The notes below the pieces were generated by a model. It did no database searches. It was not told the origin of the DNA and was given only the letters and a program-made list of their open reading frames with translations. A stretch of DNA of 64,000 nucleotides from Heloderma charlesbogerti (Eukaryota; Chordata; Lepidosauria; Squamata; Helodermatidae), in NCBI GenBank assembly GCA_026122225.1, contig JANEZZ010002202.1:1-64000 (forward strand), written 5' to 3'. Numbering within the stretch: position 1 is the first letter of the stretch; each line of letters starts with the position of its first letter. Positions 1 through 64,000 of this stretch are shown one piece after another. Made by a program: the position numbers and the translations under genes.

Positions 1-1129
1 ACAATTGGTGGTTGAAGGAAAAGGAAGGGGGCATGGCTATCTGGGGAATCCTGGAAGGCCAGATTGGGACCCTGGGATGGCTGGATTTGGACCAGGTCTG
101 AGGTACCACACCCCTGCACTAAATGAAGCTTTTCTCTCTCTAAATTTTATACCCGTATTTTTGGAATTTGTATATTTTTGCAATATTGAGTTTGTCTTCA
201 CAGTATCCTACTTAGTATTTTCAGATTCTGAAAGGGCTTTATCCAAAGCTTTAAAAAGTAAAGTAAAGTAAAGGCAAGGCAAGGCAAGAAAGGATCATAT
301 TACAAATCAAATACTATTCTCTTGCGGGTAAAGAGAAAGCTGTTGATAGAGTAATGTATATGTAAGGCTTAAACAGTCCCCTGGATGAACTCAGAAAATA
401 ACTGTAGCAATGTCCTTATATTAAATATTAAAACCACATATCTGGGCTGGCTAGGAATGTCTGAGAAGTGTTTAGTAGTCATATTTTACCTGTTCCCTCT
501 GGTGCAACAAAAAAGAAAAGAGAGGTGCAAACAGTTCTGACAGCATTGGCTCTGTAACTTCTTACGTTAAGGCTCTTAGGGAAATGATTTTTTTCTTTTA
601 GAAAGCTGTTTTAAACCTGCTTTCTCAGAGAAGAAATAAAGTTCTGCAAACAACTGTGGTATTCTAAAGAACATGCCATCTGAGCTCCTTAAGTGCAATA
701 TAGAAGCTGAGCTTCAAAACAAGAAACTCAACAGGTCAAAAGCAATTGAAGAAGGGGAAGCATTAATCTTTCACAAATACTTCCAAACTTTTTTTTTTAC
801 CTTACCTCAATTATCAGCCAAACTTCTTCCACCAAATGGCTGCGTTTATAAAATTCTTTTCTTCTACCCACAATATTTTCAACCCATTCAAAACAAAACA
901 TGCAGCACTGCTGAAAAGTATTACAGTCCTCAGACCATCAAACCTTTTAGACCCAGCCCTTTGTCAGCCACCTGTGGGAAGCTCATACAAGACAGCCTAG
1001 AAGATGGTGAGAAGGACTTGTCTTAATCAATCCACAGGTCTACTGACCTGTGTAGGCCTGGGTCCACATCTTTGTAAATGGTAGTATCCAAATATAAAAT
1101 GCACATTCATTTGCTCCAATCTAGTGGCT
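1..1129. other. No recognised gene; left flank of E1
   Basis: I see no conserved coding sequence here. The open frame at 673-1026 (117 codons) has no family resemblance I know and lies in AT-rich DNA, so I do not call it a gene. A short degenerate simple repeat (GTAAA then GGCAA units) lies at about 255-292 and may be the tail of an old retroelement. Confidence 0.5.
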
Positions 1130-1137
1130 GTAGTTGG

Positions 1138-1721
1138 TAGGGATGGCGGAGAATTTCTGAGAATTTTTCCACGAATCTCGGTGAGGCCAAATGCCAACGC
1201 ATTTGGCCCCCCGAAATCGGTGGTGAAATTCTCTGCCCCCCCCCCCAGGGATGGGACTTACCTTTCACGAATGTCCCTCCTGGCAGCGGGTCCCGGCGGC
1301 GGTTCGTCGGGTCTTCGTCAGGGGCGGGGGCGGCAGCCGGTCTTTCGACCGGCTGCCACCGCCGCCATTACAAGTGCAGTAAAACAAAAACAAAAACCCC
1401 GTGATAGGCTACATAATGATTAACGTAGCCTGTCACGGCTAGATCTCCAAAGTCAGCCGTGATAGGCTACATTAATCGTTACATAGCCTATCACGGGGGT
1501 GGTTTTTGTTTTGTTTTTTTTCGCGGCTGTGTAGACGCGGCGCTTCTACCCGGCCTGAATTTCGCTGGCGAGGGATGGGGCGCCTCCCACCCGGCCTGAA
1601 TTTCGGCCGGGCGAGGCGGGGCACCCCCCCCTCGCATGAACTTCGGGGGGAGAAGCGAAGCACCTCCCCCCCACCACGAAGCAAGCTTCGAGGACAGGTA
1701 AGGGACTTTCGTCCATCCCTA
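1138..1721 (+). mobile_element. E1: TAGGGATG-family hAT-like non-autonomous element
   Basis: The element starts TAGGGATGGCGG and ends CATCCCTA. The same 8 bp, GTAGTTGG, flanks it at 1130-1137 and 1722-1729. That TSD length and TAG-type terminus are typical of hAT transposons. It has no transposase. From the A end: a terminal foldback (about 1145-1243), an outward splice-donor sequence on the minus strand (1256-1263), a CpG-rich block containing a small inverted repeat (about 1332-1357), then two palindromes around GATAGGCTACRT (1401-1436 and 1459-1494). The B end has GGCCTGAATTTCG repeats (about 1550-1610) and an outward donor CAGGTAAGG (1695-1703). The large central inverted repeat seen in longer copies is missing. 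Confidence 0.9.
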
Positions 1722-1752
1722 GTAGTTGGCCCAGAGTTGTTGTAATATCGAC

Positions 1753-2697
1753 TAGGGATGACAGAGAATTCTGCCACGGATCTTGAGGAGGCTGAATGCC
1801 AACGCATTCGGCCCCCCAAAATTGGTGGTGGAATGGTCTGCCACCCCCCTGCCACCCCCCGGGACGGGACTTACCTTGGGTGGATCTTCCTGGCGGCGGC
1901 GGCGGCTCCGGGGCGGCAGCTCCAGTGGCGTTTTGGCAGCGGCGGCTGCGGCGGCCAGTGTTCCAACCGGCTGCCACCGCCGCCGCCATTTCCAGTTAAA
2001 AAACAAAAAACAAAAAAAGTGATAGGCTACGTAAAGATTTACGTAGCCTATCACGGCTAGATTTTTAAAAAACACCGTGACAGGCTACGTAAATGTTTAC
2101 GTAGCCTATCACAGCTGATTTAAAAGGAAAAAAAAACACGCGTGTACGCAAATGGCGGCGCCCGTCGGCGCCACCATTTGCGTTCCTTATTTTGGCGCCT
2201 CTTAGTCTACGTAAACATTTACGTAGACTAAGACGGCGAAAATAAGGGGAACACAAATAGCCTAGACACTACGCTATTTGCGTTCCCCTTATTTTCGCCA
2301 TCTTACGTGGACTAAGACGTGCCAAAATATGTAGACAAAATGTTTACGTAGACTAAGACGTGCCAAAATAAGGAACGCAAATGGCGGCACCCACAGGCGC
2401 CATTTGCATACGTGCATTTTTTTCTTTTAAATCAGCCGTGATAGGCTACGTAAACATTTACGTAGCCTATCACGGCTGACTGCAGGAACGCAAATGGTGG
2501 CAGCTACGGCCGCCGCCATTTGCGTCCCTGCTAGCCAGCGACTGGATGTCCGGCCGCTGGCGGAGCTGGCCAGCGGCTCCGCAGAATTCCTGCAGAGCGG
2601 AGCTGGCCGGCCAGGATTCGGGCGGGAGGGACAGAGCGCCTCCCCCCAACCACAAATGTCACCCTTCAAAAAGGTAAGTGACTTTCGTACATCCCTA
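1753..2697 (+). mobile_element. E2: TAGGGATG-family element, subtype II
   Basis: The exact 8-bp TSD ATATCGAC flanks it at 1745-1752 and 2698-2705, and the termini are TAGGGATG and CATCCCTA. It carries a chain of palindromes: 2019-2054 and 2077-2112 (GATAGGCTACGTAAA type), 2148-2181 (AAATGGCGGC facing its complement), 2201-2232 (TAGTCTACGTAAA type), 2235-2299 (GGCGAAAATAAGGGGAAC facing its complement), about 2378-2410, 2433-2478 (a near-perfect 46-bp palindrome) and 2489-2524. Outward donors are at 1869-1876 (minus strand) and 2671-2679 (plus strand). Subtype II differs from E1 in its A-end hairpin and in a B-end block containing GCTGGATGTCCGGCCGC. It has no coding capacity that I recognise. 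Confidence 0.92.
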
Positions 2698-2720
2698 ATA
2701 TCGACATGAAACTCTATGTG

Positions 2721-3255
2721 TGTCAGGAGCGCCCTAGCGGCCTCTTTCAGTACACTCCAATAGCCAACTCAAGACACAGATGAAAGGATTCTTTTCAAGG
2801 CTTTAATCCTTTTACAACTTAATGACTCTTTCAGATGCTAATCACCAGCAACTAAGCAAGGAACAGCAGAGTGGACTATGCGCTGAGTAAGCAGTTGATA
2901 CCTGTTTGAAGGAGAGTCACTTGAAGACCCTGAACTAATGGGCTAGGGGGAGACCCTCCCTCTTTCCCTTGGGTCCATGGGACGTGGCCACTGCTTGCAC
3001 GCCAAATGGGTGCTATGCCTCCTTTCCGTGCCCCTTGCTCATCGCTCCCTGCGTCTGCGTCAAGCATCTAGCAAGCCCCCCTCCCACACTTGCTCACTGC
3101 CAGGGTCACTATCTATCTCAGGAATGCTGGCAGGAGGAATCTCTGCCAGCTGCTGTGCCTGTGAGGGATGAGCGGGCTCCTCTCCCATGGATTGCTGATC
3201 CTCCTCATAATCAGAACTGCTCTGGGGTTCTATCGGCTCAGTTTCCACCCTGACA
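2721..3255 (-). mobile_element. Solo LTR, probably Gypsy-type
   Basis: The 535-bp unit begins TGTCAGG and ends CCTGACA, a short inverted terminal repeat with TG...CA ends. It is flanked by an exact 5-bp duplication ATGTG (2716-2720 and 3256-3260). That structure is the signature of a solo LTR left after LTR-LTR recombination. Read on the minus strand, an ATTAAA polyadenylation-like signal lies in the right part of the LTR, which sets the orientation. A 62-codon acidic open frame (3060-3248, minus) lies inside, as in some squamate Gypsy LTRs. I cannot exclude an endogenous retrovirus or BEL origin. No internal gag or pol sequence remains. Confidence 0.8.
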
Positions 3256-3260
3256 ATGTG

Positions 3261-3596
3261 AGCAGGGGATACATATTCCTGTTTCCTGCCTCCCAGCTGA
3301 GCAGAGCGGAGCAGAGGAAGCTGCTCCAGCTGGTCCAGGGACTACAGAAGCAAGCAAGCTCCCAGAGAGTGAGCAATCAGAGCGAGGGAACAGGGGGAGC
3401 AAACAGGAGTTGGCCAGGGGAGTTCGGCAGGGGAGGTAAAGGGGGAGGCCCCTAACATTTTTTAAAAATTTATTTGTCTTGTTACACACACTTCCATACC
3501 AGTGGGACTCTGTTTTTAACCTGCAGTGAGTAGAGGACCAGGCACAGGCTACTGTAGAACAACCAGAAAGTTAGACACAAAAAGGGAAAAGAGACT
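3261..3596 (+). other. Possible CR1 copy A 5' UTR
   Basis: This stretch is GC- and purine-rich and directly precedes the CR1 ORF1 remnant. It could be the CR1 5' untranslated region or older flanking DNA. I have no second copy in the window to decide. Confidence 0.3.
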
Positions 3597-4023
3597 ATGG
3601 AAGGACAAGACTCTCCAGTGGTGGTGACCTGCAAGGTATGTGCCATATTTGTTTTCTTGCCTGAGAACTACATGGCCTACACCTGCAACAAGTGCAAGTT
3701 GATCACTGCCGGAAGAAAAAAGTAAGAGGACTGGAGCGGCAAGTGTCGACCCTCCAGGGAATAAGAGAACATGAAGAGTTCTTGGATAGAACAGTGGAAC
3801 TACAGCAGCAAAGCAAAGAACAGAAGCTAGAAGAGCAACAGCAAGTTGAGGCAGAAGGGGAAACTGCTGAGGTGAGGAAAAATGAAGTAGAGGATACTCC
3901 TTGGAAAAGGGTGACAGTTAGGAGCAGAAGAACAAGAAGACACTCAGCACCAGTGGAGGCAGTGGAACTAGGGAACTATTTCCAGGTACTTGAGGATGAG
4001 AATGATGAGAATTTGAGGATGAG
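3597..4023 (+). pseudogene. CR1 ORF1 remnant (zinc-finger/coiled-coil protein)
   Basis: An ATG at 3597 opens 42 codons ending at TAA 3723-3725. The frame contains the pairs CKVC and CNKC, spaced like the zinc-binding motif at the start of CR1 ORF1 proteins. The following frame (from 3692) is rich in E, Q and K with coiled-coil character (for example LERQVSTLQG), then ends in an acidic stretch. A frameshift separates the two parts. CR1 ORF1 proteins bind RNA and act as chaperones in the retrotransposition particle. The C-terminal end and the ORF1-ORF2 junction are missing, replaced by E3. I did not look for an esterase domain beyond this point because the sequence is gone. Confidence 0.65.
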
Positions 4024-4565
4024 AAATCTTTACGTAGACTACGGCGAAAATAAGGGCAACACAAATAGCGTTGCCCTTATTTTCGCCGTAGTCTACGTAA
4101 TCTTTACGTAGACTACAGCGACCAAATAAGGAACGGGAATGGCGGCTCCCTATGGGGGCCGCCATTATCCGTACGCGCTTTTTTTTTTTTTTAAGTCACC
4201 CGTGATAAGCTACGTGACGATTGACGTAGCCTATCATGGCTGACTTTGCAAATCTAGCCGTGATAGGCTACGTTAATTGTCACGTAGCCTATCATGGGGG
4301 CATTTTTTTTTTTTAGTTTTATTGGAATGGCGGCGGCGGCAGCCGGTCAAAAGATCAGCTGCCGCCCCCGCCCCTGACGAAGACCTGACGAACCGCCACC
4401 GGGACCCGCCACCGGGAGGGACATTCGGGAAAGGTACGTCCCGTCCTGAGGGGGGTGCGGCGGCGGGGGTGTGTGGAGAATTTCTCCCCGAAACTTGTTT
4501 GGGGGGCCGAACACGTTGGCGCTCAGCCCCCCGAAGTTTTGGGGAGAAATTCTCCGCCAACCCTA
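4024..4565 (-). mobile_element. E3: half-element of the TAGGGATG family
   Basis: Only one half is present. It starts abruptly inside the central TCTACGTAAA-type palindrome region (about 4024) and runs to an intact A end, CCAACCCTA, at 4565. It retains the GGGCAAC...GTTGCCC hairpin (4045-4095), the AATGGCGGCTCCC palindrome (about 4137-4170), two GATAGGCTACGT palindromes, the CpG-rich block, an outward donor AAGGTACGT (4431-4439) and the A-end terminal hairpin (about 4475-4560). The B half and part of the CR1 host are missing, so no TSD can be seen. The breakpoint lies near the centre of the large inverted repeat. Confidence 0.82.
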
Positions 4566-5711
4566 ACTGGAATACAGCAAATGATGGATATAACTTGTTC
4601 AAAAAGAACAGGAGGAACAGAAAGGGAGGTGGGGTTGCACTATATGTGAAAAATACATATCTCTGCACAGAAATACAGGAGGATGAGCTTGGTAGCCCCA
4701 TCGAGGGCATCTGGGTTAAAATAAATGCAGCAAAGAATAAAAGGACCATGGTGGTTGGAGTCTACTACCGGCCACCCAATCAAGGAGAAGACGAGGATGA
4801 AACTTTTGAAAAGCAAATAGCCAATGTTTCAAGGAACCATGATGTAGTAGTAATGGGGGACTTCAGTTTCCCTAAAATTTGTTGGGAGACAAATTCTGCA
4901 AAACATGGCCCCTCCAGGAAATTCCTGACTTGTGTGGCGGATAACTTCCTCCTACAGAAAGTAGAGGTAGGAACTAGAGGATCGGCTGTCCTTGACTTGA
5001 TCCTAACCAACAGAGATGACTTAGTGGGTAAAGTAGCAGTTACAGGAACTCTGGGGGAAAGCGACCATGTTATATTTGAGTTCATGGTTCTAAGGGAAGC
5101 AAAAGCCGAGTGTAGCCAAACCCGTACCCTGGATTTTAGGAAAGCTGATTTTAATAAATTCAGAACAATGATAAGTAAGATCCCATGGCACGCGACTCTA
5201 ACGAGAAAAGGAGTCCAAGATGGGTGGAAGCTTTTAAAAAAGGAAATTCTCAAGGCACAATTACAAACAATTCCAACAAGAAAAAAAGGAGGAAGACAAC
5301 AGAAGAAGCCAATGTGACTTCACAAAAAGCTTAGAGATGACCTGAAAACAAAAAAAGGACACATATAGGAAGTGGAAAGAAGACCAAGTAACAAAGGAAG
5401 AGTACAGGCAGGTAGCACAGAATTGCAGGGATGGTGTCAGGAAGGCTAAAGCTGAGAATGAGCTGAGGTTAGCGAGGGATGCTAAAAACAACAAAAAGGC
5501 TTTCTTCAGCTACGTGCATAGTAAAAGGCAGAGGAAAGAAATGGTTGTTCAGCTATTAAATAAGGATGGCAAAATGATAACAGATGACAAAGAAAATCCA
5601 GAGGTGCTCAATTCCTACTTCGGCTCAGTCTTCTCTCAAAAGAGAGTCTATGACCCCGCTGGCAAAGGTGAAGTACAGGCTGAAGGGGCAGGATTGCAGT
5701 TTGAGATCGAT
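4566..5711 (+). pseudogene. CR1 copy A ORF2, endonuclease part
   Basis: The frame from 4566 to 5317 encodes most of an APE-type endonuclease domain. Visible family signatures are GGGVALYVKNTYLCTE, VVGVYYRPPN, VVVMGDFSFPKICWE (the catalytic-region GDFN motif with N changed to S), the LDLILTNRDDL block and GESDHVIFEF (the SDH catalytic motif). The domain nicks target DNA for target-primed reverse transcription. A tryptophan codon in copy B is TGA here at 5315-5317. A 1-bp gain in the A-run near 5350 then shifts the frame, and the linker continues in the frame open at 5514-5714. The N-terminal part of the endonuclease was lost at the E3 junction. Confidence 0.88.
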
Positions 5712-5795
5712 TAGGGATGGCGGAGAATTCCGCCATGGATTCCAGTGATGCCGGATTCTGTAGATTCCTCCTGCCCCCCTGTCCCCCCCCCGGCG
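5712..5795 (+). mobile_element. E4: A-end fragment of a subtype II element
   Basis: The fragment begins TAGGGATGGCGGAG, continues GAATTCCGCCATGGATTC as in subtype II A ends, and breaks off in C-rich sequence. On its right, CR1 resumes at a point about 60 bp downstream of where it stopped, judged against copy B. So an 84-bp fragment replaces about 60 bp of CR1. No TSD is expected or seen. It may be a deletion remnant or a repair product rather than a clean insertion. Confidence 0.75.
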
Positions 5796-7061
5796 GAACT
5801 GCACCTAGAGTAATAAAGGAACTGGCAGAAGAACTCTCAGAACCGCTGTCTATTCTCTTTGAGCAATCATGGAGGACGGGGGAAGTGCCAGATGACTGGA
5901 AGAGGGCTCATGCTGTCCCTATCTTCAAAAAGGATAAAAAGGAGGAACCTGAGAACTACAGACCAGCCAGTCTGACATCAATCCCTGGGAAAATTCTGGA
6001 GCAGATTATAAAGCAATCCATCTGTAAGCACCTTGAAAACTATGCAGTGATGACTCAAAGCCAACATGGATTTGTCCAGAACAAATCCTGCCAGACCAAT
6101 CTGATCTCATTTTTTGATCAGATAACCTCCCTTGTGGACTGTGGCAATGCTGTGGACATAATATACCTTGACTTCAGCAAAGCTTTCAACAAAGCGCCCC
6201 ATGATATCCTGATGAGCAAACTAGCTCAAAGTGGGCTAGGTGAAACAACATACCGGTGGATCCACTGTTGGCTACAGAATCAGACTCGAAGAGTGCTTAT
6301 CAATGGGATCTTCTCAAACTGGGAGAGGTAACCAGTGGGGTACCGCAGGGCTCAGTCCTGGGCCAAGTGCTCTTCAACATTTATATTAATGACTTGGAGG
6401 AGGAGGTGCAGGGAATGCTGATCAGATTTGCAGATGACACAAAATTGGGCGGGATAGTTAATATTTTGGAAGACAGAAACAAATTCAAAGTGATCTTGAT
6501 AGGCTGGAGTGCTGGGCTGAAAACAACAGAATGACATTTAATAGGGATAAATGCCAAGTTCTGCACCTCGGAAAAAGAAACCAAATGCACAGTTACAAGA
6601 TGGGATACGTGGCTCAACCGCACTACAAGTGAGAAGGATTTTGTATTTGTTGTAGATCACAAGCTGAGTATGAGCCAACAATGTAATGTGGCTGCAAAAA
6701 ATGCCAATGCTATTTTGAGCTGCATTAATAGAAGTACAGCTTCCAAATCCTGGGAAGTACTAGTTCCTCTCTACTCACCACTGGTTAAGCCTCATCTGGA
6801 GTACTGTGTCCTGTTCTGGACACCACATTTTAGGAAGGATGCAGACAAGCTGGAGAGGGTTGAGAGGAGGGCAACAAAGATGATCAGGGGACTGGAAACA
6901 AAGCCCTATGAAGAGAGACTGAAAGAACTGGGCTTGTTTAGCCTTGAGAAGAGAAGACGGAGGGGAGATATGATAGCACTCTTCAAGTACTTGAAAGGTT
7001 GCCACAGAGAGGAAGGCCAGCATCTCTTCTCGATCATCCCAGAATGCAGGACACGTAATAA
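5796..7061 (+). pseudogene. CR1 copy A ORF2, reverse transcriptase part
   Basis: This is the reverse transcriptase region of CR1. The frame 5796-6331 has ENYRPASLTSIPGKILEQII and DIIYLDFSKAFNKAPHDIL (motif A, with D changed to N in the usual FDK). After loss of one base near 6325 the frame 6256-6534 has [18 protein letters not shown] and FADDTKLGG (catalytic motif C, 6427-6438). The C-terminal region then continues from about 6670 with the PHLEYCVLFW and RRATKMIRGLETKPYEERL blocks typical of CR1. The reading frame is broken at least twice, so no active enzyme can be made. It continues after E5 at 7904. Confidence 0.88.
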
Positions 7062-7903
7062 TAGGGTTGGCGGAGAATTTCTCCCTGAAACTTTGGGGGG
7101 CCGAGCGCCAACGTGTTCGGCCCCCCGAACAAGTTTCGGGAGAAATCCTCCGCACCCCCCCGCCCCCCGCGCCCCCCCCGGGACAGGACTTACCTTTGCC
7201 GAATGTCCCTCCCAGCGGCGGGTCCGGCCGGCAGTTCAGCGGGTGTTCGTGCGGGGCGGGAGCGGCAGCCGCCATTCCAAGAAACGAAAAGAAAAAAAAA
7301 ACGCCCCCGTGATAGGCTACGTGACTATTAACATAGCCTATCACGGCTAGATTTGCAAAGTCAGCCGTGATAGGCTACGTCAATCGTCACGTAGCCTATC
7401 ACGGGTGACTTAAAAAAAAAAAAAAAAAGCGCGTACGGATAATGGCGGCCCCCATAGGGAGCCGCCATTCCCGTTCCTTATTTGGTCGCTGTAGTCTACA
7501 TAAAGATTTACGTAGACTACAGCGACCAAATAAGGAACGCGAATGGCGGCTCCCTATGGGGGCCACCATTAGCGTACGCGCTTTTTTTTTTTTTAAAGTC
7601 ACCCGTGATAGGCTACGTGGTGATTAACGTAGCCTATCACAGCTGACTTTGCAGATCTAGCCGTGATAGGCTATGTTAATCGTCACATAGCCTATCACGG
7701 GGGCGTTTAAAAAAAAAAACAAAAAAACTTCCGAGTTCCCGGCCAGGCGAGGCGGGAAGCCTCCTCCCCGGCCTGAATTTCGGCCGGGGCGAGGCGGGAA
7801 GCCTCCCCCCACCGGCCTGAACTTCGTGGGGGGAGCAGCGAAGCACCTCCCCCCCACAGCGAACAAGCTTTGACGACAGGTAAGTGACTTTCGTCCACCC
7901 CTA
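7062..7903 (+). mobile_element. E5: TAGGGATG-family element inside CR1 copy A
   Basis: The element starts TAGGGTTGGCGGAG and ends CCACCCCTA. The CR1 host supplies the empty-site comparison. The flanks are CGTAATAA (7054-7061) and CGGAATAA (7904-7911), a 7/8 TSD, and copy B has a single uninterrupted CGGAATAA at this point. The A-end hairpin is about 7068-7155, with an outward donor on the minus strand (7198-7205). The large inverted repeat is 7301-7706. The B-end block has two GGCCTGAAYTTCG repeats, and the outward donor CAGGTAAGT is at 7877-7885. It has no coding capacity that I recognise. Confidence 0.93.
7301..7706. repeat. E5 palindrome-of-palindromes, arms about 200 bp
   Basis: Read outward from about 7503, the two sides are complements of each other over about 200 bp each, with few mismatches. 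Both outer edges are ACGCCCCCGTGATAGG or its complement. Inside each arm are smaller self-complementary units: two GATAGGCTACGT palindromes and one AATGGCGG...CCGCCATT palindrome. The TCTACATAAAG...CTTTATGTAGA-type palindrome sits at the centre. A-runs and T-runs separate the units symmetrically. A transcript could fold either as one long hairpin or as a row of short ones. Confidence 0.9.
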
Positions 7904-8156
7904 CGGAATAATGGGCTCAAGTTACAGGAAGCCAAATTCTGGCTGAACATCAGGAAAAACTTCCTGACTGTTAGAGCAATACGACAATGGAACCGATAAC
8001 TAGGGAGGTGGTGGGCTCTCCCACACTGGAGGCATTCAAGATGAGGCTGGACAGCCATCTGTCAGAGATGCTCTGACTTGGATTCCTGCATTGAGCAGGG
8101 GGTTGGACCCGATGGTCTTGTAGGCCCCTTCCAACCCTACTATTCTATGATTCTAT
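7904..8156 (+). pseudogene. CR1 copy A ORF2 C-terminus and 3' end
   Basis: CR1 resumes after E5 with the region encoding GLKLQEA and the IRKNFL block, as in copy B. The ORF2 stop is at 8074-8076. A further in-frame stop occurs near 7997. The 3' UTR has TTCCTGCATTGAGCAGGG and the terminal ATTCTATG octamers, which CR1 reverse transcriptase uses as its template-recognition end. Confidence 0.85.
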
Positions 8157-8514
8157 CACGGAAGACAAATAAATCAGTGGGAGCTTCACACCCACGGAGT
8201 TTTGGACTGGACCAATATCTCTTACCTGTTTATTTATCTATAAAAGCAATTGAATGTGCAAGAGGGGGGAAATAATACAAGAAATACTGGAACCTTTCAG
8301 AAATTCCTGTGCATATCATAACAACGATAACATAAAAATATGATAGGAATACCATGAAAAATATAGTAAGACTCGAATTTGAAAGGAGCTTAGCGCTGGG
8401 GTACTGATTTCCATACTTGTTTTGAGCCAAGATTGTCCAGCTTTTTGAAGTTATGGGGCTTCTGTATGGAAACTCATTACCATCTGAATCTGTTACACAG
8501 CTCTATCTAGTAAG

Positions 8515-9245
8515 CTTGGATCTAATAAATACACCAGCCAGCATCGAGACAGTGTTTTAGAGAACAGAGTTACTGGCATTGGCATGTTAAAAAGAAGGCA
8601 TCCATGCCAGATCAATCGCCAACAAAGAAGATGTGGGTGGGTGCCACCTTAAAAAACCCCCAAAGCCTTCAAGGTAATTTTCAATTTACACATCACTACA
8701 TGTCATGAGTTAGGTTACTTCAGGAAAACTATAGCAGCTCTGAATATGGATCTGGATATACTATACATCAAAATTAAGGTAGGGAGCTGTGCTACCAAAC
8801 ATATAGTAGCAGTGGAATGCTGTCTTTGATGGGAGAAGCGCTACAAAGGCTGAAGCATCAAAACTCAAAAATTATGGCAGAAAACACTGCTTTTGACTGC
8901 TGTGATGTTTATATCATCCTATGCAGCTCTTTCATGTCTATTCATCTTTGTTAGCCAACTCATTTTCTATAATTTGATGCATGGAATGTCCAAACTGGAT
9001 TGTTATTTACAAACTTATGATTGTAAATATGAGACACGGCCATACTGCTTAATAATAAGCCAGCCATAATGTCATTTTTAATTTGTAAAAGCATCAGCAT
9101 TTTAAAAGCAGGCACCCATGCCTGATCAATTGAACATACAATGACAAAGAAGATATGGGGATATCACCCTAAAAAATGACCCTAAAGGGCAATTTCAATG
9201 TCACTTGACTATTTTTATTTGTGCATTTCATAGTATTGCCTGAAA
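8515..9245. repeat. Diverged direct duplication, unit about 180 bp
   Basis: Sequence at about 8520-8700 and about 9055-9240 shares an ordered series of words: CCAGCCA, then TTAAAA with GGCA, then CATGCC with GATCAAT, then ACAAAGAAGAT with GGG, then ACCYTAAAAAA, then AATTTCAATKT. The offset is about 540 bp. This suggests two old copies of one unnamed repeat or a local tandem duplication. Confidence 0.5.
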
Positions 9246-10723
9246 CAACTCCAATATGTTATACTTCTAACAAAAATTGAACTACTGTATTTTTATATTG
9301 TGCTTATGAGATTGGGGCCATACATTTTATCATGATACAATGCAGTTTTGTGGAATGGGCAGAAGAAGGAAGATTGGCATGTTACTTGGAAAATAATGTC
9401 CATTATATAAGAGACCAGCCACTCAATTGTGGAAGATGCAGTATTCTCAGTCTTCGATGATTTCATTTTAGCCCTAGCATTTGTTTTTATTCCCCTTCAA
9501 GGGCATTAGAACTACTGTCTTATCCATGTTCATAGAACAAATCATTTCCTTGCAGTTAATGATCTCTCTCTTTCTAACTCTGGTGCCAGGCATGCATCCT
9601 ATTGATGTCTGCTGATATGGTGAAATTGCTATGATGTTAATTGTAACTCCACCAGCAGCAAGGAGAAATGAATTTGGTCCCCGGTCTAGGGAACTGACTG
9701 AAGAGGAACACTGAATGAACTGGAGTGAATGCTGCTGCTTCCTGCTGCAAATCCAGAAAATTTCTTTCAAAGATAAATGTAACTTAAGTGTGCCTAACTA
9801 TATTCATTACTTTTGGTAACTATGCTGTGAGACAACCCTCCATCTAAACATATTTTATGTGACTGTGAAATGGATATCCACTGGCAAAATAGATTGTTCT
9901 TCATTGGGAACCTCAGAAGGAAAATGGGGAAAAACTGACCTTAATTCTCACTTTCCCTCTATTATCAATCAATGAAGAACAGTTTTTAAAGTTTGCCTCT
10001 GACTGGCATAAAAGGAATCCAGTGAAGAAGACTGACTGGATTTTGAAGAAAGAGAGGGAACAAGAGGTGCTTGGAAGAAGAAATTCTTCTCTGCAGAGGG
10101 ATGAAAGAGAGGCAGAGGAAGCCCTTGGACAAATTCAGGCTGCAAGAACACTTAGGACACAATCTTGTGCATGTTTAGACAGAAAGAAGTCCTACAACTC
10201 AGCATTTCAGTTTATCACACTTTATTAGTGAAAATATTGATGTGCAATTCTGTAGGAGGTGAGTGCAAAATAATTATTTTAGAAATCAATCTGTAAATTC
10301 TCCTGCTTCAGTTGTTTCAACGGTCTACATATCTAAAATGTATTCTTTCTTTTAATGCTCAGTTAAAGGCCCCATCACACCACTGTCTTATCTGGAATGT
10401 AATTTGGCACATAGACCTCATCACGTAAATCATGGATGCCAAGTTTCAAATGATTGCCTTGATAGGTGTCATTTTTATAATACAATTTTGAAGCTCATAA
10501 TGACGGAACTTGGGGAGGGGTACTTGTTTAGCTATAGGGACAATCCTGTGTCCTTTTAATGGCTTAAATCCAGCATCACACAAGCTGACTTCACTCGCAC
10601 AATGAGCCTTCCCTGTCCTCCTTTTCCCCCTGCAGCCTGCCATTCACCCCAAATTTGCTTCAGATGATCCCCCCCAGAGCAGATTTTTGGGGGGGAGGTG
10701 TTGGAGGGGGGAATGGAAATCCT

Positions 10724-10757
10724 TTCTGCCAGTGGTTTCCATTCCCCACTGGCAGAA
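10724..10757. repeat. 12-bp perfect hairpin
   Basis: TTCTGCCAGTGG (10724-10735) and CCACTGGCAGAA (10746-10757) are perfect complements around a 10-base spacer. The spacer itself echoes the preceding GGAATGGAAA in reverse complement, so the local structure is more extensive than the stem alone. Confidence 0.7.
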
Positions 10758-12688
10758 GGACACCACTGTATTCAAGTCAATATCCTGAGTCTACTACTTA
10801 GTCAATTCAAGTCAATAAATATCCTGAGTTCCCTACGAGCCTACCACAATGGCAGTCGAAAGAGAACTGAGGAAATAAGTGGAAATGTGCTAGGGACATC
10901 CACACTGGGAGGTTGGGGTTCCCACAAAAAATTCCTTAGCTATGGATGTTTTCTAAACAGGGCCCCATGTAGCGCAGAGCACATATGTGTGATGAAAAGA
11001 GACCGTGAAGAAGAACAAAGCATATTTAATTTAAGAACCTTTAAACAATCTTAACCTATTATTTAAAGAATATCATTTTATCCCCTTTTGCAAACTATTA
11101 CATTCTGTTCATTTTGAAAGTTTATCTCTAATAGTGGTGTCAATTCCATGCCTACACCATAGGAAAACCAGTCAGACAGATAAAATAAATCAGCTACTTG
11201 TTAGAAAGTAAAGAATTTGGGGTGATTAAAAATGTGATTGTTACGATAAATGAAATGAAGAACGTAATTCTAAACACTAAACTTTTACATTTCCTATTTT
11301 ATAGTTCTTTGACCATTTTTACATTGCCTATTAATTCTGGCTGGACAAAGTCCTAACTCCCCTGTGTTAAAAAGAAAAGTACAATAAAATGCATGACTAA
11401 TCAGGAAGATGAAACATAAACCAATACTTTATTTTTGTAATTTCACTCAGTAGAAAACATCAGTTTATGTGGCTTAAGGAATTGTTACTCTCTTGGTGCC
11501 AGCATTTGAAATAAGTTTGTTGGTACAGAGACATGAAGCATAAAGAGAGACGACAATCTTTATACGGTACAGCTTTCTTTTGAGTTACGCTCCATTTCCA
11601 AATATGGTAAATATTTCTACTTAGTTGTCACTCACAGATACATTCAGTTCATGCAAAGCTTCTGAATTTCAGCTCTAACCATTTCTTACTGAAGAGGTTG
11701 CTGATACCATACATAGCACTGGTGTGGGAGAGGTCAATGGATCTCAACCTAGTTGAGCGCAGACACTGGTAACTTGAAAGCATCACATACCATAGCCAAG
11801 GAACATTCCATTCCATGGATATGCTTTACAACGAGTAACTGAAAACAGACCTTGGTATCTGCATAGTCTATTTTTAATTCTTACTTTCATTAGATTCCAC
11901 TTATCAAGGTTGCAATCCAGAAAGCTTCCTTAGATGCAAGTAATGCCTTGCACACATGTATTTTTATTTCTAACTTAATCCTGCCCCAAAGAGCTTCTTC
12001 TGCTACATTAGAAACTGCATTTGAAACTCCTTTCTTGCTCCAAGTTTCAAAAGCAGGTGGTCAAGCATTAGGTATCAGTGGTTATTGACGAGGTCTGGGG
12101 AATGGGATGGGGAAGGAAAGACACAGAAGCTGGCTTTGTAACATACTATTTTCAGCTTGTTTCCCATCAGAATCATGAGGGTCATATACTGGGTTAGATC
12201 CAGGCTAAATTCCCATTGAAATTGGGAGAGTTTAAGTTAGACATTACTTGTCCCACTGATATGAATGGGACAAAACTATGACTAACTTAGTCTAGATCTA
12301 ATCCACTGCCTTTCTCTTCACCTTTCTGTTTCAGATTAGAACTGGTTTCTGCCATGTTCAAAATAAACATATAGCTCAATATATGGAACTGGTAAGCATG
12401 GCACAGTTATAAATATATATCTGCGCTGTACAAACACCATCTGATACAGTGGCTGTGCCCCTACCTTCCCGACCATCTGATCCCATTGGTAGTACATGCC
12501 CTGGTCTCCTCTCGTCTAGACTACTGTAATGCGCTCTATGTGGGGTTACCCTTGAAGATGGTTCGGAAGGTGCAGCTGGTGTAGAATGCGGCGGCTTTAA
12601 TCACGTGGCGGTGATTAAAGGCAGCCACTGGCATGATCATATCACTCTGGTGCTGAAGGAGTTGCACTGGCTACCAGTTATTTTCCAG

Positions 12689-13648
12689 TAGGGATGGACA
12701 AAAGGGACTTACCTTGTCCCGCAGCTTGCTTCACAGTGGGGGGGAGGCGCTTTGGTTCTCCCCCTGAAGTTCAGGTGAGGGGGGGGAGGCACCCCGCCTC
12801 GCCCGGCCGAAATTCAGGCTGGGGGGGAGGCGCCCCATCCCTCGCCGGCGAAATTCAGGCCAGGTAGGAGCGCCCCGTCTACCCGGCTGCGAAAAAAAAA
12901 GTAAAACACACACACACACACGTGATAGGCTACGTAACGATTTACGTAGCCTATCACGTCTAGATTTCCAAAGTCAGCCATGATAGGCTATGTAAATCGT
13001 CACGTAGCCTATCACGGGTGACTTTGAAAAAAAAAAAGTGCGTACACAAATGGCGGCTCCCATGGGGACCGCCATTTGCGTTCCTTATTTTGGCACGTCT
13101 AGTCTACGTAAAGCTTTACGTAGACTACGGCGAAAATAAGGGCAACGCAAATAGCGTTCCCTTCTTTTCGCCGTAGTCTACGTAAATCTTTACGTAGACT
13201 AGACGTGCCAAAATAAGGAACGCAAATGGCGGTCCCCATGGGAGCCGCCATTTGCGTACGCACTTTTATTTTTTTTCAAAGTCACCCGTGATAGGCTACG
13301 TGACGATTTACGTAGCCTATCACAGCTGACTTTGGAAATCTAGCCGTGATAGGCTACGTAAATCGTTACGTAGCCTATCACGGGTGTGTGGTTTTTTTTT
13401 TAACTTTTTTTTTTTTGAAATGGCAGCGGCGGCAGCCTGTCAGGAGACCGGCCGCCGCCCCCGCCCCTGACGAACCGCTGCCGAACCGCCGCCGGGACCC
13501 GCCGCCGAGAGGGACATTCGCTGAAGGTAAGTCCCATCCCGGGGGGGGGCGGGGGGCCGGCGGAGAATTTCCCCAACACTTTCGGGGGGCTGAATGCGTC
13601 GGCACTCGGCCTCCCAAAGATTCGTGGAGAAAGTCTCCGCCAACCCTA
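12689..13648 (-). mobile_element. E6: TAGGGATG-family element inside an L2 LINE
   Basis: The element is in B-to-A order on the plus strand, hence the minus call. Termini are TAGGGATGGAC and CCAACCCTA. The flanks TTTTCCAG (12681-12688) and TTTTCCGG (13649-13656) form a 7/8 TSD. The related L2 copy near 62390-62422 has one TTTTCCGG at this point, which confirms the duplication. Outward donors are at 12707-12714 (minus strand) and 13524-13532 (plus strand). It has the fullest central structure in the window (12915-13388). The A-end hairpin is about 13560-13640. Confidence 0.93.
12915..13388. repeat. E6 palindrome-of-palindromes, arms about 230 bp
   Basis: The centre is near 13150. Each arm contains, from outside in, two palindromes of the GATAGGCTACGTAA type, an AAATGGCGGCTCCCATGG palindrome, a TTCCTTATTTTGGCACGTC word, a TAGTCTACGTAAAG palindrome, and half of a GGCGAAAATAAGGG hairpin whose loop is the AAATAGCG at the centre. 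The left arm's cruciform units therefore recur in mirror order on the right. Mismatches between the arms are few. Confidence 0.92.
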
Positions 13649-13959
13649 TTTTCCGGGACAAATTCATGGTGTTGGTTTTGACCTTTAAAACCCTATACGG
13701 TTCTGGCCCAGGCTATCTCAAGGAGCACCTCCAGCAACACCAGACAGGCCACTCAACAAGATCAGCCTCAGATGACCTTCTCTCTATCCCATCAGCCAGG
13801 ACAGCTAGGCTGGTGAGGATGAGGGAGAGGGCCTTTTCTGTGATGGACCCCACTCTGTGGAACTCCCTCTCTAGGGAACTCTGCCATGCCCCCTCTTTAA
13901 TGAGCTTCCACCACGCATTCAAAACTTGGTTGTTCAGGCAGGCATTTGGGGTGGGTTAG
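13649..13959 (+). pseudogene. L2 ORF2 C-terminal remnant
   Basis: The frame ending at 13959 encodes the distal C-terminus of an L2-clade ORF2 protein. Signatures are VLTFKTLYGSGPGYLKEHL, a RTARL-containing segment and the RERAFSVMDPTLWNSL block. In family members this follows the reverse transcriptase domain. It is 5'-disconnected by E6, and the upstream half at 12425-12688 already contains stops. No activity is possible. Confidence 0.75.
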
Positions 13960-14080
13960 GGCATTTTTAGAAATATGATATTTTAATGTGTAATTTTACT
14001 GTTTTAAACTGTTTGTGCTGTTGTACATCGCCCAGAGTGTCTGCGTTTAAGAAATTTAATAAATAAATAAATAAATAATA

Positions 14081-14884
14081 TTTACCCATATATTAATTAT
14101 ATGGCAGAAAACAATACCAGTGACTAATATTTAATATTCTTCTGCTCAGTTTTCATAGGCCTTTAACACTTTAAAACACATTATAAAATATATTGGCTTT
14201 GATCCAGATACATACCCATGGAAATAGGCGAGAGGAAGTGGACTTTCCTACCCCCTCTTCTCACCACCAGCCCTCAGAGTCCCCCCCCCCGCCAATCCTC
14301 CCCATAAGCAGGATGGCCTGTTGCATAAGGAGCTGAGGGGAAGGAGGAGTTCACAGAAAATCAGGCACAAACAGCTTTTGCCCTACCCACAGAAAGTACC
14401 TTTGCCCAATTTCCCAGAAACGCCCCCCTTAGCTCTCCACACCAGAGCCCAACTCACTCAGCAGGGTCCTCTGACCTTTGGAGAGCATTTTTGGGTGAGC
14501 ACTGGGGAATGGTGAAAAGAGGAGACAGGAAAGTCAGATTCTGCCTGTCTTCTTCTAGGGGCAGATACCTGGATCCAACCAATGTATATACACATTTAAT
14601 TTGTCCCCTCAAATTAAAATGTTAAAAACGGGACTAACACCATTTCTAATCTTTACATTTTGCTTTCCTTAATCTTTCTCCTTTTATCTGAACCAGCAAG
14701 GAAGATGAATTTTGTTCTTTATTTCTCTCCATGAAGCATGCACAGGATAATGGTATTCTGCAGAGCTTTATAGTTTTAAGTCTAACTCTGTTCTTAACTA
14801 TATTCTACATGAAGTATTATAGGCTTTGCAATAATCCACACACTTTTTATACATGTATTTAGTAAAGGTAAGATTACTCTAGCC
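14081..14884. other. No recognised gene
   Basis: Unrecognised DNA. A C-run at 14281-14290 and a short open frame (14321-14515) are present, but nothing supports coding. Confidence 0.4.
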
Positions 14885-15150
14885 AAGCCTTCCTCAACCT
14901 GGTGGCCTCCAGTCCGGATGGAGTACAACTCCCATCATTTCCAGCCAGCCTAGTCAGGTTGTGGAAGGCTGATCTAGACAATTTAGGATGCAATCCTAAA
15001 CAGACATACTTTTGAGAAAGTCTTATTGAACTAAATGGTGGTTACTTCTGAGAAAGAATGCATAGGATTAGGCTGCTGGGCTGCAATTTAGGGAGAAAGC
15101 CCCATTGAATTTAGTGGGACTCACTCAAAGTAGACATGTATAGGATTGTA
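14885..15150. repeat. Short interspersed repeats of squamate type
   Basis: 14885-14970 has the words CTTCCTCAACCTGGTG, ACAACTCCCATCA and GGAAGGCTG. I recognise these from a small foldback element common in lizard genomes, and a fuller copy lies at 36774-36906. 14975-15150 has two tandem copies of a repeat containing ATTGAAYTNARTGG, GACTYACT and ATAGGATTG, also common in lizards. The names of these families are uncertain. Confidence 0.5.
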
Positions 15151-16249
15151 CTGTTAAATTCTATTTTGTTTAGAAGGATCAAGGGACATATAGAAGCTGG
15201 GTCCAGCCATTTTATCTAATTACATTCGGATTCAGCCAGTCAGGTTAATAGAGCTGTCTTGGCTGGCACCACAGTTACATTTTGCTCTGTTCTGTTTTAC
15301 TGAACAGCTTTCTGGAAAGTAAATTTGGCATCAAGGACACTAGAAAATTATTTGGGAAGGTAAAATAGCATGCAGTAAATATGTTTACCCCTTCCTGCCC
15401 AAATAAAATACCAGCATATATATGCAGCATGTATCTGCATGTTATGGGAGGATATGGTATCATAGTTTTTAGGACTCACGTGTGGCACCTCATGATGTAT
15501 TTCCAGTGTGGTCCCTAGGGCTCAACAAATAGACCTAATCTAGCCCCCCAAACCAAACAAGATCACAAACCCTGGAAATCATCCCCAATGAGGCTATATA
15601 TAAAACAGTGAGATATAGTCTTTGAACAAGCAAAAAGGACAATATCAAAGGTGACTGGGGGACAGAGATATTTGATCTGAAGCCACCAGGTTTAAAGGTA
15701 GGGGAAAAATATTTACAAAGGTTTCTAAGTTATTGTTTCATGAAAGTTCCTAGTAAAAGAATCCATGAAGAAATTCAGCAAGAGCAAAGATTCGCACCCT
15801 ACAATCAAAGGCAGCCAGGAGTATAAAAAAATCAATTAGTCAGTGAACCAAGCTTTGCCAAGTTTCTTCTTGGCTATTTATTTTAGGAAAGACGTATTTA
15901 CAGGATACAACATCCTGGTAAACTAGAATGCATGGTAGTTCTCAAGGTGTGTCACTTCTAAGAGGAAATGGTTTCAAGGGCTGAGTTAATGCAAATCTTG
16001 CCCATAATCCTGAAATTTCTATTGACACTCAAAAAGGTCATATAAAACAGCGTTAAACAATCCCTTCAAGGAAGAAGGAACCCAAATAGTTCTCTACCTC
16101 CCAGCTTACCACATGAAGGTATGGATGTATTTATCTACCTCAATTTTCCATCCCATCTGAAGAGTTTAAACTAAAATGCATTATAAAACAAAATACCCAA
16201 CCCACACAACTGATTAATCCTGACCACTCAAAGATAGCCCATCCAGAAA
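15151..16249. other. No recognised gene
   Basis: AT-rich unrecognised DNA. The open frame 15275-15463 (minus) is unsupported. Confidence 0.4.
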
Positions 16250-16430
16250 GTATACATGCTCTGACTTTGAATGATCTCTAAAGGAAGGGAGTTCCACAAC
16301 TGTGGGCCAGCAACTGAGAGTGCCCCTCAATGTGCACATGGACAGTACAATCAGATTCTATTTTATTTATTTATTTAAAACATTTTGTGGCTGCCTTTCA
16401 GGGCAGAAGCCCTCCCAAGGCAGCGTACAG
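16250..16430 (-). mobile_element. Possible LINE 3' fragment
   Basis: AGGGAGTTCCACAACTGTGG resembles the minus strand of the L2 C-terminal region. TTTATTTATTTATTTAAAAC and CCAAGGCAGCGTACA resemble a reversed LINE 3' end. It is diverged, and the family is uncertain. Confidence 0.4.
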
Positions 16431-16484
16431 AGAGAGAGAGAGAGAGAGAGAGATTCTCTCTCTCTCTCTCTGTGTCTGTGTGTG

Positions 16485-16528
<44 letters not shown>
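16430..16528. repeat. Compound microsatellite (GA)n(TC)n(TG)n(TA)n
   Basis: About 24 bp of GA repeat, then TTC/TC repeat, then TG repeat, then about 35 bp of TA repeat. The adjacent (GA)n and (TC)n runs are complementary and can form a hairpin, and the TA tract is self-complementary. Confidence 0.9.
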
Positions 16529-16529
<1 letters not shown>

Positions 16530-16575
16530 CCATAGAATAGTAGGGTTGGAAGGGGCCTATAAGATCATTGAGTAT
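16528..16575 (-). mobile_element. CR1 3'-end fragment
   Basis: CCATAGAATAGTAGGGTTGG followed by AAGGGGCCTATAAG is the reverse complement of the CR1 3' end seen at 8120-8150 and 32040-32085. It is cut off after about 48 bp, next to the TA microsatellite. Confidence 0.75.
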
Positions 16576-16669
16576 ATTTAAAATATACATTTTAAAATTG
16601 CCGTCATGAAGAACTCTGCTTGTTCTTAGTGTTACACAGCTGCACAGATGCCAGAGGGATCTTGAGAAA

Positions 16670-17325
16670 ATACTGCTCTGACTTTAGTAGACATAAAATG
16701 GTTCAGAAGCTGCAGTTTGGGCAAAATGTGGCAGCCGACTGATAACAGGGATAAGAAGATCCGAACATATAACACAGAATCTGGCCTGCTTGCCCTGGCT
16801 GCCTGTATGTTCCCAAGCCTGAATGAAGGTGCTGGTTTTGACTTATAAAACCTTACACAGCTTGGGGCCACAATGCCTGATGGAGTGCATCTCCTGGCAT
16901 GAACCTACTTGTACACTATGTTCATCATCTAAAGCCCTCCTCCAGGTGTGTCCTCTGAAGGAGGCTTGGAAGGTGGCAACAAGGGAGAGGGCCTTCCCAG
17001 GGGTGGCCTGCCCAATTATAGAATTATCTCCCCCATAAGGCCTGCCTGGTGCCAACATTGTTATCTTTTCAACACCAAGTTAAGGTTTTCTCAGGCATTT
17101 GGCAGCATATGGTGAGTTTCAATCAGGTCCTGAATTTTTTGAATTGTTGATTGTTTAAATTGTTTAGCATGTGTGCCTCTGTGTGTGCTCACTGTTTATA
17201 TGTTTGTATGTAAATGGTTTTTATACTATGTATGCTTATTTTTAAGGTTTTTAATTTTTGTAAACCTCCCAGAGAGCTTCAGGACAATAGAGAAATGTAA
17301 TAAATGAAATAAAATGTAATAGGTG
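16670..17325 (+). mobile_element. L2-type LINE 3' fragment, diverged
   Basis: It contains the L2 C-terminal region (VLVLTYKTLHSLGPQCL and the RERAFPG block in the 16823-17038 frame). The 3' UTR words CTCCCAGAGAGCTTC and GAAATGTAATAAATG match the end of the longer L2 at 25330-25390. It has several stops and many substitutions, so it is older than the 23.6-kb copy. Confidence 0.7.
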
Positions 17326-18534
17326 ATCTTCAATCATTTCTCACTGCCTCCCCTTTACTAAAATAATTCCCAGTTAAAGAAGAGAATCCAGGGCACAGTA
17401 TCTATCATATAGCATGGTATACTTGCAGGCCAACAGCTCAGAGCACACAATCCTGCTAAGAAAAGTTTGATCCATTCCTGAGCTCAAGGCACTGCCTTGC
17501 AGGATGGGATATGAGCTGATGAAAAGCCAGCCAGTATAATTCTTAGCAAACAATCCATCTGTAAGATATTGACCATTCCTAAAGGATCATTGGACCTATC
17601 TTTAGGACAACTTTGCACATTCCTGTAGTGCTCTCACCCATTTAAAGACACACGTGGGAAAAATTTGTTACCACCTGTTATCACAGTGTCTGCTTTACAC
17701 AGGAGTGGTATGCAGATGGAGCTATTGTTGTACAGTACTATGCACATATGCCTCTACACATGGCATAAAGAATGCTTGCACCCAAGATCTCTTTCCATTG
17801 CCATGACACTACTGTATAATGTGTTCTAATATAAAGCAAAAGAGAGCAATGATTGCTCATTCCTGCATCAAAATTTTTCAAGCTCAGGCCATTCAGAGAA
17901 GACTATCCATGTACACAGTTTAGATATTTCTTCATATGAAGTTGTACTTCCTTTCCTATTGAATTCACCCACAAGAACACCAACTTTTAAAATAAAAGTG
18001 AAAGATTTTGCAAGATATTTAATTCAACAAATAAACATTATGTAAAATGCAGAGGATGTTTCAATTGTTAAAGTCTTTTAACGTGTATTTGTTGCACTAG
18101 GCTATCCTGTAATTTCTCTTCATTGCTTAATTTCTGCCAGATGAATAATCTGATGCCCTGTTAATTTCCTTGTAGTTTTTTATCTAGAAAGGAAAAACAC
18201 ACACATCACTCTTAGTAAAGATACACTGCAGACGACAGAAACTTTCCCTGACTTATCCTTTTGCATTTCCTGAATACTCTGATAAGAGTTCTCAGCTCAA
18301 AAAATAAAAGGATGTGTAAATAAGCATATTTTAAGAGAAAATACATTCAGAGATGTGGATTTTGAGAGAAAATATTTTAAAATAGTGTGTAAATAAGTAT
18401 TTAAATGTGATTTTTGTCTGTTTTTAAAATTCATAGATTAATGTGGAAACAGGATGGAACATAGCGAGCACTGGGGGCAAACTGACCCTGTCAAAATTTG
18501 TAATTCACTCATTGTGTTATGAATTCTGTATACA
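17326..18534. other. No recognised gene
   Basis: AT-rich DNA in which I recognise nothing. Confidence 0.4.
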
Positions 18535-19100
18535 ATTCTGATCACTGAGGCCTATCTGAATAAGATATCACAGAGCTAGAAAAGATGCAGAAAAGTGCAA
18601 CCAAAATTATTAAGGTGCAGCAACTCCCCTTCTCTATGAGGAAAGGCTGTATAGATTACAAGTAAAATTACTTAGTGGGGAAATTATAAAGGTTCCAAAA
18701 AATAAGCATAAATATTTTTCCCTACTAGAATCTGCAGTCACTCAGCAAAATGGGACTGGTATGAGGCCAGCAGTAATCAGGACAGACAGAAAACACATAA
18801 TGTATGCCTTTTACTGCCATAAACTGCAGCAATAGCCAACGGCATAGATGGTTTTAAAAGTGTATTAGACAAATTCATGTGGACAAATTGGCCACAATCA
18901 CTACCTGGAACTGCCTCTGAATACCACTTGCTGAGGGACAACAGCGGTGGGGGTGGGGGTGAGGAGGGTTACTACCCTCAAGCCCCACTTCTGGGCTTCC
19001 CAGAAGCATCTAGCAGGCCATTCTGAAAAACTGGATGCTTGACTAGATGGATCTGGACCCCTGGCCTGATTTGCTAGGGCTTTTCTTATGTTATTTTTCA
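18535..19100 (+). mobile_element. Old CR1-type 3' fragment
   Basis: The end reads AAACTGGATGCTTGACTAGA, then TGGATCTGGACCCCTGGCC, then CTTTTCTTATGTTATT. This matches the class of CR1 3' ends I know from lizards, which finish GGCTCTTCTTATGTT. The upstream part retains traces of the C-terminal coding region, such as the words around ACAAATTCATGTGGACAAAT. It is highly diverged. Confidence 0.6.
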
Positions 19101-19344
19101 TTTCGTAATGTTAATCCTTTCATTTTGTAATAAATTTATGGAGAGGGTGGAGCTGCAAGCACTTCCCTTGCCGAAACTGCACTTGCAAAGTTCAGCTGCA
19201 TATCATACAGGCTTTATGTTCCTTTAACATTTGGTCAGTCATTCTCCTTCATTGTCTGTCCTCCATTTCCCCCCAGTTTCAATCAGCTGGGAGAAGCAAT
19301 AAGAACTAGCCAATAACATATGTACCTAAATTGCATTTAGTGTT

Positions 19345-19592
19345 GAAGCTTTTGTGAAGCTTTGTATTTAATGCGAAGAGAAAACTCCCTGGAAAAGACC
19401 CTGATGCTGGGAAAGACTGAAGGCAAAAGGAGAAGGGGACGGCAGAGGATGAGATGGCTAGATAGCATCACCGATGCAATGAATATGAACCTGAGCACGC
19501 TCCGGGAGAGAGCGCAGGACAGGAAGGCCTGGCGTGCTATGGTCCATGGGGTCACGAAGAGTCGGACACGACTGAACGACTGAACAACAACA
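19345..19592 (+). mobile_element. BovB (RTE) LINE 3' fragment
   Basis: The 3' end of BovB is recognisable. The frame 19362-19583 reads RRENSLEKTLMLGKTEGKRR, then RGRQRMRWLDSIT, then KAWRAMVHGVTKSRTRLND, followed by the tail ACTGAACGACTGAACAAC. This matches the terminal ORF2 and tail of BovB in ruminants and squamates. BovB encodes an APE endonuclease and reverse transcriptase, and only the last 70 or so residues remain here. The frame is open, which suggests a fairly recent copy. The 5' truncation is typical of RTE elements. Confidence 0.9.
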
Positions 19593-22180
19593 ACTATGCT
19601 TCCCTCGGTGAGAACTTAGGTATGTGATCAACAGTTAGGGTCAACACCATCACCATAAAGCAGGGGTGCAAAAAGTGCAACCCAAAAGCTGTTGGCAGAC
19701 CCTAAAGCTCTGTCTGGTTTCCCACACCCAGCATCTGCCACCTCTGAAAAATAGGGAGGAGATGGGAGAAAATGGTTCTGGCCATACAGGATGAACCTTA
19801 TTCTTTGAGTTTCCCAAGAGGCAGTGATTGAAGGTTCCTGCCTATTTCATGGGATGCTCTGGGGATGAAGTTCCTGCTCTAGGAACCAGAGTATGTTCCT
19901 AGAATGTTTTCCCCACTTTTTTGGTGCTTGTGTTGTGAGACTGGGATGGGGAGCAGGCTGCAGTACCTTGATGCTGTTGTTGCAAGACCAAGATCTGTTG
20001 CTGCTTGGGTTTTATATGCTGAAAAGTATATACTGTATAAATTGAGGTCTACAAGCAACTTTGGTAGATTATGCTTTTGTGATACATCTTCCTACAGGGT
20101 TTGTTAACATAACAGTACGATCCTGAAGGGTAAGATCTTACTGTTATGTTAACAAGAGCTTCATTTTCCTGAAACAGGGCATTCCAATGAGACCTGCAAT
20201 CACCTTAGCACAAGAAAACCAAACTCTTGCCTGCAAACTGACCTTATTATTTCTACATTAATAGGATTTGTTTCCAAACCACTTTACATCCACAGAACTC
20301 AGAACACCATCGCAGCCTGCAAGCTAGGACAGACTAAGAAACAATAACTTGCATAAGGTCACACTGTGAGCTTCATAGCTGGAGATGGATTTAGAGCGAA
20401 GGTCTCCATAATCTAAGCCAAAAAAATCCAAGACAGTGTCATTTTCTGGCAGTAATCATGGGGATGTTGACAGTAGCTTCACATATTAAAGAGCTGGAGG
20501 AATTCTTTGATGTAGGCCTTTGCTACCTGCTACCCTGCTCTTGCCTCCCCCAAAGGTGGGCTTGTTTCTTGTCGTATGGGGACAGAGCAGCAGATGGTGG
20601 AAGGCAGAGGTTCGAGCAACCAGAATCAAGATGCAAGAATTTGTGAATGCCCTCCCTATCCCTGTTGCTAATTAGTTTCATATTCAAAAACAAATTTAAA
20701 ATACCTGAGAACGTAGCACTATACAGCATTGCCATTAGCATTATGCGATCTAATGGACCTCAAAACATAGTTCTCCTGGTAATTAATTGAATCACACTGG
20801 TCCAATCTGACATTTGGTTGAGAAACAAGAATCAGGGTTAAGAATCTTCGGAAAGGTGAAGGGTCTTCTGTGATACTTTAAAATGACATGTTACTGGACT
20901 GGCAATAGAAGAGTCTGCCTTTTTACATTTTTGGCTTCACTGAGTGATCTTTGTGGGGGTGGAGGATTATTCCAAAGTAGTTGGTTCAGAATTTCTCTCT
21001 CATAACTTCTTCACTTACTTTTTAATTTTAAGTAGCACATGTTCATCTGAAGAAACAGCAGTATCCATTTATATTTAGAAGACGCTTGTTAGTTTAGTCA
21101 AACCCAAATGTAAATTTTGGTGCAGTTAAAACATACTGAATTCAATAGGTGTAGGCATGCCTAGCTCTGCATAGGATGAGGATGCAAAAGTTGTAGCATT
21201 TTAAGAAGGTGTGAGCTAAACTTTACAGAGCCTCTATTGAACTGGACTAATACTGCTGCTGCTTGAGTATAACAGCCAAACACTAGTTTTGAAAATGGGA
21301 ACTCTGGCTCCCAGCCCAGCACTGTCTTTATTCTATTATAAATTAAGTGTGTATGAACTGGAGTTCATTAGAACTGATTATTTCAGTCTTTGGATACACA
21401 TTTCTGACTCCTTTAAGGTCTCCAGATCTGGTTCAAAGCATATGTAAACAGAAATAGCTCATTTGATACTTTCCTTATTATTATTATAGCGTGATTGGCT
21501 ATAGACAGAAATACATTTTTATTTCTTATTTTTCAGAAAGTCCAGGATCAGCATACTGAAAGCATCCCATTAAAGGTGAATCAGTCCTTTATTTCTGTGT
21601 CTCAGTATCTACCCATCTACCTATCTAACTATCTACCTATTCATCCTGTTCTTCAACCAACAGGTTCCCAGAGCAGCTTGCATAGCTGCTTTGCACTTTA
21701 CTGTCTCGCTATGGTTAGGAACTTGATACAGATGAGCTAGTTAAAGCTGAATCCAGGCAAGATAGATGAGGCTCTTGGCAGGCATTTTGACTTAGAGGGG
21801 GGTTAACTATAACTCACTGGTTCAGAATGTCTGATTTTCTAGCTTTGGGCTTCTCCTATAACATCACTGTCAAACTAATCGTGATGGCTAGGAATATGCT
21901 TCACCCAGTAAAGGCACAATTCTTCAATGCAGATTCAGACCAGGAACTGCCCTATCCGCTAGGCCTTACAAATTATAACACGCAAATACAATAAACATTC
22001 ATGTAACCCACATTAAATACAAGCACAGAGCTCCTAGCAGTAAAAACACCAATAAAACTGACTTTAAAAGGTGTTGGGGAATAAAAAGGTCTTTGCCTGG
22101 CATCTAAATGATAGTGGCTGGATCTACACTTATCGCCTTTTTTCGCTTCCAATGAGGTTTCACTGTCTGCCTTTCACACT
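19593..22180. other. About 2.6 kb without a recognised gene
   Basis: Nothing coding is supported. It contains a strong hairpin (20101-20155) and a degenerate (CTAT)n-like stretch near 21605-21650. Confidence 0.4.
20101..20155. repeat. 22-bp stem hairpin
   Basis: The arms are 20101-20122 and 20134-20155, complementary at 21 of 22 positions, with an 11-base spacer. The arm motif is TTGTTAACATAACAGTA. Its unusual length for random DNA suggests a small foldback element or a structured site. Confidence 0.85.
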
Positions 22181-22189
22181 ATGCAGTAC

Positions 22190-23065
22190 TAGGGATGTAC
22201 AAAAGTTCCGCCACGGATCTCGGGGAGGCCGAATGCCAGCACATTCGGCCCCCCGAAATTGGTGGCGGAACGGCACGCCGCCACCCCACCACCCCCCGGG
22301 ACGGGACTTACCTGGGGCAGATCTTCCTGGCGGCGGCGGCAGCTCTGGCGGCGGCGCGGTGGCGGTGGCCGGTCTTCTGACCGGCTGCTGCCGCCGCCAT
22401 TTCCAAGTTTAAAAAAAAAAAAAAGTGATAGGCTACATAAAGATTTACGTAGCCTATCACAGCTAAATTTTAAAAAACACTGTGATAGGCTATGTTAATG
22501 TTTACGTAGCCCATCACGGCTGATTAAAAAAAAAAACCCATGCGTGTAGGCAAATGGCGGCGCCCACGGGTGCCGCCATTTGCGTTCCTTATTTTGGCAC
22601 GTCTTTATTCCTTATTTTGGCACTACGCTATTTGCGTTCCCCTTATTTTTGCCGTAGTCTACGTAAATGTTTACATAGACTAAGACGTGCCAAAATAAGG
22701 AACGCAAATGGTGGCGCCCATGTGTGCCACCATTTGCGTACGCGCGTGGTTTTTTTTACTCAGCCGTGATAGGCTACGTAAACGTTTACGTAGCCTATCA
22801 CGGCTGACTGCAGGGACGCAAACGGTGGTGGCTACGGCCGCCGCCATTTGTGTCCCTGCTAGCCAGCGGCTGGATGTCCGGCCGCTGGCGGAGCCGGCCT
22901 GCAGCTCCGCAGAATCCCTGCGGAGCGGAGCCGGCCGGCCAGGATTCCGGGGGGGAAGGACAGAGTGCCTCCCCCCCGGCCAGAATTTGGGGGGGAGGGA
23001 TGGAGCGCCTCCCCCCCAGCATCAGCATAATCCACGAACAGGTAAGTGACTTTCGTACATCCCTA
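22190..23065 (+). mobile_element. E7: TAGGGATG-family element, subtype II
   Basis: The exact 8-bp TSD TGCAGTAC is at 22182-22189 and 23066-23073. The A end is TAGGGATGTAC, continuing with the subtype II hairpin (GCCGAATGCCAGCACATTCGG near its centre). Outward donors are at 22316-22323 (minus strand) and 23039-23047 (plus strand). Palindromes include two GATAGGCTAC types (about 22424-22520), an AAATGGCGGCGCCC type (about 22550-22583), an AAATGGTGGCGCCC type (about 22706-22738), and 22763-22807, a perfect palindrome of about 45 bp around ACGTAAACGTTTACGT. The central inverted repeat is partly deleted. Confidence 0.92.
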
Positions 23066-23352
23066 TGCAGTACCCGCCTCAAACTGGAACCGGAATTTCC
23101 CACTTCCGTGCTCCTGCTTTCAATACCCTAATATCCCGATATTTCCCCTTAATGTATTCTGATTTTCCACCTTCGTTACTGTATCCGGTTGTAGTCCCCT
23201 CCCCCGCCTGTCCATATACAGCGGTGTTTGTATTTCCCTCCTGTCCAATCACAGCTCTCGACAGCCCCATGTCTTCTTCTGGCTACTGATCGCATAGCTT
23301 CCTCAGCAGCCCCCATTTCCTCAGCAACAAGCAAAGGGCTGGATGTGCGCGT

Positions 23353-23463
23353 GCTTGTCTGATCTCGGAAGCTAAGTGGGGTCGGCTCCAGTCAGTAGTT
23401 AGATGGGCGACCACCTGGGAATCAGGCTTCCTGCACTGAGCAGGGGGTTGTTCTATTCCTTCA
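23353..23463 (+). mobile_element. 5S-rRNA-derived SINE fragment
   Basis: GTCTGATCTCGGAAGCTAAG, then GGGTCGGCTCCAGTCAGTAG, then GATGGGCGACCACCTGGGAA reproduce the second half of vertebrate 5S rRNA, including the internal RNA polymerase III promoter region. This is not a functional 5S gene because the first third and the 3' end are absent. The following CTTCCTGCACTGAGCAGGGG is almost the CR1 3' UTR word seen at 8085-8105 and 32010-32027. That suggests a SINE with a CR1-like tail, mobilised by CR1. Squamate 5S-derived SINEs are known; whether this is the same family I cannot tell. Confidence 0.75.
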
Positions 23464-23559
23464 AATGAGATTAAGTTTTACCCCCTCCTATCCCCCACTC
23501 CGGATGTTTTTTTAAAAAATTAAGGCATTATCCTCGCAGAATCGGGGCTTCTTCACCAT

Positions 23560-25415
23560 GGTTTTTTTTTCTAATTCTCAGAGGCGTTCAGAGCACCGTC
23601 TGGTCCAGTTTTATTGGATGAGTTTCAGTTACTGAGGCCTGAGGATGCGGACAAGGTGCTTGGCCAAGTCCGATCGACCACTTGTGTGCTTGACCCTTGC
23701 CCTTCATGGCTTATTAAATCAAACAAGGAGGGGTTGTCCGGCTGGGTCCAGGAGGTTGCAAATTCCTCCTTGAGAGAGGGAGTGGTGCCTGCTGCTTTAA
23801 AAGAGGCAGTAATTAGACCACTCCTGAAAAAGCCTAACCTGGACCCAGAGGATGTTAACAATTATAGGCCAGTGGCCAACATCCCCTTCCTGGGCAAGGT
23901 GCTTGAGCGGGTGGTTGTAGGACAGCTCCAGGCACTCTTGAATGAAACGGATTATCTAGATCCATTTCAATCGGGCTTCAGGCCTGGTTTTGTAACGGAA
24001 ACTGCCTTGGTCGCCCTGTGGGATGACCTCTGCTGGGAGAGGGACAGGGGGAGTGCGACCCTGTTGATTCTCCTGGACCTCTCAGTGGCTTTTGATACCA
24101 TCGACCATGGTATCCTTCTGGATAGGTTGTCTGGGTTGGGAGTTGGAGGCACTGCACTACAGTGGTTCCGCTCCTACTTGGATGGCCGATTCCAGAAGGT
24201 AGTGCTGGAGGATTATTGCTCTGTGCCATGGCAATTGTGCCATGGGGTTCCACAGGGCTCTATTTTATCCCCCATGCTGTTTAACATCTACATGAAACCG
24301 CTGGGGGAGGTTATCCGGAGGTGTGGGCTGAGGTGCCATCAATATGCGGATGACACCCAGCTCTACCTCTCTTTCTCATCAAAACCAGGTGAGGCAGTGG
24401 CTGTTCTGAACCAGTGCCTGGGCACGGTAATGGACTGGATGAGGGCTAATAAACTGAAACTCAATCCAGACAAGACGGAGGTACTGTTAGTGGGTGGTTC
24501 GTCTGCCCGGCTAGGTGATATTCAACCTGTTCTGGAGGGGGTTGCACTCCCCCTAAAGGATCAGGTTCGTAGTTTGGGGGTGCTCTTGGATCCAGAACTG
24601 TCACTTGAGGCACAGGTGAACTCAGTGGCACGGAGCACTTTTTATCAGCTTAGGCTGGTATACCAACTACGCCCTTATCTGGACAGAGATAGCCTAGCTA
24701 CAGTTATCCATGCTCTGATAACTTCTCGTCTGGATTACTGCAATGCGTTATACGTGGGGCTGCCTTTGAAAACGGTCCGGAAACTTCAGCTGGTCCAAAA
24801 TAGGGCAGCAAGATTGTTAACAGGGACTGGCCTGTGAGCTCATATTACGCCAGTACTTTTCCAGCTGCACTGGCTGCCAGTCCATTTCCGGGCCCGATTC
24901 AAAGTGCTGGTGTTAACATTCAAAGCCCTTAACGGCTTGGGGCCAGGTTACCTGAAGGATCGCCTCCTCCCATATGTGCCTGCCCGGACCTTAAGATCAT
25001 CATCAGCGGCCCTTCTCCGTGAGCCCCTGCCAAAGGAAGTGAGGTGGGTGGCTACTAGGAGGAGGGCTTTTTCTGTTGTGGCACCCCGGCTCTGGAATGA
25101 GCTCCCTAGTGAGGTTCGCCTGGCGCCTACATTGTACTCCTTTCGGCGCCAGGTGAAGACCTTTTTATTTTCCCAGGCATTTTAGCTTTCTAAATTTTTA
25201 TCTTTGCTGTTTTAAATCTGTATTTTAAACTCCTGTACTGCTGCTAGGTTTTATTGTGGTTGTATTGTTATATTGTGGTTTTAATGTTCTATATATTTTA
25301 AATTGTTTTATTGTGTGTTGTTTGGTTTTAGTTTTTGTGAACCGCCCAGAGAGCTTCGGCTATTGGGCGGTATAGAAATGAAATAAATAAAAATAAATAA
25401 TAAATAAATAAATAA
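23560..25415 (+). mobile_element. L2-type LINE, longest copy, 5'-truncated
   Basis: This is an L2/CR1-superfamily non-LTR retrotransposon with most of the reverse transcriptase. The 3' UTR contains GAACCGCCCAGAGAGCTTCG, then GGCTATTGGGCGG, then an (AAATA)n tail (about 25378-25415). The endonuclease part and 5' end are missing. Its coding part is interrupted by one visible stop at 24835-24837. The 5' boundary is not sharp. Confidence 0.88.
23614..25185 (+). pseudogene. L2 ORF2 reverse transcriptase
   Basis: The 407-codon frame (23614-24837) covers the reverse transcriptase domain in order: NNYRPVANIPFLGKVLERVV; motif A in LLDLSVAFDTIDHGILLDRL; motif B in GVPQGSILSPMLFNIYM; catalytic motif C YADDTQLYLSF (24343-24354 for YADD); then LNPDKTEVLLVG and the [14 protein letters not shown] block. 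TGA at 24835-24837 ends it, and the C-terminus continues in the 24904-25185 frame (LVLTFKALNGLGPGYLK, RRRAFSVVAPRLWNELP). All visible catalytic residues are intact, but there is no endonuclease and the protein is split. It was active recently enough to keep a long open frame. Confidence 0.88.
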
Positions 25416-25484
25416 TAATTCAGGCATGATCTTCGAAGTTTCAAAGTTGTGAAGCTTCTAATTGCTTTAATACTGGTATAATAC

Positions 25485-25950
25485 GTGCTTACCTACCTAT
25501 TCCAGTCAGCACACTTGCAACCACATTTTGTACTAACTGAAGCTTCTGAACCATTTTCAAAGGTAGCCCAACACAGAGTGCATTGCAGTAATCTAGTCTT
25601 GAGTTTGCTAGAGCATGGATAGCTGAAGCCAGTTCTCATGGTCCAAATAAGGATGTACTTGGCAAATCAGCCGAAACTAGTAAAAGGTGCTCCTATTCAC
25701 AAGAGTTACTTGCACCTCTAATGATAATTATAGATCAAGGAGCATCCCCAAACTGTGCACATGTCCCTCCCTTCAGGAGGCAGGCAACCCTGTCTAAAAC
25801 AGGGGAAACTCCAGTATTCTGAACCTGTGAGCTACCTTCACTAAGCACTTGGCTTGTCTAGATTGAGTTTCAATTTATTAGCCTTAACCCAATCCACAGT
25901 CAGACTGAAAATCAGAACTTCCACTGGCCCCTACTGAAGTAATCTAAAAT
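25485..25950 (-). mobile_element. Diverged L2-type LINE fragment
   Basis: TGCAACCACATTTTGTACTA, then GAAGCTTCTGAACCATTTTC, then GCATTGCAGTAATCTAGTC match the minus strand of the L2 C-terminal region, as in 62470-62570. Further on, GAGTTTCAATTTATTAGCC is likewise L2-like. It is old, with no open frame. Confidence 0.65.
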
Positions 25951-26721
25951 CAGGATTGCACCCCACCCCACTGCCAGGATTGAGCCAGCAGGTAAAAGAA
26001 CTGTCAGTGCACTCATCCTCTCCCCACAGTTCATATACAGCCCACCTGCTTGACTCCTTTTCACCTTTTCACCCAGGGGGTTTCCCTGTGTCTACCAGAA
26101 GGGGCACTATCAAGATCGTCAAAGCAACATCAGACTACACACCATTCATTGCCTCTCCTTTTACTCAGATCCAGCAATCTCTAGATGTTGTTCCATGCCT
26201 TCTGTTCTCTACCAGTCCACCCACAGGGTCACTAGACATGGGAATGGGGAAAGGGAGGGTTCCTCAGTGGCCCCCATTTTCCATCCAAATAAGAACTGCT
26301 AGCTTCCTGTCCTCAAAAAAGCCTGCAGTGTCAAAACAAGAATTTTGTGGCCTACAAAGAGATTGATCAAAAAAGGCATGAGATATACAGGGAGGGTCCA
26401 GCTCAATAAGTCTAGTTGGAGGAATCCCATCTTTTCGCTACCTAAAAGACTGCAATTTTCTCATCTTAAGTTAAAGGCCTCTTGATATGAATTTGTGACC
26501 CAACAGATAATGACAGAGCTATCAAAAAGGCCAGGAGAGAGAGAGAGAGAGAGAGAGAAGAGAGAGTGAAAACCCAGTTTAATAGTTGTAGATGTTTTCA
26601 ATAGGGATGTGCATCAGATTTAGCCAAAATTGGGCTTCCCTCGAAAGCATCCAAAACACATGTGTCACAATATCTAAAATAAAAACATAAAAACTGTGAT
26701 GTTAAAATGTTATACTAATAT
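25951..26721. other. No recognised gene; includes (GA)n at 26531-26560
   Basis: An open frame at 25956-26366 (136 codons) has no recognisable domain. A TAGGGATGTGCATC word at 26604 looks like the start of yet another TAGGGATG-ended repeat, whose right end I could not fix with confidence (possibly near 29150). Confidence 0.4.
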
Positions 26722-26729
26722 AAAATTAC

Positions 26730-27558
26730 TAGGGCTGTGCGGGGACTCCCCGATCCGACTTGGAAGCTGGTTTGTGGCTTCTGAGACAGGCCCAATTTGG
26801 CTCAGGCAGATTAGATCCCCCCCAAGCAGACTTGGCCCCGAACCCGAAGCAGGATTCGGATGTCAAACCTCTTTTCGGGGGGGCCCCAACACCCCCATGC
26901 AAACCTCCTTACCTTGCCACCACCGCCACCACCTCTGCTGTCATCATCCTCGCCACCTCCAACACTGCCTCCTCCACCGCCATTGCTGTCCTCGCTGCCA
27001 CCGTCGCCATCTGTCACTGCCGCCATCCTTGCCGCCACCTCCGCTGCTGTCCTTACCACCACTGCCCCGCCGCCGCTGTCCTTGCCGCCTTCTCCGCCGC
27101 TGTCCTCACTGGCACTTCCTGCTGAGGCCTAGAAGCAGGGAGTCACCATTTTTAAAATGGCGACCTCCTGGAACTTCCTGGAGGAGGCGGTAGCAGCGGT
27201 GGTGACAGTGAGGATGGAGGCAGCAGCGGTGAGGGCAGTGGCGGTGAAGGCAGCAGCAGTGAGGACGGTGGCAGTGGCGAGGGCGGCGGTGGCACTGCGG
27301 TGGAGAAGGCAGCAACAGCATGGAGAAGGTGGCAGTGGCCACAGTGGCGGAGAACGCGGCTCAGGTAAGGACCTGGACATGCCGGGGGGGCTGGGCCAGG
27401 GGGCCAAAGCTCAAAGTACACTGAGTGCTTTGAAGATCCCCTGACCTGCTCTGGGTCGCTTCATGCCCCCTCTGCTTTACCTCGGACAGGGCACAAAGTG
27501 ACCTGAAGCAGCCTGCTTCGACTCGGGCCTCATTGGGCTGAAGTGGTGCACAGCCCTA
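26730..27558. mobile_element. Second-family hAT-like element with triplet-rich core
   Basis: Termini are TAGGGCTGTGC and GCACAGCCCTA, flanked by an exact 8-bp TSD AAAATTAC (26722-26729 and 27559-27566). The left interior is rich in CCACCG/CTGCCG triplets and the right in GGCAGC/GGTGGC triplets, so the core is a loose inverted repeat. Its centre is near 27155, with ACCATTTTTAAAATGGCGAC. Both sides carry outward splice-donor words: CTTACCTT at 26908-26915 (minus strand) and CAGGTAAGG at 27362-27370 (plus strand). The many overlapping open frames here come from triplet repeats and I do not call them genes. Confidence 0.88.
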
Positions 27559-27566
27559 AAAATTAC

Positions 27567-29155
27567 ACATAATATGTAAAAATATAATAAAAACTTTTAA
27601 AAACTAAAAATGGGCCGAATGCATTTTGACTTTTTGTCTTTGTCAGTGGCCTATGCAAAATTACAAAGTAAAAACATAAGAAATCAAAAATTGCACTCCC
27701 AGAGTCTCAACAAAATAATTGTGTTTTAAAAAGGCTACCTGTACTCACCACTACTGTGGCCTGAGCTCTAATTACAAATTCTTTCATTGGAGGGATGAAT
27801 GTATATCCATATACAGTATCTTTGGCAGATACTGTATATGGATATACACACACATTCTAGGTGTGCTGGCAATTAGCAATTATAAATAAAAAGGACATAA
27901 ATTGTCATATGTATCCTTTTATATTCGTTTTGCAGTTGTGTTTTTTATTTTATATATTGTGACACAACTTTTGGAATCAATGTGTTTAGTATTTGCACTT
28001 TTTAACATTAAATCATTTTAATTGTGTTTATTTTTGTACATTAACTTTACTTTTTTTCAACTGTATGTATTATTAAGGACTATTGTATTTATTATTGTCA
28101 TCACCTTCCCTCCAAAGCAAGCAGAACTGAAGCTGGACCCTGCACAATTTGGGCTGCAGAAAGGCAAACCAGTCTGTCTCTAAAAACAGCATATTTTGAT
28201 TTTGTTTCTCTGTAAACACTGATGATGGAGGTGGGGGGACTGCACTTGGGGGTGGTGTGGTTTCAAGTTCTGTCTGTTCATGATTTCAAACTTCTTTCCT
28301 TTCCTGCTTAATTATGAAATCAATCATCCTCTCAGGCTTTTCCCTGCGGTGAAAAATCTCCCTTTGCAATGCCACCACACTTCACTTTTTTTTTTTAAGC
28401 ATCAAATAGGTTTTCAATCATCATAACTCCTAGCCCCTACACCTCTCCTTCTGAAACTTTGCATGTTTCTTGCCTGGAGACACCTCTATGACGTGTGCCA
28501 TTTTCATACAAATTGCCAAAAAGCCATGGGGGGAGGAAAGGGGAAACGAAACCAAATCACTCACCTCCCCCTCCAAATTTGAGGACTCTCCTTCAACTTA
28601 AGCCATTGCACCTATCCTTCTGAAACTTTTCAGGTTTCTTTCTTAGTGCTGCCTCTGTCTGTCATTTTCAGAATACTGGTCTTCAAAGAACATAGGGGTA
28701 TAAGTGTTATATTACCCTCAAAATGTAAAGGCTCCACAACTCTTTGCTCCTATTCATCTGAAACATGGAAGGCTTGTTTCCTTCAGAATGGGCAACTATC
28801 TCCGCAAATTTCATCCAATTCTGCCAAGAAATAAAAACATCACTGGCAGTTCCCTTAAAAAAAATAAAATCAAAAGATACAGGCACACAGCACAAATTTG
28901 TCTGAAATGTGGCAAACATAATGCCTTTACTACGCCTGCAAATGTCATCTAATTCTGATGAAAAGAAAGAAGTCATAGTTGTTTTTTGATTTCTTGTGAT
29001 AGTCTTCGGGAGGCACTAAGCTTCAGATTTCAAAATCTCAACTCCGGTTCAGTACCCATGTCAGAGTGAACAGCCTCTGAATTGGTCCAAGCCAAATGAG
29101 GCCATTTTCTGAAGCACCAAATTGGGGTCCAAGCCAAATCTTGTGTTCAGCAATA
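27567..29155. other. No gene; degenerate tandem-like repeats at about 28430-28980
   Basis: Between about 28430 and 28980 several degenerate copies of a unit recur, with CCTTCTGAAACTTTKCAKGT in two clear copies (about 28448 and 28617) and CATCTGAAACATGG and GTCTGAAATGTGG in weaker ones. They resemble the interior of an old repeat. No coding sequence is supported. A strong hairpin lies at 27801-27847. Confidence 0.45.
27801..27847. repeat. Perfect 21-bp stem hairpin
   Basis: GTATATCCATATACAGTATC plus T (27801-27821) pairs perfectly with 27827-27847 across the 5-base loop TTGGC. The right arm continues into a short CACACA run. Confidence 0.9.
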
Positions 29156-29392
29156 ACTAGAGGTAGGGATGACAGAGAATTCCGCCACGGATTTCAGTGA
29201 GGCCAAATGCACTGGCATTCAGCCCCCCGAAATCTGTGGTGGAATGGCCTGCCCCCCGCCCCCCCCCACGGATTCCCCCCGGGATGAGGCTTACCTGGGG
29301 CAAATGTTCCAGGCGGCGGCGGCGGCTGGTCTTTCGACCGGCTGCTGCAGCCGCCATTGCCATCTGCCCTTTGCCATGATAGGCTATGTAAG

Positions 29393-31998
29393 AACAGGAG
29401 GAACAGAAACAGGAGGAACAGAAAGGGAGGTGGGGTTGCACTGTATGTGAAAAATACATATCTCTGCACAGAAATACAGGAGGATGAGCTTGGTAGCCCC
29501 ATCGAGAGCATCTGGGTTGAAATAAATGGAGCAAAGAATAAAAGGAACCTGGTGGTTGGAGTCTACTACCGGCCACCCAATCAAGGAGAAGACACGGATG
29601 AAACTTTTGAAAAGCAAATAGCCAATGTTTTAAGGAAGCATGATGTAGTAGTAATGGGGGACTTCAATTTCCCCGATATTTGTTGGGAGACAAATTCTGC
29701 AAAACATGGCCCCTCCAGGAAATTCCTGACTTGTGTGGCGGATAACTTCCTCCTACAGAAAGTAGAGGAAGGAACTAGAGGATCGGCTATCCTTGACTTG
29801 ATCCTAACCAACAGAGATGACTTAGTGGATAAAGTAGCAGTTACAGGAACTCTGGGGGAAAGCGACCATGTTGTACTTGAGTTTTTGGTTCTAAGGGAAG
29901 CAAAAGCCGAGTGTAGTCAAACGCGTACCCTGGATTTTAGGAAAGCTGATTTTCATAAACTCAGAACAATGATCAGTAAGGTCCCATGGCAAGTGATGCT
30001 AGCGAGAAAAGGAGTCCAAGATGGGTGGGAGCTTTTAAAAAAGGAAATTCTCAAGGCACAATCACAAACAATTCCAACAAGAAGAAAAGGTGGAAGACAA
30101 CAGAAGAAGCCAATGTGGCTTCACAAAAAGCTTAGGGATGACCTGAAAACAAAAAAGGACACATATAGGAAGTGGAAAGAAGGCCAAGTAACAAAGGAAG
30201 AGTACAGGCAGATAGCACAGAATTGCAGGGATGGCGTCAGGAAGGCTAAAGCTGAGAATGAGCTGAGGTTAGCAAGGGATGTTAAAAACAACAAAAAGGC
30301 TTTCTTCAGCTACGTGCATAGTAAAAGGCAGAGGAAAGAAATGGTGGTTCAGCTATTAAATAAGGATGGAAAAATGATAACAGATGACAAAGAAAAGGCA
30401 GAGGTGCTCAATTCCTACTTTGGCTCAGTCTTCTCCCAAAAGAGGGTCTATGACCCCGCTGGCAAAGGCGAAGTACAGGCTGAAGGAGCAGGATTGCAGC
30501 TTGAGATCGACAGGCATATGGTCAAGGAACACCTCATTACTTTGAATGAGTTCAAATCTCCAGGGCCAGATGAACTGCATCCTAGAGTCATAAAGGAACT
30601 GGCAGAAGAACTCTCAGAACCGCTGTCTATTCTCTTTGAGAAATCATGGAGGACGGGGGAAGTGCCAGACGACTGGAGGAGGGCTAACGTGGTCCCTATC
30701 TTCAAAAAGGGTAAAAAGGAGGAACCTGGGAACTACAGACCAGTCAGTCTGACATCAATCCCTGGGAAAATTCTGGAGCAGATCATAAAGCAATCCATCT
30801 GGGAGCACCTTGACAACAATGTCGTGATTACTCGAAGCCAACATAGATTTGTCAAAAACAAGTCCTGCCAGACAAATCTGATCTCATTTTTTGATCAAGT
30901 AACCTCCTTTGTAGACCGTGGGAATGCTGTAGACATCATATACCTTGACTTCAGCAAAGCTTTCGACAAAGTGCCCCATGATATCCTGATGAGCAAACTA
31001 GCTCGAAGTGGGCTAGATGAAACAACGATCCGGTGGATCCACAGTTGGCTACAGAATCGGACTCAAAGAGTGCTTATCAATGGGACCTTCTCAAGCTGGG
31101 GAGAGGTAACGAGTGGGGTACCGCAGGGCTCAGTCCTGGGCCCAGTGCTCTTCAACATTTTTATTAATGACTTGGAGGAGGAGGTGCAGGGAATGCTGAT
31201 CAAATTTGCAGATGACACAAAATTGGGAGGGATAGCTAATACTTTGGAAGACAGAAACAAAATTCAAAGTGATCTGGATAGACTGGAGCGCTGGGCAGAA
31301 TGGCATTTAATAGGGACAAATGCCAAGTTCTGCACCTAGGAAAAAGAAACCAAACGCACAGTTACAAGATGGGGGATACGTGGCTCAACCACACTACGAG
31401 CGAGAACGATCTTGGAATTGTTGTCGATCACAAGCTGAATATGAGCCAACAATGTGATGTGGCTGCAAAAAAGGCAAATGCTATTTTGGGCTGCATTCAT
31501 AGAAGCATCGCTTCCAAATCCCGGGAAGTACTAGTTCCCCTCTACTCAGCACTGGTTAGGCCTCATCTGGAGTACTGTGTCCAGTTCTGGGCACCACACT
31601 TTAAGAAGGATGCAGACAAACTGGAGAGGGTTCAGAGGAGGGCAACAAAGATGATCAGGGGACTGGAAACAAAGCCCTATGAAGAGAGACTGAAAGAACT
31701 GGGCATGTTTAGCCTTGAGAAGAGAAGACTGAGTGGAGATATGATAGCACTCTTCAAGTACTTGAAAGGTTGTCACAGAGAAGAAGGCCAGGATCTCTTC
31801 TTGATCATCCCAGAGTGCAGGACACGGAATAATGGGCTCAAGTTACAGGAAGCCAGATTCCGGCTGAACATCAGGAAAAACTTCCTGAGTGTCAGAGCAA
31901 TACGACAATGGAACCAATTACCTGGGGAGGTGGTGGGCTCTCCCACACTGTTGGCCTTCAAGACGAGGCTGGACAGCCATTTGTCGGGGATGCTCTGA
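29393..31998 (+). pseudogene. CR1 copy B ORF2, endonuclease-reverse transcriptase, near-intact
   Basis: The frame is open from the truncated 5' end to 31339. Endonuclease signatures are VVGVYYRPPN, VVVMGDFNFPDICWE and GESDHVVLEF. Reverse transcriptase signatures are [58 protein letters not shown] and catalytic FADDTKLGG (31205-31216). Compared with copy A, about 10 bp are missing near 31297, just after the catalytic motif. This shifts the frame; the C-terminus continues in another frame from 31300 to the stop at 31996-31998. The open frame that reads in from E8 at 29357 is a chance fusion. Apart from the 5' truncation, the deletion is the only disabling lesion I see. Confidence 0.9.
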
Positions 31999-32085
31999 CT
32001 TGGATTCCTGCATTGAGCAGGGGGTTGGACTCGATGGCCTTGTAGGCCCCTTCCAACCCTACTATTCTATGATTCTATGATTCTA
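29393..32085 (+). mobile_element. CR1 LINE copy B, young, inside E8
   Basis: It is 5'-truncated within the endonuclease region and complete at the 3' end, with ATTCTATG octamers (about 32062-32085). A 4-bp repeat TAAG borders it (29389-29392 and 32086-32089), consistent with the short or absent TSDs of CR1, although TAAG also fits simple microhomology. The first bases carry a 15-bp direct duplication (AGGAGGAACAGAAA twice). It lies exactly in the middle of one E8 palindrome. It is very similar to copy A but with far fewer defects. Confidence 0.92.
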
Positions 32086-32593
32086 TAAGTATTTACGTAG
32101 CCTATCACAGCAAGCCAAGGAAAAAACAAAACAAAACCCGCGTACGCAAATGGCGGCGGCTACAGCCGCCGCCATTTGCATTCCCTTTTTTTCGCAGTTT
32201 TAGCCTACGTAAATATTTACGTAAGCTATTACTGCGAAAAAAAGGGCAACGCAAATAGCGTAGTGGGCGCTATTTGCTTTCCTTTTTTTTCTCACCGTAA
32301 TACCTTACATACATATTTACGTAGGCTAAAACTGCGAAAAAAGGGAAAGCAAATGGTGGCCCCCATAGCTGCCGCCATTTGCGTATGTGGGTTTGTTTTT
32401 TTTCTTCCGGAAGGAAGGCTGCCCAGCGGCTGGATTTCCGGCTGTGGGTGGCCCCAGCCGGGGACTCTGCGGAAGCTCTGCGGAGCGGAGCCAGCCGGAG
32501 AAGGATTTCAGGGGGAGGTGCAAAGCACCTCCCCTCCACCGCGAATCACCTCATTGAAAAGGTAAGTGACTTTCGTACATCCCTAACTAGAGG

Positions 32594-32920
32594 AGCTGAA
32601 TGATGATGTCATAATCCTTTCAGTCATGGTGGTGGTGTTAATCTCTGATGTTTCCAGGCAAACTTTAAATTACATATTCTTGAAAATTGTAGTATAACAA
32701 CAGTTCTTGTTCCTCTGCCTATTGTGTATGTAACTGAAGCAATTATGGGACTGACACTGAGATCTGAGAGTTAGGAGCAATCCCGGTTCCATTCAGAAAC
32801 AGTGGTGCTCCTACCAGACCAAGAATATAATGGGAATGTAACAGGTGGGAAGATCGCATACCTGCATTGATCATTGCATTAGATCCCTCTGCTATTAAAA
32901 TATAAAAGCTTTACATTACG
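32594..32920. other. No recognised gene
   Basis: Short unrecognised stretch between E8 and the MITE that holds E9. Confidence 0.4.
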
Positions 32921-32974
32921 CACAGTGACTAGGTTCGAATGATGTCAGTAAAAGAAGCCATCATGGCTTCTCCC

Positions 32975-33901
32975 TAGGGATGGCAGAGAATTTCTCCCCG
33001 AAACTTCGGGGGGCCGAGCGCCAACGTGTTCGGCCCCCCGAACAGGTTTCGGGGAGAAATCCTCCGAACCCCCCGCCCCCCGCACCCCCCCCGGGACGGG
33101 ACGTACCTTCACCGAATGTCCCTCCCGGTGGCGGGTCTGGCCGGAGGTTCGGCGGGTGTTCGAGCGGGGCGGGAGCGGCAGCCAGTCTTTCGACCGGCTG
33201 CCGCCGCCGCCATTGCAATAAAAAAAAAAAGAAAAACGCCCCCTGATAGGCTACGTGACGATTCACGTAGCCTATCATGGCTAGATTTGCAAAGTCAGCC
33301 GTGACAGGCTACGTCAATCGTCACGTAGCCTATCACGGGTGACTTTAAAAAAAAAAAAAGTGCGTACGGATAATGGTGGCCCCCATAGGGAGCCGCCATT
33401 CCCGTTCCTTATTTGGTCGCTGTAGTCTACGTAAATGTTTACATAGATTACGGCGAAAATAAGGGCAACACTATTTGCGTTGCCCTTATTTTCGCCATAG
33501 TCTACGTAAACATTTACGTAGACTACAGCGACTAAATAAGGAACGCGAATGGCGGCTCCCTATGGGGGCCGCCATTAGCGTACGTGCTTTTTTTTTTTAA
33601 AGTCACCCGTGATAGGCTACGTGACGATTGACGTAGCCTATCACGGCTGACTTTGCAGATCTAGCCATGATAGACTACGTGAATCGTCACGTAGCCTATC
33701 AGGGGGCATTTTATTTTTTTTAAAAAAAGTTCGCGTTCGCGGCCGGGCGAGGCGGGAAGCCTCCCCCCCGGCCTGAATTTCGGCCGGGGCGAGGCGGGAA
33801 GCCTCCCCCCCGGCCTGAACTTCGCGGGGGGAGCAGCGAAGCACCTCCCCCCCACCGCGAACGTCCTTCGACGACAGGTAAGGGACTTTCGTCCACCCCT
33901 A
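32975..33901 (+). mobile_element. E9: TAGGGATG-family element, full structure
   Basis: The exact 8-bp TSD CTTCTCCC is at 32967-32974 and 33902-33909. The A-end hairpin is at about 32981-33067 (GAATTTCTCCCCGAAAC facing its complement). The donor word on the minus strand is ACGTACCT (33101-33108). The large inverted repeat is 33236-33708. The B block has two GGCCTGAAYTTCGSCSGGG repeats, and the donor CAGGTAAGG is at 33875-33883. A CGGCAGCC...GGCTGCCG-type inverted repeat lies at about 33176-33202. No ORF of known type. Confidence 0.94.
33236..33708. repeat. E9 palindrome-of-palindromes, arms about 230 bp
   Basis: Centre near 33472. The order of units in each arm matches E6: two GATAGGCTACGT palindromes, an AATGGYGGCYCCCATAGGG palindrome, a TAGTCTACGTAAA palindrome and a half-hairpin GGCGAAAATAAGGGCAAC. 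Flanking A and T runs are mirrored. Confidence 0.92.
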
Positions 33902-34212
33902 CTTCTCCCCTTGCACCCAAGCATGCAACCATCATTTGCAGAATTCCCTACAATGTGGCGCGGGTTGGTGTGTTGTCTGAACCTGGCACAGTGTGTGTGT
34001 CTGTGGCTTCATACACACCCTACAACCCCTACTGCAAGTCGTGGGTTGTAGGGTGGGTATGAAGTCACCTCCACCGTGCACCAAGTTCAGATGACATGCC
34101 AACCCATGCTGCATTGCGGGTATTTATGCAAATGACAGTCGCATGCATAGTACATGTGGGGGTGGAGGGAGAAACCATGATGGCTTCTTTTCCCAATGTG
34201 ATCATTTGAACA

Positions 34213-34607
34213 CCCCCACTATGTTAAATGTGAAAAGCTATGGGAAAAAAAACACCCATCCACGGCAACATATTGCAACCTCCGAACTTCCCATTCCATT
34301 TGTTTTATGCGCTTATTCTTGCATGTTTTGCTACCTTTCTTTATAGTTCAGACAATCTTTTCTTTCTAAAACATCTGTCTCCTTGGTCCCCTTCACTCTT
34401 ACCCCAGTCAGGAGCCATGTCCTTTAATTTCTCTGTGTGCCTTGCCAAACGTTTCCCCATATTTTTTCTTAACCAAGCATGCCTTTTCATTCAGCCCTAC
34501 ATTCACTCCATCCTTCTCTGACATTCTCAGGGTTCCTCTCCCTACCCATAGCACTAGCTCCTCTCTCCTGCTGCATTTACTATATCTGAAGAACTCTACA
34601 TGTGTAC
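34213..34607. other. No recognised gene
   Basis: T- and C-rich unrecognised DNA. Short open frames (34240-34521, 34442-34624) lack any domain. Confidence 0.4.
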
Positions 34608-34894
34608 CTGCCTACCAGAGTTGATTTGATTTTAATCAAATTGATTTAAATCATGATTTAAATCACTTCTCTGAAGGACTCAATTTTAATTACTTAAATC
34701 ACAGTTTAAATCACAAGTGAGGAAGAGTCTATTTAATTATCATTTTTAGTAGAAGTACATTACTGTTTAATATAACTTTAATACATATTCAGATATGTAG
34801 GTTTCATTTGAAAATAGTCACTCATAGGGGATACATGCATAAGTTTCCTCAGGGGTCAAGCCTGCACGAAATTTTTCTGTTCACTTTTGGTTTC

Positions 34895-35692
34895 TAGGGA
34901 TGGAAGAAAGGGACTTACCTGGTCCCGCAGCTTGCTTCGCAGTGGGGGGGAGGCGCTTCGCTTCTCCCCCCGAAGTTCAGGTGAGGGGGGGAGGCGCCCC
35001 GCCTCGCCTGGCCAAAATTCAGGCTGGGGGGGAGGCGCCCCATCCCTCGCCGCCGAAATTCAGGCCGGGGAGGAGCGCCCCGTCTACCCGGCCACGAAAA
35101 AAAAGGAAAGTAAAAAAACACACACACACACCCGTGATAGGCTACGTAACGATTTACGTAGCCTATCACAGCTAGATTTCCAAAGTTAATAAGGGAACGC
35201 TATTTGCGTTGCCCTTATTTTCACTGTAGTCTACGTAAATCTTTATGTAGACTAGACGTGCCAAACTAAGGAACGCAAATGGCGGCGCCCCATGGGCGCC
35301 GCCATTTGCATACGCACTTTTTTTTTTTTCTTCAAAGTCACCCGTGATAGGCTACGTGATGATTTACATAGCCTATCACGGCTGACTTTGGAAATCTAGC
35401 TGTGATAGGCTACGTAAATCGTTACGTAGCCTATCACGGGTGTGGTTGTTTTTTTTTTTTTTACTTTCCTTTTTTATTTTGCAATGGCAGCGGCAGCAGC
35501 CGATCAGAAGACTGGCCGCCGCCGCCCCCCCCCCGCCAAAACGCCGCCGAGAGGGACATTTGCAAGAGGTAAGTCCCATCCCGGGGGGGGGGGCGGGGGG
35601 CCGGCGGAGAATTTCACCACCAATTTTGGGGGGCCGAATGCATTGGCATTCGGCCTCCCAGAGATTCGTGGAGAAATTCTCCGCCATCCCTA
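34895..35692 (-). mobile_element. E10: TAGGGATG-family element inside another hAT
   Basis: It is in B-to-A order on the plus strand. Termini are TAGGGATGGAAG and CCATCCCTA. The flank TTGGTTTC (34887-34894) recurs as ATGGTTTC (35695-35702), offset by two extra bases (TA) from the terminus: a 7/8 TSD with a small insertion. Outward donors are at 34913-34920 (minus strand) and 35577-35585 (plus strand). The left arm of the central inverted repeat is largely deleted: after one GATAGGCTACGT palindrome the sequence jumps near 35187 to the GGGAACGCTATTTGCG centre. Confidence 0.88.
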
Positions 35693-36059
35693 TAATGGTT
35701 TCTCTTTCTATTCCCCTCCCCTATAACTTGCATTTATATCCAGACTCCTCCTCCTTGTTCAGATGTACTTCATCTCCCCAAATTCTCTATTCATTGACCT
35801 TCTCTGTCTTTGCAGCTAGAGAGGCAAGGCCAAGAGAGAGAGAGAGAGAGAGGGCGAGAGTGAGAGGGCGAGAGAGAACGCATGCAGTTCTGTACACCAC
35901 CCGCAGTGCAGAATAGGACTGATCAGGTTATCTCCCATCTCCATAAACTGCTGTTAACACATTCATAGAATATAATTAGAAGTTGTATAATTAGTATGCG
36001 GGATGATATCTTTGACCTAGGCTCTCTTTTTTTTTACTATTTTTTTAAAGAAAATGTCA

Positions 36060-36536
36060 AAATCTGATTTAAATCTGAAAGACCATATTCTCCCTTATGA
36101 GCCTACTCGTGCCCTGAGATCTTCAGGGGAAACCCTTCTCGCCATCCTGCCATCATCACAGGCACACCTGGTGGGAACGCGGGAGAGGGCCTTCTCGGTG
36201 GCTGCCCCAAGGCTCTGGAACTCCCTTCCCAGGGAGGCGAGAGTGGCACCCTCCTTGATAAGTTTTCGCAGGCATGCAAAAACATTTTTGTTCCAGCAAC
36301 GCCTTTGGGGATAACTAGACTGGACCAGGGAAAATGTGACGTATGGATACCATTTTTGTTGTTCTGGTTGTCTTTTGATGTTTTAATATCTTTACAATTT
36401 TAATATTGATGATTTAATTATATTTTTAACTTTTATACAGTTGTATTTATATTTCTATTGATAGGTTTTAATTGTAGCAGTTTTAACGTTGTAAGGCCGC
36501 CTTGAGTCCCAGTATTGGGGAAAAGGTGGGATATAA

Positions 36537-36577
<41 letters not shown>

Positions 36578-36580
36578 TAA
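36060..36580 (+). mobile_element. L2-type LINE 3' fragment
   Basis: The frame 36054-36314 shows L2 C-terminal blocks (ALRSSGETLL, RERAFSVAAPRLWNSLPREA, FRRHAKTFLF). The 3' UTR ends GCCGCCTTGAGTCCCAG, then GGTGGGATATAAATATAATA with a (TAA)n tail. It inserted into the hAT element at 34616-36646. This 3' end differs from the AAATA-tailed L2 copies, so it is another subfamily. Confidence 0.75.
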
Positions 36581-36773
36581 AAAATCCAATTTAAATTTTA
36601 AATATCTGATTAAATAATAATAATAATTGATTTTTTATCAACCCTGCTGCCTACCTAGAGTGTTGAGATGTAAACCTGTTTCTAGCTTCTGGGAAATCTA
36701 AGGTTTGATTCTTTTTTCACCCTCACATTTTATGTTCTTGAAGTAGACAGAGATCTCATACTCTATTATATTG

Positions 36774-36906
36774 GGGGTAGGCAAGCTGGTGCTCTCCAGA
36801 TGTTTTGGACTACAATTCACATCTGCACCAGAAAGAATGGCCAATGGCCAGGGATTATGGGGATTGTAGCCTAAAACATCTGGAGGGCATGGAGTCACCT
36901 ACACCT
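36774..36906. repeat. Small foldback element
   Basis: GTAGGCAAGCTGGTGCTCTC, then CAGATGTTTTGGACTACAA on the left, pairs with TTGTAGCCTAAAACATCTGG, then AGGGCATGGAGTCACCTAC on the right. The two arms are about 45 bp. I recognise the sequence from lizard genomes, where it is very common. Confidence 0.75.
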
Positions 36907-37275
36907 GTGCAATAAATCAGAAGAGAGCTATTTCACATTAGGAAAAAAAATCGCCTTTTCTGTATTTATAAACTCAAAAGCTATATTCATCCGTAACAGT
37001 TAAACCACAATTTCAAGGCATTATTTGAAGAAAATGCTGCAATTAAGTTTTAATTAACTCTTCAAAACTGTGTGAAAAAAATTAAATCACATTGTCTCCT
37101 AACAATGAATAAAGACAGATTTTGGCAGGTTTCCAAAGGGGAGAAAAACTATTTGCAATAAGGATGGCCTTGCACCATAAGTCAGCTTCAAGTTCATTTG
37201 TCTGGTAGAAACCAACTATCAATCAAGGCTGCCTCCTACGGTCTTAATGAGAAGGAGAGATCATACAGGAAGAGA
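36907..37275. other. No recognised gene
   Basis: Short AT-rich stretch, nothing recognised. Confidence 0.4.
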
Positions 37276-37283
37276 TGTGCAGT

Positions 37284-38627
37284 TAGGGATTGCGGAGAAT
37301 TCCTCCAAGGATTTCAGTGAGGCTGAATGCATGGGCATTCGGCCCCCCGAAACCCATGGTGGAATGGCCTCCCACCCCCCGCCACCCCGCGGAATCCCCC
37401 CGGGACGAAGCTTACCTGGGGCGGATGTTCTGGTGGCAACAGCTCCAGCGGCGGCTCCGGCGGCCGCTGGTGTCTCGGCTGGCTGCTGCGGCCACAAATG
37501 GCGGCCGTCATAGCGGCCGCCATTTGCGTCCTTCCAGGCTGCTGTGATAGGCTACGTAAGTATTTACGTAGCCTATCACGGTAAAGGTAGCCACGCAAAT
37601 GGCCTAGCGGCCGCTGTTTACATAGCTGCCTTTACCTAGGGATGGCGGAGAATTTCTCCCCGAAACTTCGGGGGGCTGAGCGCCAATGTGTTCAGCCCCC
37701 CAAACAAGTTTCGGGGAGAAATTCTCCACACACACCCCACCCCCCACACCGCCCCCAGGACGGGACTTACCTTTGCCAAATGTCCCTCCCGGCGGCGGGT
37801 CCGGCCGGCGGTTCGGCGGGTGCTCGTCCGGGGCGGGAGCGGCAGCCGGTCTTTCGACCGGCTGCCGCTGCCACCATTGCAATAAAAGGAAAAAAAACAA
37901 AAACGCCCCCATGATAGGCTACGTGACGATTAACGTAGCCTATCACGGCTAGATCTGCAAAGTCAGCCGTGATAGGCTACGTTAATCGTCATGTAGCCTA
38001 TCACGGGTGACTTTAAAAAAAAAAGCGCGTACGGAAATGGTGGCCCCCATAGGGAGCCACCATTCGTGTTCCTTATTTGGTCGCTGTAGTCTACGTAAAT
38101 CTTTAGGTAAATCTTTAGGTAAATCTTTACGTTTTTTGTTTATTTTTTTAAGTCACGGGGGCGTTTTTGTTTTTTTAAAAAAACTTTTGAGTTCGCGGCC
38201 GGGCGAGGCGAGGCGCCTCCTCCCCGGCCTGAATTTCGGCCGGGCGAGGCGGGAAGCCTCCCCCCCGGCCTGAATTTCGGCCGGGCGAGGTGGGAAGCCT
38301 CCCCCCCTGGCCTGAACTTCACGGGGGGAGCAGCGAAGCGCCTCCCCCCCACCGCGAACAAGCTTCAAGGACAGGTAAGTGACTTTCGTCCACCCCTACC
38401 TTTACCGTGATAGGCTACGTAAATAGTTACGTAGCCTATCACAGCAGCCTGGAAGGACGCAAATGGCGGCTGCCATTTGCAGCTGCAGCAGCCCAGCCAT
38501 GGCTGGAACTCCAGCTGCGGCTGGTCCCGGCGGGCAGCTCTGCGGACCTGCCGCGGAGCGGAAATGGCCAGAGAGGATTCCGGGGATGCCCCAGTGTGGA
38601 ACCAGGTAGGTGTTTTGTACATCCCTA
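37284..38627 (+). mobile_element. E11: TAGGGATG-family element, subtype II, hosting E12
   Basis: The exact 8-bp TSD TGTGCAGT is at 37276-37283 and 38628-38635. The left half has the subtype II A hairpin, a donor on the minus strand (CTTACCT, 37411-37417), an AAATGGCGGCCGTC palindrome (about 37496-37527) and a GATAGGCTACGTAAGT palindrome (about 37544-37580). E12 splits it at 37637. The right half has another GATAGGCTACGTAAAT palindrome, an AAATGGCGGCTGCCATTT palindrome (about 38460-38480) and donor CAGGTAGGT (38603-38611). Excluding E12 it is about 580 bp. Confidence 0.9.
37637..38398 (+). mobile_element. E12: TAGGGATG-family element nested in E11
   Basis: The exact 8-bp TSD CCTTTACC is at 37629-37636 and 38399-38406, and lies inside E11. 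The A-end hairpin is about 37643-37730. Donors are at 37765-37772 (minus strand) and 38372-38380 (plus strand). The right arm of the central inverted repeat is deleted. At the breakpoint (about 38093-38130) the 12-bp word AAATCTTTAGGT or a near copy is repeated three times. The B block has three GGCCTGAAYTTCG repeats of about 42 bp, more than other copies. Confidence 0.93.
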
Positions 38628-38731
38628 TGTGCAGTACATCCAGGTCATGTAAGGCTTTATAAGTAAGCAACACTAGCACCTTGAATTGGCTGCACTTAGG
38701 CAGATGGCTCTGCCAATATAGAATAGGCCTG

Positions 38732-38926
38732 AGGAGGGAAGGATTAAAGCACCCCCCACCTATCCTCCCGCCCCATCCCCCCCCTCATGGGATGTGCGGA
38801 AGAGTCTAAAGACTTTTAGAATTTTTTTTCCTCTCCATCCCCTCGGGTGTGTGTGTGAGTGTAATATCAGGGGGGAAATGGATGGTGGTCAAGAAGATTT
38901 AATCCTTCCTCCCTGAGAATCAAACC
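38732..38926. repeat. Imperfect foldback repeat
   Basis: CTGAGGAGGGAAGGATTAAA (about 38732) pairs with TTTAATCCTTCCTCCCTGAG (about 38900-38922). The same GGGAGGATTAAATCT word recurs in the foldback at about 60610 and near 50465, so this is a repeat family. Its class is unknown. Confidence 0.6.
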
Positions 38927-40138
38927 TTAGATTTCCCAGAAGCATGTTGGTCTCAATCTGAAGCTGGACTGCATGCAGTGACACTGGAATAAAGTAAATA
39001 ACAGACCCAGCCACACCTAGGTGATTAGCAGAACATGTAGTTTGGCCCCAAGACTCAATATTTTATTAATGAAAGAGGAGCAAAGTCTATCAAAAGAGTC
39101 TACTCCCATCTGGTTTCTCATGCCATTCCAATGATAATATGCTTTAGATTTAATATTGCAACAAAACTTGCATTGTTAAGTTGCGTGTCACAATAGTCAT
39201 CAGCAGACACACTACATTCCTTTCAAGGTTTCTTTCATCACAACATATATTGAATATTTTCACTCACTTAGGTTTCATACAGCACTCACCCCTTCCTTAG
39301 CTTTCTCAAGGCAACTTGCTTAAAAATGTCAACCTTTACTTAGCAAACACTTATTCAAACCAAGGGTGTGTACTGGAACAGATTCAAATGTTTCTCTGAG
39401 CCTTTGAGCTGGTTCATACATTAGAAAGAAATGACATGCAAGCGACTCACACTTTTTTCCTTGCTTCTTCTGTTATTAATACAGGTTTTGGAACTCACGA
39501 CTCAACTGTGGCAAAATCTATAAATCTATCTCTATGCCTTTAGAACCCTATACAAAACACACACTAAACCTATGTGAACACAATGTTCATTACTTCACAA
39601 ATTGTTTGAATCATTCTCATTTACCACAGGTACAATATATTCAAACGTATGCAATACATTAATGATTAGCAGTGTTGATACATTATAGGGGTGCCATTCA
39701 CATGAAGATCCTGCAGTGTGGTAGCTACAGGAGTGCCCTCTGGAGAATGCAGTTTGGAAATAATGAATTCTACACTTGCACCCACATAAAAAGGCATTAA
39801 TAAAGGCAAGTTATATATTGTAAATGAATCTGAGTTTCACATAATTATGAACTTTCAGTGAGCAGAACGTAATTTTGCATTCCCTTGCAAATAGGACTTC
39901 TTTGAAAGATATTACACTTCAACATGTAGTAAGCATGTTCTTCAGAGATAACTATATTATGTTAAATAAATTAAAGCAAATTGAGTTGCTTGTCCCAAAG
40001 ACACGAGGCCACTTCTCGCAGTGTGGTCCTTTTATGGGAGTGAAGGACAGCCAATTAACACAATTCCTTTTCAGCTCACAAAGTAGTTGCATTATTGTAC
40101 ACATATGCTATCGGATTTTCTTTTTGCAAAACAATACA
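38927..40138. other. No recognised gene
   Basis: AT-rich unrecognised DNA up to the Tc1 element. Confidence 0.4.
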
Positions 40139-40140
40139 TA

Positions 40141-41796
40141 CAGTCAGGGCCAGAAATATTGGAACAAGGATAACTGTTTTGGCAGTTGGCCTCTGTACAC
40201 CACCACATCGAAGTTGAAAGGAAACACAACCAGATGGGAGAGAAGGCAGGACTTTCAGCTGTAATTCAAGGGGTTTGACAAAAGTGGGGCACGGACCATT
40301 CAGGAAGTACAGCCAGTAGCATACACCCCCCCCCATCGTTGGTGGCTCGTAAGTAATGGAATGAAAGGCTGACAAGCAGCTGCATGGCCAGGTGTGGCCT
40401 GTTTCCTGGATACCCCATGACCAATCAAACAGAGAAAAGGCCTGGAGGTGGTTCTGAGTGTTACATTTGCATTTGGTAGCTGTTCACTGGAACTCCCAAC
40501 ATGAGGTCCAAAGAGGTGTCCATGCGAGTGAAGGAGGCCATCACTAGGCTGAGGAAACAACATAAACCCATCAGAGATATAGCAAAAACAGTGGGAGTGG
40601 CCAACACAACAGTGTGGAACATCCTGAAAAAGAAGGAATTAACTGGCAAGCTCAGCAACAGCAAAAAGCTTGAAAGACCACGGAAGACAACTAAAGTGGA
40701 TGACCGCAGAATGCTGCTCATGGGGAAGAGGAACCCTTTCACAACATCTAGCCAGGTCAAGAATGCTCTTGAGGAGGTAGGCATGTCATTGTCAACATCT
40801 ACAGTCAAGAGATGGCTTTATGAATGTAAATACAGAGGCTTCACAACAAGGCGCAAACCACTGGTAATGCTCATGAACCGAAAGGCCAGATGAGCCTTTG
40901 CCAGCAAACACCTAAAAAAGCCTGCCCAGTTCTGGAATAAGATTCTTTGGACTGATGAAACCAAGATTAACTTGTACCAGAATGATGGAAGAGAAAAGTA
41001 TGGAGAAGGAAAGGAACAGCTCATGTTCCAAAGCATACCACATCATCTGTCAAACATGGTGGAGGCAGTGTTATGGCATGGGCATGTATGACTGCCAATG
41101 GAACCGGGTCACTGGTGTTTATTGATGACCTGACTGCTGAGAAAAGCAGCAGGATGAATTCTGAAGTGTATAGGGCTATACTTTCTGCTCAGATTCAGCC
41201 GAATGCTGCCACACTGATAGGACGCCGCTTCATACTGCAGATGGATAAGACCCAAAACATACAGCAAAAGCTACCCAAGAGTTTCTCCAGGCAAAGAAGT
41301 GGGATGTTCTTCAATGTCCAAGTCAGTCACCTGATCTCAACCCAATAGAGCATGCTTTTCCCTTACTGAAGGCAAGACTGAAGGCAGAAAGACCCACAAA
41401 CAAGCAGCAGCTGAAGGCAGCTGCTGTAAAGGCCTGGCAAAGCATCTCAAGGGAGGAAATTCAGCATTTGGTCACGTCCATGGTTTCCAGACTTCAGGCA
41501 GTCATTGACTGCAAAGGATTTTCATCCAGGTATTCAAGGAGATCCTTCAGTTTGAAATGATGTTGGTTTGTTCCATTACTTATGAGCCACCAACAATGGG
41601 TGTGTGTGTATGTATGCCACTAGCTGTACTTCCTGAATGGTTAGTGCTCCACTTTTGTCAAACCCCTTGAATTACAGCTGAAAGTCCTGACTTCGCTCCC
41701 ATCTGGATGTGTTTCCTTTCAACTTCAATGTGGTGGTTGTACAGAGGCCAACTGCCAAAACAGTTATCCTTGTTCCAATATTTCTGGCCCTGACTG
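40141..41796 (+). mobile_element. Tc1/mariner element, dead, with long ITRs
   Basis: Termini are CAGTCAGGGCCAGAAATATT and its complement, flanked by TA dinucleotides (40139-40140 and 41797-41798). The inverted repeats extend about 225 bp (about 40141-40365 and 41572-41796). They are imperfect, and include GTTTGACAAAAGTGGGGCA, the GGAAGTACAGC words and GGTGGCTCGTAAGTAATGG in complement. Total 1656 bp, the normal size for a full Tc1-like element. Confidence 0.93.
40501..41560 (+). pseudogene. Tc1-like transposase, broken
   Basis: The N-terminal DNA-binding part is open from 40501 to 40893: MRSKEVSMRVKEAITRLRKQ, a first helix-turn-helix (IRDIAKTVGVANTTVWNILKK), and a second with GMSLSTSTVKRWLYE. 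A stop follows at 40891-40893. The catalytic part continues in pieces: ILWTDETKINLYQ carries the first acidic residue (D near 40954), a later FILQMDKTQN replaces the QQDN-type motif of the second, and LNPIEHAF carries the third (E near 41348). Frameshifts lie between about 41030 and 41330. Tc1 transposases cut at the ITRs and insert at TA; this one cannot make protein. Length if unbroken would be near the usual 340 residues. Confidence 0.9.
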
Positions 41797-41798
41797 TA

Positions 41799-42124
41799 TA
41801 TTCTTCCTCAGTAGTATTTTCTGTTCCAATGCAATTGCAGGAAAACAGCAGGACCACAGTTATGATGTGTATCTAAAAACATAAGAGTATTTTGAGAAAG
41901 CACCATACCACTTCTAAAACTTTTTTTTAAGCTTCTTTGATGCACTTTGACATATCCATTTTTATTTGAAAACATCTTTCCCATAGGGAAAGCCCTCTCC
42001 AACTCCCTGGTCACAGTAATAACTTCCACTTTATGTTTTGATAAATCAACACAAAGGAAAATGGAAATAAACAACAGAACGTTAAAGCTAACTTTTTCTC
42101 CCTAGAATGAAGCAGTTCCAGAAA
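41799..42124. other. No recognised gene
   Basis: Flank between the Tc1 and DIRS-like elements; nothing recognised. Confidence 0.4.
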
Positions 42125-43041
42125 TGCCCTACCCCCACATCCGGCTTGCCTGGCCGTGGGGGCACTGTTGCAGGCGGGGGGTGAGGAGATGTCATGGGTT
42201 GCCATTGGGCATTCCCCGTGGTGCCACTCTAAAGGGGAGGGGCCAGCGAAGCCTCTTTATGCCCCGTGCCCCTCCCAAAGCAGTCTCTTGCTCACACGGC
42301 TAAGGAATGGTCGGCATGCGCTCCACCGGCCCGACGAGGTGAGGTGAGGCGGCGACAGTGAGCTCGCCAGGGGGCCGATCAGCTGCACGTTCTCCTTTTC
42401 TGCAGCGGCAGTGATAGCATGCCTCATCCCCCGTGAGGAGGAGCGACAGAGGCGGTGGCAGCAGCTGTGGGGACGCAGCTAGGCCCTCTTTGTTTGATGG
42501 CCTGTGCAGCCCATGCAGTCATGGCGGACGTGGCAGAAAGCTCTGGCTGGTGCTGCTCCTATACGGGGTGGCTGCTCCTTCCTGTGCCACCAGCAGCCTC
42601 GGGGCCAATCATGTGTTTCTTCTGGCGGCCCTGATCCTTCTAGGCATTTTGTTGCGGCCAGCGCAGGCAGCATTCTTCAGGGCCATTGGCCCAAGGTTTG
42701 GTGAAAGGGACGCAACCCCGGGGGGTGTTCCCTTTGGGGGCCGTAAGGTTCCTGGGCCCTGTCTCCCCCAGCCAGGGGGCTCCTTTAGGGTGGGGGTGGG
42801 CTACTGGGTTGGGACCTTCGACACCATTCCCCCCTCCATCACTGGCATCTAGGCCCAACAGCTCTGGCATATGCAGTGGCTGCTTTGCTGAAACTATTGG
42901 TGGTCTGGCCCAGTCAGTTATTTCACCGCAAATGTTCACTAATTTGTTCAGGCACAGCTGGCTAGCATTTTTGTGTATTTGTCCTTGCCCCAGCACCCCC
43001 CCCCCGTCCTTTCCTTTAGGCTTTCCTTATCGATTGGCACC

Positions 43042-43347
43042 ATGCCTCCAAAAAAGGGACAAGGTGGCAAGAAGGGAAAGGGTAGGGCCCCACAGCCCCG
43101 TGCAAAGAGGACACAGCGTAGGTTCGATTCTTCTTCCGAAGAAGAGGCGGGCCCAGATTTGCCTATGATCCTGGCACGCCTAGAGGCCATAGAACAGGGC
43201 ACTGGGATTGTTCCTCCCACCCCTGCTGGTCCAAGCAAGACCTGTGCTTTGAAGCCCAAAAGAAGAAGGAAACAGACCCAGCGCTTACTGTTACTCTCCA
43301 TTTCAGCACGTTTAGATGCCATTGAGCGTCTTCCATCCCTGCTTTAG
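43042..43347 (+). pseudogene. DIRS-like gag N-terminus
   Basis: The open frame starts MPPKKGQGGKKGKGRAPQP, followed by a basic stretch, an acidic serine cluster (FDSSSEEEAG) and an amphipathic helix (ILARLEAIEQ). Another helix, ISARLDAIERLPSLL, ends it. This pattern fits a nucleic-acid-binding gag-like protein. I do not recognise a specific domain. The identity follows from its position in front of the reverse transcriptase. Confidence 0.5.
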
Positions 43348-43448
43348 CCCGCCCTGGTGTGGATCATTGGCTTGAAGAAGTACAAACTTCGGCAGCATAA
43401 CAGGCAGCTGCAGTGGAGGAAACACGGTTCTGCTGCCCCGGACACAGG

Positions 43449-44050
43449 TAGGGATGTACGACAGTCACTTACCTTTTCGCAGGTGTGATTCACAGTGTGG
43501 GGGGGAGGCGCTCCGTCCCTCCCCCCGGAATCCTCCCTGGCTGGCTCCGCTCCATGGCGGCTCCGTGGAGCTGCCGGCCAGGGCCGTCCGCAGCCGGAGT
43601 TCTGCTTTGCGTCCCGCCAGGCTGCCGTGATAGGCTACATAAGTATTTATGTAGCCTATCATGACAATGAGCAGGGATGCAAACGGCGGCCACTATGCCG
43701 TTTGCACCGCTGCTCTTTTCATGATAGGCTATGTAAGTATTTATGTAAGTAAGTAGTGGCTGCCATTTGCGTGGCTGCCTTTACCATGATAGGCTATGTA
43801 AATACTTACGTAGCCTATCACGGCCGCCATTTGCGTCCGCAGCAGCCTGGCCGTGGCTGTAGTGGCCGCCATTTGCAGAAAGACCAGCCGCTGCCGCCGG
43901 AGCCTCCGCCACGCCAGGTAAGTTTTGTTCCAGGGGGGATTCCGTGGGGTGGCGGGGGGTGGGAGGCCATTCCGCTACAGGTTTTGGGGGGCTGAATGCC
44001 AGTGCATTCGGCCTCACTGAAATGCGTGGTGGAATTCTCCGCCATCCCTA
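43449..44050 (-). mobile_element. E13: short TAGGGATG-family element inside DIRS
   Basis: The exact 8-bp TSD GACACAGG is at 43441-43448 and 44051-44058. It is in B-to-A order on the plus strand. Outward donors are ACTTACCT (minus strand, 43467-43474) and CAGGTAAGT (43915-43923). It contains three GATAGGCTAYRTAA palindromes (about 43626-43662, 43719-43746 truncated, 43788-43823). Around them are AAACGGCGGCC and CCGCCATTTGCG words. At 602 bp it is the shortest complete copy, without the central inverted repeat. Confidence 0.92.
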
Positions 44051-44438
44051 GACACAGGTGAGACAACTGCTGCACCTCATCCCACAGGTGAGACAACTGC
44101 CGCACCTGGCCAGGCTGGGGACCTTTAGGGCCTTGGGGATGGCTTCCTTGGCTCACTGCCTAGGGTTGGCCTTTCCCTCTACCTCCTGCAGGGCAGCACA
44201 TCATGAACACAGGGGACCCAGGGCCTCTTCAGGAGACTCCTACACCTACCCTGTCCGATGTAACACCTCCTGCTGTGGGTCCCCCTACAGCCATGAGTGC
44301 ATGTCCCCCACCACCTCACCTCAGGTTGGATCAGGGAATACCTTTCCCCCCCTTTCTAGCCCAGCACCTGTGCCATCCGCAGCTCCATCGGGGGCGACCT
44401 GTCAGCAACTCCCGATACCTACTGTCACTTGAGCACAC

Positions 44439-45357
44439 GTGTGGCAGAGACCTGCAAGACCTACCCAGGATCCATTGCCCTCGCCTCAGCCATTAACGGC
44501 GGATGCTTATGCTAATTTGGAGAGGGGCGCAATGCCCACTGGGGCTACTGCTTCACCAACAGGCTTCCACCTGACTCTGGCCACTAGGGAGAGGATTATC
44601 TGGGGGGAATTTATTGACATTTTTTCCTTGTTATTTCGTGAACCAGAATACACTGACAAGGAAAAAATCTAGGGATAAATAGCCAGAGCAAAGCAGGGGG
44701 GGAAAGGTGGCATGCACCTGGGCAAACTGGCTGCCAGATTTTTTTATTTATGCTGGAATCGTGCAGCAAAGGTTCCCGGAACGGGGGTGGATCCTCACCA
44801 AATACACTGATATCATTTATAGGGCATACACTGAGTATGAGGGCGGGGCTTGGCTGGCCTATGACGAGGCCTTCCGCCAAAGGGCCACCACTGACCCATC
44901 CATGTGATGGGATCTGAAGGAGCAGGACCTCTGGCTCCAATTTATGACTCCTTCTAGGCCAGGTTTTGGTGACAGATCTGACACTGGTCACATCTTGGCC
45001 AAACAAACACCTGCATCGGCCTCCCGGCCACTTGCGGGGCCAGTGGCTCAACACCACTGGCTGTGCTGGGAATACAGCTCCAAGGGTTCCTGTTCTCGGA
45101 ATCTGTATCGGTTCCGCCATGAGTGTTCTGTCTGTGGTGGGTGGCACCCCTGTACCTCTTTCCCTAGAGCCAGGGGCTGGCGGGGCCCCACATGGGATGG
45201 ACAAGGAAGTAGGAAATCTGGTGGCGGGCAACAGCCCCCTCCCAAAAGAGAACCAGCCCAGTTAAGATTGGGCCCCTTCGATGGCTGTTGTGTTGTGGTG
45301 CTACCCACACAAGGAGGATGCCATCTACCTCGAGCGGGGCTTCATGCACAGTTTTAG
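44439..45357 (+). pseudogene. DIRS-like gag C-terminal part with CCCH-type fingers
   Basis: Frames at 44439-44672, 44707-44907 and 44944-45357 each carry pieces of one protein. The first has LTLATRERIIWGEFIDIFSL; the second has RGWILTKYTDIIYRAYTEYE and a stop at 44905-44907; the third has CWEYSSKGSCSRNLYRFRHE followed by CSVCGGWHPC. The last pattern (C, then C, then RFRH, then CxxC) is the zinc-binding signature of gag-like proteins in DIRS elements. Two stops or frameshifts separate the pieces. Confidence 0.7.
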
Positions 45358-45919
45358 GATTCCTTTCCAGAGTCAGGGTAAGTCGCAATTCCTTAGAAAC
45401 CAGAAATCCGTCCTTGCCATGCAACGGTTGGTACAGGACAAAATTGACAAGGAAGTGCTAGCGGGCAGGGTTATTGACCCTTTTTCCACCACCGCCCTAA
45501 TACCCAACTTGCAGGTTTCCCCCCTGGGTATCGTACTGAAGAAATCCTCTGGGGAGTTCAGATTAATTCATAACCTCTCCTTCCCCAATCATCTGTGCTC
45601 AGTGCGCTACACCTCTTTTGATGCAGCTGTTTCTATGGTCCAGGCTTTCGGTCAAGGTGCCCTGATGGGGAAATACGATATTTTGCCCATCAGCCCACTG
45701 GATTTCAACCTTTTGGGGTTTTGTTTCCAAGGCAGGTTGTACTTGGACAGGGCCCTCCCTAGGGGGTGTTCCATCTCTTGCGCCATGTTTGAGAGGTTCT
45801 GCACGTTTCTGGAATGGACTGTGAGAGACAAGTCAGGTGTGCAGAGTGTGGTCCATTATTTAGTTATTATTACTTCTTGTTTGCTGGGCCCAAAGACTCC
45901 ACTTAATGCACCAATTTGA
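45281..45919 (+). pseudogene. DIRS-like reverse transcriptase, catalytic residues lost
   Basis: Signatures in order: GIVLKKSSGEFRLIHNLSFP, YTSFDAAVSMVQAFGQGAL, MGKYDILPISPLDFNLLGF, ALPRGCSISCAMFERF and SVVHYLVIITSCLLGPK. DIRS reverse transcriptases normally have the aspartate pair right after HYL; here the residues are V and I, so the catalytic centre is gone. The frame ends at 45919, and homology (AFAFLSDE-like in another frame) trails off by about 46020. Confidence 0.8.
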
Positions 45920-46020
45920 TGCAGGCCTTTGCTTTCCTATCGGATGAGGGATTGAGTTGGATACCCTTAAGTAATGTTGCCAGCTTCCTAAGGACAAACT
46001 CACTGTCCTGCATGAGCAAC

Positions 46021-46388
46021 TCCTGGCAAGTATGCATTCTTGTAAGGTTTATACCTTGCGAGAAATATAGCTGCATTTGACACATAAACCTGCTTGATTT
46101 CTCTTGTGTTAGCCAAACTGTGACCATTGGTAATGATTTTCCACATTGTCTCTTGTATTTGCACTAAGCTTAGAGATGATGGCATCTAGACAAATAGCTG
46201 GAGATAGAATGGTTGTTAGATGGTTTGAATCTGTCACTTTTTCTTTGATCAGACTCAGTTGATCCTGACTATCAAGTATGAAAGCATCTCTTGGAGACAA
46301 GAACAGATTGTGATTATCCAACTATCTTGTAGAGGTTTGCTGTTGGGTTATCTACATTTTAATTTAAACTCCTGTGGATTGGGAAAGT
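46021..46388. other. No recognised gene
   Basis: AT-rich DNA, nothing recognised. Confidence 0.4.
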
Positions 46389-46792
46389 AGGATGGACCAA
46401 TCTGTCAATTTCAGTTTCTCTCAGTCTCTAATTTTTTCATCTTAAATTCATTCTGTCCTGTTTCTGCATTAGCTTGTGACTTAAAAAAAAATCCCATGCA
46501 TTTTTGTGTACATTTGTCCTAATATGCACATTTTTGTCTGCAATGTCTCAAGCAATTTCCTTTTTTGATTTGGTTTGTACATTTTCCCACTAATATGCAT
46601 GTTTGTAGGGACCTTTCCCTACAATATGTACTTTTGTAAGCATTTTTATTCAGAGAAAAGCATCACAACATTTTGAGAAGTGCAAATGCTGAAAGATAAT
46701 TGCGTTCCAGCTTGTATATTGATTTGGGAAGTGCAAAGTTATTAAGTTCTTATTGAAATGTGAACTGAATGACATGTTTCCCCATCCCTAGG
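46389..46792 (-). mobile_element. Third TAGGGATG-ended repeat family, copy 1
   Basis: The right end reads CCCCATCCCTA and the left end TAGGATGGACC. The interior has repeated TATGCACATTTTTGT-like words and CAGTTTCTCTCAGTCTC near the left end. The same interior appears at 49979-50402 in opposite orientation. The flanks GGGAAAG and GGGAAAA are similar but do not give a clean 8-bp TSD. Confidence 0.55.
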
Positions 46793-47264
46793 GAAAACTA
46801 AATGCTTGACTGGCTGCATTGACTCAAAGAATCCCTTTCCCTTATAAGGATGGAGCCCCCAACACACGTGGCTTGACTTTTTGGCCTTCGTCTTCAAAGC
46901 TGGAATAGTGTATTAGTGAGAGAATGAAATTTCCTTATTCTTCTTTTTAAATCCCAAAATTTGTTTTAGTTTCCCTCAATACACTTTCTAAAAAGCATAT
47001 TTTTGAGTTTTGCCATAGGGATTCAAGGCATCCCCTAAGCTCAATTTAGAATTAGCTCAGTATTTCCAAGCTCTCTCAGTGAGTGTGTTTTCCAAGAATT
47101 CTCATTGAATTTCCAAGAATTCAAAACGAGAGGCAAGCATTACAAGCCCCTGAATTTAAGCAAATTAAACTATTATCCACATATTTCATAAAGCTAAATT
47201 AATTGATTTGGGAAATCCTTATATTTGACCTTATAGTTGTTTTTCTGATCTCATGGAGCCTTTG
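46793..47264. other. No recognised gene
   Basis: Unrecognised AT-rich DNA. Confidence 0.4.
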
Positions 47265-47325
47265 GGGATTGGACTCGATGGTCTTATAGGCCCCTTCCAA
47301 CCCTACTATTCTATGTTTCTATGAA
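47265..47325 (+). mobile_element. CR1 3'-end fragment
   Basis: GGATTGGACTCGATGGTCTT, then CTTCCAACCCTACTATTC, then ATGTTTCTATG. This is the last 60 bp of CR1, matching the ends of copies A and B. Confidence 0.85.
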
Positions 47326-47347
47326 ATAAAATCCCACAGCATACCAC

Positions 47348-47713
47348 TAGGGATGTGGGAGAATTTCATTTGGTCCCCATATTTTAAAGCAAACTAACCT
47401 AATTATCACATTGTAAAAAAGTCCCACTACTATGCAGATTGGAACACAATTACTCATTGGATTATGCACTTCCCAATTTGTGATGGAGTTTTTGGCTCAA
47501 ATATTGCATATACAATGTATATATTAGAGAACATTGCATATAAAAATGTGTATATTAGGGGTAATTATGTAGAAAAAATAAATGTGAATTTGTGTGTGTT
47601 TCCTTTTAAAGGAAAGTTGCAGAATGCTGCAGAAAATGGACAGAATGGACTTATAATTGAATACATGTGAAAAAGACATGGACCAGAAACAGACTGATTC
47701 GTTCATCCCCTAT
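47348..47713 (+). mobile_element. Third TAGGGATG-ended repeat family, copy 2
   Basis: Starts TAGGGATGTGGGAGAATTTC and ends GTTCATCCCCTA. The interior has the degenerate unit AAAATGTGTATATTAGGGG in tandem. The candidate flanks CATACCAC and TATACAAT agree at only 5 of 8 bases. No coding sequence is supported. Confidence 0.55.
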
Positions 47714-49978
47714 ATACAATATTCTCTTAGCTTGGGGTTTGTATACTAAGCATATCTGTCAAGACTGTGCTAAAACTAGGTACTGATAAGCATACCTTCA
47801 AGACTGAAGCAGATAATGGAGGCAGAAATTTAGTGTGGGTCAATAAATGTGTCAGATGAATAATTTGTGAGAATTAGTTTTCTCACAAATTAATTCTCAG
47901 TTTGTGAGAATTAGTTTTCTTTCCTAAATTCTGTCTTTAAACTAAAATGATTTGTGGATTATAGTCTAAGATCTGTAACCTTTCCCCCCCCTAAAAATAT
48001 GCCATGGAAGTATATTCTATGTGCTATATAAAATCTGTCCTTTGTATGGATAGCTTCTCAACCGAAATAATCATTAGATGAACAAAGGAACGATGAGCAT
48101 TGCATACAGAAGTTACTAATGAGCACAAGGATAAAATAGACTTTAATTTGCATATTTCAGAAACAATGAAAATTAATATCAAAGCAATTATAGCCAACTA
48201 AACTGAACCAAAATATGAAGAAAAATATATTTTGGTACTAGCAACATTCATTTTTCCATAAATCCTGAGTAAGCAGGAAGAAAACAAAGAGAAACTTAAC
48301 AATAAGATTTACATTCCATTAACTCCTTTACGTTGCTTTGTTTCCTTTTGTTTTGTAAGAATTCTAAGAGAGAAAATGAATAATACATGGCAGTATTATT
48401 CTGTAGGAAAGAACAAACAATCATCAGCTCCTTAAAGGTACCTAGAATAAATAGCAAGAACTTCTGGAGTTATGTAACCCCCTTTTCTGAAAAATTCAAA
48501 TATAGATGCTGTCTCACTATTACCACAGATGGTACATTTGACTAGGATGCTTCCGGCAAAATGTGGTGGCAACTCCAGTCTTTATAATTTACCAGTTTCT
48601 TTGAACTGGTTGTCCCTATGTTGTTCCCATCATGAGGGATAATATAAAGACTATGGCTTGGATCCTAAGACCACAAGCAGAAGTAAGCTCATGGAAGACG
48701 GCTTTCCTGTCCCCTACTCACCTTGCAACCCTCTGTGTCCCCAAAACAGTGTACACAGAGGGTCCTTCCACCCAACATTGGACAATTCTCCCCTCCCTCT
48801 TACCCCCATCACCCCATTCCATGTCATTCAGGAAGGTCACCTTGAGGGTATGGATGTGGGGAGGGGGATGGGAAAGTCCCCTTATGTGAACTTACTTCCA
48901 TATATGTTTCTCAGGATCCAAACAAATGAAATTAAGTAAGTTTAATGCCTAAAAAGGGCATCCTTTTAATTAGTCATAAGCAAGTCAATATGTTTAATTT
49001 GACACAGCTTAATGCTATCCCAAGTTTTCAGTCACCTCTTCTGAAATGAAACATTGTATGACTTTTCTTTCTGCACTCTTATCATTTATCTGTTATTTTA
49101 TATACCAGTTCTAGATAAGCAAAAGCTCTCCTTCTACCACTATAATACAGTGTTCTCAGACTGCATTTCTCACAGGAACATGGAGACATTTTTTAAGGAG
49201 TTTAGATTTATTTCTTTTTGAAATGAATATCCCTCCAAACATGGCTTTAAAAGCCCACACAGCCACTTACAAAACATATTACATAAGTCAAATCAATAAA
49301 GTGTCATATATTAAAAACAGAAGCAGTATTATCATGATGATAAAATCTATAGCAGCCATTTACTTCCCCAGTAAAATCAGAAAAGGCCTAGATTACAATT
49401 ACTTTCCAACGGCCTTCTGGTATAAAAGAGGCCATCTAGTCTAACCCTTTGCTTCATGTTGGGGATCCAGAATTAAAGCATCCCCAACAGATGGCTGTCC
49501 TGCCTTTGCTTGAGAACCTGCCACCCACCCCTACCACCAAGTAATTGGTTCCATTGTCGAGCTGGTCTTATCATTAAGATGTTTATGTTAATGTTCAACC
49601 AAAACCTACCCTTCTGTAACTTAAGCCCATGATATCTCATCTTCTCTTCTCAGTCTTCTTTGCTCCAGGCTAAATATACCCCAGATCAAGAATACCAGCA
49701 TTACATCACCACTTTCCCTCAAAGTTCCCACTACGTAAACCTCATTAATAAACTCTTCCCTACTGGTTAGGATCAAGCCAACGAGAGCAGATCTCCTTGT
49801 TCCTTCATCTACCATCTGAAAGAGGAATTTATCAGGAAGGCCTGCTTGTTTCAGGAAAGCATAATCCACATCCTCTCTTTGGCACGGCTGTCCATAGTAG
49901 ACTCCACTCCAAACATAGCTGTTTTTATTTTTCTATGTTTTGTTTTTATCCAGTTGATCTCCACAAAGCTATGTTCAC
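47714..49978. other. About 2.3 kb without a recognised gene
   Basis: AT-rich DNA. A local foldback lies at 47865-47905 (TTTGTGAGAATTAGTTTTCT with CTCACAAATTAATTCTCA), followed by a direct copy of the same word near 47908. Open frames at 48632-48889 and 49621-49869 (minus) show no domains. Confidence 0.4.
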
Positions 49979-50402
49979 TAGGGATGGGGGATAAATTTAT
50001 TCAGTTCTTAATTTAAATGTACAAAATTTTGCACTTCTGAATCAATATGCAAACTGAAACTTGGTTATTCTTTGAAATTCACACTTCTCTGAATTTGGCA
50101 GTGACGCTATCCAGTTGAAAATGCACACAAAAATGTGTATATTAGGGGAAAGTGCATACAAAACTGAGTGCATTAGTGAAAATAACATACACATGCATTG
50201 TATAAGGAAAGCTGCTTGTAAAAAAAATTGCATAGCAAATGCATGTATTAGGAGAAATGCACATAAAAATGTGTACACATTTTCATACAAAATTTTCTTG
50301 TGAGTTTTCAAGATTGGGCCAGTTCTAATGTTTGAAACAAATCAAATTTCATATTGGAAAAATGAGGAACTGAGAGAAACTGAAATTGGCAGATTTGCCT
50401 AT
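49979..50402 (+). mobile_element. Third TAGGGATG-ended repeat family, copy 3
   Basis: Starts TAGGGATGGGGGATAAATTT; the interior has about five degenerate units like AAAATGTGTATATTAGGGG and AGAAATGCACATAAAAATG. It ends GAGAGAAACTGAAATTGGCA, then GATTTGCCTA, which matches the left end of copy 1 read in reverse. The TSD is not clear. Confidence 0.55.
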
Positions 50403-53400
50403 CACCAATGGATGTTTTTCTCTTTTTCAACTGTTTGGGGCAGGGGAGCAGTGGCTGGGGAAGGAAGGATTAAATCTCCCATCTCCATGTGCAATTATTC
50501 TAGCCCAGATCAGGCGCCCACACACTTACTTTGGAGTAAATAAAAATAGAGGGGGATCTGCACACTACATAGTAAACATAAGATGTATTTTGACTCAGAG
50601 CAGATACAGGAAACATGTCACAAGAGCTCAGGGCTTTGATTTTATCATGCATTTGTCCTTAACATAGTCAGCCTCTATCCACTCAGAAAATCTCCAATGG
50701 ATTGGACTGCAATTGAGGCTAAGATGTAATTCTTCACTACCACCAGGACTATAGTATAGGCCTTCAAATGGTTCAGCTTGTCTCATCTCAGGTCATCTGC
50801 TACTTCCACTCAAGACATTATCCTGGCTTCTTAATTTTCTACAGTCCCATGGAACAGTAGGGTGTATGAGCTCTGCAGTGTTTGGGATATTGTGTCACGT
50901 GCCTGAGTCAATTCCCTGTCCATTTCATTTAATTTATTACATACCACCCAACAGCCAAAGCTCTCTGGCATAACTAAGGCATCAGTGATATTGGCTGAGA
51001 ATTCCCCCCAAGTGAGTCTGGAGAAATATCAGCCTTCTAACTGAACCAATCCTGCAGGAAACAGATGTCACACTGATATCCACTTTCTGCTGATAGTGAT
51101 CTGACAGTTAAAAGGAGGTTGTAACACTCAGCATAGATGTTGAAATACAGCAACACCGAAGAGACTGGAAGCCCTCAAAACTAAATTTGAGAGCACCTAT
51201 GTCAGATAAGAAAAGGAGTTACTTCACAAATAGGGATATGAAATGTTTCTGAAAATGTTTCTATTGCTAAATATTCCATGGCCATTTTCCCCTTCCCCAG
51301 ATTTAAAAAGATTTTGTTTCATAAAATTAATGAGTGACATAATGAATAGATGCCATACCAGTCAAACAGAGGAATTAGAATGGACAGAACACCCAGTTAA
51401 AGCTGTACTGTTCCCCCACCATCATCACCAGGTGACCAATTTATCCCCACAGAGCACATATATTATTAAGGTTCTTTGAGCATACTAATGTTAGTATGTT
51501 AACAGTGTTCAATGCCTTCACTTTTCTTCTTAAAATGTAAATAATGTAAGGGAAATTTATGCTGTTGAGCTGTCATGTCTTGATATATTTCCAAGCATTC
51601 CAATACAAATAACCTTCAAGTAATGTTTTGATTTTGTCTGAATATAATATTTAAAATCATGCTAATTGTGGTGTATTTATATACATTTTGTCTCAATCAA
51701 CAATTTTAGTTCAACTACTGGAAAAAATGTCTGAGATATTTTTACAGCATTTTATTTTATTTTTTTTACATGGGATACCTGTTTTAGTTTTGTTTACTAA
51801 ATGTAAACCAAATAAAAATGCTGAATTAAATCTGAAATGATTTAGTGCTGTGGAAAAACATCTAGAACATGTTTCAGTTCAAAACATTTCAGGAAACCCT
51901 CATCACAGGCAGCATGGTGATTCACACACTAGCAGAATTCTGTTTCTAGAGTCCAGCATTACAATAAAAGCATTCAGTGAGGTTATCTCCCTAACTGGAC
52001 ACCTAGTAACAGAGAGCCCATTTTAATGAATCACTGCAAACCATCCCTTCCCTAATTGCCCTACTCTGGTACTGTACAGACAGCCAAGCTGGCCATATCA
52101 TAAACCTGCCCTTCCCAACCAGGTCTCAGTAATTCATTGCAGGACTGCATCCTTATCCATAGTTTCATGTTTTTATTGTTATTGTTGCTCTCGCAGACTG
52201 AGCAAAACACAGAGTAGTTGCAGCTTGCAGGCTCACTAGGCAGCCAACGCTACTTCCAGGTTGCCTCATCAGGAACACGGTCTGGAAGGTGGGACAGCCT
52301 TCAGTGTTTTAACCTGTCTTCCCTTTACCTGACATATCCCCTCCACCCAATCCCATATCTCCATCTTTCCAATGTACTTCTACTTCAGGCACCCATATGT
52401 ATAACAGAAAATATGTACATAACTTTAATTAACAATGCAAATGATCTAACAAATCTATATCCACACATGGGGGAAAATCCACATTTCACATTTAAAGGTT
52501 TCTCTGAAGTTCCACTGCTGAAAGGCAAGTTGCTTTAAAATTGGTTTCGTCTCGTGAGCAAATATGGTGGAATGTGAGCGAATCCACATGTGGTTCTTCC
52601 CCATGTGCATGTGGCCAAGAAACATAAACGATGTATGGTGACAAGCAAGGTCATTATTGGCTTAATTTAATCTCACCTTCCGGAACACCATGAGGCCTGC
52701 TGAGTAAATCACGTTCATTCTACAGTCCCTGGAAGGCTGATTCTAATCAAATTTGCAACCCAGTTATTCAATTATTGCCCAAGTAGAATATCAAAGTTAT
52801 TAATTGCAACTGATGGCTTTCTATAATATGATTGGCTCAAATGCTCAATAAAAGGAAGTTTTATTATGCTATTAACAAAAAAGTAAACAACAAAATAGAC
52901 TGATGTAGTTTGCTTTCATTTGTGCTATGAATATGGCCAATATTCTTAGAGACCAGAAAAGTTTTCAGTAAAGACTTGCATAGCTGAAGTGTGAAGATAT
53001 TTTAAACCCTGTTCAAATTTCAGATTATAAATGTACAAAGTTGCCTACTCATACTAGCTTACTTATAAATGGGCCAAGTAAAATTCCTAGAATAATTCAA
53101 ACAGTCATATTTGGCAAGATCATCAGCTAAATGACTTGGCCTTCAAGCATTGATATGTTCTATACAAGGACAAGCCCAAGTTACCAAATTAGGATTTTTA
53201 TATGGGATCTTGTTAAAATATTCTTAATAAGTGGAAGTACATATTCAGAGATCCTCCCTGTAGCCAACAAAATTAATTTCAGAGTGAACAGGAATGAGAC
53301 ACTAGAATTATTAGAACCAAATCCTTCTCTGTTAGTCAAATTTTGGATTGCCCTAGTTAGCATGGGAATTATGAGATATATCATTCCAAAGACTCAGATA

Positions 53401-53504
53401 ATGACTCTTCCGTAGATAAAAACAACAACAACAACAGTGTGCATGCTTCATGTTAGAAGGAATAGGCTAAACAGCCAGATGGTAATATTAATTTTACTTA
53501 CTGA
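50403..53504. other. About 3.1 kb without a recognised gene
   Basis: GGAAGGAAGGATTAAATCTC near 50462 belongs to the same repeat as the foldbacks at 38732 and 60560. Otherwise I recognise nothing, and no open frame here shows a domain. Confidence 0.4.
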
Positions 53505-53597
53505 GGGTGCAGTCCTTTACTCACTTAACTGGGAGTAAGTCCCATTGAACTCAATGAGAGTCTCTTCGGAGGAGACACATATAGGATTGCACTGTAA
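53505..53597. repeat. Squamate-type short interspersed repeat
   Basis: AGTAAGTCCCATTGAACTCA, then ATATAGGATTGCACTG: the same repeat as at 14975-15150 and, in pieces, at 57055-57140 and 61900-61950. I know the words as a very common lizard repeat but not a certain family name. Confidence 0.6.
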
Positions 53598-53721
53598 GAA
53601 CCAAAGCAGATTTTTAAAGTCATAGCTAGAAGCTACTTTAGTGTAAGTGCAGGGCCCCAATCCAGATCAGGACCCTAGTGTCGAAGGAGGCGGGGGGGGG
53701 GGCTGAACTGCAGGTTCAAAG

Positions 53722-53768
53722 GAGTTAAAAAACAAACAAAAAACAAAAACAAAAAACAAAAACAAAAG
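53722..53768. repeat. (AAAAAC)n simple repeat
   Basis: A run of AAAC/AAAAAC units. Confidence 0.8.
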
Positions 53769-53892
53769 CCGTAGCTGCTTCCTACATCTTTAATGCCTGT
53801 ATTGTCTCTAAGGATGCTATCTTAGCCAATGTGTGAATGAGGTACATGTTGAATGCAGCCAGTTCTGTTTTGAAAGTTTTTAAGCAGCTGAT

Positions 53893-54165
53893 CTGAGGGC
53901 CTTCTCTGTGGCGGCCCCCACTCAGTGGAACTCCTTCCCTGGGGAACTCTGCTATGCCCCCTCTTTAATGAGCTCCCACCATGCACTGAAAACATTGTTA
54001 TTCGGGTGGTTTAGGGTATTTTTAAATAATGTTTTAATGTATAATTTTACTGTTTTAAATTGTACCATTGTACACTGCCCAGAGTGGCCAGGTGACCAGC
54101 CAGATGGGCGATTAAGAAATTTAATAAATAAATAAATAAATAAATAAATAACAACAACAACAACA
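53893..54165 (+). mobile_element. L2-type LINE 3' fragment
   Basis: Contains the RAFSVAAPTQWNSFPGELCY block (from about 53900), the 3' UTR word CTGCCCAGAGTGGCCAGG and an (AAATA)n tail. Closest in words to the L2 pieces at 13649-14080 and 61951-62633. Confidence 0.8.
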
Positions 54166-54174
54166 GGCAAGTCA

Positions 54175-54300
54175 ATTTTCCACATAAAACACAGGATCAT
54201 AGGCAGCTGCCTTATACCAAGTCCATCCAGCTCAGTATTGACTACAGTGGCTCTCAAGGTTTAAGACAAAAGTCTTTCCGAGCCTGACAGGGACTGAACT
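54175..54300 (-). mobile_element. SINE fragment of squamate type
   Basis: CATAGGCAGCTGCCTTATAC, then CCATCCAGCTCAGTATTG and CCTGACAGGGACTGAACTT. I recognise this as part of a squamate SINE whose complete copies continue into a tRNA-like promoter on the minus strand. The tRNA-related part is missing here. Confidence 0.55.
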
Positions 54301-55749
54301 TACTGTATATGTGAGAACAGCATGCACACACCAGACGTCTTCCAAAAATTTGACTATTTTTATTACAATTCATTTGGAAACCCCAGTGTAGAAAAACTTG
54401 GGATGGGGAGAAAAAACACCAAGTGCTACTTACTTGAATAATGTGGGTAGTGACTATAGATTTTCCTTAGGGTTATGGCTACAGGGGCTTTCATGATGAG
54501 CCCACCATGGATCTAGTGAAACATACAGCACTGGCTATAAAATCATAATATGGGGCTCAATCCCAGAGTCCACTGAAGCAGAACTTTGCACCAACCCTAA
54601 ATTAAAGTTACTCTCTACTAATCAAAATGACGTTACTTATCCAAGGACAGATATGTATTATTGGCCCAGCTACAAGAAAACATTCTGTTTTGGGATCCTG
54701 GTTTTCAGGCAAGCTATGGTTTGAGCAAACCATAATTTCCTGTGTTTGTACGCAATGGCAAACCACAGTTTTCTGAGAAACCAGAAGTCATTTAAGAAAT
54801 CACAGTGTGTGAAAGGAAATGGAAATGCACAAGCCTGAAGCTGACCCTTCACATAACACCAAACTATGGCTTGTCATTATTTTTCAATGCAGTCCCTATA
54901 TTACCTATGTCATGACCGGGATATACAAATGCTCTCTTGTACTTGTACCAAAAGTACACATCAACCACTCAGTTTAAGCGATATGCTGCTGTTTTGTTCA
55001 GTAACACAAAATCAAGTACAATTGCAGAAATGCTTCTCTGTACCCAGTTTGCCTCTGGAAAGATATATACAAAAATTGTAATAATTTTGCTCTCTGCATA
55101 AACCACTTATACATTTCAGCAGGTATGCTTTAACATGGTGTGGTTAAACCATGTAACATGTTTCTAATTAAACTTTTTATAGCCTAGACTGTAGCATATT
55201 AGTGAGAATTAATTTTCAAAAAGAGAAGCACACACGCACGCACATAGATCAAAAGGCATGTTAAATTGCAAAAGCACCTGATTCCTTGCTCCCTCAAGGC
55301 TGATAATACTTTGCCTGAGCTGTACAAATTCTGTCAATTTCCCATAATTCCACATTCTTGCACTTAAAGTGCTAAACAGAATATAAGTTATTTCTTTAAA
55401 ATATTACATTTTAATTTTTAATCCTGCCTTTAAATATTATGGGCTGCTGGCCATCATTCTCGGAATTCAACAGCTCCCTCATTTACCATAAAGCAGTCAG
55501 CTGCCTTGAAAGCCCTCTCCATGGCATCAGAGCAGCTAAGCCAATTGTAGCCAGAGGGGACATAACACTTGCTTCAGGCCAAGTGATGTCACAGAGGGGA
55601 CAGAAAGCCTACACCCAGCTACATTGGGGACTCACTTGCAAGAAGGTGGGGTCCCCAATGCAATTTGATACAACAGATCCACTGTTATATCAAATCAAAT
55701 TAATCAATTAAGGCAGGGCACACACAAAGATACAAAATTCAAAAGGACA
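54301..55749. other. No recognised gene
   Basis: AT-rich DNA. The open frame 55439-55711 has no recognisable domain. Confidence 0.4.
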
Positions 55750-56088
55750 ATGACCTGGTTTGCATGATCAAAACAGCTCACTAGACATGGTGGGCTACAG
55801 CGCATGCCAGGAGCTACTGACTATTCAACACCCAGCCACAGATTGTCATGTTATGCAAAGCTGGGCGGCGGGGGTTGTGTGAGGGTTAAACAACCATCGC
55901 ATAACCCATGGTCTGTGGTTGGGTTATGCAAGAGTTGTTTAACCTTCACACAACCCTGCTGCCCAGGTTCGCACGACATGACAAGCCACGCCCAGGTGTT
56001 GAATATTCAAAATGGCCATCAGCACACACTGGTACACACCACACGTGGCGCCACAGTGGGCTGTTCGATCATTCAAACCAGACCACTG
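55750..56088. mobile_element. Foldback MITE, GGTTTGCATGAT family
   Basis: The ends GACCTGGTTTGCATGATCAA and its approximate complement (TTCGATCATTCAAACCAGAC, about 56064-56083) form the terminal inverted repeat. Inside is a second long inverted repeat: 55861-55908 pairs with 55920-55967 over about 48 bp, including GGGTTAAACAACCATCGCAT and its complement. No coding capacity. Confidence 0.75.
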
Positions 56089-58541
56089 AAAGAATGAGGA
56101 TGGAAAAAGGAGATATAGGACCATCAAAAGGCAGATACAACACTACTTACAGCTATTGTACTGATAAGGCCTTAACTATATAAAGGTCATTTTATCATTG
56201 TTCCAAAGACCACACATGCACATCTCATTGATACGAATAGTCTGTGTAATTCCATAAGAATGTGCAAGATTGTATCCAATTCATATTCATTTCTCATTAA
56301 CATGTTTATTTCAAGTTTCAACTGCATCACTTTATACTTGCAACATCTCTGTGATGGAGAGAATATTACATCTGTTTCAAGTGGAGACATCTGATATGCA
56401 TGGATCAGCCAAGCTAAGGTACAAATAGTTTCGGCTTCAATAAAAAAAAACTAAATGAAGGAGCCTTGTAAGCACCTTAACTAGTGGCCTCTTTTGTTCA
56501 TCTAGCAGCAATAAACATTTGAATTGTCATCACAGACATTCAGCTATTCAAGTGAATGTTACAAGCAAAGCAAATGGCACTGATGCAAATAGACAGAACA
56601 GGCAGAAAACACATTTTACATTAGGTGGCAAGTCCATGGAACACCAAGTGTAATTTTAGGCCTATTTAAATGTTATGAAGCCTTGCGTGAATAAATGATG
56701 TGTGGGATTTCTGCAGGGCCTTAAATGGATTCTCAAAGGTTTTTTTTTAAATTATGAATTAAAAATCAAGTGTTTCGCGATGATGCCACTATTGCTTTGA
56801 GTGAATTTCATTTTGTCAACTGGACCCTCCATTATATTAGGATGGGGAAACTTTCTCATATTGTGCTTATTGTAGAACCCCCACACTTCAGAATTTTTGT
56901 TTTTCTAATAAAAATTATTTTCATTTCATTCAAAAATCCTATTTTAATGCTATTCCAAGAGTTGGTGTATTATCTGTAAGGGGCTGTTCTGACAGAGATG
57001 GATCCGTATGAATATAAATTCCTGCAACCATGGTCCAGCACAATAACAGTACGATCATAGGCAAGACTACTCAGAAGTAAATTCTACTGAGTTCAAAAGG
57101 GCTTACTCCTCAGTAACTAGGCACAGGATTGTAGCCTAGGCTTTTCTTTAATGGATATTAGCATTATGTCAAATTAATTAATCTGAATGTATACTTTATT
57201 CTAAGGAAATATTTATATCCTCTGAATTTTTTGCAGGCTGGAGTGCTCACTAATGCAGATAAGCTAACCATGCCACTGCAAAAACTACATTTAGGTAATT
57301 TGTGGTAGTGTTGATAGTGAGGTTTGTGGTAGTGTTGTAATACTAGGGGAGTTTGGTGGAAGTAGTTTCTACTGTCCTGAAAACAAGTGAGGGGATGCAC
57401 GTTCAAAATACGAATGTCACATTCATCTTCACTAGAGGTTCTCTTCATGGCAGGACACTTTGATTAAAAGCTTGCCACACATATGCAATCTACACACAGA
57501 TTTATTTGAAGCAGCCAGTACTTTTCTGAGTATATTGATTCAATGGCACTCATGGCAGCCACCTAAACTTACTACCCAGAGGTAAAATGACTTCATGGCA
57601 ATAGCCTCCTCACTGAATACATCTATATCACTCTCCAACCATACTCTATTTAGTTCTGTGTTACCATTCCTTTCTTTCCTGTCTCTGCTAATATTATTTG
57701 GCTGTAAATGTGTGCAGTTTTTGTTAAGCATCTGCCTTACATTCACTGGGCCTATCAGCATGTTAATGAATCATTTTTAAAAGGTTTACCAAAATCTTTC
57801 AAACAAGTCCTAATTACAAAGTAAAACAGCCTGACAGTTCCTGCAGACCCTGGCTTTTATTTGGTAAAAGTTTCACTCTGCAAGCATTGATATTCTGCTG
57901 GCTCCTCCAAATGACAGTCTTGCCAAAGCTGATATGTCTCAGTTGTTACATTTGGCACTGTGTCATATACAGTTTGTCTAATACGTGTATTTGTTTACAA
58001 AACATCAGCTATAATTTAGTCACCTGCAGATCCTTCCTGCAATATACTGAAAATATATTCCTTAACACAAAATACTTTCTCGATGAAAACGGAGGAAGAA
58101 CTGGCCAGTCACTGGATCACTTTGCGACACTGAATAAATATCGCACTGTGAACACTAAATTTAATTCAGCTTTAGTACAGCAGGTCACAAAAAGAAAAAA
58201 AAATAACAAAAAGAAAAATACAAGCTTTAGAGCACAATCTTATGCAGAGTGTCCCAACAACCAGAGGGCCATTTCTGGGCATCCACTAAATTAACTGGAT
58301 TAACCCTAATGTGGTGCTACTTCCTTTTTTGCCAACACCACCTCTCTGGCTCCATGAGAAGGAAGAGAATTCAGCAGGAATCCTCCCCTCCCCATCTATT
58401 TTTAGTCATCTTGCCATCTCCATAGCAGCTTCCCTCATCATCACTGCGGATACCACAATTCTGTCTCCGAGAAAGCATGACATGATTCCAAACGACAGCT
58501 CCCAAGATGCACTTTGACATGTGAGAAAGCTCGTTTATACA
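56089..58541. other. About 2.4 kb without a recognised gene
   Basis: A diverged copy of the ATTGAACTCAATGGG-type repeat lies at about 57055-57140. The open frame 57887-58294 (135 codons) has no domain I recognise and contains lysine-rich low-complexity sequence. Confidence 0.4.
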
Positions 58542-58624
58542 GAACAAGAGTTCACTTTGAGGGAGAACTCTTGTTCAACCTACATGGGTGAGTTCGTTAT
58601 TTTCCAAGAAAATTACGAACTCAC
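58542..58624. repeat. Two adjacent hairpins
   Basis: First: GAACAAGAGTTC (58542-58553) with a perfect complement at 58565-58576. Second: GTGAGTTCGTTATTTTC (58588-58604) with a complement at 58608-58624, 16 of 17 pairs and a 3-base loop. The stems share GAGTTC. Confidence 0.85.
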
Positions 58625-58659
58625 TCTGGGTAGTGTCACACATCACTAGTGCTATTGCA

Positions 58660-58780
58660 CTCATATAGTACTTGTGAGTTTCCCACAGGCAGCTGTTTGG
58701 CCATTGTGTGAACAGAATGCTAGACAAGATGGACCCTTTGTCTGATCCAGCATGGCTCTTTTATGTACTTATGAGATTGG
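58660..58780 (+). mobile_element. Old CR1-type 3' fragment
   Basis: AACAGAATGCTAGACAAGAT, then GGACCCTTTGTCTGATCCAG, then GGCTCTTTTATGTACTTATG. Same 3' end type as at 18535-19100. Confidence 0.7.
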
Positions 58781-58835
58781 AGCCAACCAGCTATGCTATG
58801 CCCTGCCAGCAAGAGCCAGGGAGGTGGGGGAAGGA

Positions 58836-59067
58836 CACAGTGACTAGGTTCACATGATGCAAGGGTGGTTTATAAGCCATGCTCTGTTGTAGGGTTGCTG
58901 GCTGGTTTGTTAACTATCCCAGCCACCCACCCTTGCCAGGTTTGCATGTCATAACAACCAGCAAGGGTAATTAGGGAAATGAGCCAATGTGTGACTGGCA
59001 AATGTGGGGATGGTTAACAAGCCACTGTGGCTTATTACCCACCCTCGTGTCATGCAAACCGGGCCAA
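58836..59067. mobile_element. Foldback MITE, GGTTTGCATGAT family
   Basis: CACAGTGACTAGGTTCACATGA, then TGCAAGGGTGG, faces a complement ending ACCCTCGTGTCATGCAAACC. The interior has its own AAGCCATG/CACTGTGGCTT and GGCTGGTTTGTT pairs. Related to 32921-34212. Confidence 0.7.
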
Positions 59068-60539
59068 TGTTGGCTATGCCAGTGAAGTTCACAGTAATTC
59101 CAAAGCAACATATACAATCTCAGTGTTGCAGCTATGTAATTTTAGACCCTGGACCTATTGGTCTTCTTGTGGGGGAGGCTTTAGATGGCCACATGTATTA
59201 CTGAACTCATGAAGCACACAATTAACATTTCTCCTCCCCCCACTTCGAAATTTTACAACTGTATTGTCTGCTTGCATTTCTTTTTTGCAAGTTTGTTCCT
59301 TTTAAATGGGGGACTGGGGACAGACTGTTCTAGAGCTACTATTAGAATACTGTTTAATGAATATAGTCACACTGATTCACACAAGAATAAAAGGGTACCA
59401 AATAAGGTTACAGTCATGAATTGGGAATGGGAGTTTGAAAGAAGGCATTTCAGCTACTATGGAGTCATTTACATTGGTAGAAAGAAACGATCGCATGTAA
59501 AAAGTCTCACATAACGAGAGATAATAGACAGCTTCTATTATATGTTTGTATGCATAATAAAAAGGGAGCTGCTACAATAAATGGGACACAATGAAGAATC
59601 AACTGTGACTAAAACAAGATGGGAGACTCAAAAGAAAGGTGAAAGAAATTTAAAGAATAATATTACTTGAAAGCATCTTGTGATCTCCAAATTAAAGGCA
59701 TAAGATATATCTAAAAACTGCTTTCCTTACGTTCTCTGAAACTAGAGCAATACTCCTACAGCGACAACATCATTAAAGGGTTCTACCCATTTTTTCTTCT
59801 CAAGCTGAAGATTTTTGAATAGGTACAAAATCTAAAAGCACAAAAACTCATTAAATGAGATACTGCTGAACACAGACAGAACAGTGAATCTAAGCTCCTT
59901 GTGAAGATCCATTCAGGCGGGATCTGAGAAAAGTCTGTTTGTAATGTTATAATCTTTTTACAGCCATTATCAGTTTAGCCTCCTACCATTCACTGAGCTC
60001 CTCACTGAATCCCTGCCTGCTGCTTTGACAAAGAAGTAGGACATAATCATCCTTTGCAAACATACATCATAAGAACTTCACATCCTCATGGTGTATGCCT
60101 GCAAAGAATCTCTTTCGTACTGCACACATGCAAAGAACTTCTGCCCCAAAATTAAATGAGAGGGTGCTTCAAAGTTGACTAATTGTGGAGATGGCTTCCC
60201 CCTGGTATAGAGCTGGGTATTCTCTAGGCTTCCTTAACTCCATCTCTTTCCCCAAAGCCCCAGTTTGCTGCATCACAATCCAACAAATTGAATCTCCTCT
60301 CCTCCATAATCCCTTCCAAAAAAATCCACCCCCACTGAAGTTCCATGCATAACTATGAGCACTGTTCTCTACACCATCTCCTCAATTTGCTTAAACGCAC
60401 ATTTTAGCCATAACATTCTCCTATCATGTTCCTCCCTTCCTTCTCAAAACCAGACCTCACTCCTGATCCTTTCCATCTACCTTCCTGGATTTTCAGTTGG
60501 CCCCCAGAGACCCATATCCAAGGGTCAAGCTACATGTTA
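59068..60539. other. No recognised gene
   Basis: Unrecognised AT-rich DNA. Open frames at 59185-59514 and 60355-60720 lack domains. Confidence 0.4.
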
Positions 60540-60559
60540 CATCTTTTATTTTCTTTTAC

Positions 60560-61117
60560 TCAGGAGTAGTTGTACATGGCCTGAATTTGGATCAGGACCA
60601 GTGTGTACCAAGAAGGGAGGATTAAATCTTCTCCCCACCATCTTTACTTCTCAAAAGTCCACTCCTCACCTGCATGGGCATCAAAAAAGAGAAAAAGCTC
60701 CCATTGGTTCCAAAGAGTAAAAGCGTTTTAAAAAAGGCTTAGCTACACACAATGGATTAACATACCATGTGGTTTGACCCTGTAAATAAGAGGTACCAAG
60801 GCTCTCTTCAGGGAGGAAACTACATTTATCAGTCTGGATACCTGTCCTTCATAACGTCAGCTAAATGCATGTTCATCGTGATTATTCAGTGGTGAAGATA
60901 CTTCACCACATGGTATGTTAAATCCATTGTGTGTAGCTAAGCCTTTTTAAAAACTCTTTTACTCTTTGAAACCTATGGGAGCTTTTTCTCTTTTTTGATG
61001 CCCATGCAGGTGAGGAGTGGACTTTTTAGAAGCAAAGATGGTGGGGAGAAGATTTAGTTCTCCCTTCTTGGAACACACTGGTCCTGATCCAAATTCAGGC
61101 CATGTACAACTACTCTT
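60560..61117. repeat. Long inverted duplication, arms about 205 bp
   Basis: 60570-60775 and 60912-61117 are inverted copies with only scattered differences by eye. The arms include GAATTTGGATCAGGACCAGT, GCATGGGCATCAAAAAAGAG and AGCTACACACAATGGATT. The spacer is about 136 bp. The arm sequence is related to a dispersed repeat also seen near 38732 and 50465. No coding sequence. Confidence 0.85.
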
Positions 61118-61122
61118 GACTC

Positions 61123-61444
61123 ACTGGAGTCCGTGGCAGATTTCTCTGCCATCCCTACTGATGGCAAAGAGCATCCCTGCTCTTTGCTGTGACAGGCTAC
61201 ATAAATATTTATGTAGCCTATCACCAACAGAGCAGGGATGCAAATAGCGTCCGCTATGCCAGACGCCATTTGTGGACACAGACTGGCAGCGGATGGAAGT
61301 CTGGCTGCAGACGGGCCCGGCTGGCGGCTCTGCGGACTCACTGTGGAGCGGAGCCGGCCAGGGAGGATTCTGGGGGGAGGGGCGGATTGCCTCCCCCCCC
61401 TGCGGACCCCCAGGCGGAACGATGAGTGGGGTTCATACACCCCT
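61123..61444. mobile_element. E14: rearranged remnants of TAGGGATG-family elements
   Basis: 61123-61162 is an A end in minus orientation (CTGCCATCCCTA at 61151-61162, with the CCGTGGCAGATTTCTCTG hairpin foot). 61163-61444 is plus-oriented: a GATAGGCTACATAAATATTT-type palindrome with one mismatch (about 61188-61223), a GGACGCAAATGG-like region, the subtype II CpG block (CGGCTCTGCGGACTC) and a B end CATACACCCCTA. The donor word of the B end is degraded. The two parts do not form one normal element. Confidence 0.7.
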
Positions 61445-61894
61445 AGAGCACAGGCCTCAGCCAATATGATGAGTGAAGTTGCTCCCACCAAAAGCCTGCA
61501 TTCCACACAAATGCATAGGGTCTACGACCCCTTTTTGGCATTGCATCAGATTCATTGTCTGGCCTTTTCTCTCAGCTTTCAGTCTGTATCAAGGAACGAA
61601 CAGAAACTCATGGAATGTATATGTTTAAAGATTTTCTGTTACACACTTACTATCTGGAATTGTATAAATGATAAGCATTTTAAAAGGACAAACATCTAAG
61701 AAAGCAATGAGCTTTCTCTATAACTATGGAATTTTTATTATAGTTGCTTGAATAAGTAAGACTTTCCTATCATCTTCTCTCAAAAGCATTCCAGCATAGG
61801 GAAACAGCTTTTCTTAAATATTTTCCACAGAAAAGCATACATAAAAGGTTGGCCCTATTACAAATCACTTTGAAACACTTCACTCCAACATAAA
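61445..61894. other. No recognised gene
   Basis: Unrecognised AT-rich DNA. Confidence 0.4.
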
Positions 61895-61950
61895 TTCGGG
61901 CTGCAATCCTGTATCTACTAACCTGGGTAAGCCCCAGTGAACTCAGTGGG

Positions 61951-62633
61951 ATTTATTTATTTATTTATTTATTGAATTTATTAATCGCCCATCTGGCTGG
62001 TCACCCAGCCACTCTGGGCAATGTACAAAGTGTATAATAAAACAGTTTATAACAATAAAATTCTAAAGTAAAAACATATTTCTAAAAATACCCTAACCCA
62101 CCCCAAACGCCTGCCTGATCAACCATGTTTTTAATGCATGCCGGAAGCTCATTAAAGAAGGGCCATGGTGGAGTTCCCTAGGGAGAGAGTTCCGCAGAGT
62201 GGGGGCCACCACAGAGAAGGCCCTCTCCCTTGTCCCCACCAGTCTAGCTGTATTGGCTAATGGGACAGAGAGAAGGCCATCCGAGGCTGATCTTGTTAAG
62301 CGGCCTGTCTGGTGTTGCTGGAAGCACTCCTTAAGATAGGCTGGGCTGGAACCATATAGGGTTTTAAAGGTCAAAACCAACACCTTGAATTTGGCCCGGA
62401 AAACAACTGGTAACCACTGCAACTCCTTCAGCAGTGGAGTGATGTGATCTCACTGGCGGCTGCCTTTAATCAGGTGAGCTGCCGCGTTCTGTACCAGCTG
62501 CAGCTTCTGAACCATCTTCAAGGGTAACCCCACGTAGAGCGCATTACAGTAGTCTAAATGAGAGGAGACCAGGGCATGTATGAATGGGGTACGGCTACCC
62601 TTGAAAAACCAGGTCCGCAGCCTGGGGGTCATT
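61951..62633 (-). mobile_element. L2-type LINE 3' part, minus strand, interrupted by E15
   Basis: It begins at its 3' end with (TTTA)n, then GAATTTATTAATCGCCCATC and CCAGCCACTCTGGGC. Minus-strand frames 62093-62422 and 62450-62632 show VLVLTFKTLYGSSPAYLKEC, the RERAFSVVAPTLRNSLPREL block and [21 protein letters not shown]15 inserts at 62634; the rest of the L2 should continue after the window. A short piece of the ATTGAACTCAATGGG-type repeat (about 61900-61950) abuts the tail. Confidence 0.82.
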
Positions 62634-62746
62634 TAGGGGTGCACGAAAGTCACTTACCTGGTCTCGCAGCTTGCTTTGCGGTGGGGGGGAGGCGCTTCGC
62701 TGCTCCCCCCGAAGTTCAGGCCGGGGGGGGAGGCTTCCCTCCTCGC

Positions 62747-63594
62747 TAGGGATGGCAGGGAATTTCTCCCCGAAACTTCGGGGGGCCAAGCGCCAACGTG
62801 TTCGGCCCCCCGAACAAGTTTTGGGGAGAAATCCTCCGCACCCCCCCGGGACGGGACTTACCTTTCCCGAATGTCCCTCCCGGCGGCGGGTCTGGCCGGC
62901 GGTTCGGTGGGTGTTCGAGCGGGGTGGGAGTGGCAGCCGGTCTTTGCAAAGTCAGCCGTGATAGGCTACGTCAATCATCACGTAGCCTATCACGGGCGAC
63001 TCAAAAAAAAAAAAAAGCGCGTACGGATAATGGTGGCCCCCATAGGGAGCCGCCATTCCCGTTCCTTATTTGGTCGCTGTAGTCTACGTAAAGATTTACG
63101 TAGACTACGGCGAAAATAAGGGCAACACAATGCCCTTATTTTCGCCATAGTCTACGTAAATCTTTACGTAGACTACAGCGACCAAATAAGGAACGGGAAT
63201 GGCGGCTCCCTATGGGGGCCACCATTAGCGTACGCACTTTTTTTTTTTTTTTTTAAGTCGCCCGTGATAGGCTACGTGACGATTGACGTAGCCTATCACG
63301 GCTGACTTTGCAGATCTAGCCGTGATAGGCTACGTTAATCGTCACGTAGCCTATCAGGGGGCTTTTTTTTTTTTTTAAACTTTCGCGTTCGCGGCCGGGC
63401 GAGGAGGGAAGCCTCCTCCCCGGCCTGAATTTCGGCCGGGCGATGCGGGAAGCCTCCCCCCCAGCCTGAATTTCGGCCGGGGCGAGGTGGGAAGCCTCCC
63501 CCCCAGTCTGAACTTCGCGGGGGGAGCAACGAAGCGCCTCCCCCCCACCGCGAACGTCCTTCGAGGACAGGTAAGGGACTTTCGTCCACCCCTA
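62747..63594 (+). mobile_element. E16: TAGGGATG-family element nested in E15
   Basis: The exact 8-bp TSD CTCCTCGC is at 62739-62746 and 63595-63602, inside E15's B block. The A-end hairpin is about 62753-62840. Donors are at 62856-62863 (minus strand) and CAGGTAAGG 63568-63576 (plus strand). The first GATAGGCTACGT palindrome of the left arm is deleted together with part of the CpG block near 62943; otherwise the central inverted repeat (62944-63361) is complete. The B block has three GGCCTGAAYTTCG-like units. Confidence 0.94.
62944..63361. repeat. E16 palindrome-of-palindromes
   Basis: Centre near 63128 (GGGCAACACAATGCCC, the shortest loop among copies). The arms carry GATAGGCTACGT, AATGGYGGCYCCC and TAGTCTACGTAAA palindromes in mirrored order. 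The left arm is shorter by one unit. Confidence 0.9.
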
Positions 63595-64000
63595 CTCCTC
63601 GCCCAGCCGAAATTCAGGCCGGGGGGGAGGCTTCCCGCCTCGCCCGGCCGAAATTCAGGCGGGGAGCAGGCGCCTCGCCTCGCCGCGAAATAAAAAGTTT
63701 TAAAAAAATGCCCCCGTGATAGGCTACGTGACGATTAACGTAGCCTATCATGGCTGACTTTGCAAATCTAGCCATGATAGGCTACGTTAATCGTTATGTA
63801 GCCTATCACAGGGGTGGGGTTTTTTTTTTTACTTTGCTTGTAATGGCGGCGGCGGCAGCCGGTCGAAAGACTGGCTGCCACCCCTGCCCCTGACGAAGAC
63901 CTGCTGAACCGCCGCCGGGACCCGCCGCCGGGAGGGACATTTGTGAAAGCTAAGTCCCATCCCGGGGGGGGGCGGGGGGCGGGGGGGCAGAGAAGTTCTC

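Follow-up and report, generated by a model that had tools for sequence, protein, structure and literature searches.

Nested palindromes at the core of a hAT MITE family in Heloderma charlesbogerti, and a larger relative with a single palindrome arm

Background

Between positions 12689 and 13648 of a Heloderma charlesbogerti contig lies a hAT-like element whose core reads as a palindrome made of smaller palindromes, and the locus raises the question of how such nested symmetry arises in a transposon and how its two arms are kept alike. The window, the whole stretch of DNA that was analysed, comprises the first 64,000 nucleotides of the contig (C1976:1-64000) in an assembly of 2.30 Gb; scans of 264 kb took in the window plus the 200 kb that follow it on the contig. 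The original prediction, made from the letters, held that E6 and three further elements carry a central inverted repeat, that each arm is a fixed row of small palindromes, and that the design may be undescribed.

E6 is a non-autonomous hAT element

12689..13648, minus strand: E6, a complete non-autonomous hAT element of subfamily B, 960 bp, recognised from its ends, its target-site duplication (TSD) and the frame it interrupts
12681..12688, no strand assigned: left copy of the E6 TSD; right copy at 13649-13656, with one mismatch

The termini of E6 are of the TAGGG type (TAGGGATGGAC.../TAGGGTTGGCGG...) and its TSD is 8 bp long (TTTTCCAG/TTTTCCGG, one mismatch). The insertion interrupts the reverse-transcriptase frame of a LINE, which we take to be of CR1 type. 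A scan of the window that accepted up to one TSD mismatch and searched for TAGGGATG-type ends found 12 pairs with 8-bp TSDs, nine exact and three with one mismatch; these pairs include 19617-20187 (one mismatch) and 26730-27558 (exact), which do not belong to the family. Among 20 fetched copies, whose ends were allowed to shift by 3 nt, TSDs were exact in 10 (two of them being one insertion), had one mismatch in eight and two in one, and were absent from one (L018). The insertion counted twice, with TSD GTTACAAG, lies on two contigs (L024 and L025), which are probably two haplotypes of one locus. The terminal inverted repeat is short and of YAGGG type: in most copies each end reads TAGGGATG or departs from it by a single change. 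We noticed no transposase frame in the short elements; one is present in a larger element on contig C235, described below. The predicted hAT nature was thus borne out by the 8-bp TSDs, by the TAGGGATG-type ends and by ends held in common with an element that encodes a hAT transposase.

Like MITEs, the elements are short, non-coding and numerous, with lengths of 512-978 bp in 26 of 27 elements and of 1563 bp in one. First-look searches of the genome returned 11780 candidates with E6 as the query and 6805 with the element at 32975-33901, sets that overlap and do not amount to a copy count; relatives of the short elements probably number in the thousands. Clusters of the half-site GATAGGCTACGT, which belongs to the palindrome P1 described below, occur 47 times in 264 kb, or about once per 5.6 kb, some of them with a single site. 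As expected for a vertebrate repeat, the P1 pattern was found neither in viral contigs nor in bacterial or archaeal genomes. Several successive matches to the E6 query mark tandem or mosaic element parts at C2551:127310-128985, C2600:414337-416050 and C3211:745189-746202. From a reading of the frames, Tc1-like transposase fragments lie at 40480-41348 of the window.

A palindrome on three levels

12892..13413, no strand assigned: E6 palindromic core, 522 bp, self-centred; from inverted-repeat search, self-comparison and folding
12921..12958, no strand assigned: first P1 palindrome, GTGATAGGCTACGT..ACGTAGCCTATCAC; others at 12979-13016, 13287-13324 and 13345-13382
13043..13082, no strand assigned: P2 palindrome, CAAATGGCGGC..GCCATTTG; mirror copy at 13219-13258
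13095..13132, no strand assigned: P3 palindrome, AGTCTACGTAAA..TTTACGTAGACT; mirror copy at 13169-13206
13129..13172, no strand assigned: centre of E6, the half-hairpin GGCGAAAATAAGGG and its mirror

An inverted-repeat search of the four elements named in the original prediction gave arms of 146+116 nt in E6, 127+65 nt at 7299-7708, 134+99 nt at 33224-33721 and 72+97 nt at 62945-63312, with 90-99% complementarity between arms. In a gapped self-comparison each element proved to hold one self-centred palindrome, which in E6 spans the 522 bp given above and elsewhere takes up 410 of 842 bp (7062-7903), 498 of 927 bp (32975-33901) and 368 of 848 bp (62747-63594). Self-comparison scores were 620-865 in the four elements, and none of the 50 dinucleotide shuffles made of each scored above 50. 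Arms of about 200-230 bp had been predicted; long arms exist, but those of E6 measure about 260 nt and those of the element at 62747 about 184 nt. Folded as RNA, the E6 core reaches -434 kcal/mol (z -46), and as DNA -292 kcal/mol (z -52); in neither case did any of 100 shuffles fold as low.

Within the arms the small palindromes stand in the fixed order that had been described, and the predicted two levels have become three, in further subfamilies as well. The first level consists of the units P1, P2 and P3, the second of the inverted pair formed by the two P1 units of each arm, and the third of the whole core. The inverted pairing of the two GATAGGCTACGT units per arm corresponds to repeats I3 and I5 in E6, I3 and I4 in the elements at 7062 and 32975, and I5 in that at 62747. 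P1 and P3 resemble each other except for differences that are themselves mirrored. Across 44 P1 and P3 units, 90% of pair cells hold standard pairs and 30 cells are doubly changed, against 12.1 in shuffles; across 20 P2 units the figures are 87% and 12, against 7.0. For both sets, the number of double-change pairs and of pair types did not rise above shuffles.

Relatives in the window and beyond

1753..2697, plus strand: subfamily A element, TSD ATATCGAC; palindrome centre unchanged, palindrome ends at the inner P1
22190..23065, plus strand: subfamily A element, TSD TGCAGTAC
1138..1721, plus strand: short derivative near subfamily B, TSD GTAGTTGG; 372-bp deletion between P1 units
34895..35692, minus strand: subfamily B relative, core partly deleted; TSD not identified
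7062..7903, plus strand: subfamily C element, TSD CGTAATAA/CGGAATAA; centre deleted, palindrome re-centred on one P3 unit
32975..33901, plus strand: subfamily C element, TSD CTTCTCCC; core in 40 of the 40 best-scored genome places, itself included
62747..63594, plus strand: subfamily C element, TSD CTCCTCGC, within another such element
contig 62634-64079: outer element around 62747-63594, TSD GGGTCATT, extending beyond the window end
4029..4565, minus strand: truncated subfamily C copy, one arm and centre only
37284..38627, plus strand: diverged relative, TSD TGTGCAGT; its core contains a subfamily C element at 37637-38398, TSD CCTTTACC
43449..44050, minus strand: diverged relative, TSD GACACAGG
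29164..32585, plus strand: relative interrupted by a LINE, TSD ACTAGAGG; palindromic core in the right part (32095-32585)
26730..27558, minus strand: member of a different hAT-like family, TSD AAAATTAC, ends TAGGGCTGTGC; core unrelated, likewise a self-centred palindrome
contig 72102-72613 (L029:8102-8613): element of a third family, ends TAGGGGTGTACGG/TAGGGAAGTTAGGG; unrelated palindromic core with TATAAG... units

A self-centred palindrome, with scores of 108-865, was found in all 27 TSD-bounded elements (at most one mismatch) of the 264 kb. This set consists of 26 of 30 TSD pairs and the element at 7062-7903; omitted from it were 29164-32585, 37284-38627 and 62634-64079, which carry insertions, and 183436-183813, which is 378 bp long and has no P1 unit, while the 1563-bp row at 230823-232385, probably also with an insertion, was kept. 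Of 200 random and partly overlapping 850-bp control windows placed off the elements in the same 264 kb, 12 scored at least 100 (mean 42, maximum 401), so strong palindromes do occur elsewhere in this DNA, though uncommonly. In the genome, the core was matched on the opposite strand in 40 of the 40 best-scored places both for the subfamily B query (of 11780 candidates) and for the subfamily C query (of 6805); both queries had a palindromic core, so its share among all copies may be lower. We regard the core palindrome as confirmed: it is one long palindrome whose arms are a fixed row of small palindromes. Deletions have struck palindromes too, as between the P1 units of 1138-1721 and at the centre of 7062-7903.

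In subfamily C copies, for example at 32975-33064, the left terminal 90 bp or so form a separate palindrome, and opposite-strand matches to about positions 9-97 of the 32975-33901 query were present in 39 of its 40 best-scored places. The families at 26730-27558 and 72102-72613 have the palindromic plan in common with the E6 family, but not its sequence. At its centre, the element at 26730-27558 also has two divergent AAAATGGCGAC-like sites.

Arms change together between subfamilies and drift apart in fixed copies

Subfamilies B and C differ at 12 left-arm and 14 right-arm columns of 139; 10 of these columns vary in both arms, all 10 with identical letters (Fisher 1.2e-10). Subfamilies A and C differ at 14 left and 11 right columns of 119, with 10 shared, and A and B at 8 and 11 of 113, with seven shared. 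Joint change is significant in all three comparisons (1e-10 to 7e-8), which rest on small groups of two copies for A, two for B and five for C, some of them one-armed, with the B right arm represented mostly by E6 alone. Within subfamily A elements the two arms are 13% apart (19/150 and 14/109), and A left arms differ from B left arms (22/152 and 19/109) hardly more than that. The arms of A being so far apart internally, the case for this subfamily rests on the shared columns.

In B and C copies, by contrast with A, an element's own arms are only 4-7% apart, as gene conversion inside each copy after insertion might leave them. Such conversion should mirror the changes that a fixed copy acquires, and the copies of subfamily B, to which the following two counts are confined, speak against it. 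In the consensus palindrome of 19 distinct copies (two of 21 rows were dropped, L018 for its composite end and L025 for the insertion it shares with L024), 506 positions are identical, 15 mismatched and 12 gapped. Outside CpG, and with private and shared differences counted alike, the copies depart from the consensus 153 times in the left arm and 114 times in the right; these differences fall at mirror positions in both arms seven times against 4.2 expected; five of these seven entries are symmetric, three of them at a single A-tract spot in L027. In the small palindromes, 26 and 18 differences coincide nowhere, against 0.26 expected, in a count where one of nine units overlaps another and a few pairs enter twice. 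The left arm of the subfamily C element at 32975 is, moreover, as near to the left arm of the element at 62747 (9/153) as to its own right arm (11/152). We therefore consider conversion in place very improbable. Joint change between subfamilies, together with unmirrored differences in fixed copies, indicates that the arms are matched in the amplifying lineage and diverge after fixation.

The centre of the palindrome is identical in A, B, C and element h, and its outer limits differ: the palindrome ends at the inner P1 in A, and extends over the outer P1 and the A-tract in B and C. A common centre with differing limits suggests a single origin of the palindrome, with later extension or renewed copying.

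A larger hAT element carries one arm

C235:52195-61581 (L070/L049/L071/L074): large hAT element, 9.4 kb, two genes; starts TAGGGATGTCAGAGAAATTC, ends ...GGTAAGTGACTTTCATCCACCCCAA

The C235 element is flanked by CACAACAC on both sides, the right TSD being observed in this copy only, and its last bases are AA, not TA. It holds an 879-aa stop-to-stop frame with the zf-BED and Dimer_Tnp_hAT domains of a hAT transposase and, on the opposite strand, a Myb/SANT-like frame. Hermes is among the sole solved-structure matches of the 879-aa frame, and ZBED4-like hAT transposases of squamates are the top five of its 7990 scored relatives (identity 42% in Sceloporus, 40% in Phrynocephalus, 36% in Paroedura, 38% in Eublepharis and 39% in Sphaerodactylus). 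Set beside these relatives, a comparison made at the protein level, the C235 element has in addition the Myb/SANT-like frame and a palindrome arm at its right end. Three squamate relatives (P0001, P0003 and P0004) bear precomputed SCAN annotations, two of them also KRAB, beside the hAT domain, and are possible host fusions. Domains for hAT dimerisation gave 871 first-look candidates in the genome, of which the best 150 were scored and listed over the cut-off. With the C235 left end as the query, 40 of the 40 best-scored places (of 430 candidates, query included) start within 5 bases of the TAGGGATGTCAGAG terminus, at query position 6; the other 39 are 96-99% identical to C235, so the large-element family is young. 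Three copies of the large element are 98-99% identical over the 2.5 kb compared.

The last 380 bp or so of the C235 element match the right half of the subfamily C element 32975-33901 with 90% identity and 46 gap positions, through P3, P2, a T-tract, both P1 units, a GC-rich exon, the donor and the end. The copies on C838 and C3039, whose fetched pieces end before the element terminus, have P3, centre and P3 at the arm, where C235 lacks 77 nt. The left end of C235 gave no match to the reversed arm (score 25). At their ends, the short and large elements thus have in common about 20-30 terminal nt of the left side and the complete arm of the right side. Beyond those terminal nucleotides, the larger element lacks the left flank of the short ones, with its ATGGCGG exon and left-end hairpin, so a short element is no plain internal deletion of the larger one.

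On C838 a large hAT element seems, by eye, to lie inside a short palindromic element, right after its A-tract (L077, C838:1179350-1179500). Two candidate features of the larger element were rejected. One was CGTACATCCCTA as the right end, a sequence found about 370 nt past the dimer domain in 16 of 20 fetched 3' ends: in the 13 of these 16 that were aligned, together with L049, likeness continues beyond it, and the end of C235 lies 3.5 kb further on. The other was CGAA as a shared subterminal motif, which occurs 13 times in 240 nt of the larger element and is not dominant in the short ones.

Outward splice sites and CpG content

13524..13532, plus strand: outward 5' splice-site consensus AAG/GTAAGT in the E6 left flank, 122 nt from the element end
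12707..12715, minus strand: outward 5' splice-site consensus AAG/GTAAGT in the E6 right flank, 24 nt from the element end

On both sides of the core, the elements usually contain a putative 5' splice site that points outward. Everything outside the best palindrome of the 27 elements was scored with a 5' splice-site matrix that stems from no prediction tool: scores of at least 9 occurred outward in 45 of 54 flanks and inward in one of 54, and the best outward site beat the best inward one in 52. Positions are regular: in 23 of 27 elements the right site is 22-25 nt away from the end, and in 22 of 27 the left site is 114-138 nt away from its end. Variation is much like that of splice sites: position -3 holds A, C or G, position +4 holds A or G, and position +6 mostly T or G. 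The elements are rich in CpG as well: in 12 of them the observed/expected ratio is 0.74-1.19, whereas the remainder of the window has 0.25. On either strand P2 reads AAATGGCGGC, which resembles the YY1/TISU start-site motif.

Read together, these features might point to a mobile two-way promoter: a CpG-rich symmetric core would be transcribed both ways, with a first exon and a strong 5' splice site on each side; the arms would be kept alike since both directions need the same modules, and an insertion could join host exons to first exons born in the element. We advance this only tentatively; it concerns function and is compatible with the fold-back origin favoured below. The excess and regularity of outward sites argue for it, as do the outward donors of the two unrelated families, which score 11.5 and 11.3 in the 26730 family and 11.6 and 7.6 in the 72102 family. 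Against this, one donor of the 72102 family is weak, the right flanks of the elements at 70239 and 126329 have no good outward site, and most flanks have their donor by descent, so that independent lineages are few. Frames from ATG to donor are open in the flanks, but neighbouring frames are often open too. The donors do not outlast other 8-mers after insertion and decay like other sequence, and selection on them in inserted copies was accordingly rejected. The two unrelated families also have lower CpG ratios (0.50 and 0.54), and in eight fixed copies of the E6 family the decay of CpGs outpaces that of other C/G sites by a factor of 3.6-18, so that fixed copies look methylated. An unmethylated state as the cause of CpG richness was rejected for fixed copies on the ordinary CpG decay of these eight; the richness is a property of the source elements, not a protection of fixed copies. 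A broader version, in which the elements would be mobile, direction-blind promoter cassettes whose symmetry comes from repeated fold-back copying in the source lineage, on a plan common to more than one hAT family, is in our judgement somewhat more doubtful still.

Origin of the palindrome

We lean towards the view that the E6 family is a trans-mobilised, non-autonomous hAT family whose core came from a fold-back doubling of the right end of the larger element and was re-matched in the source lineage. The short elements would be mobilised in trans by the hAT transposase of the larger two-gene element in the same genome, presumably the 879-aa protein. The core would have begun as the right-end region of that element, a row of small palindromes that probably serve as modules for protein binding close to a promoter. 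By folding back at the small P3-centre-P3 hairpin, a strand could then have copied the row again mirror-wise; from yeast, inversions that arise by fold-back through hairpins of single-stranded DNA are on record (PMC7467729). In the source lineage the arms would have been re-matched at least twice, there being three subfamilies with their own letters in both arms, either through several rounds of fold-back copying or through conversion between the arms in connection with transposition or its repair. After fixation, the arms of each copy would decay independently. What suggests this course is that the larger element shares the ends and one arm, at its right end, with the short elements.

The derivation may also have run the other way, with the nested palindrome arising in short elements and the 9.4-kb hAT element capturing the right part of one to become a composite; we rate this course as somewhat less probable. 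The left end of the larger element has no arm and, beyond the terminus, is unlike the left ends of short elements, as capture would leave it. In C838 and C3039, moreover, the likeness passes the palindrome centre by a little, over one more P3, before unrelated sequence begins. The single arm of C235 comes without a full centre, which adds some weight to capture. Capture would, however, require the composite to have amplified later, given three copies 98-99% identical over 2.5 kb and a left end with 430 candidates, and it leaves the origin of the palindrome unexplained. As to direction the two accounts are about equally supported; fold-back doubling is ranked slightly ahead since it explains the palindrome too.

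The palindrome might instead matter as RNA, a long hairpin or chain of hairpins that is processed to small RNAs or edited, with selection keeping the pairing. The very stable predicted fold and the pair-keeping double changes in the small palindromes are in keeping with such a role. DNA copying between arms, on the other hand, explains the double changes between subfamilies equally well, and a transcript would contain at most one arm if it began in the core and proceeded outward, a course that the splice sites may suggest. A scan of the 64-kb window with Rfam gave no match at gathering scores, which says little against an RNA role. We consider this role improbable, and prefer fold-back doubling with re-matching in the source lineage.

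Comparison with known elements

That E6 is a hAT MITE is the ordinary part of these results, and hAT elements with an internal inverted repeat are already known. By their descriptions, Tol2 and Angel of fish are like the E6 family in being hAT elements with an 8-bp TSD, a BED transposase and an internal inverted repeat, and single-stranded Angel molecules are described as self-pairing in vitro (PMC12628747). The E6 family is unlike them in that its arms are rows of small palindromes, its core occupies roughly half the length of a short non-coding element, and both flanks have outward splice sites.

Long inverted repeats are likewise described for Foldback-like elements (FB, Galileo), with extension of the terminal repeats in some copies (PMC4168063). 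As described, the FB and Galileo repeats are terminal; in the E6 family they stop short of the element ends, the core starting 199-323 bp inside the left end of the six elements measured (1753, 7062, 12689, 22190, 32975 and 62747), the flanks between core and ends differ from each other, and the ends are short hAT terminal repeats. The CMITE elements of corals have an internal region kept across families; the portion of that report drawn on here links one family to piggyBac and does not mention nested palindromes (PMC2872659). By our own measure, the E6-family core is not much better kept between subfamilies than its flanks, a weak contrast of 0.30 against 0.18-0.28 of the possible score, with 0.58 at the right end.

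The suggestion that the design may be undescribed could hold in part. Among titles and abstract starts of the open full-text literature, no report of a nested palindromic hAT element or of outward donors on two flanks was found, but the internal inverted repeat as such has hAT precedents in Tol2 and Angel. What is new to us is that nested palindromes are matched in the source lineage, that a large relative has one arm, and that outward splice sites come in pairs.

Conclusions

A single genome has a large relative with one arm, short elements with two and subfamilies whose changes are mirrored, and so keeps a record of how a palindrome is made and maintained in a transposon; the mirror test on fixed copies argues against conversion in place as the means of upkeep. 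With an outward splice signal near each end, an element might feed transcripts into adjoining DNA. The outward sites lead to a claim that is open to test, namely that two-way promoters, together with first exons, can be spread by DNA transposons of this lineage. If that is true, the family, with copies in the thousands, would scatter over the genome start sites and donors that may be joined to downstream host exons.
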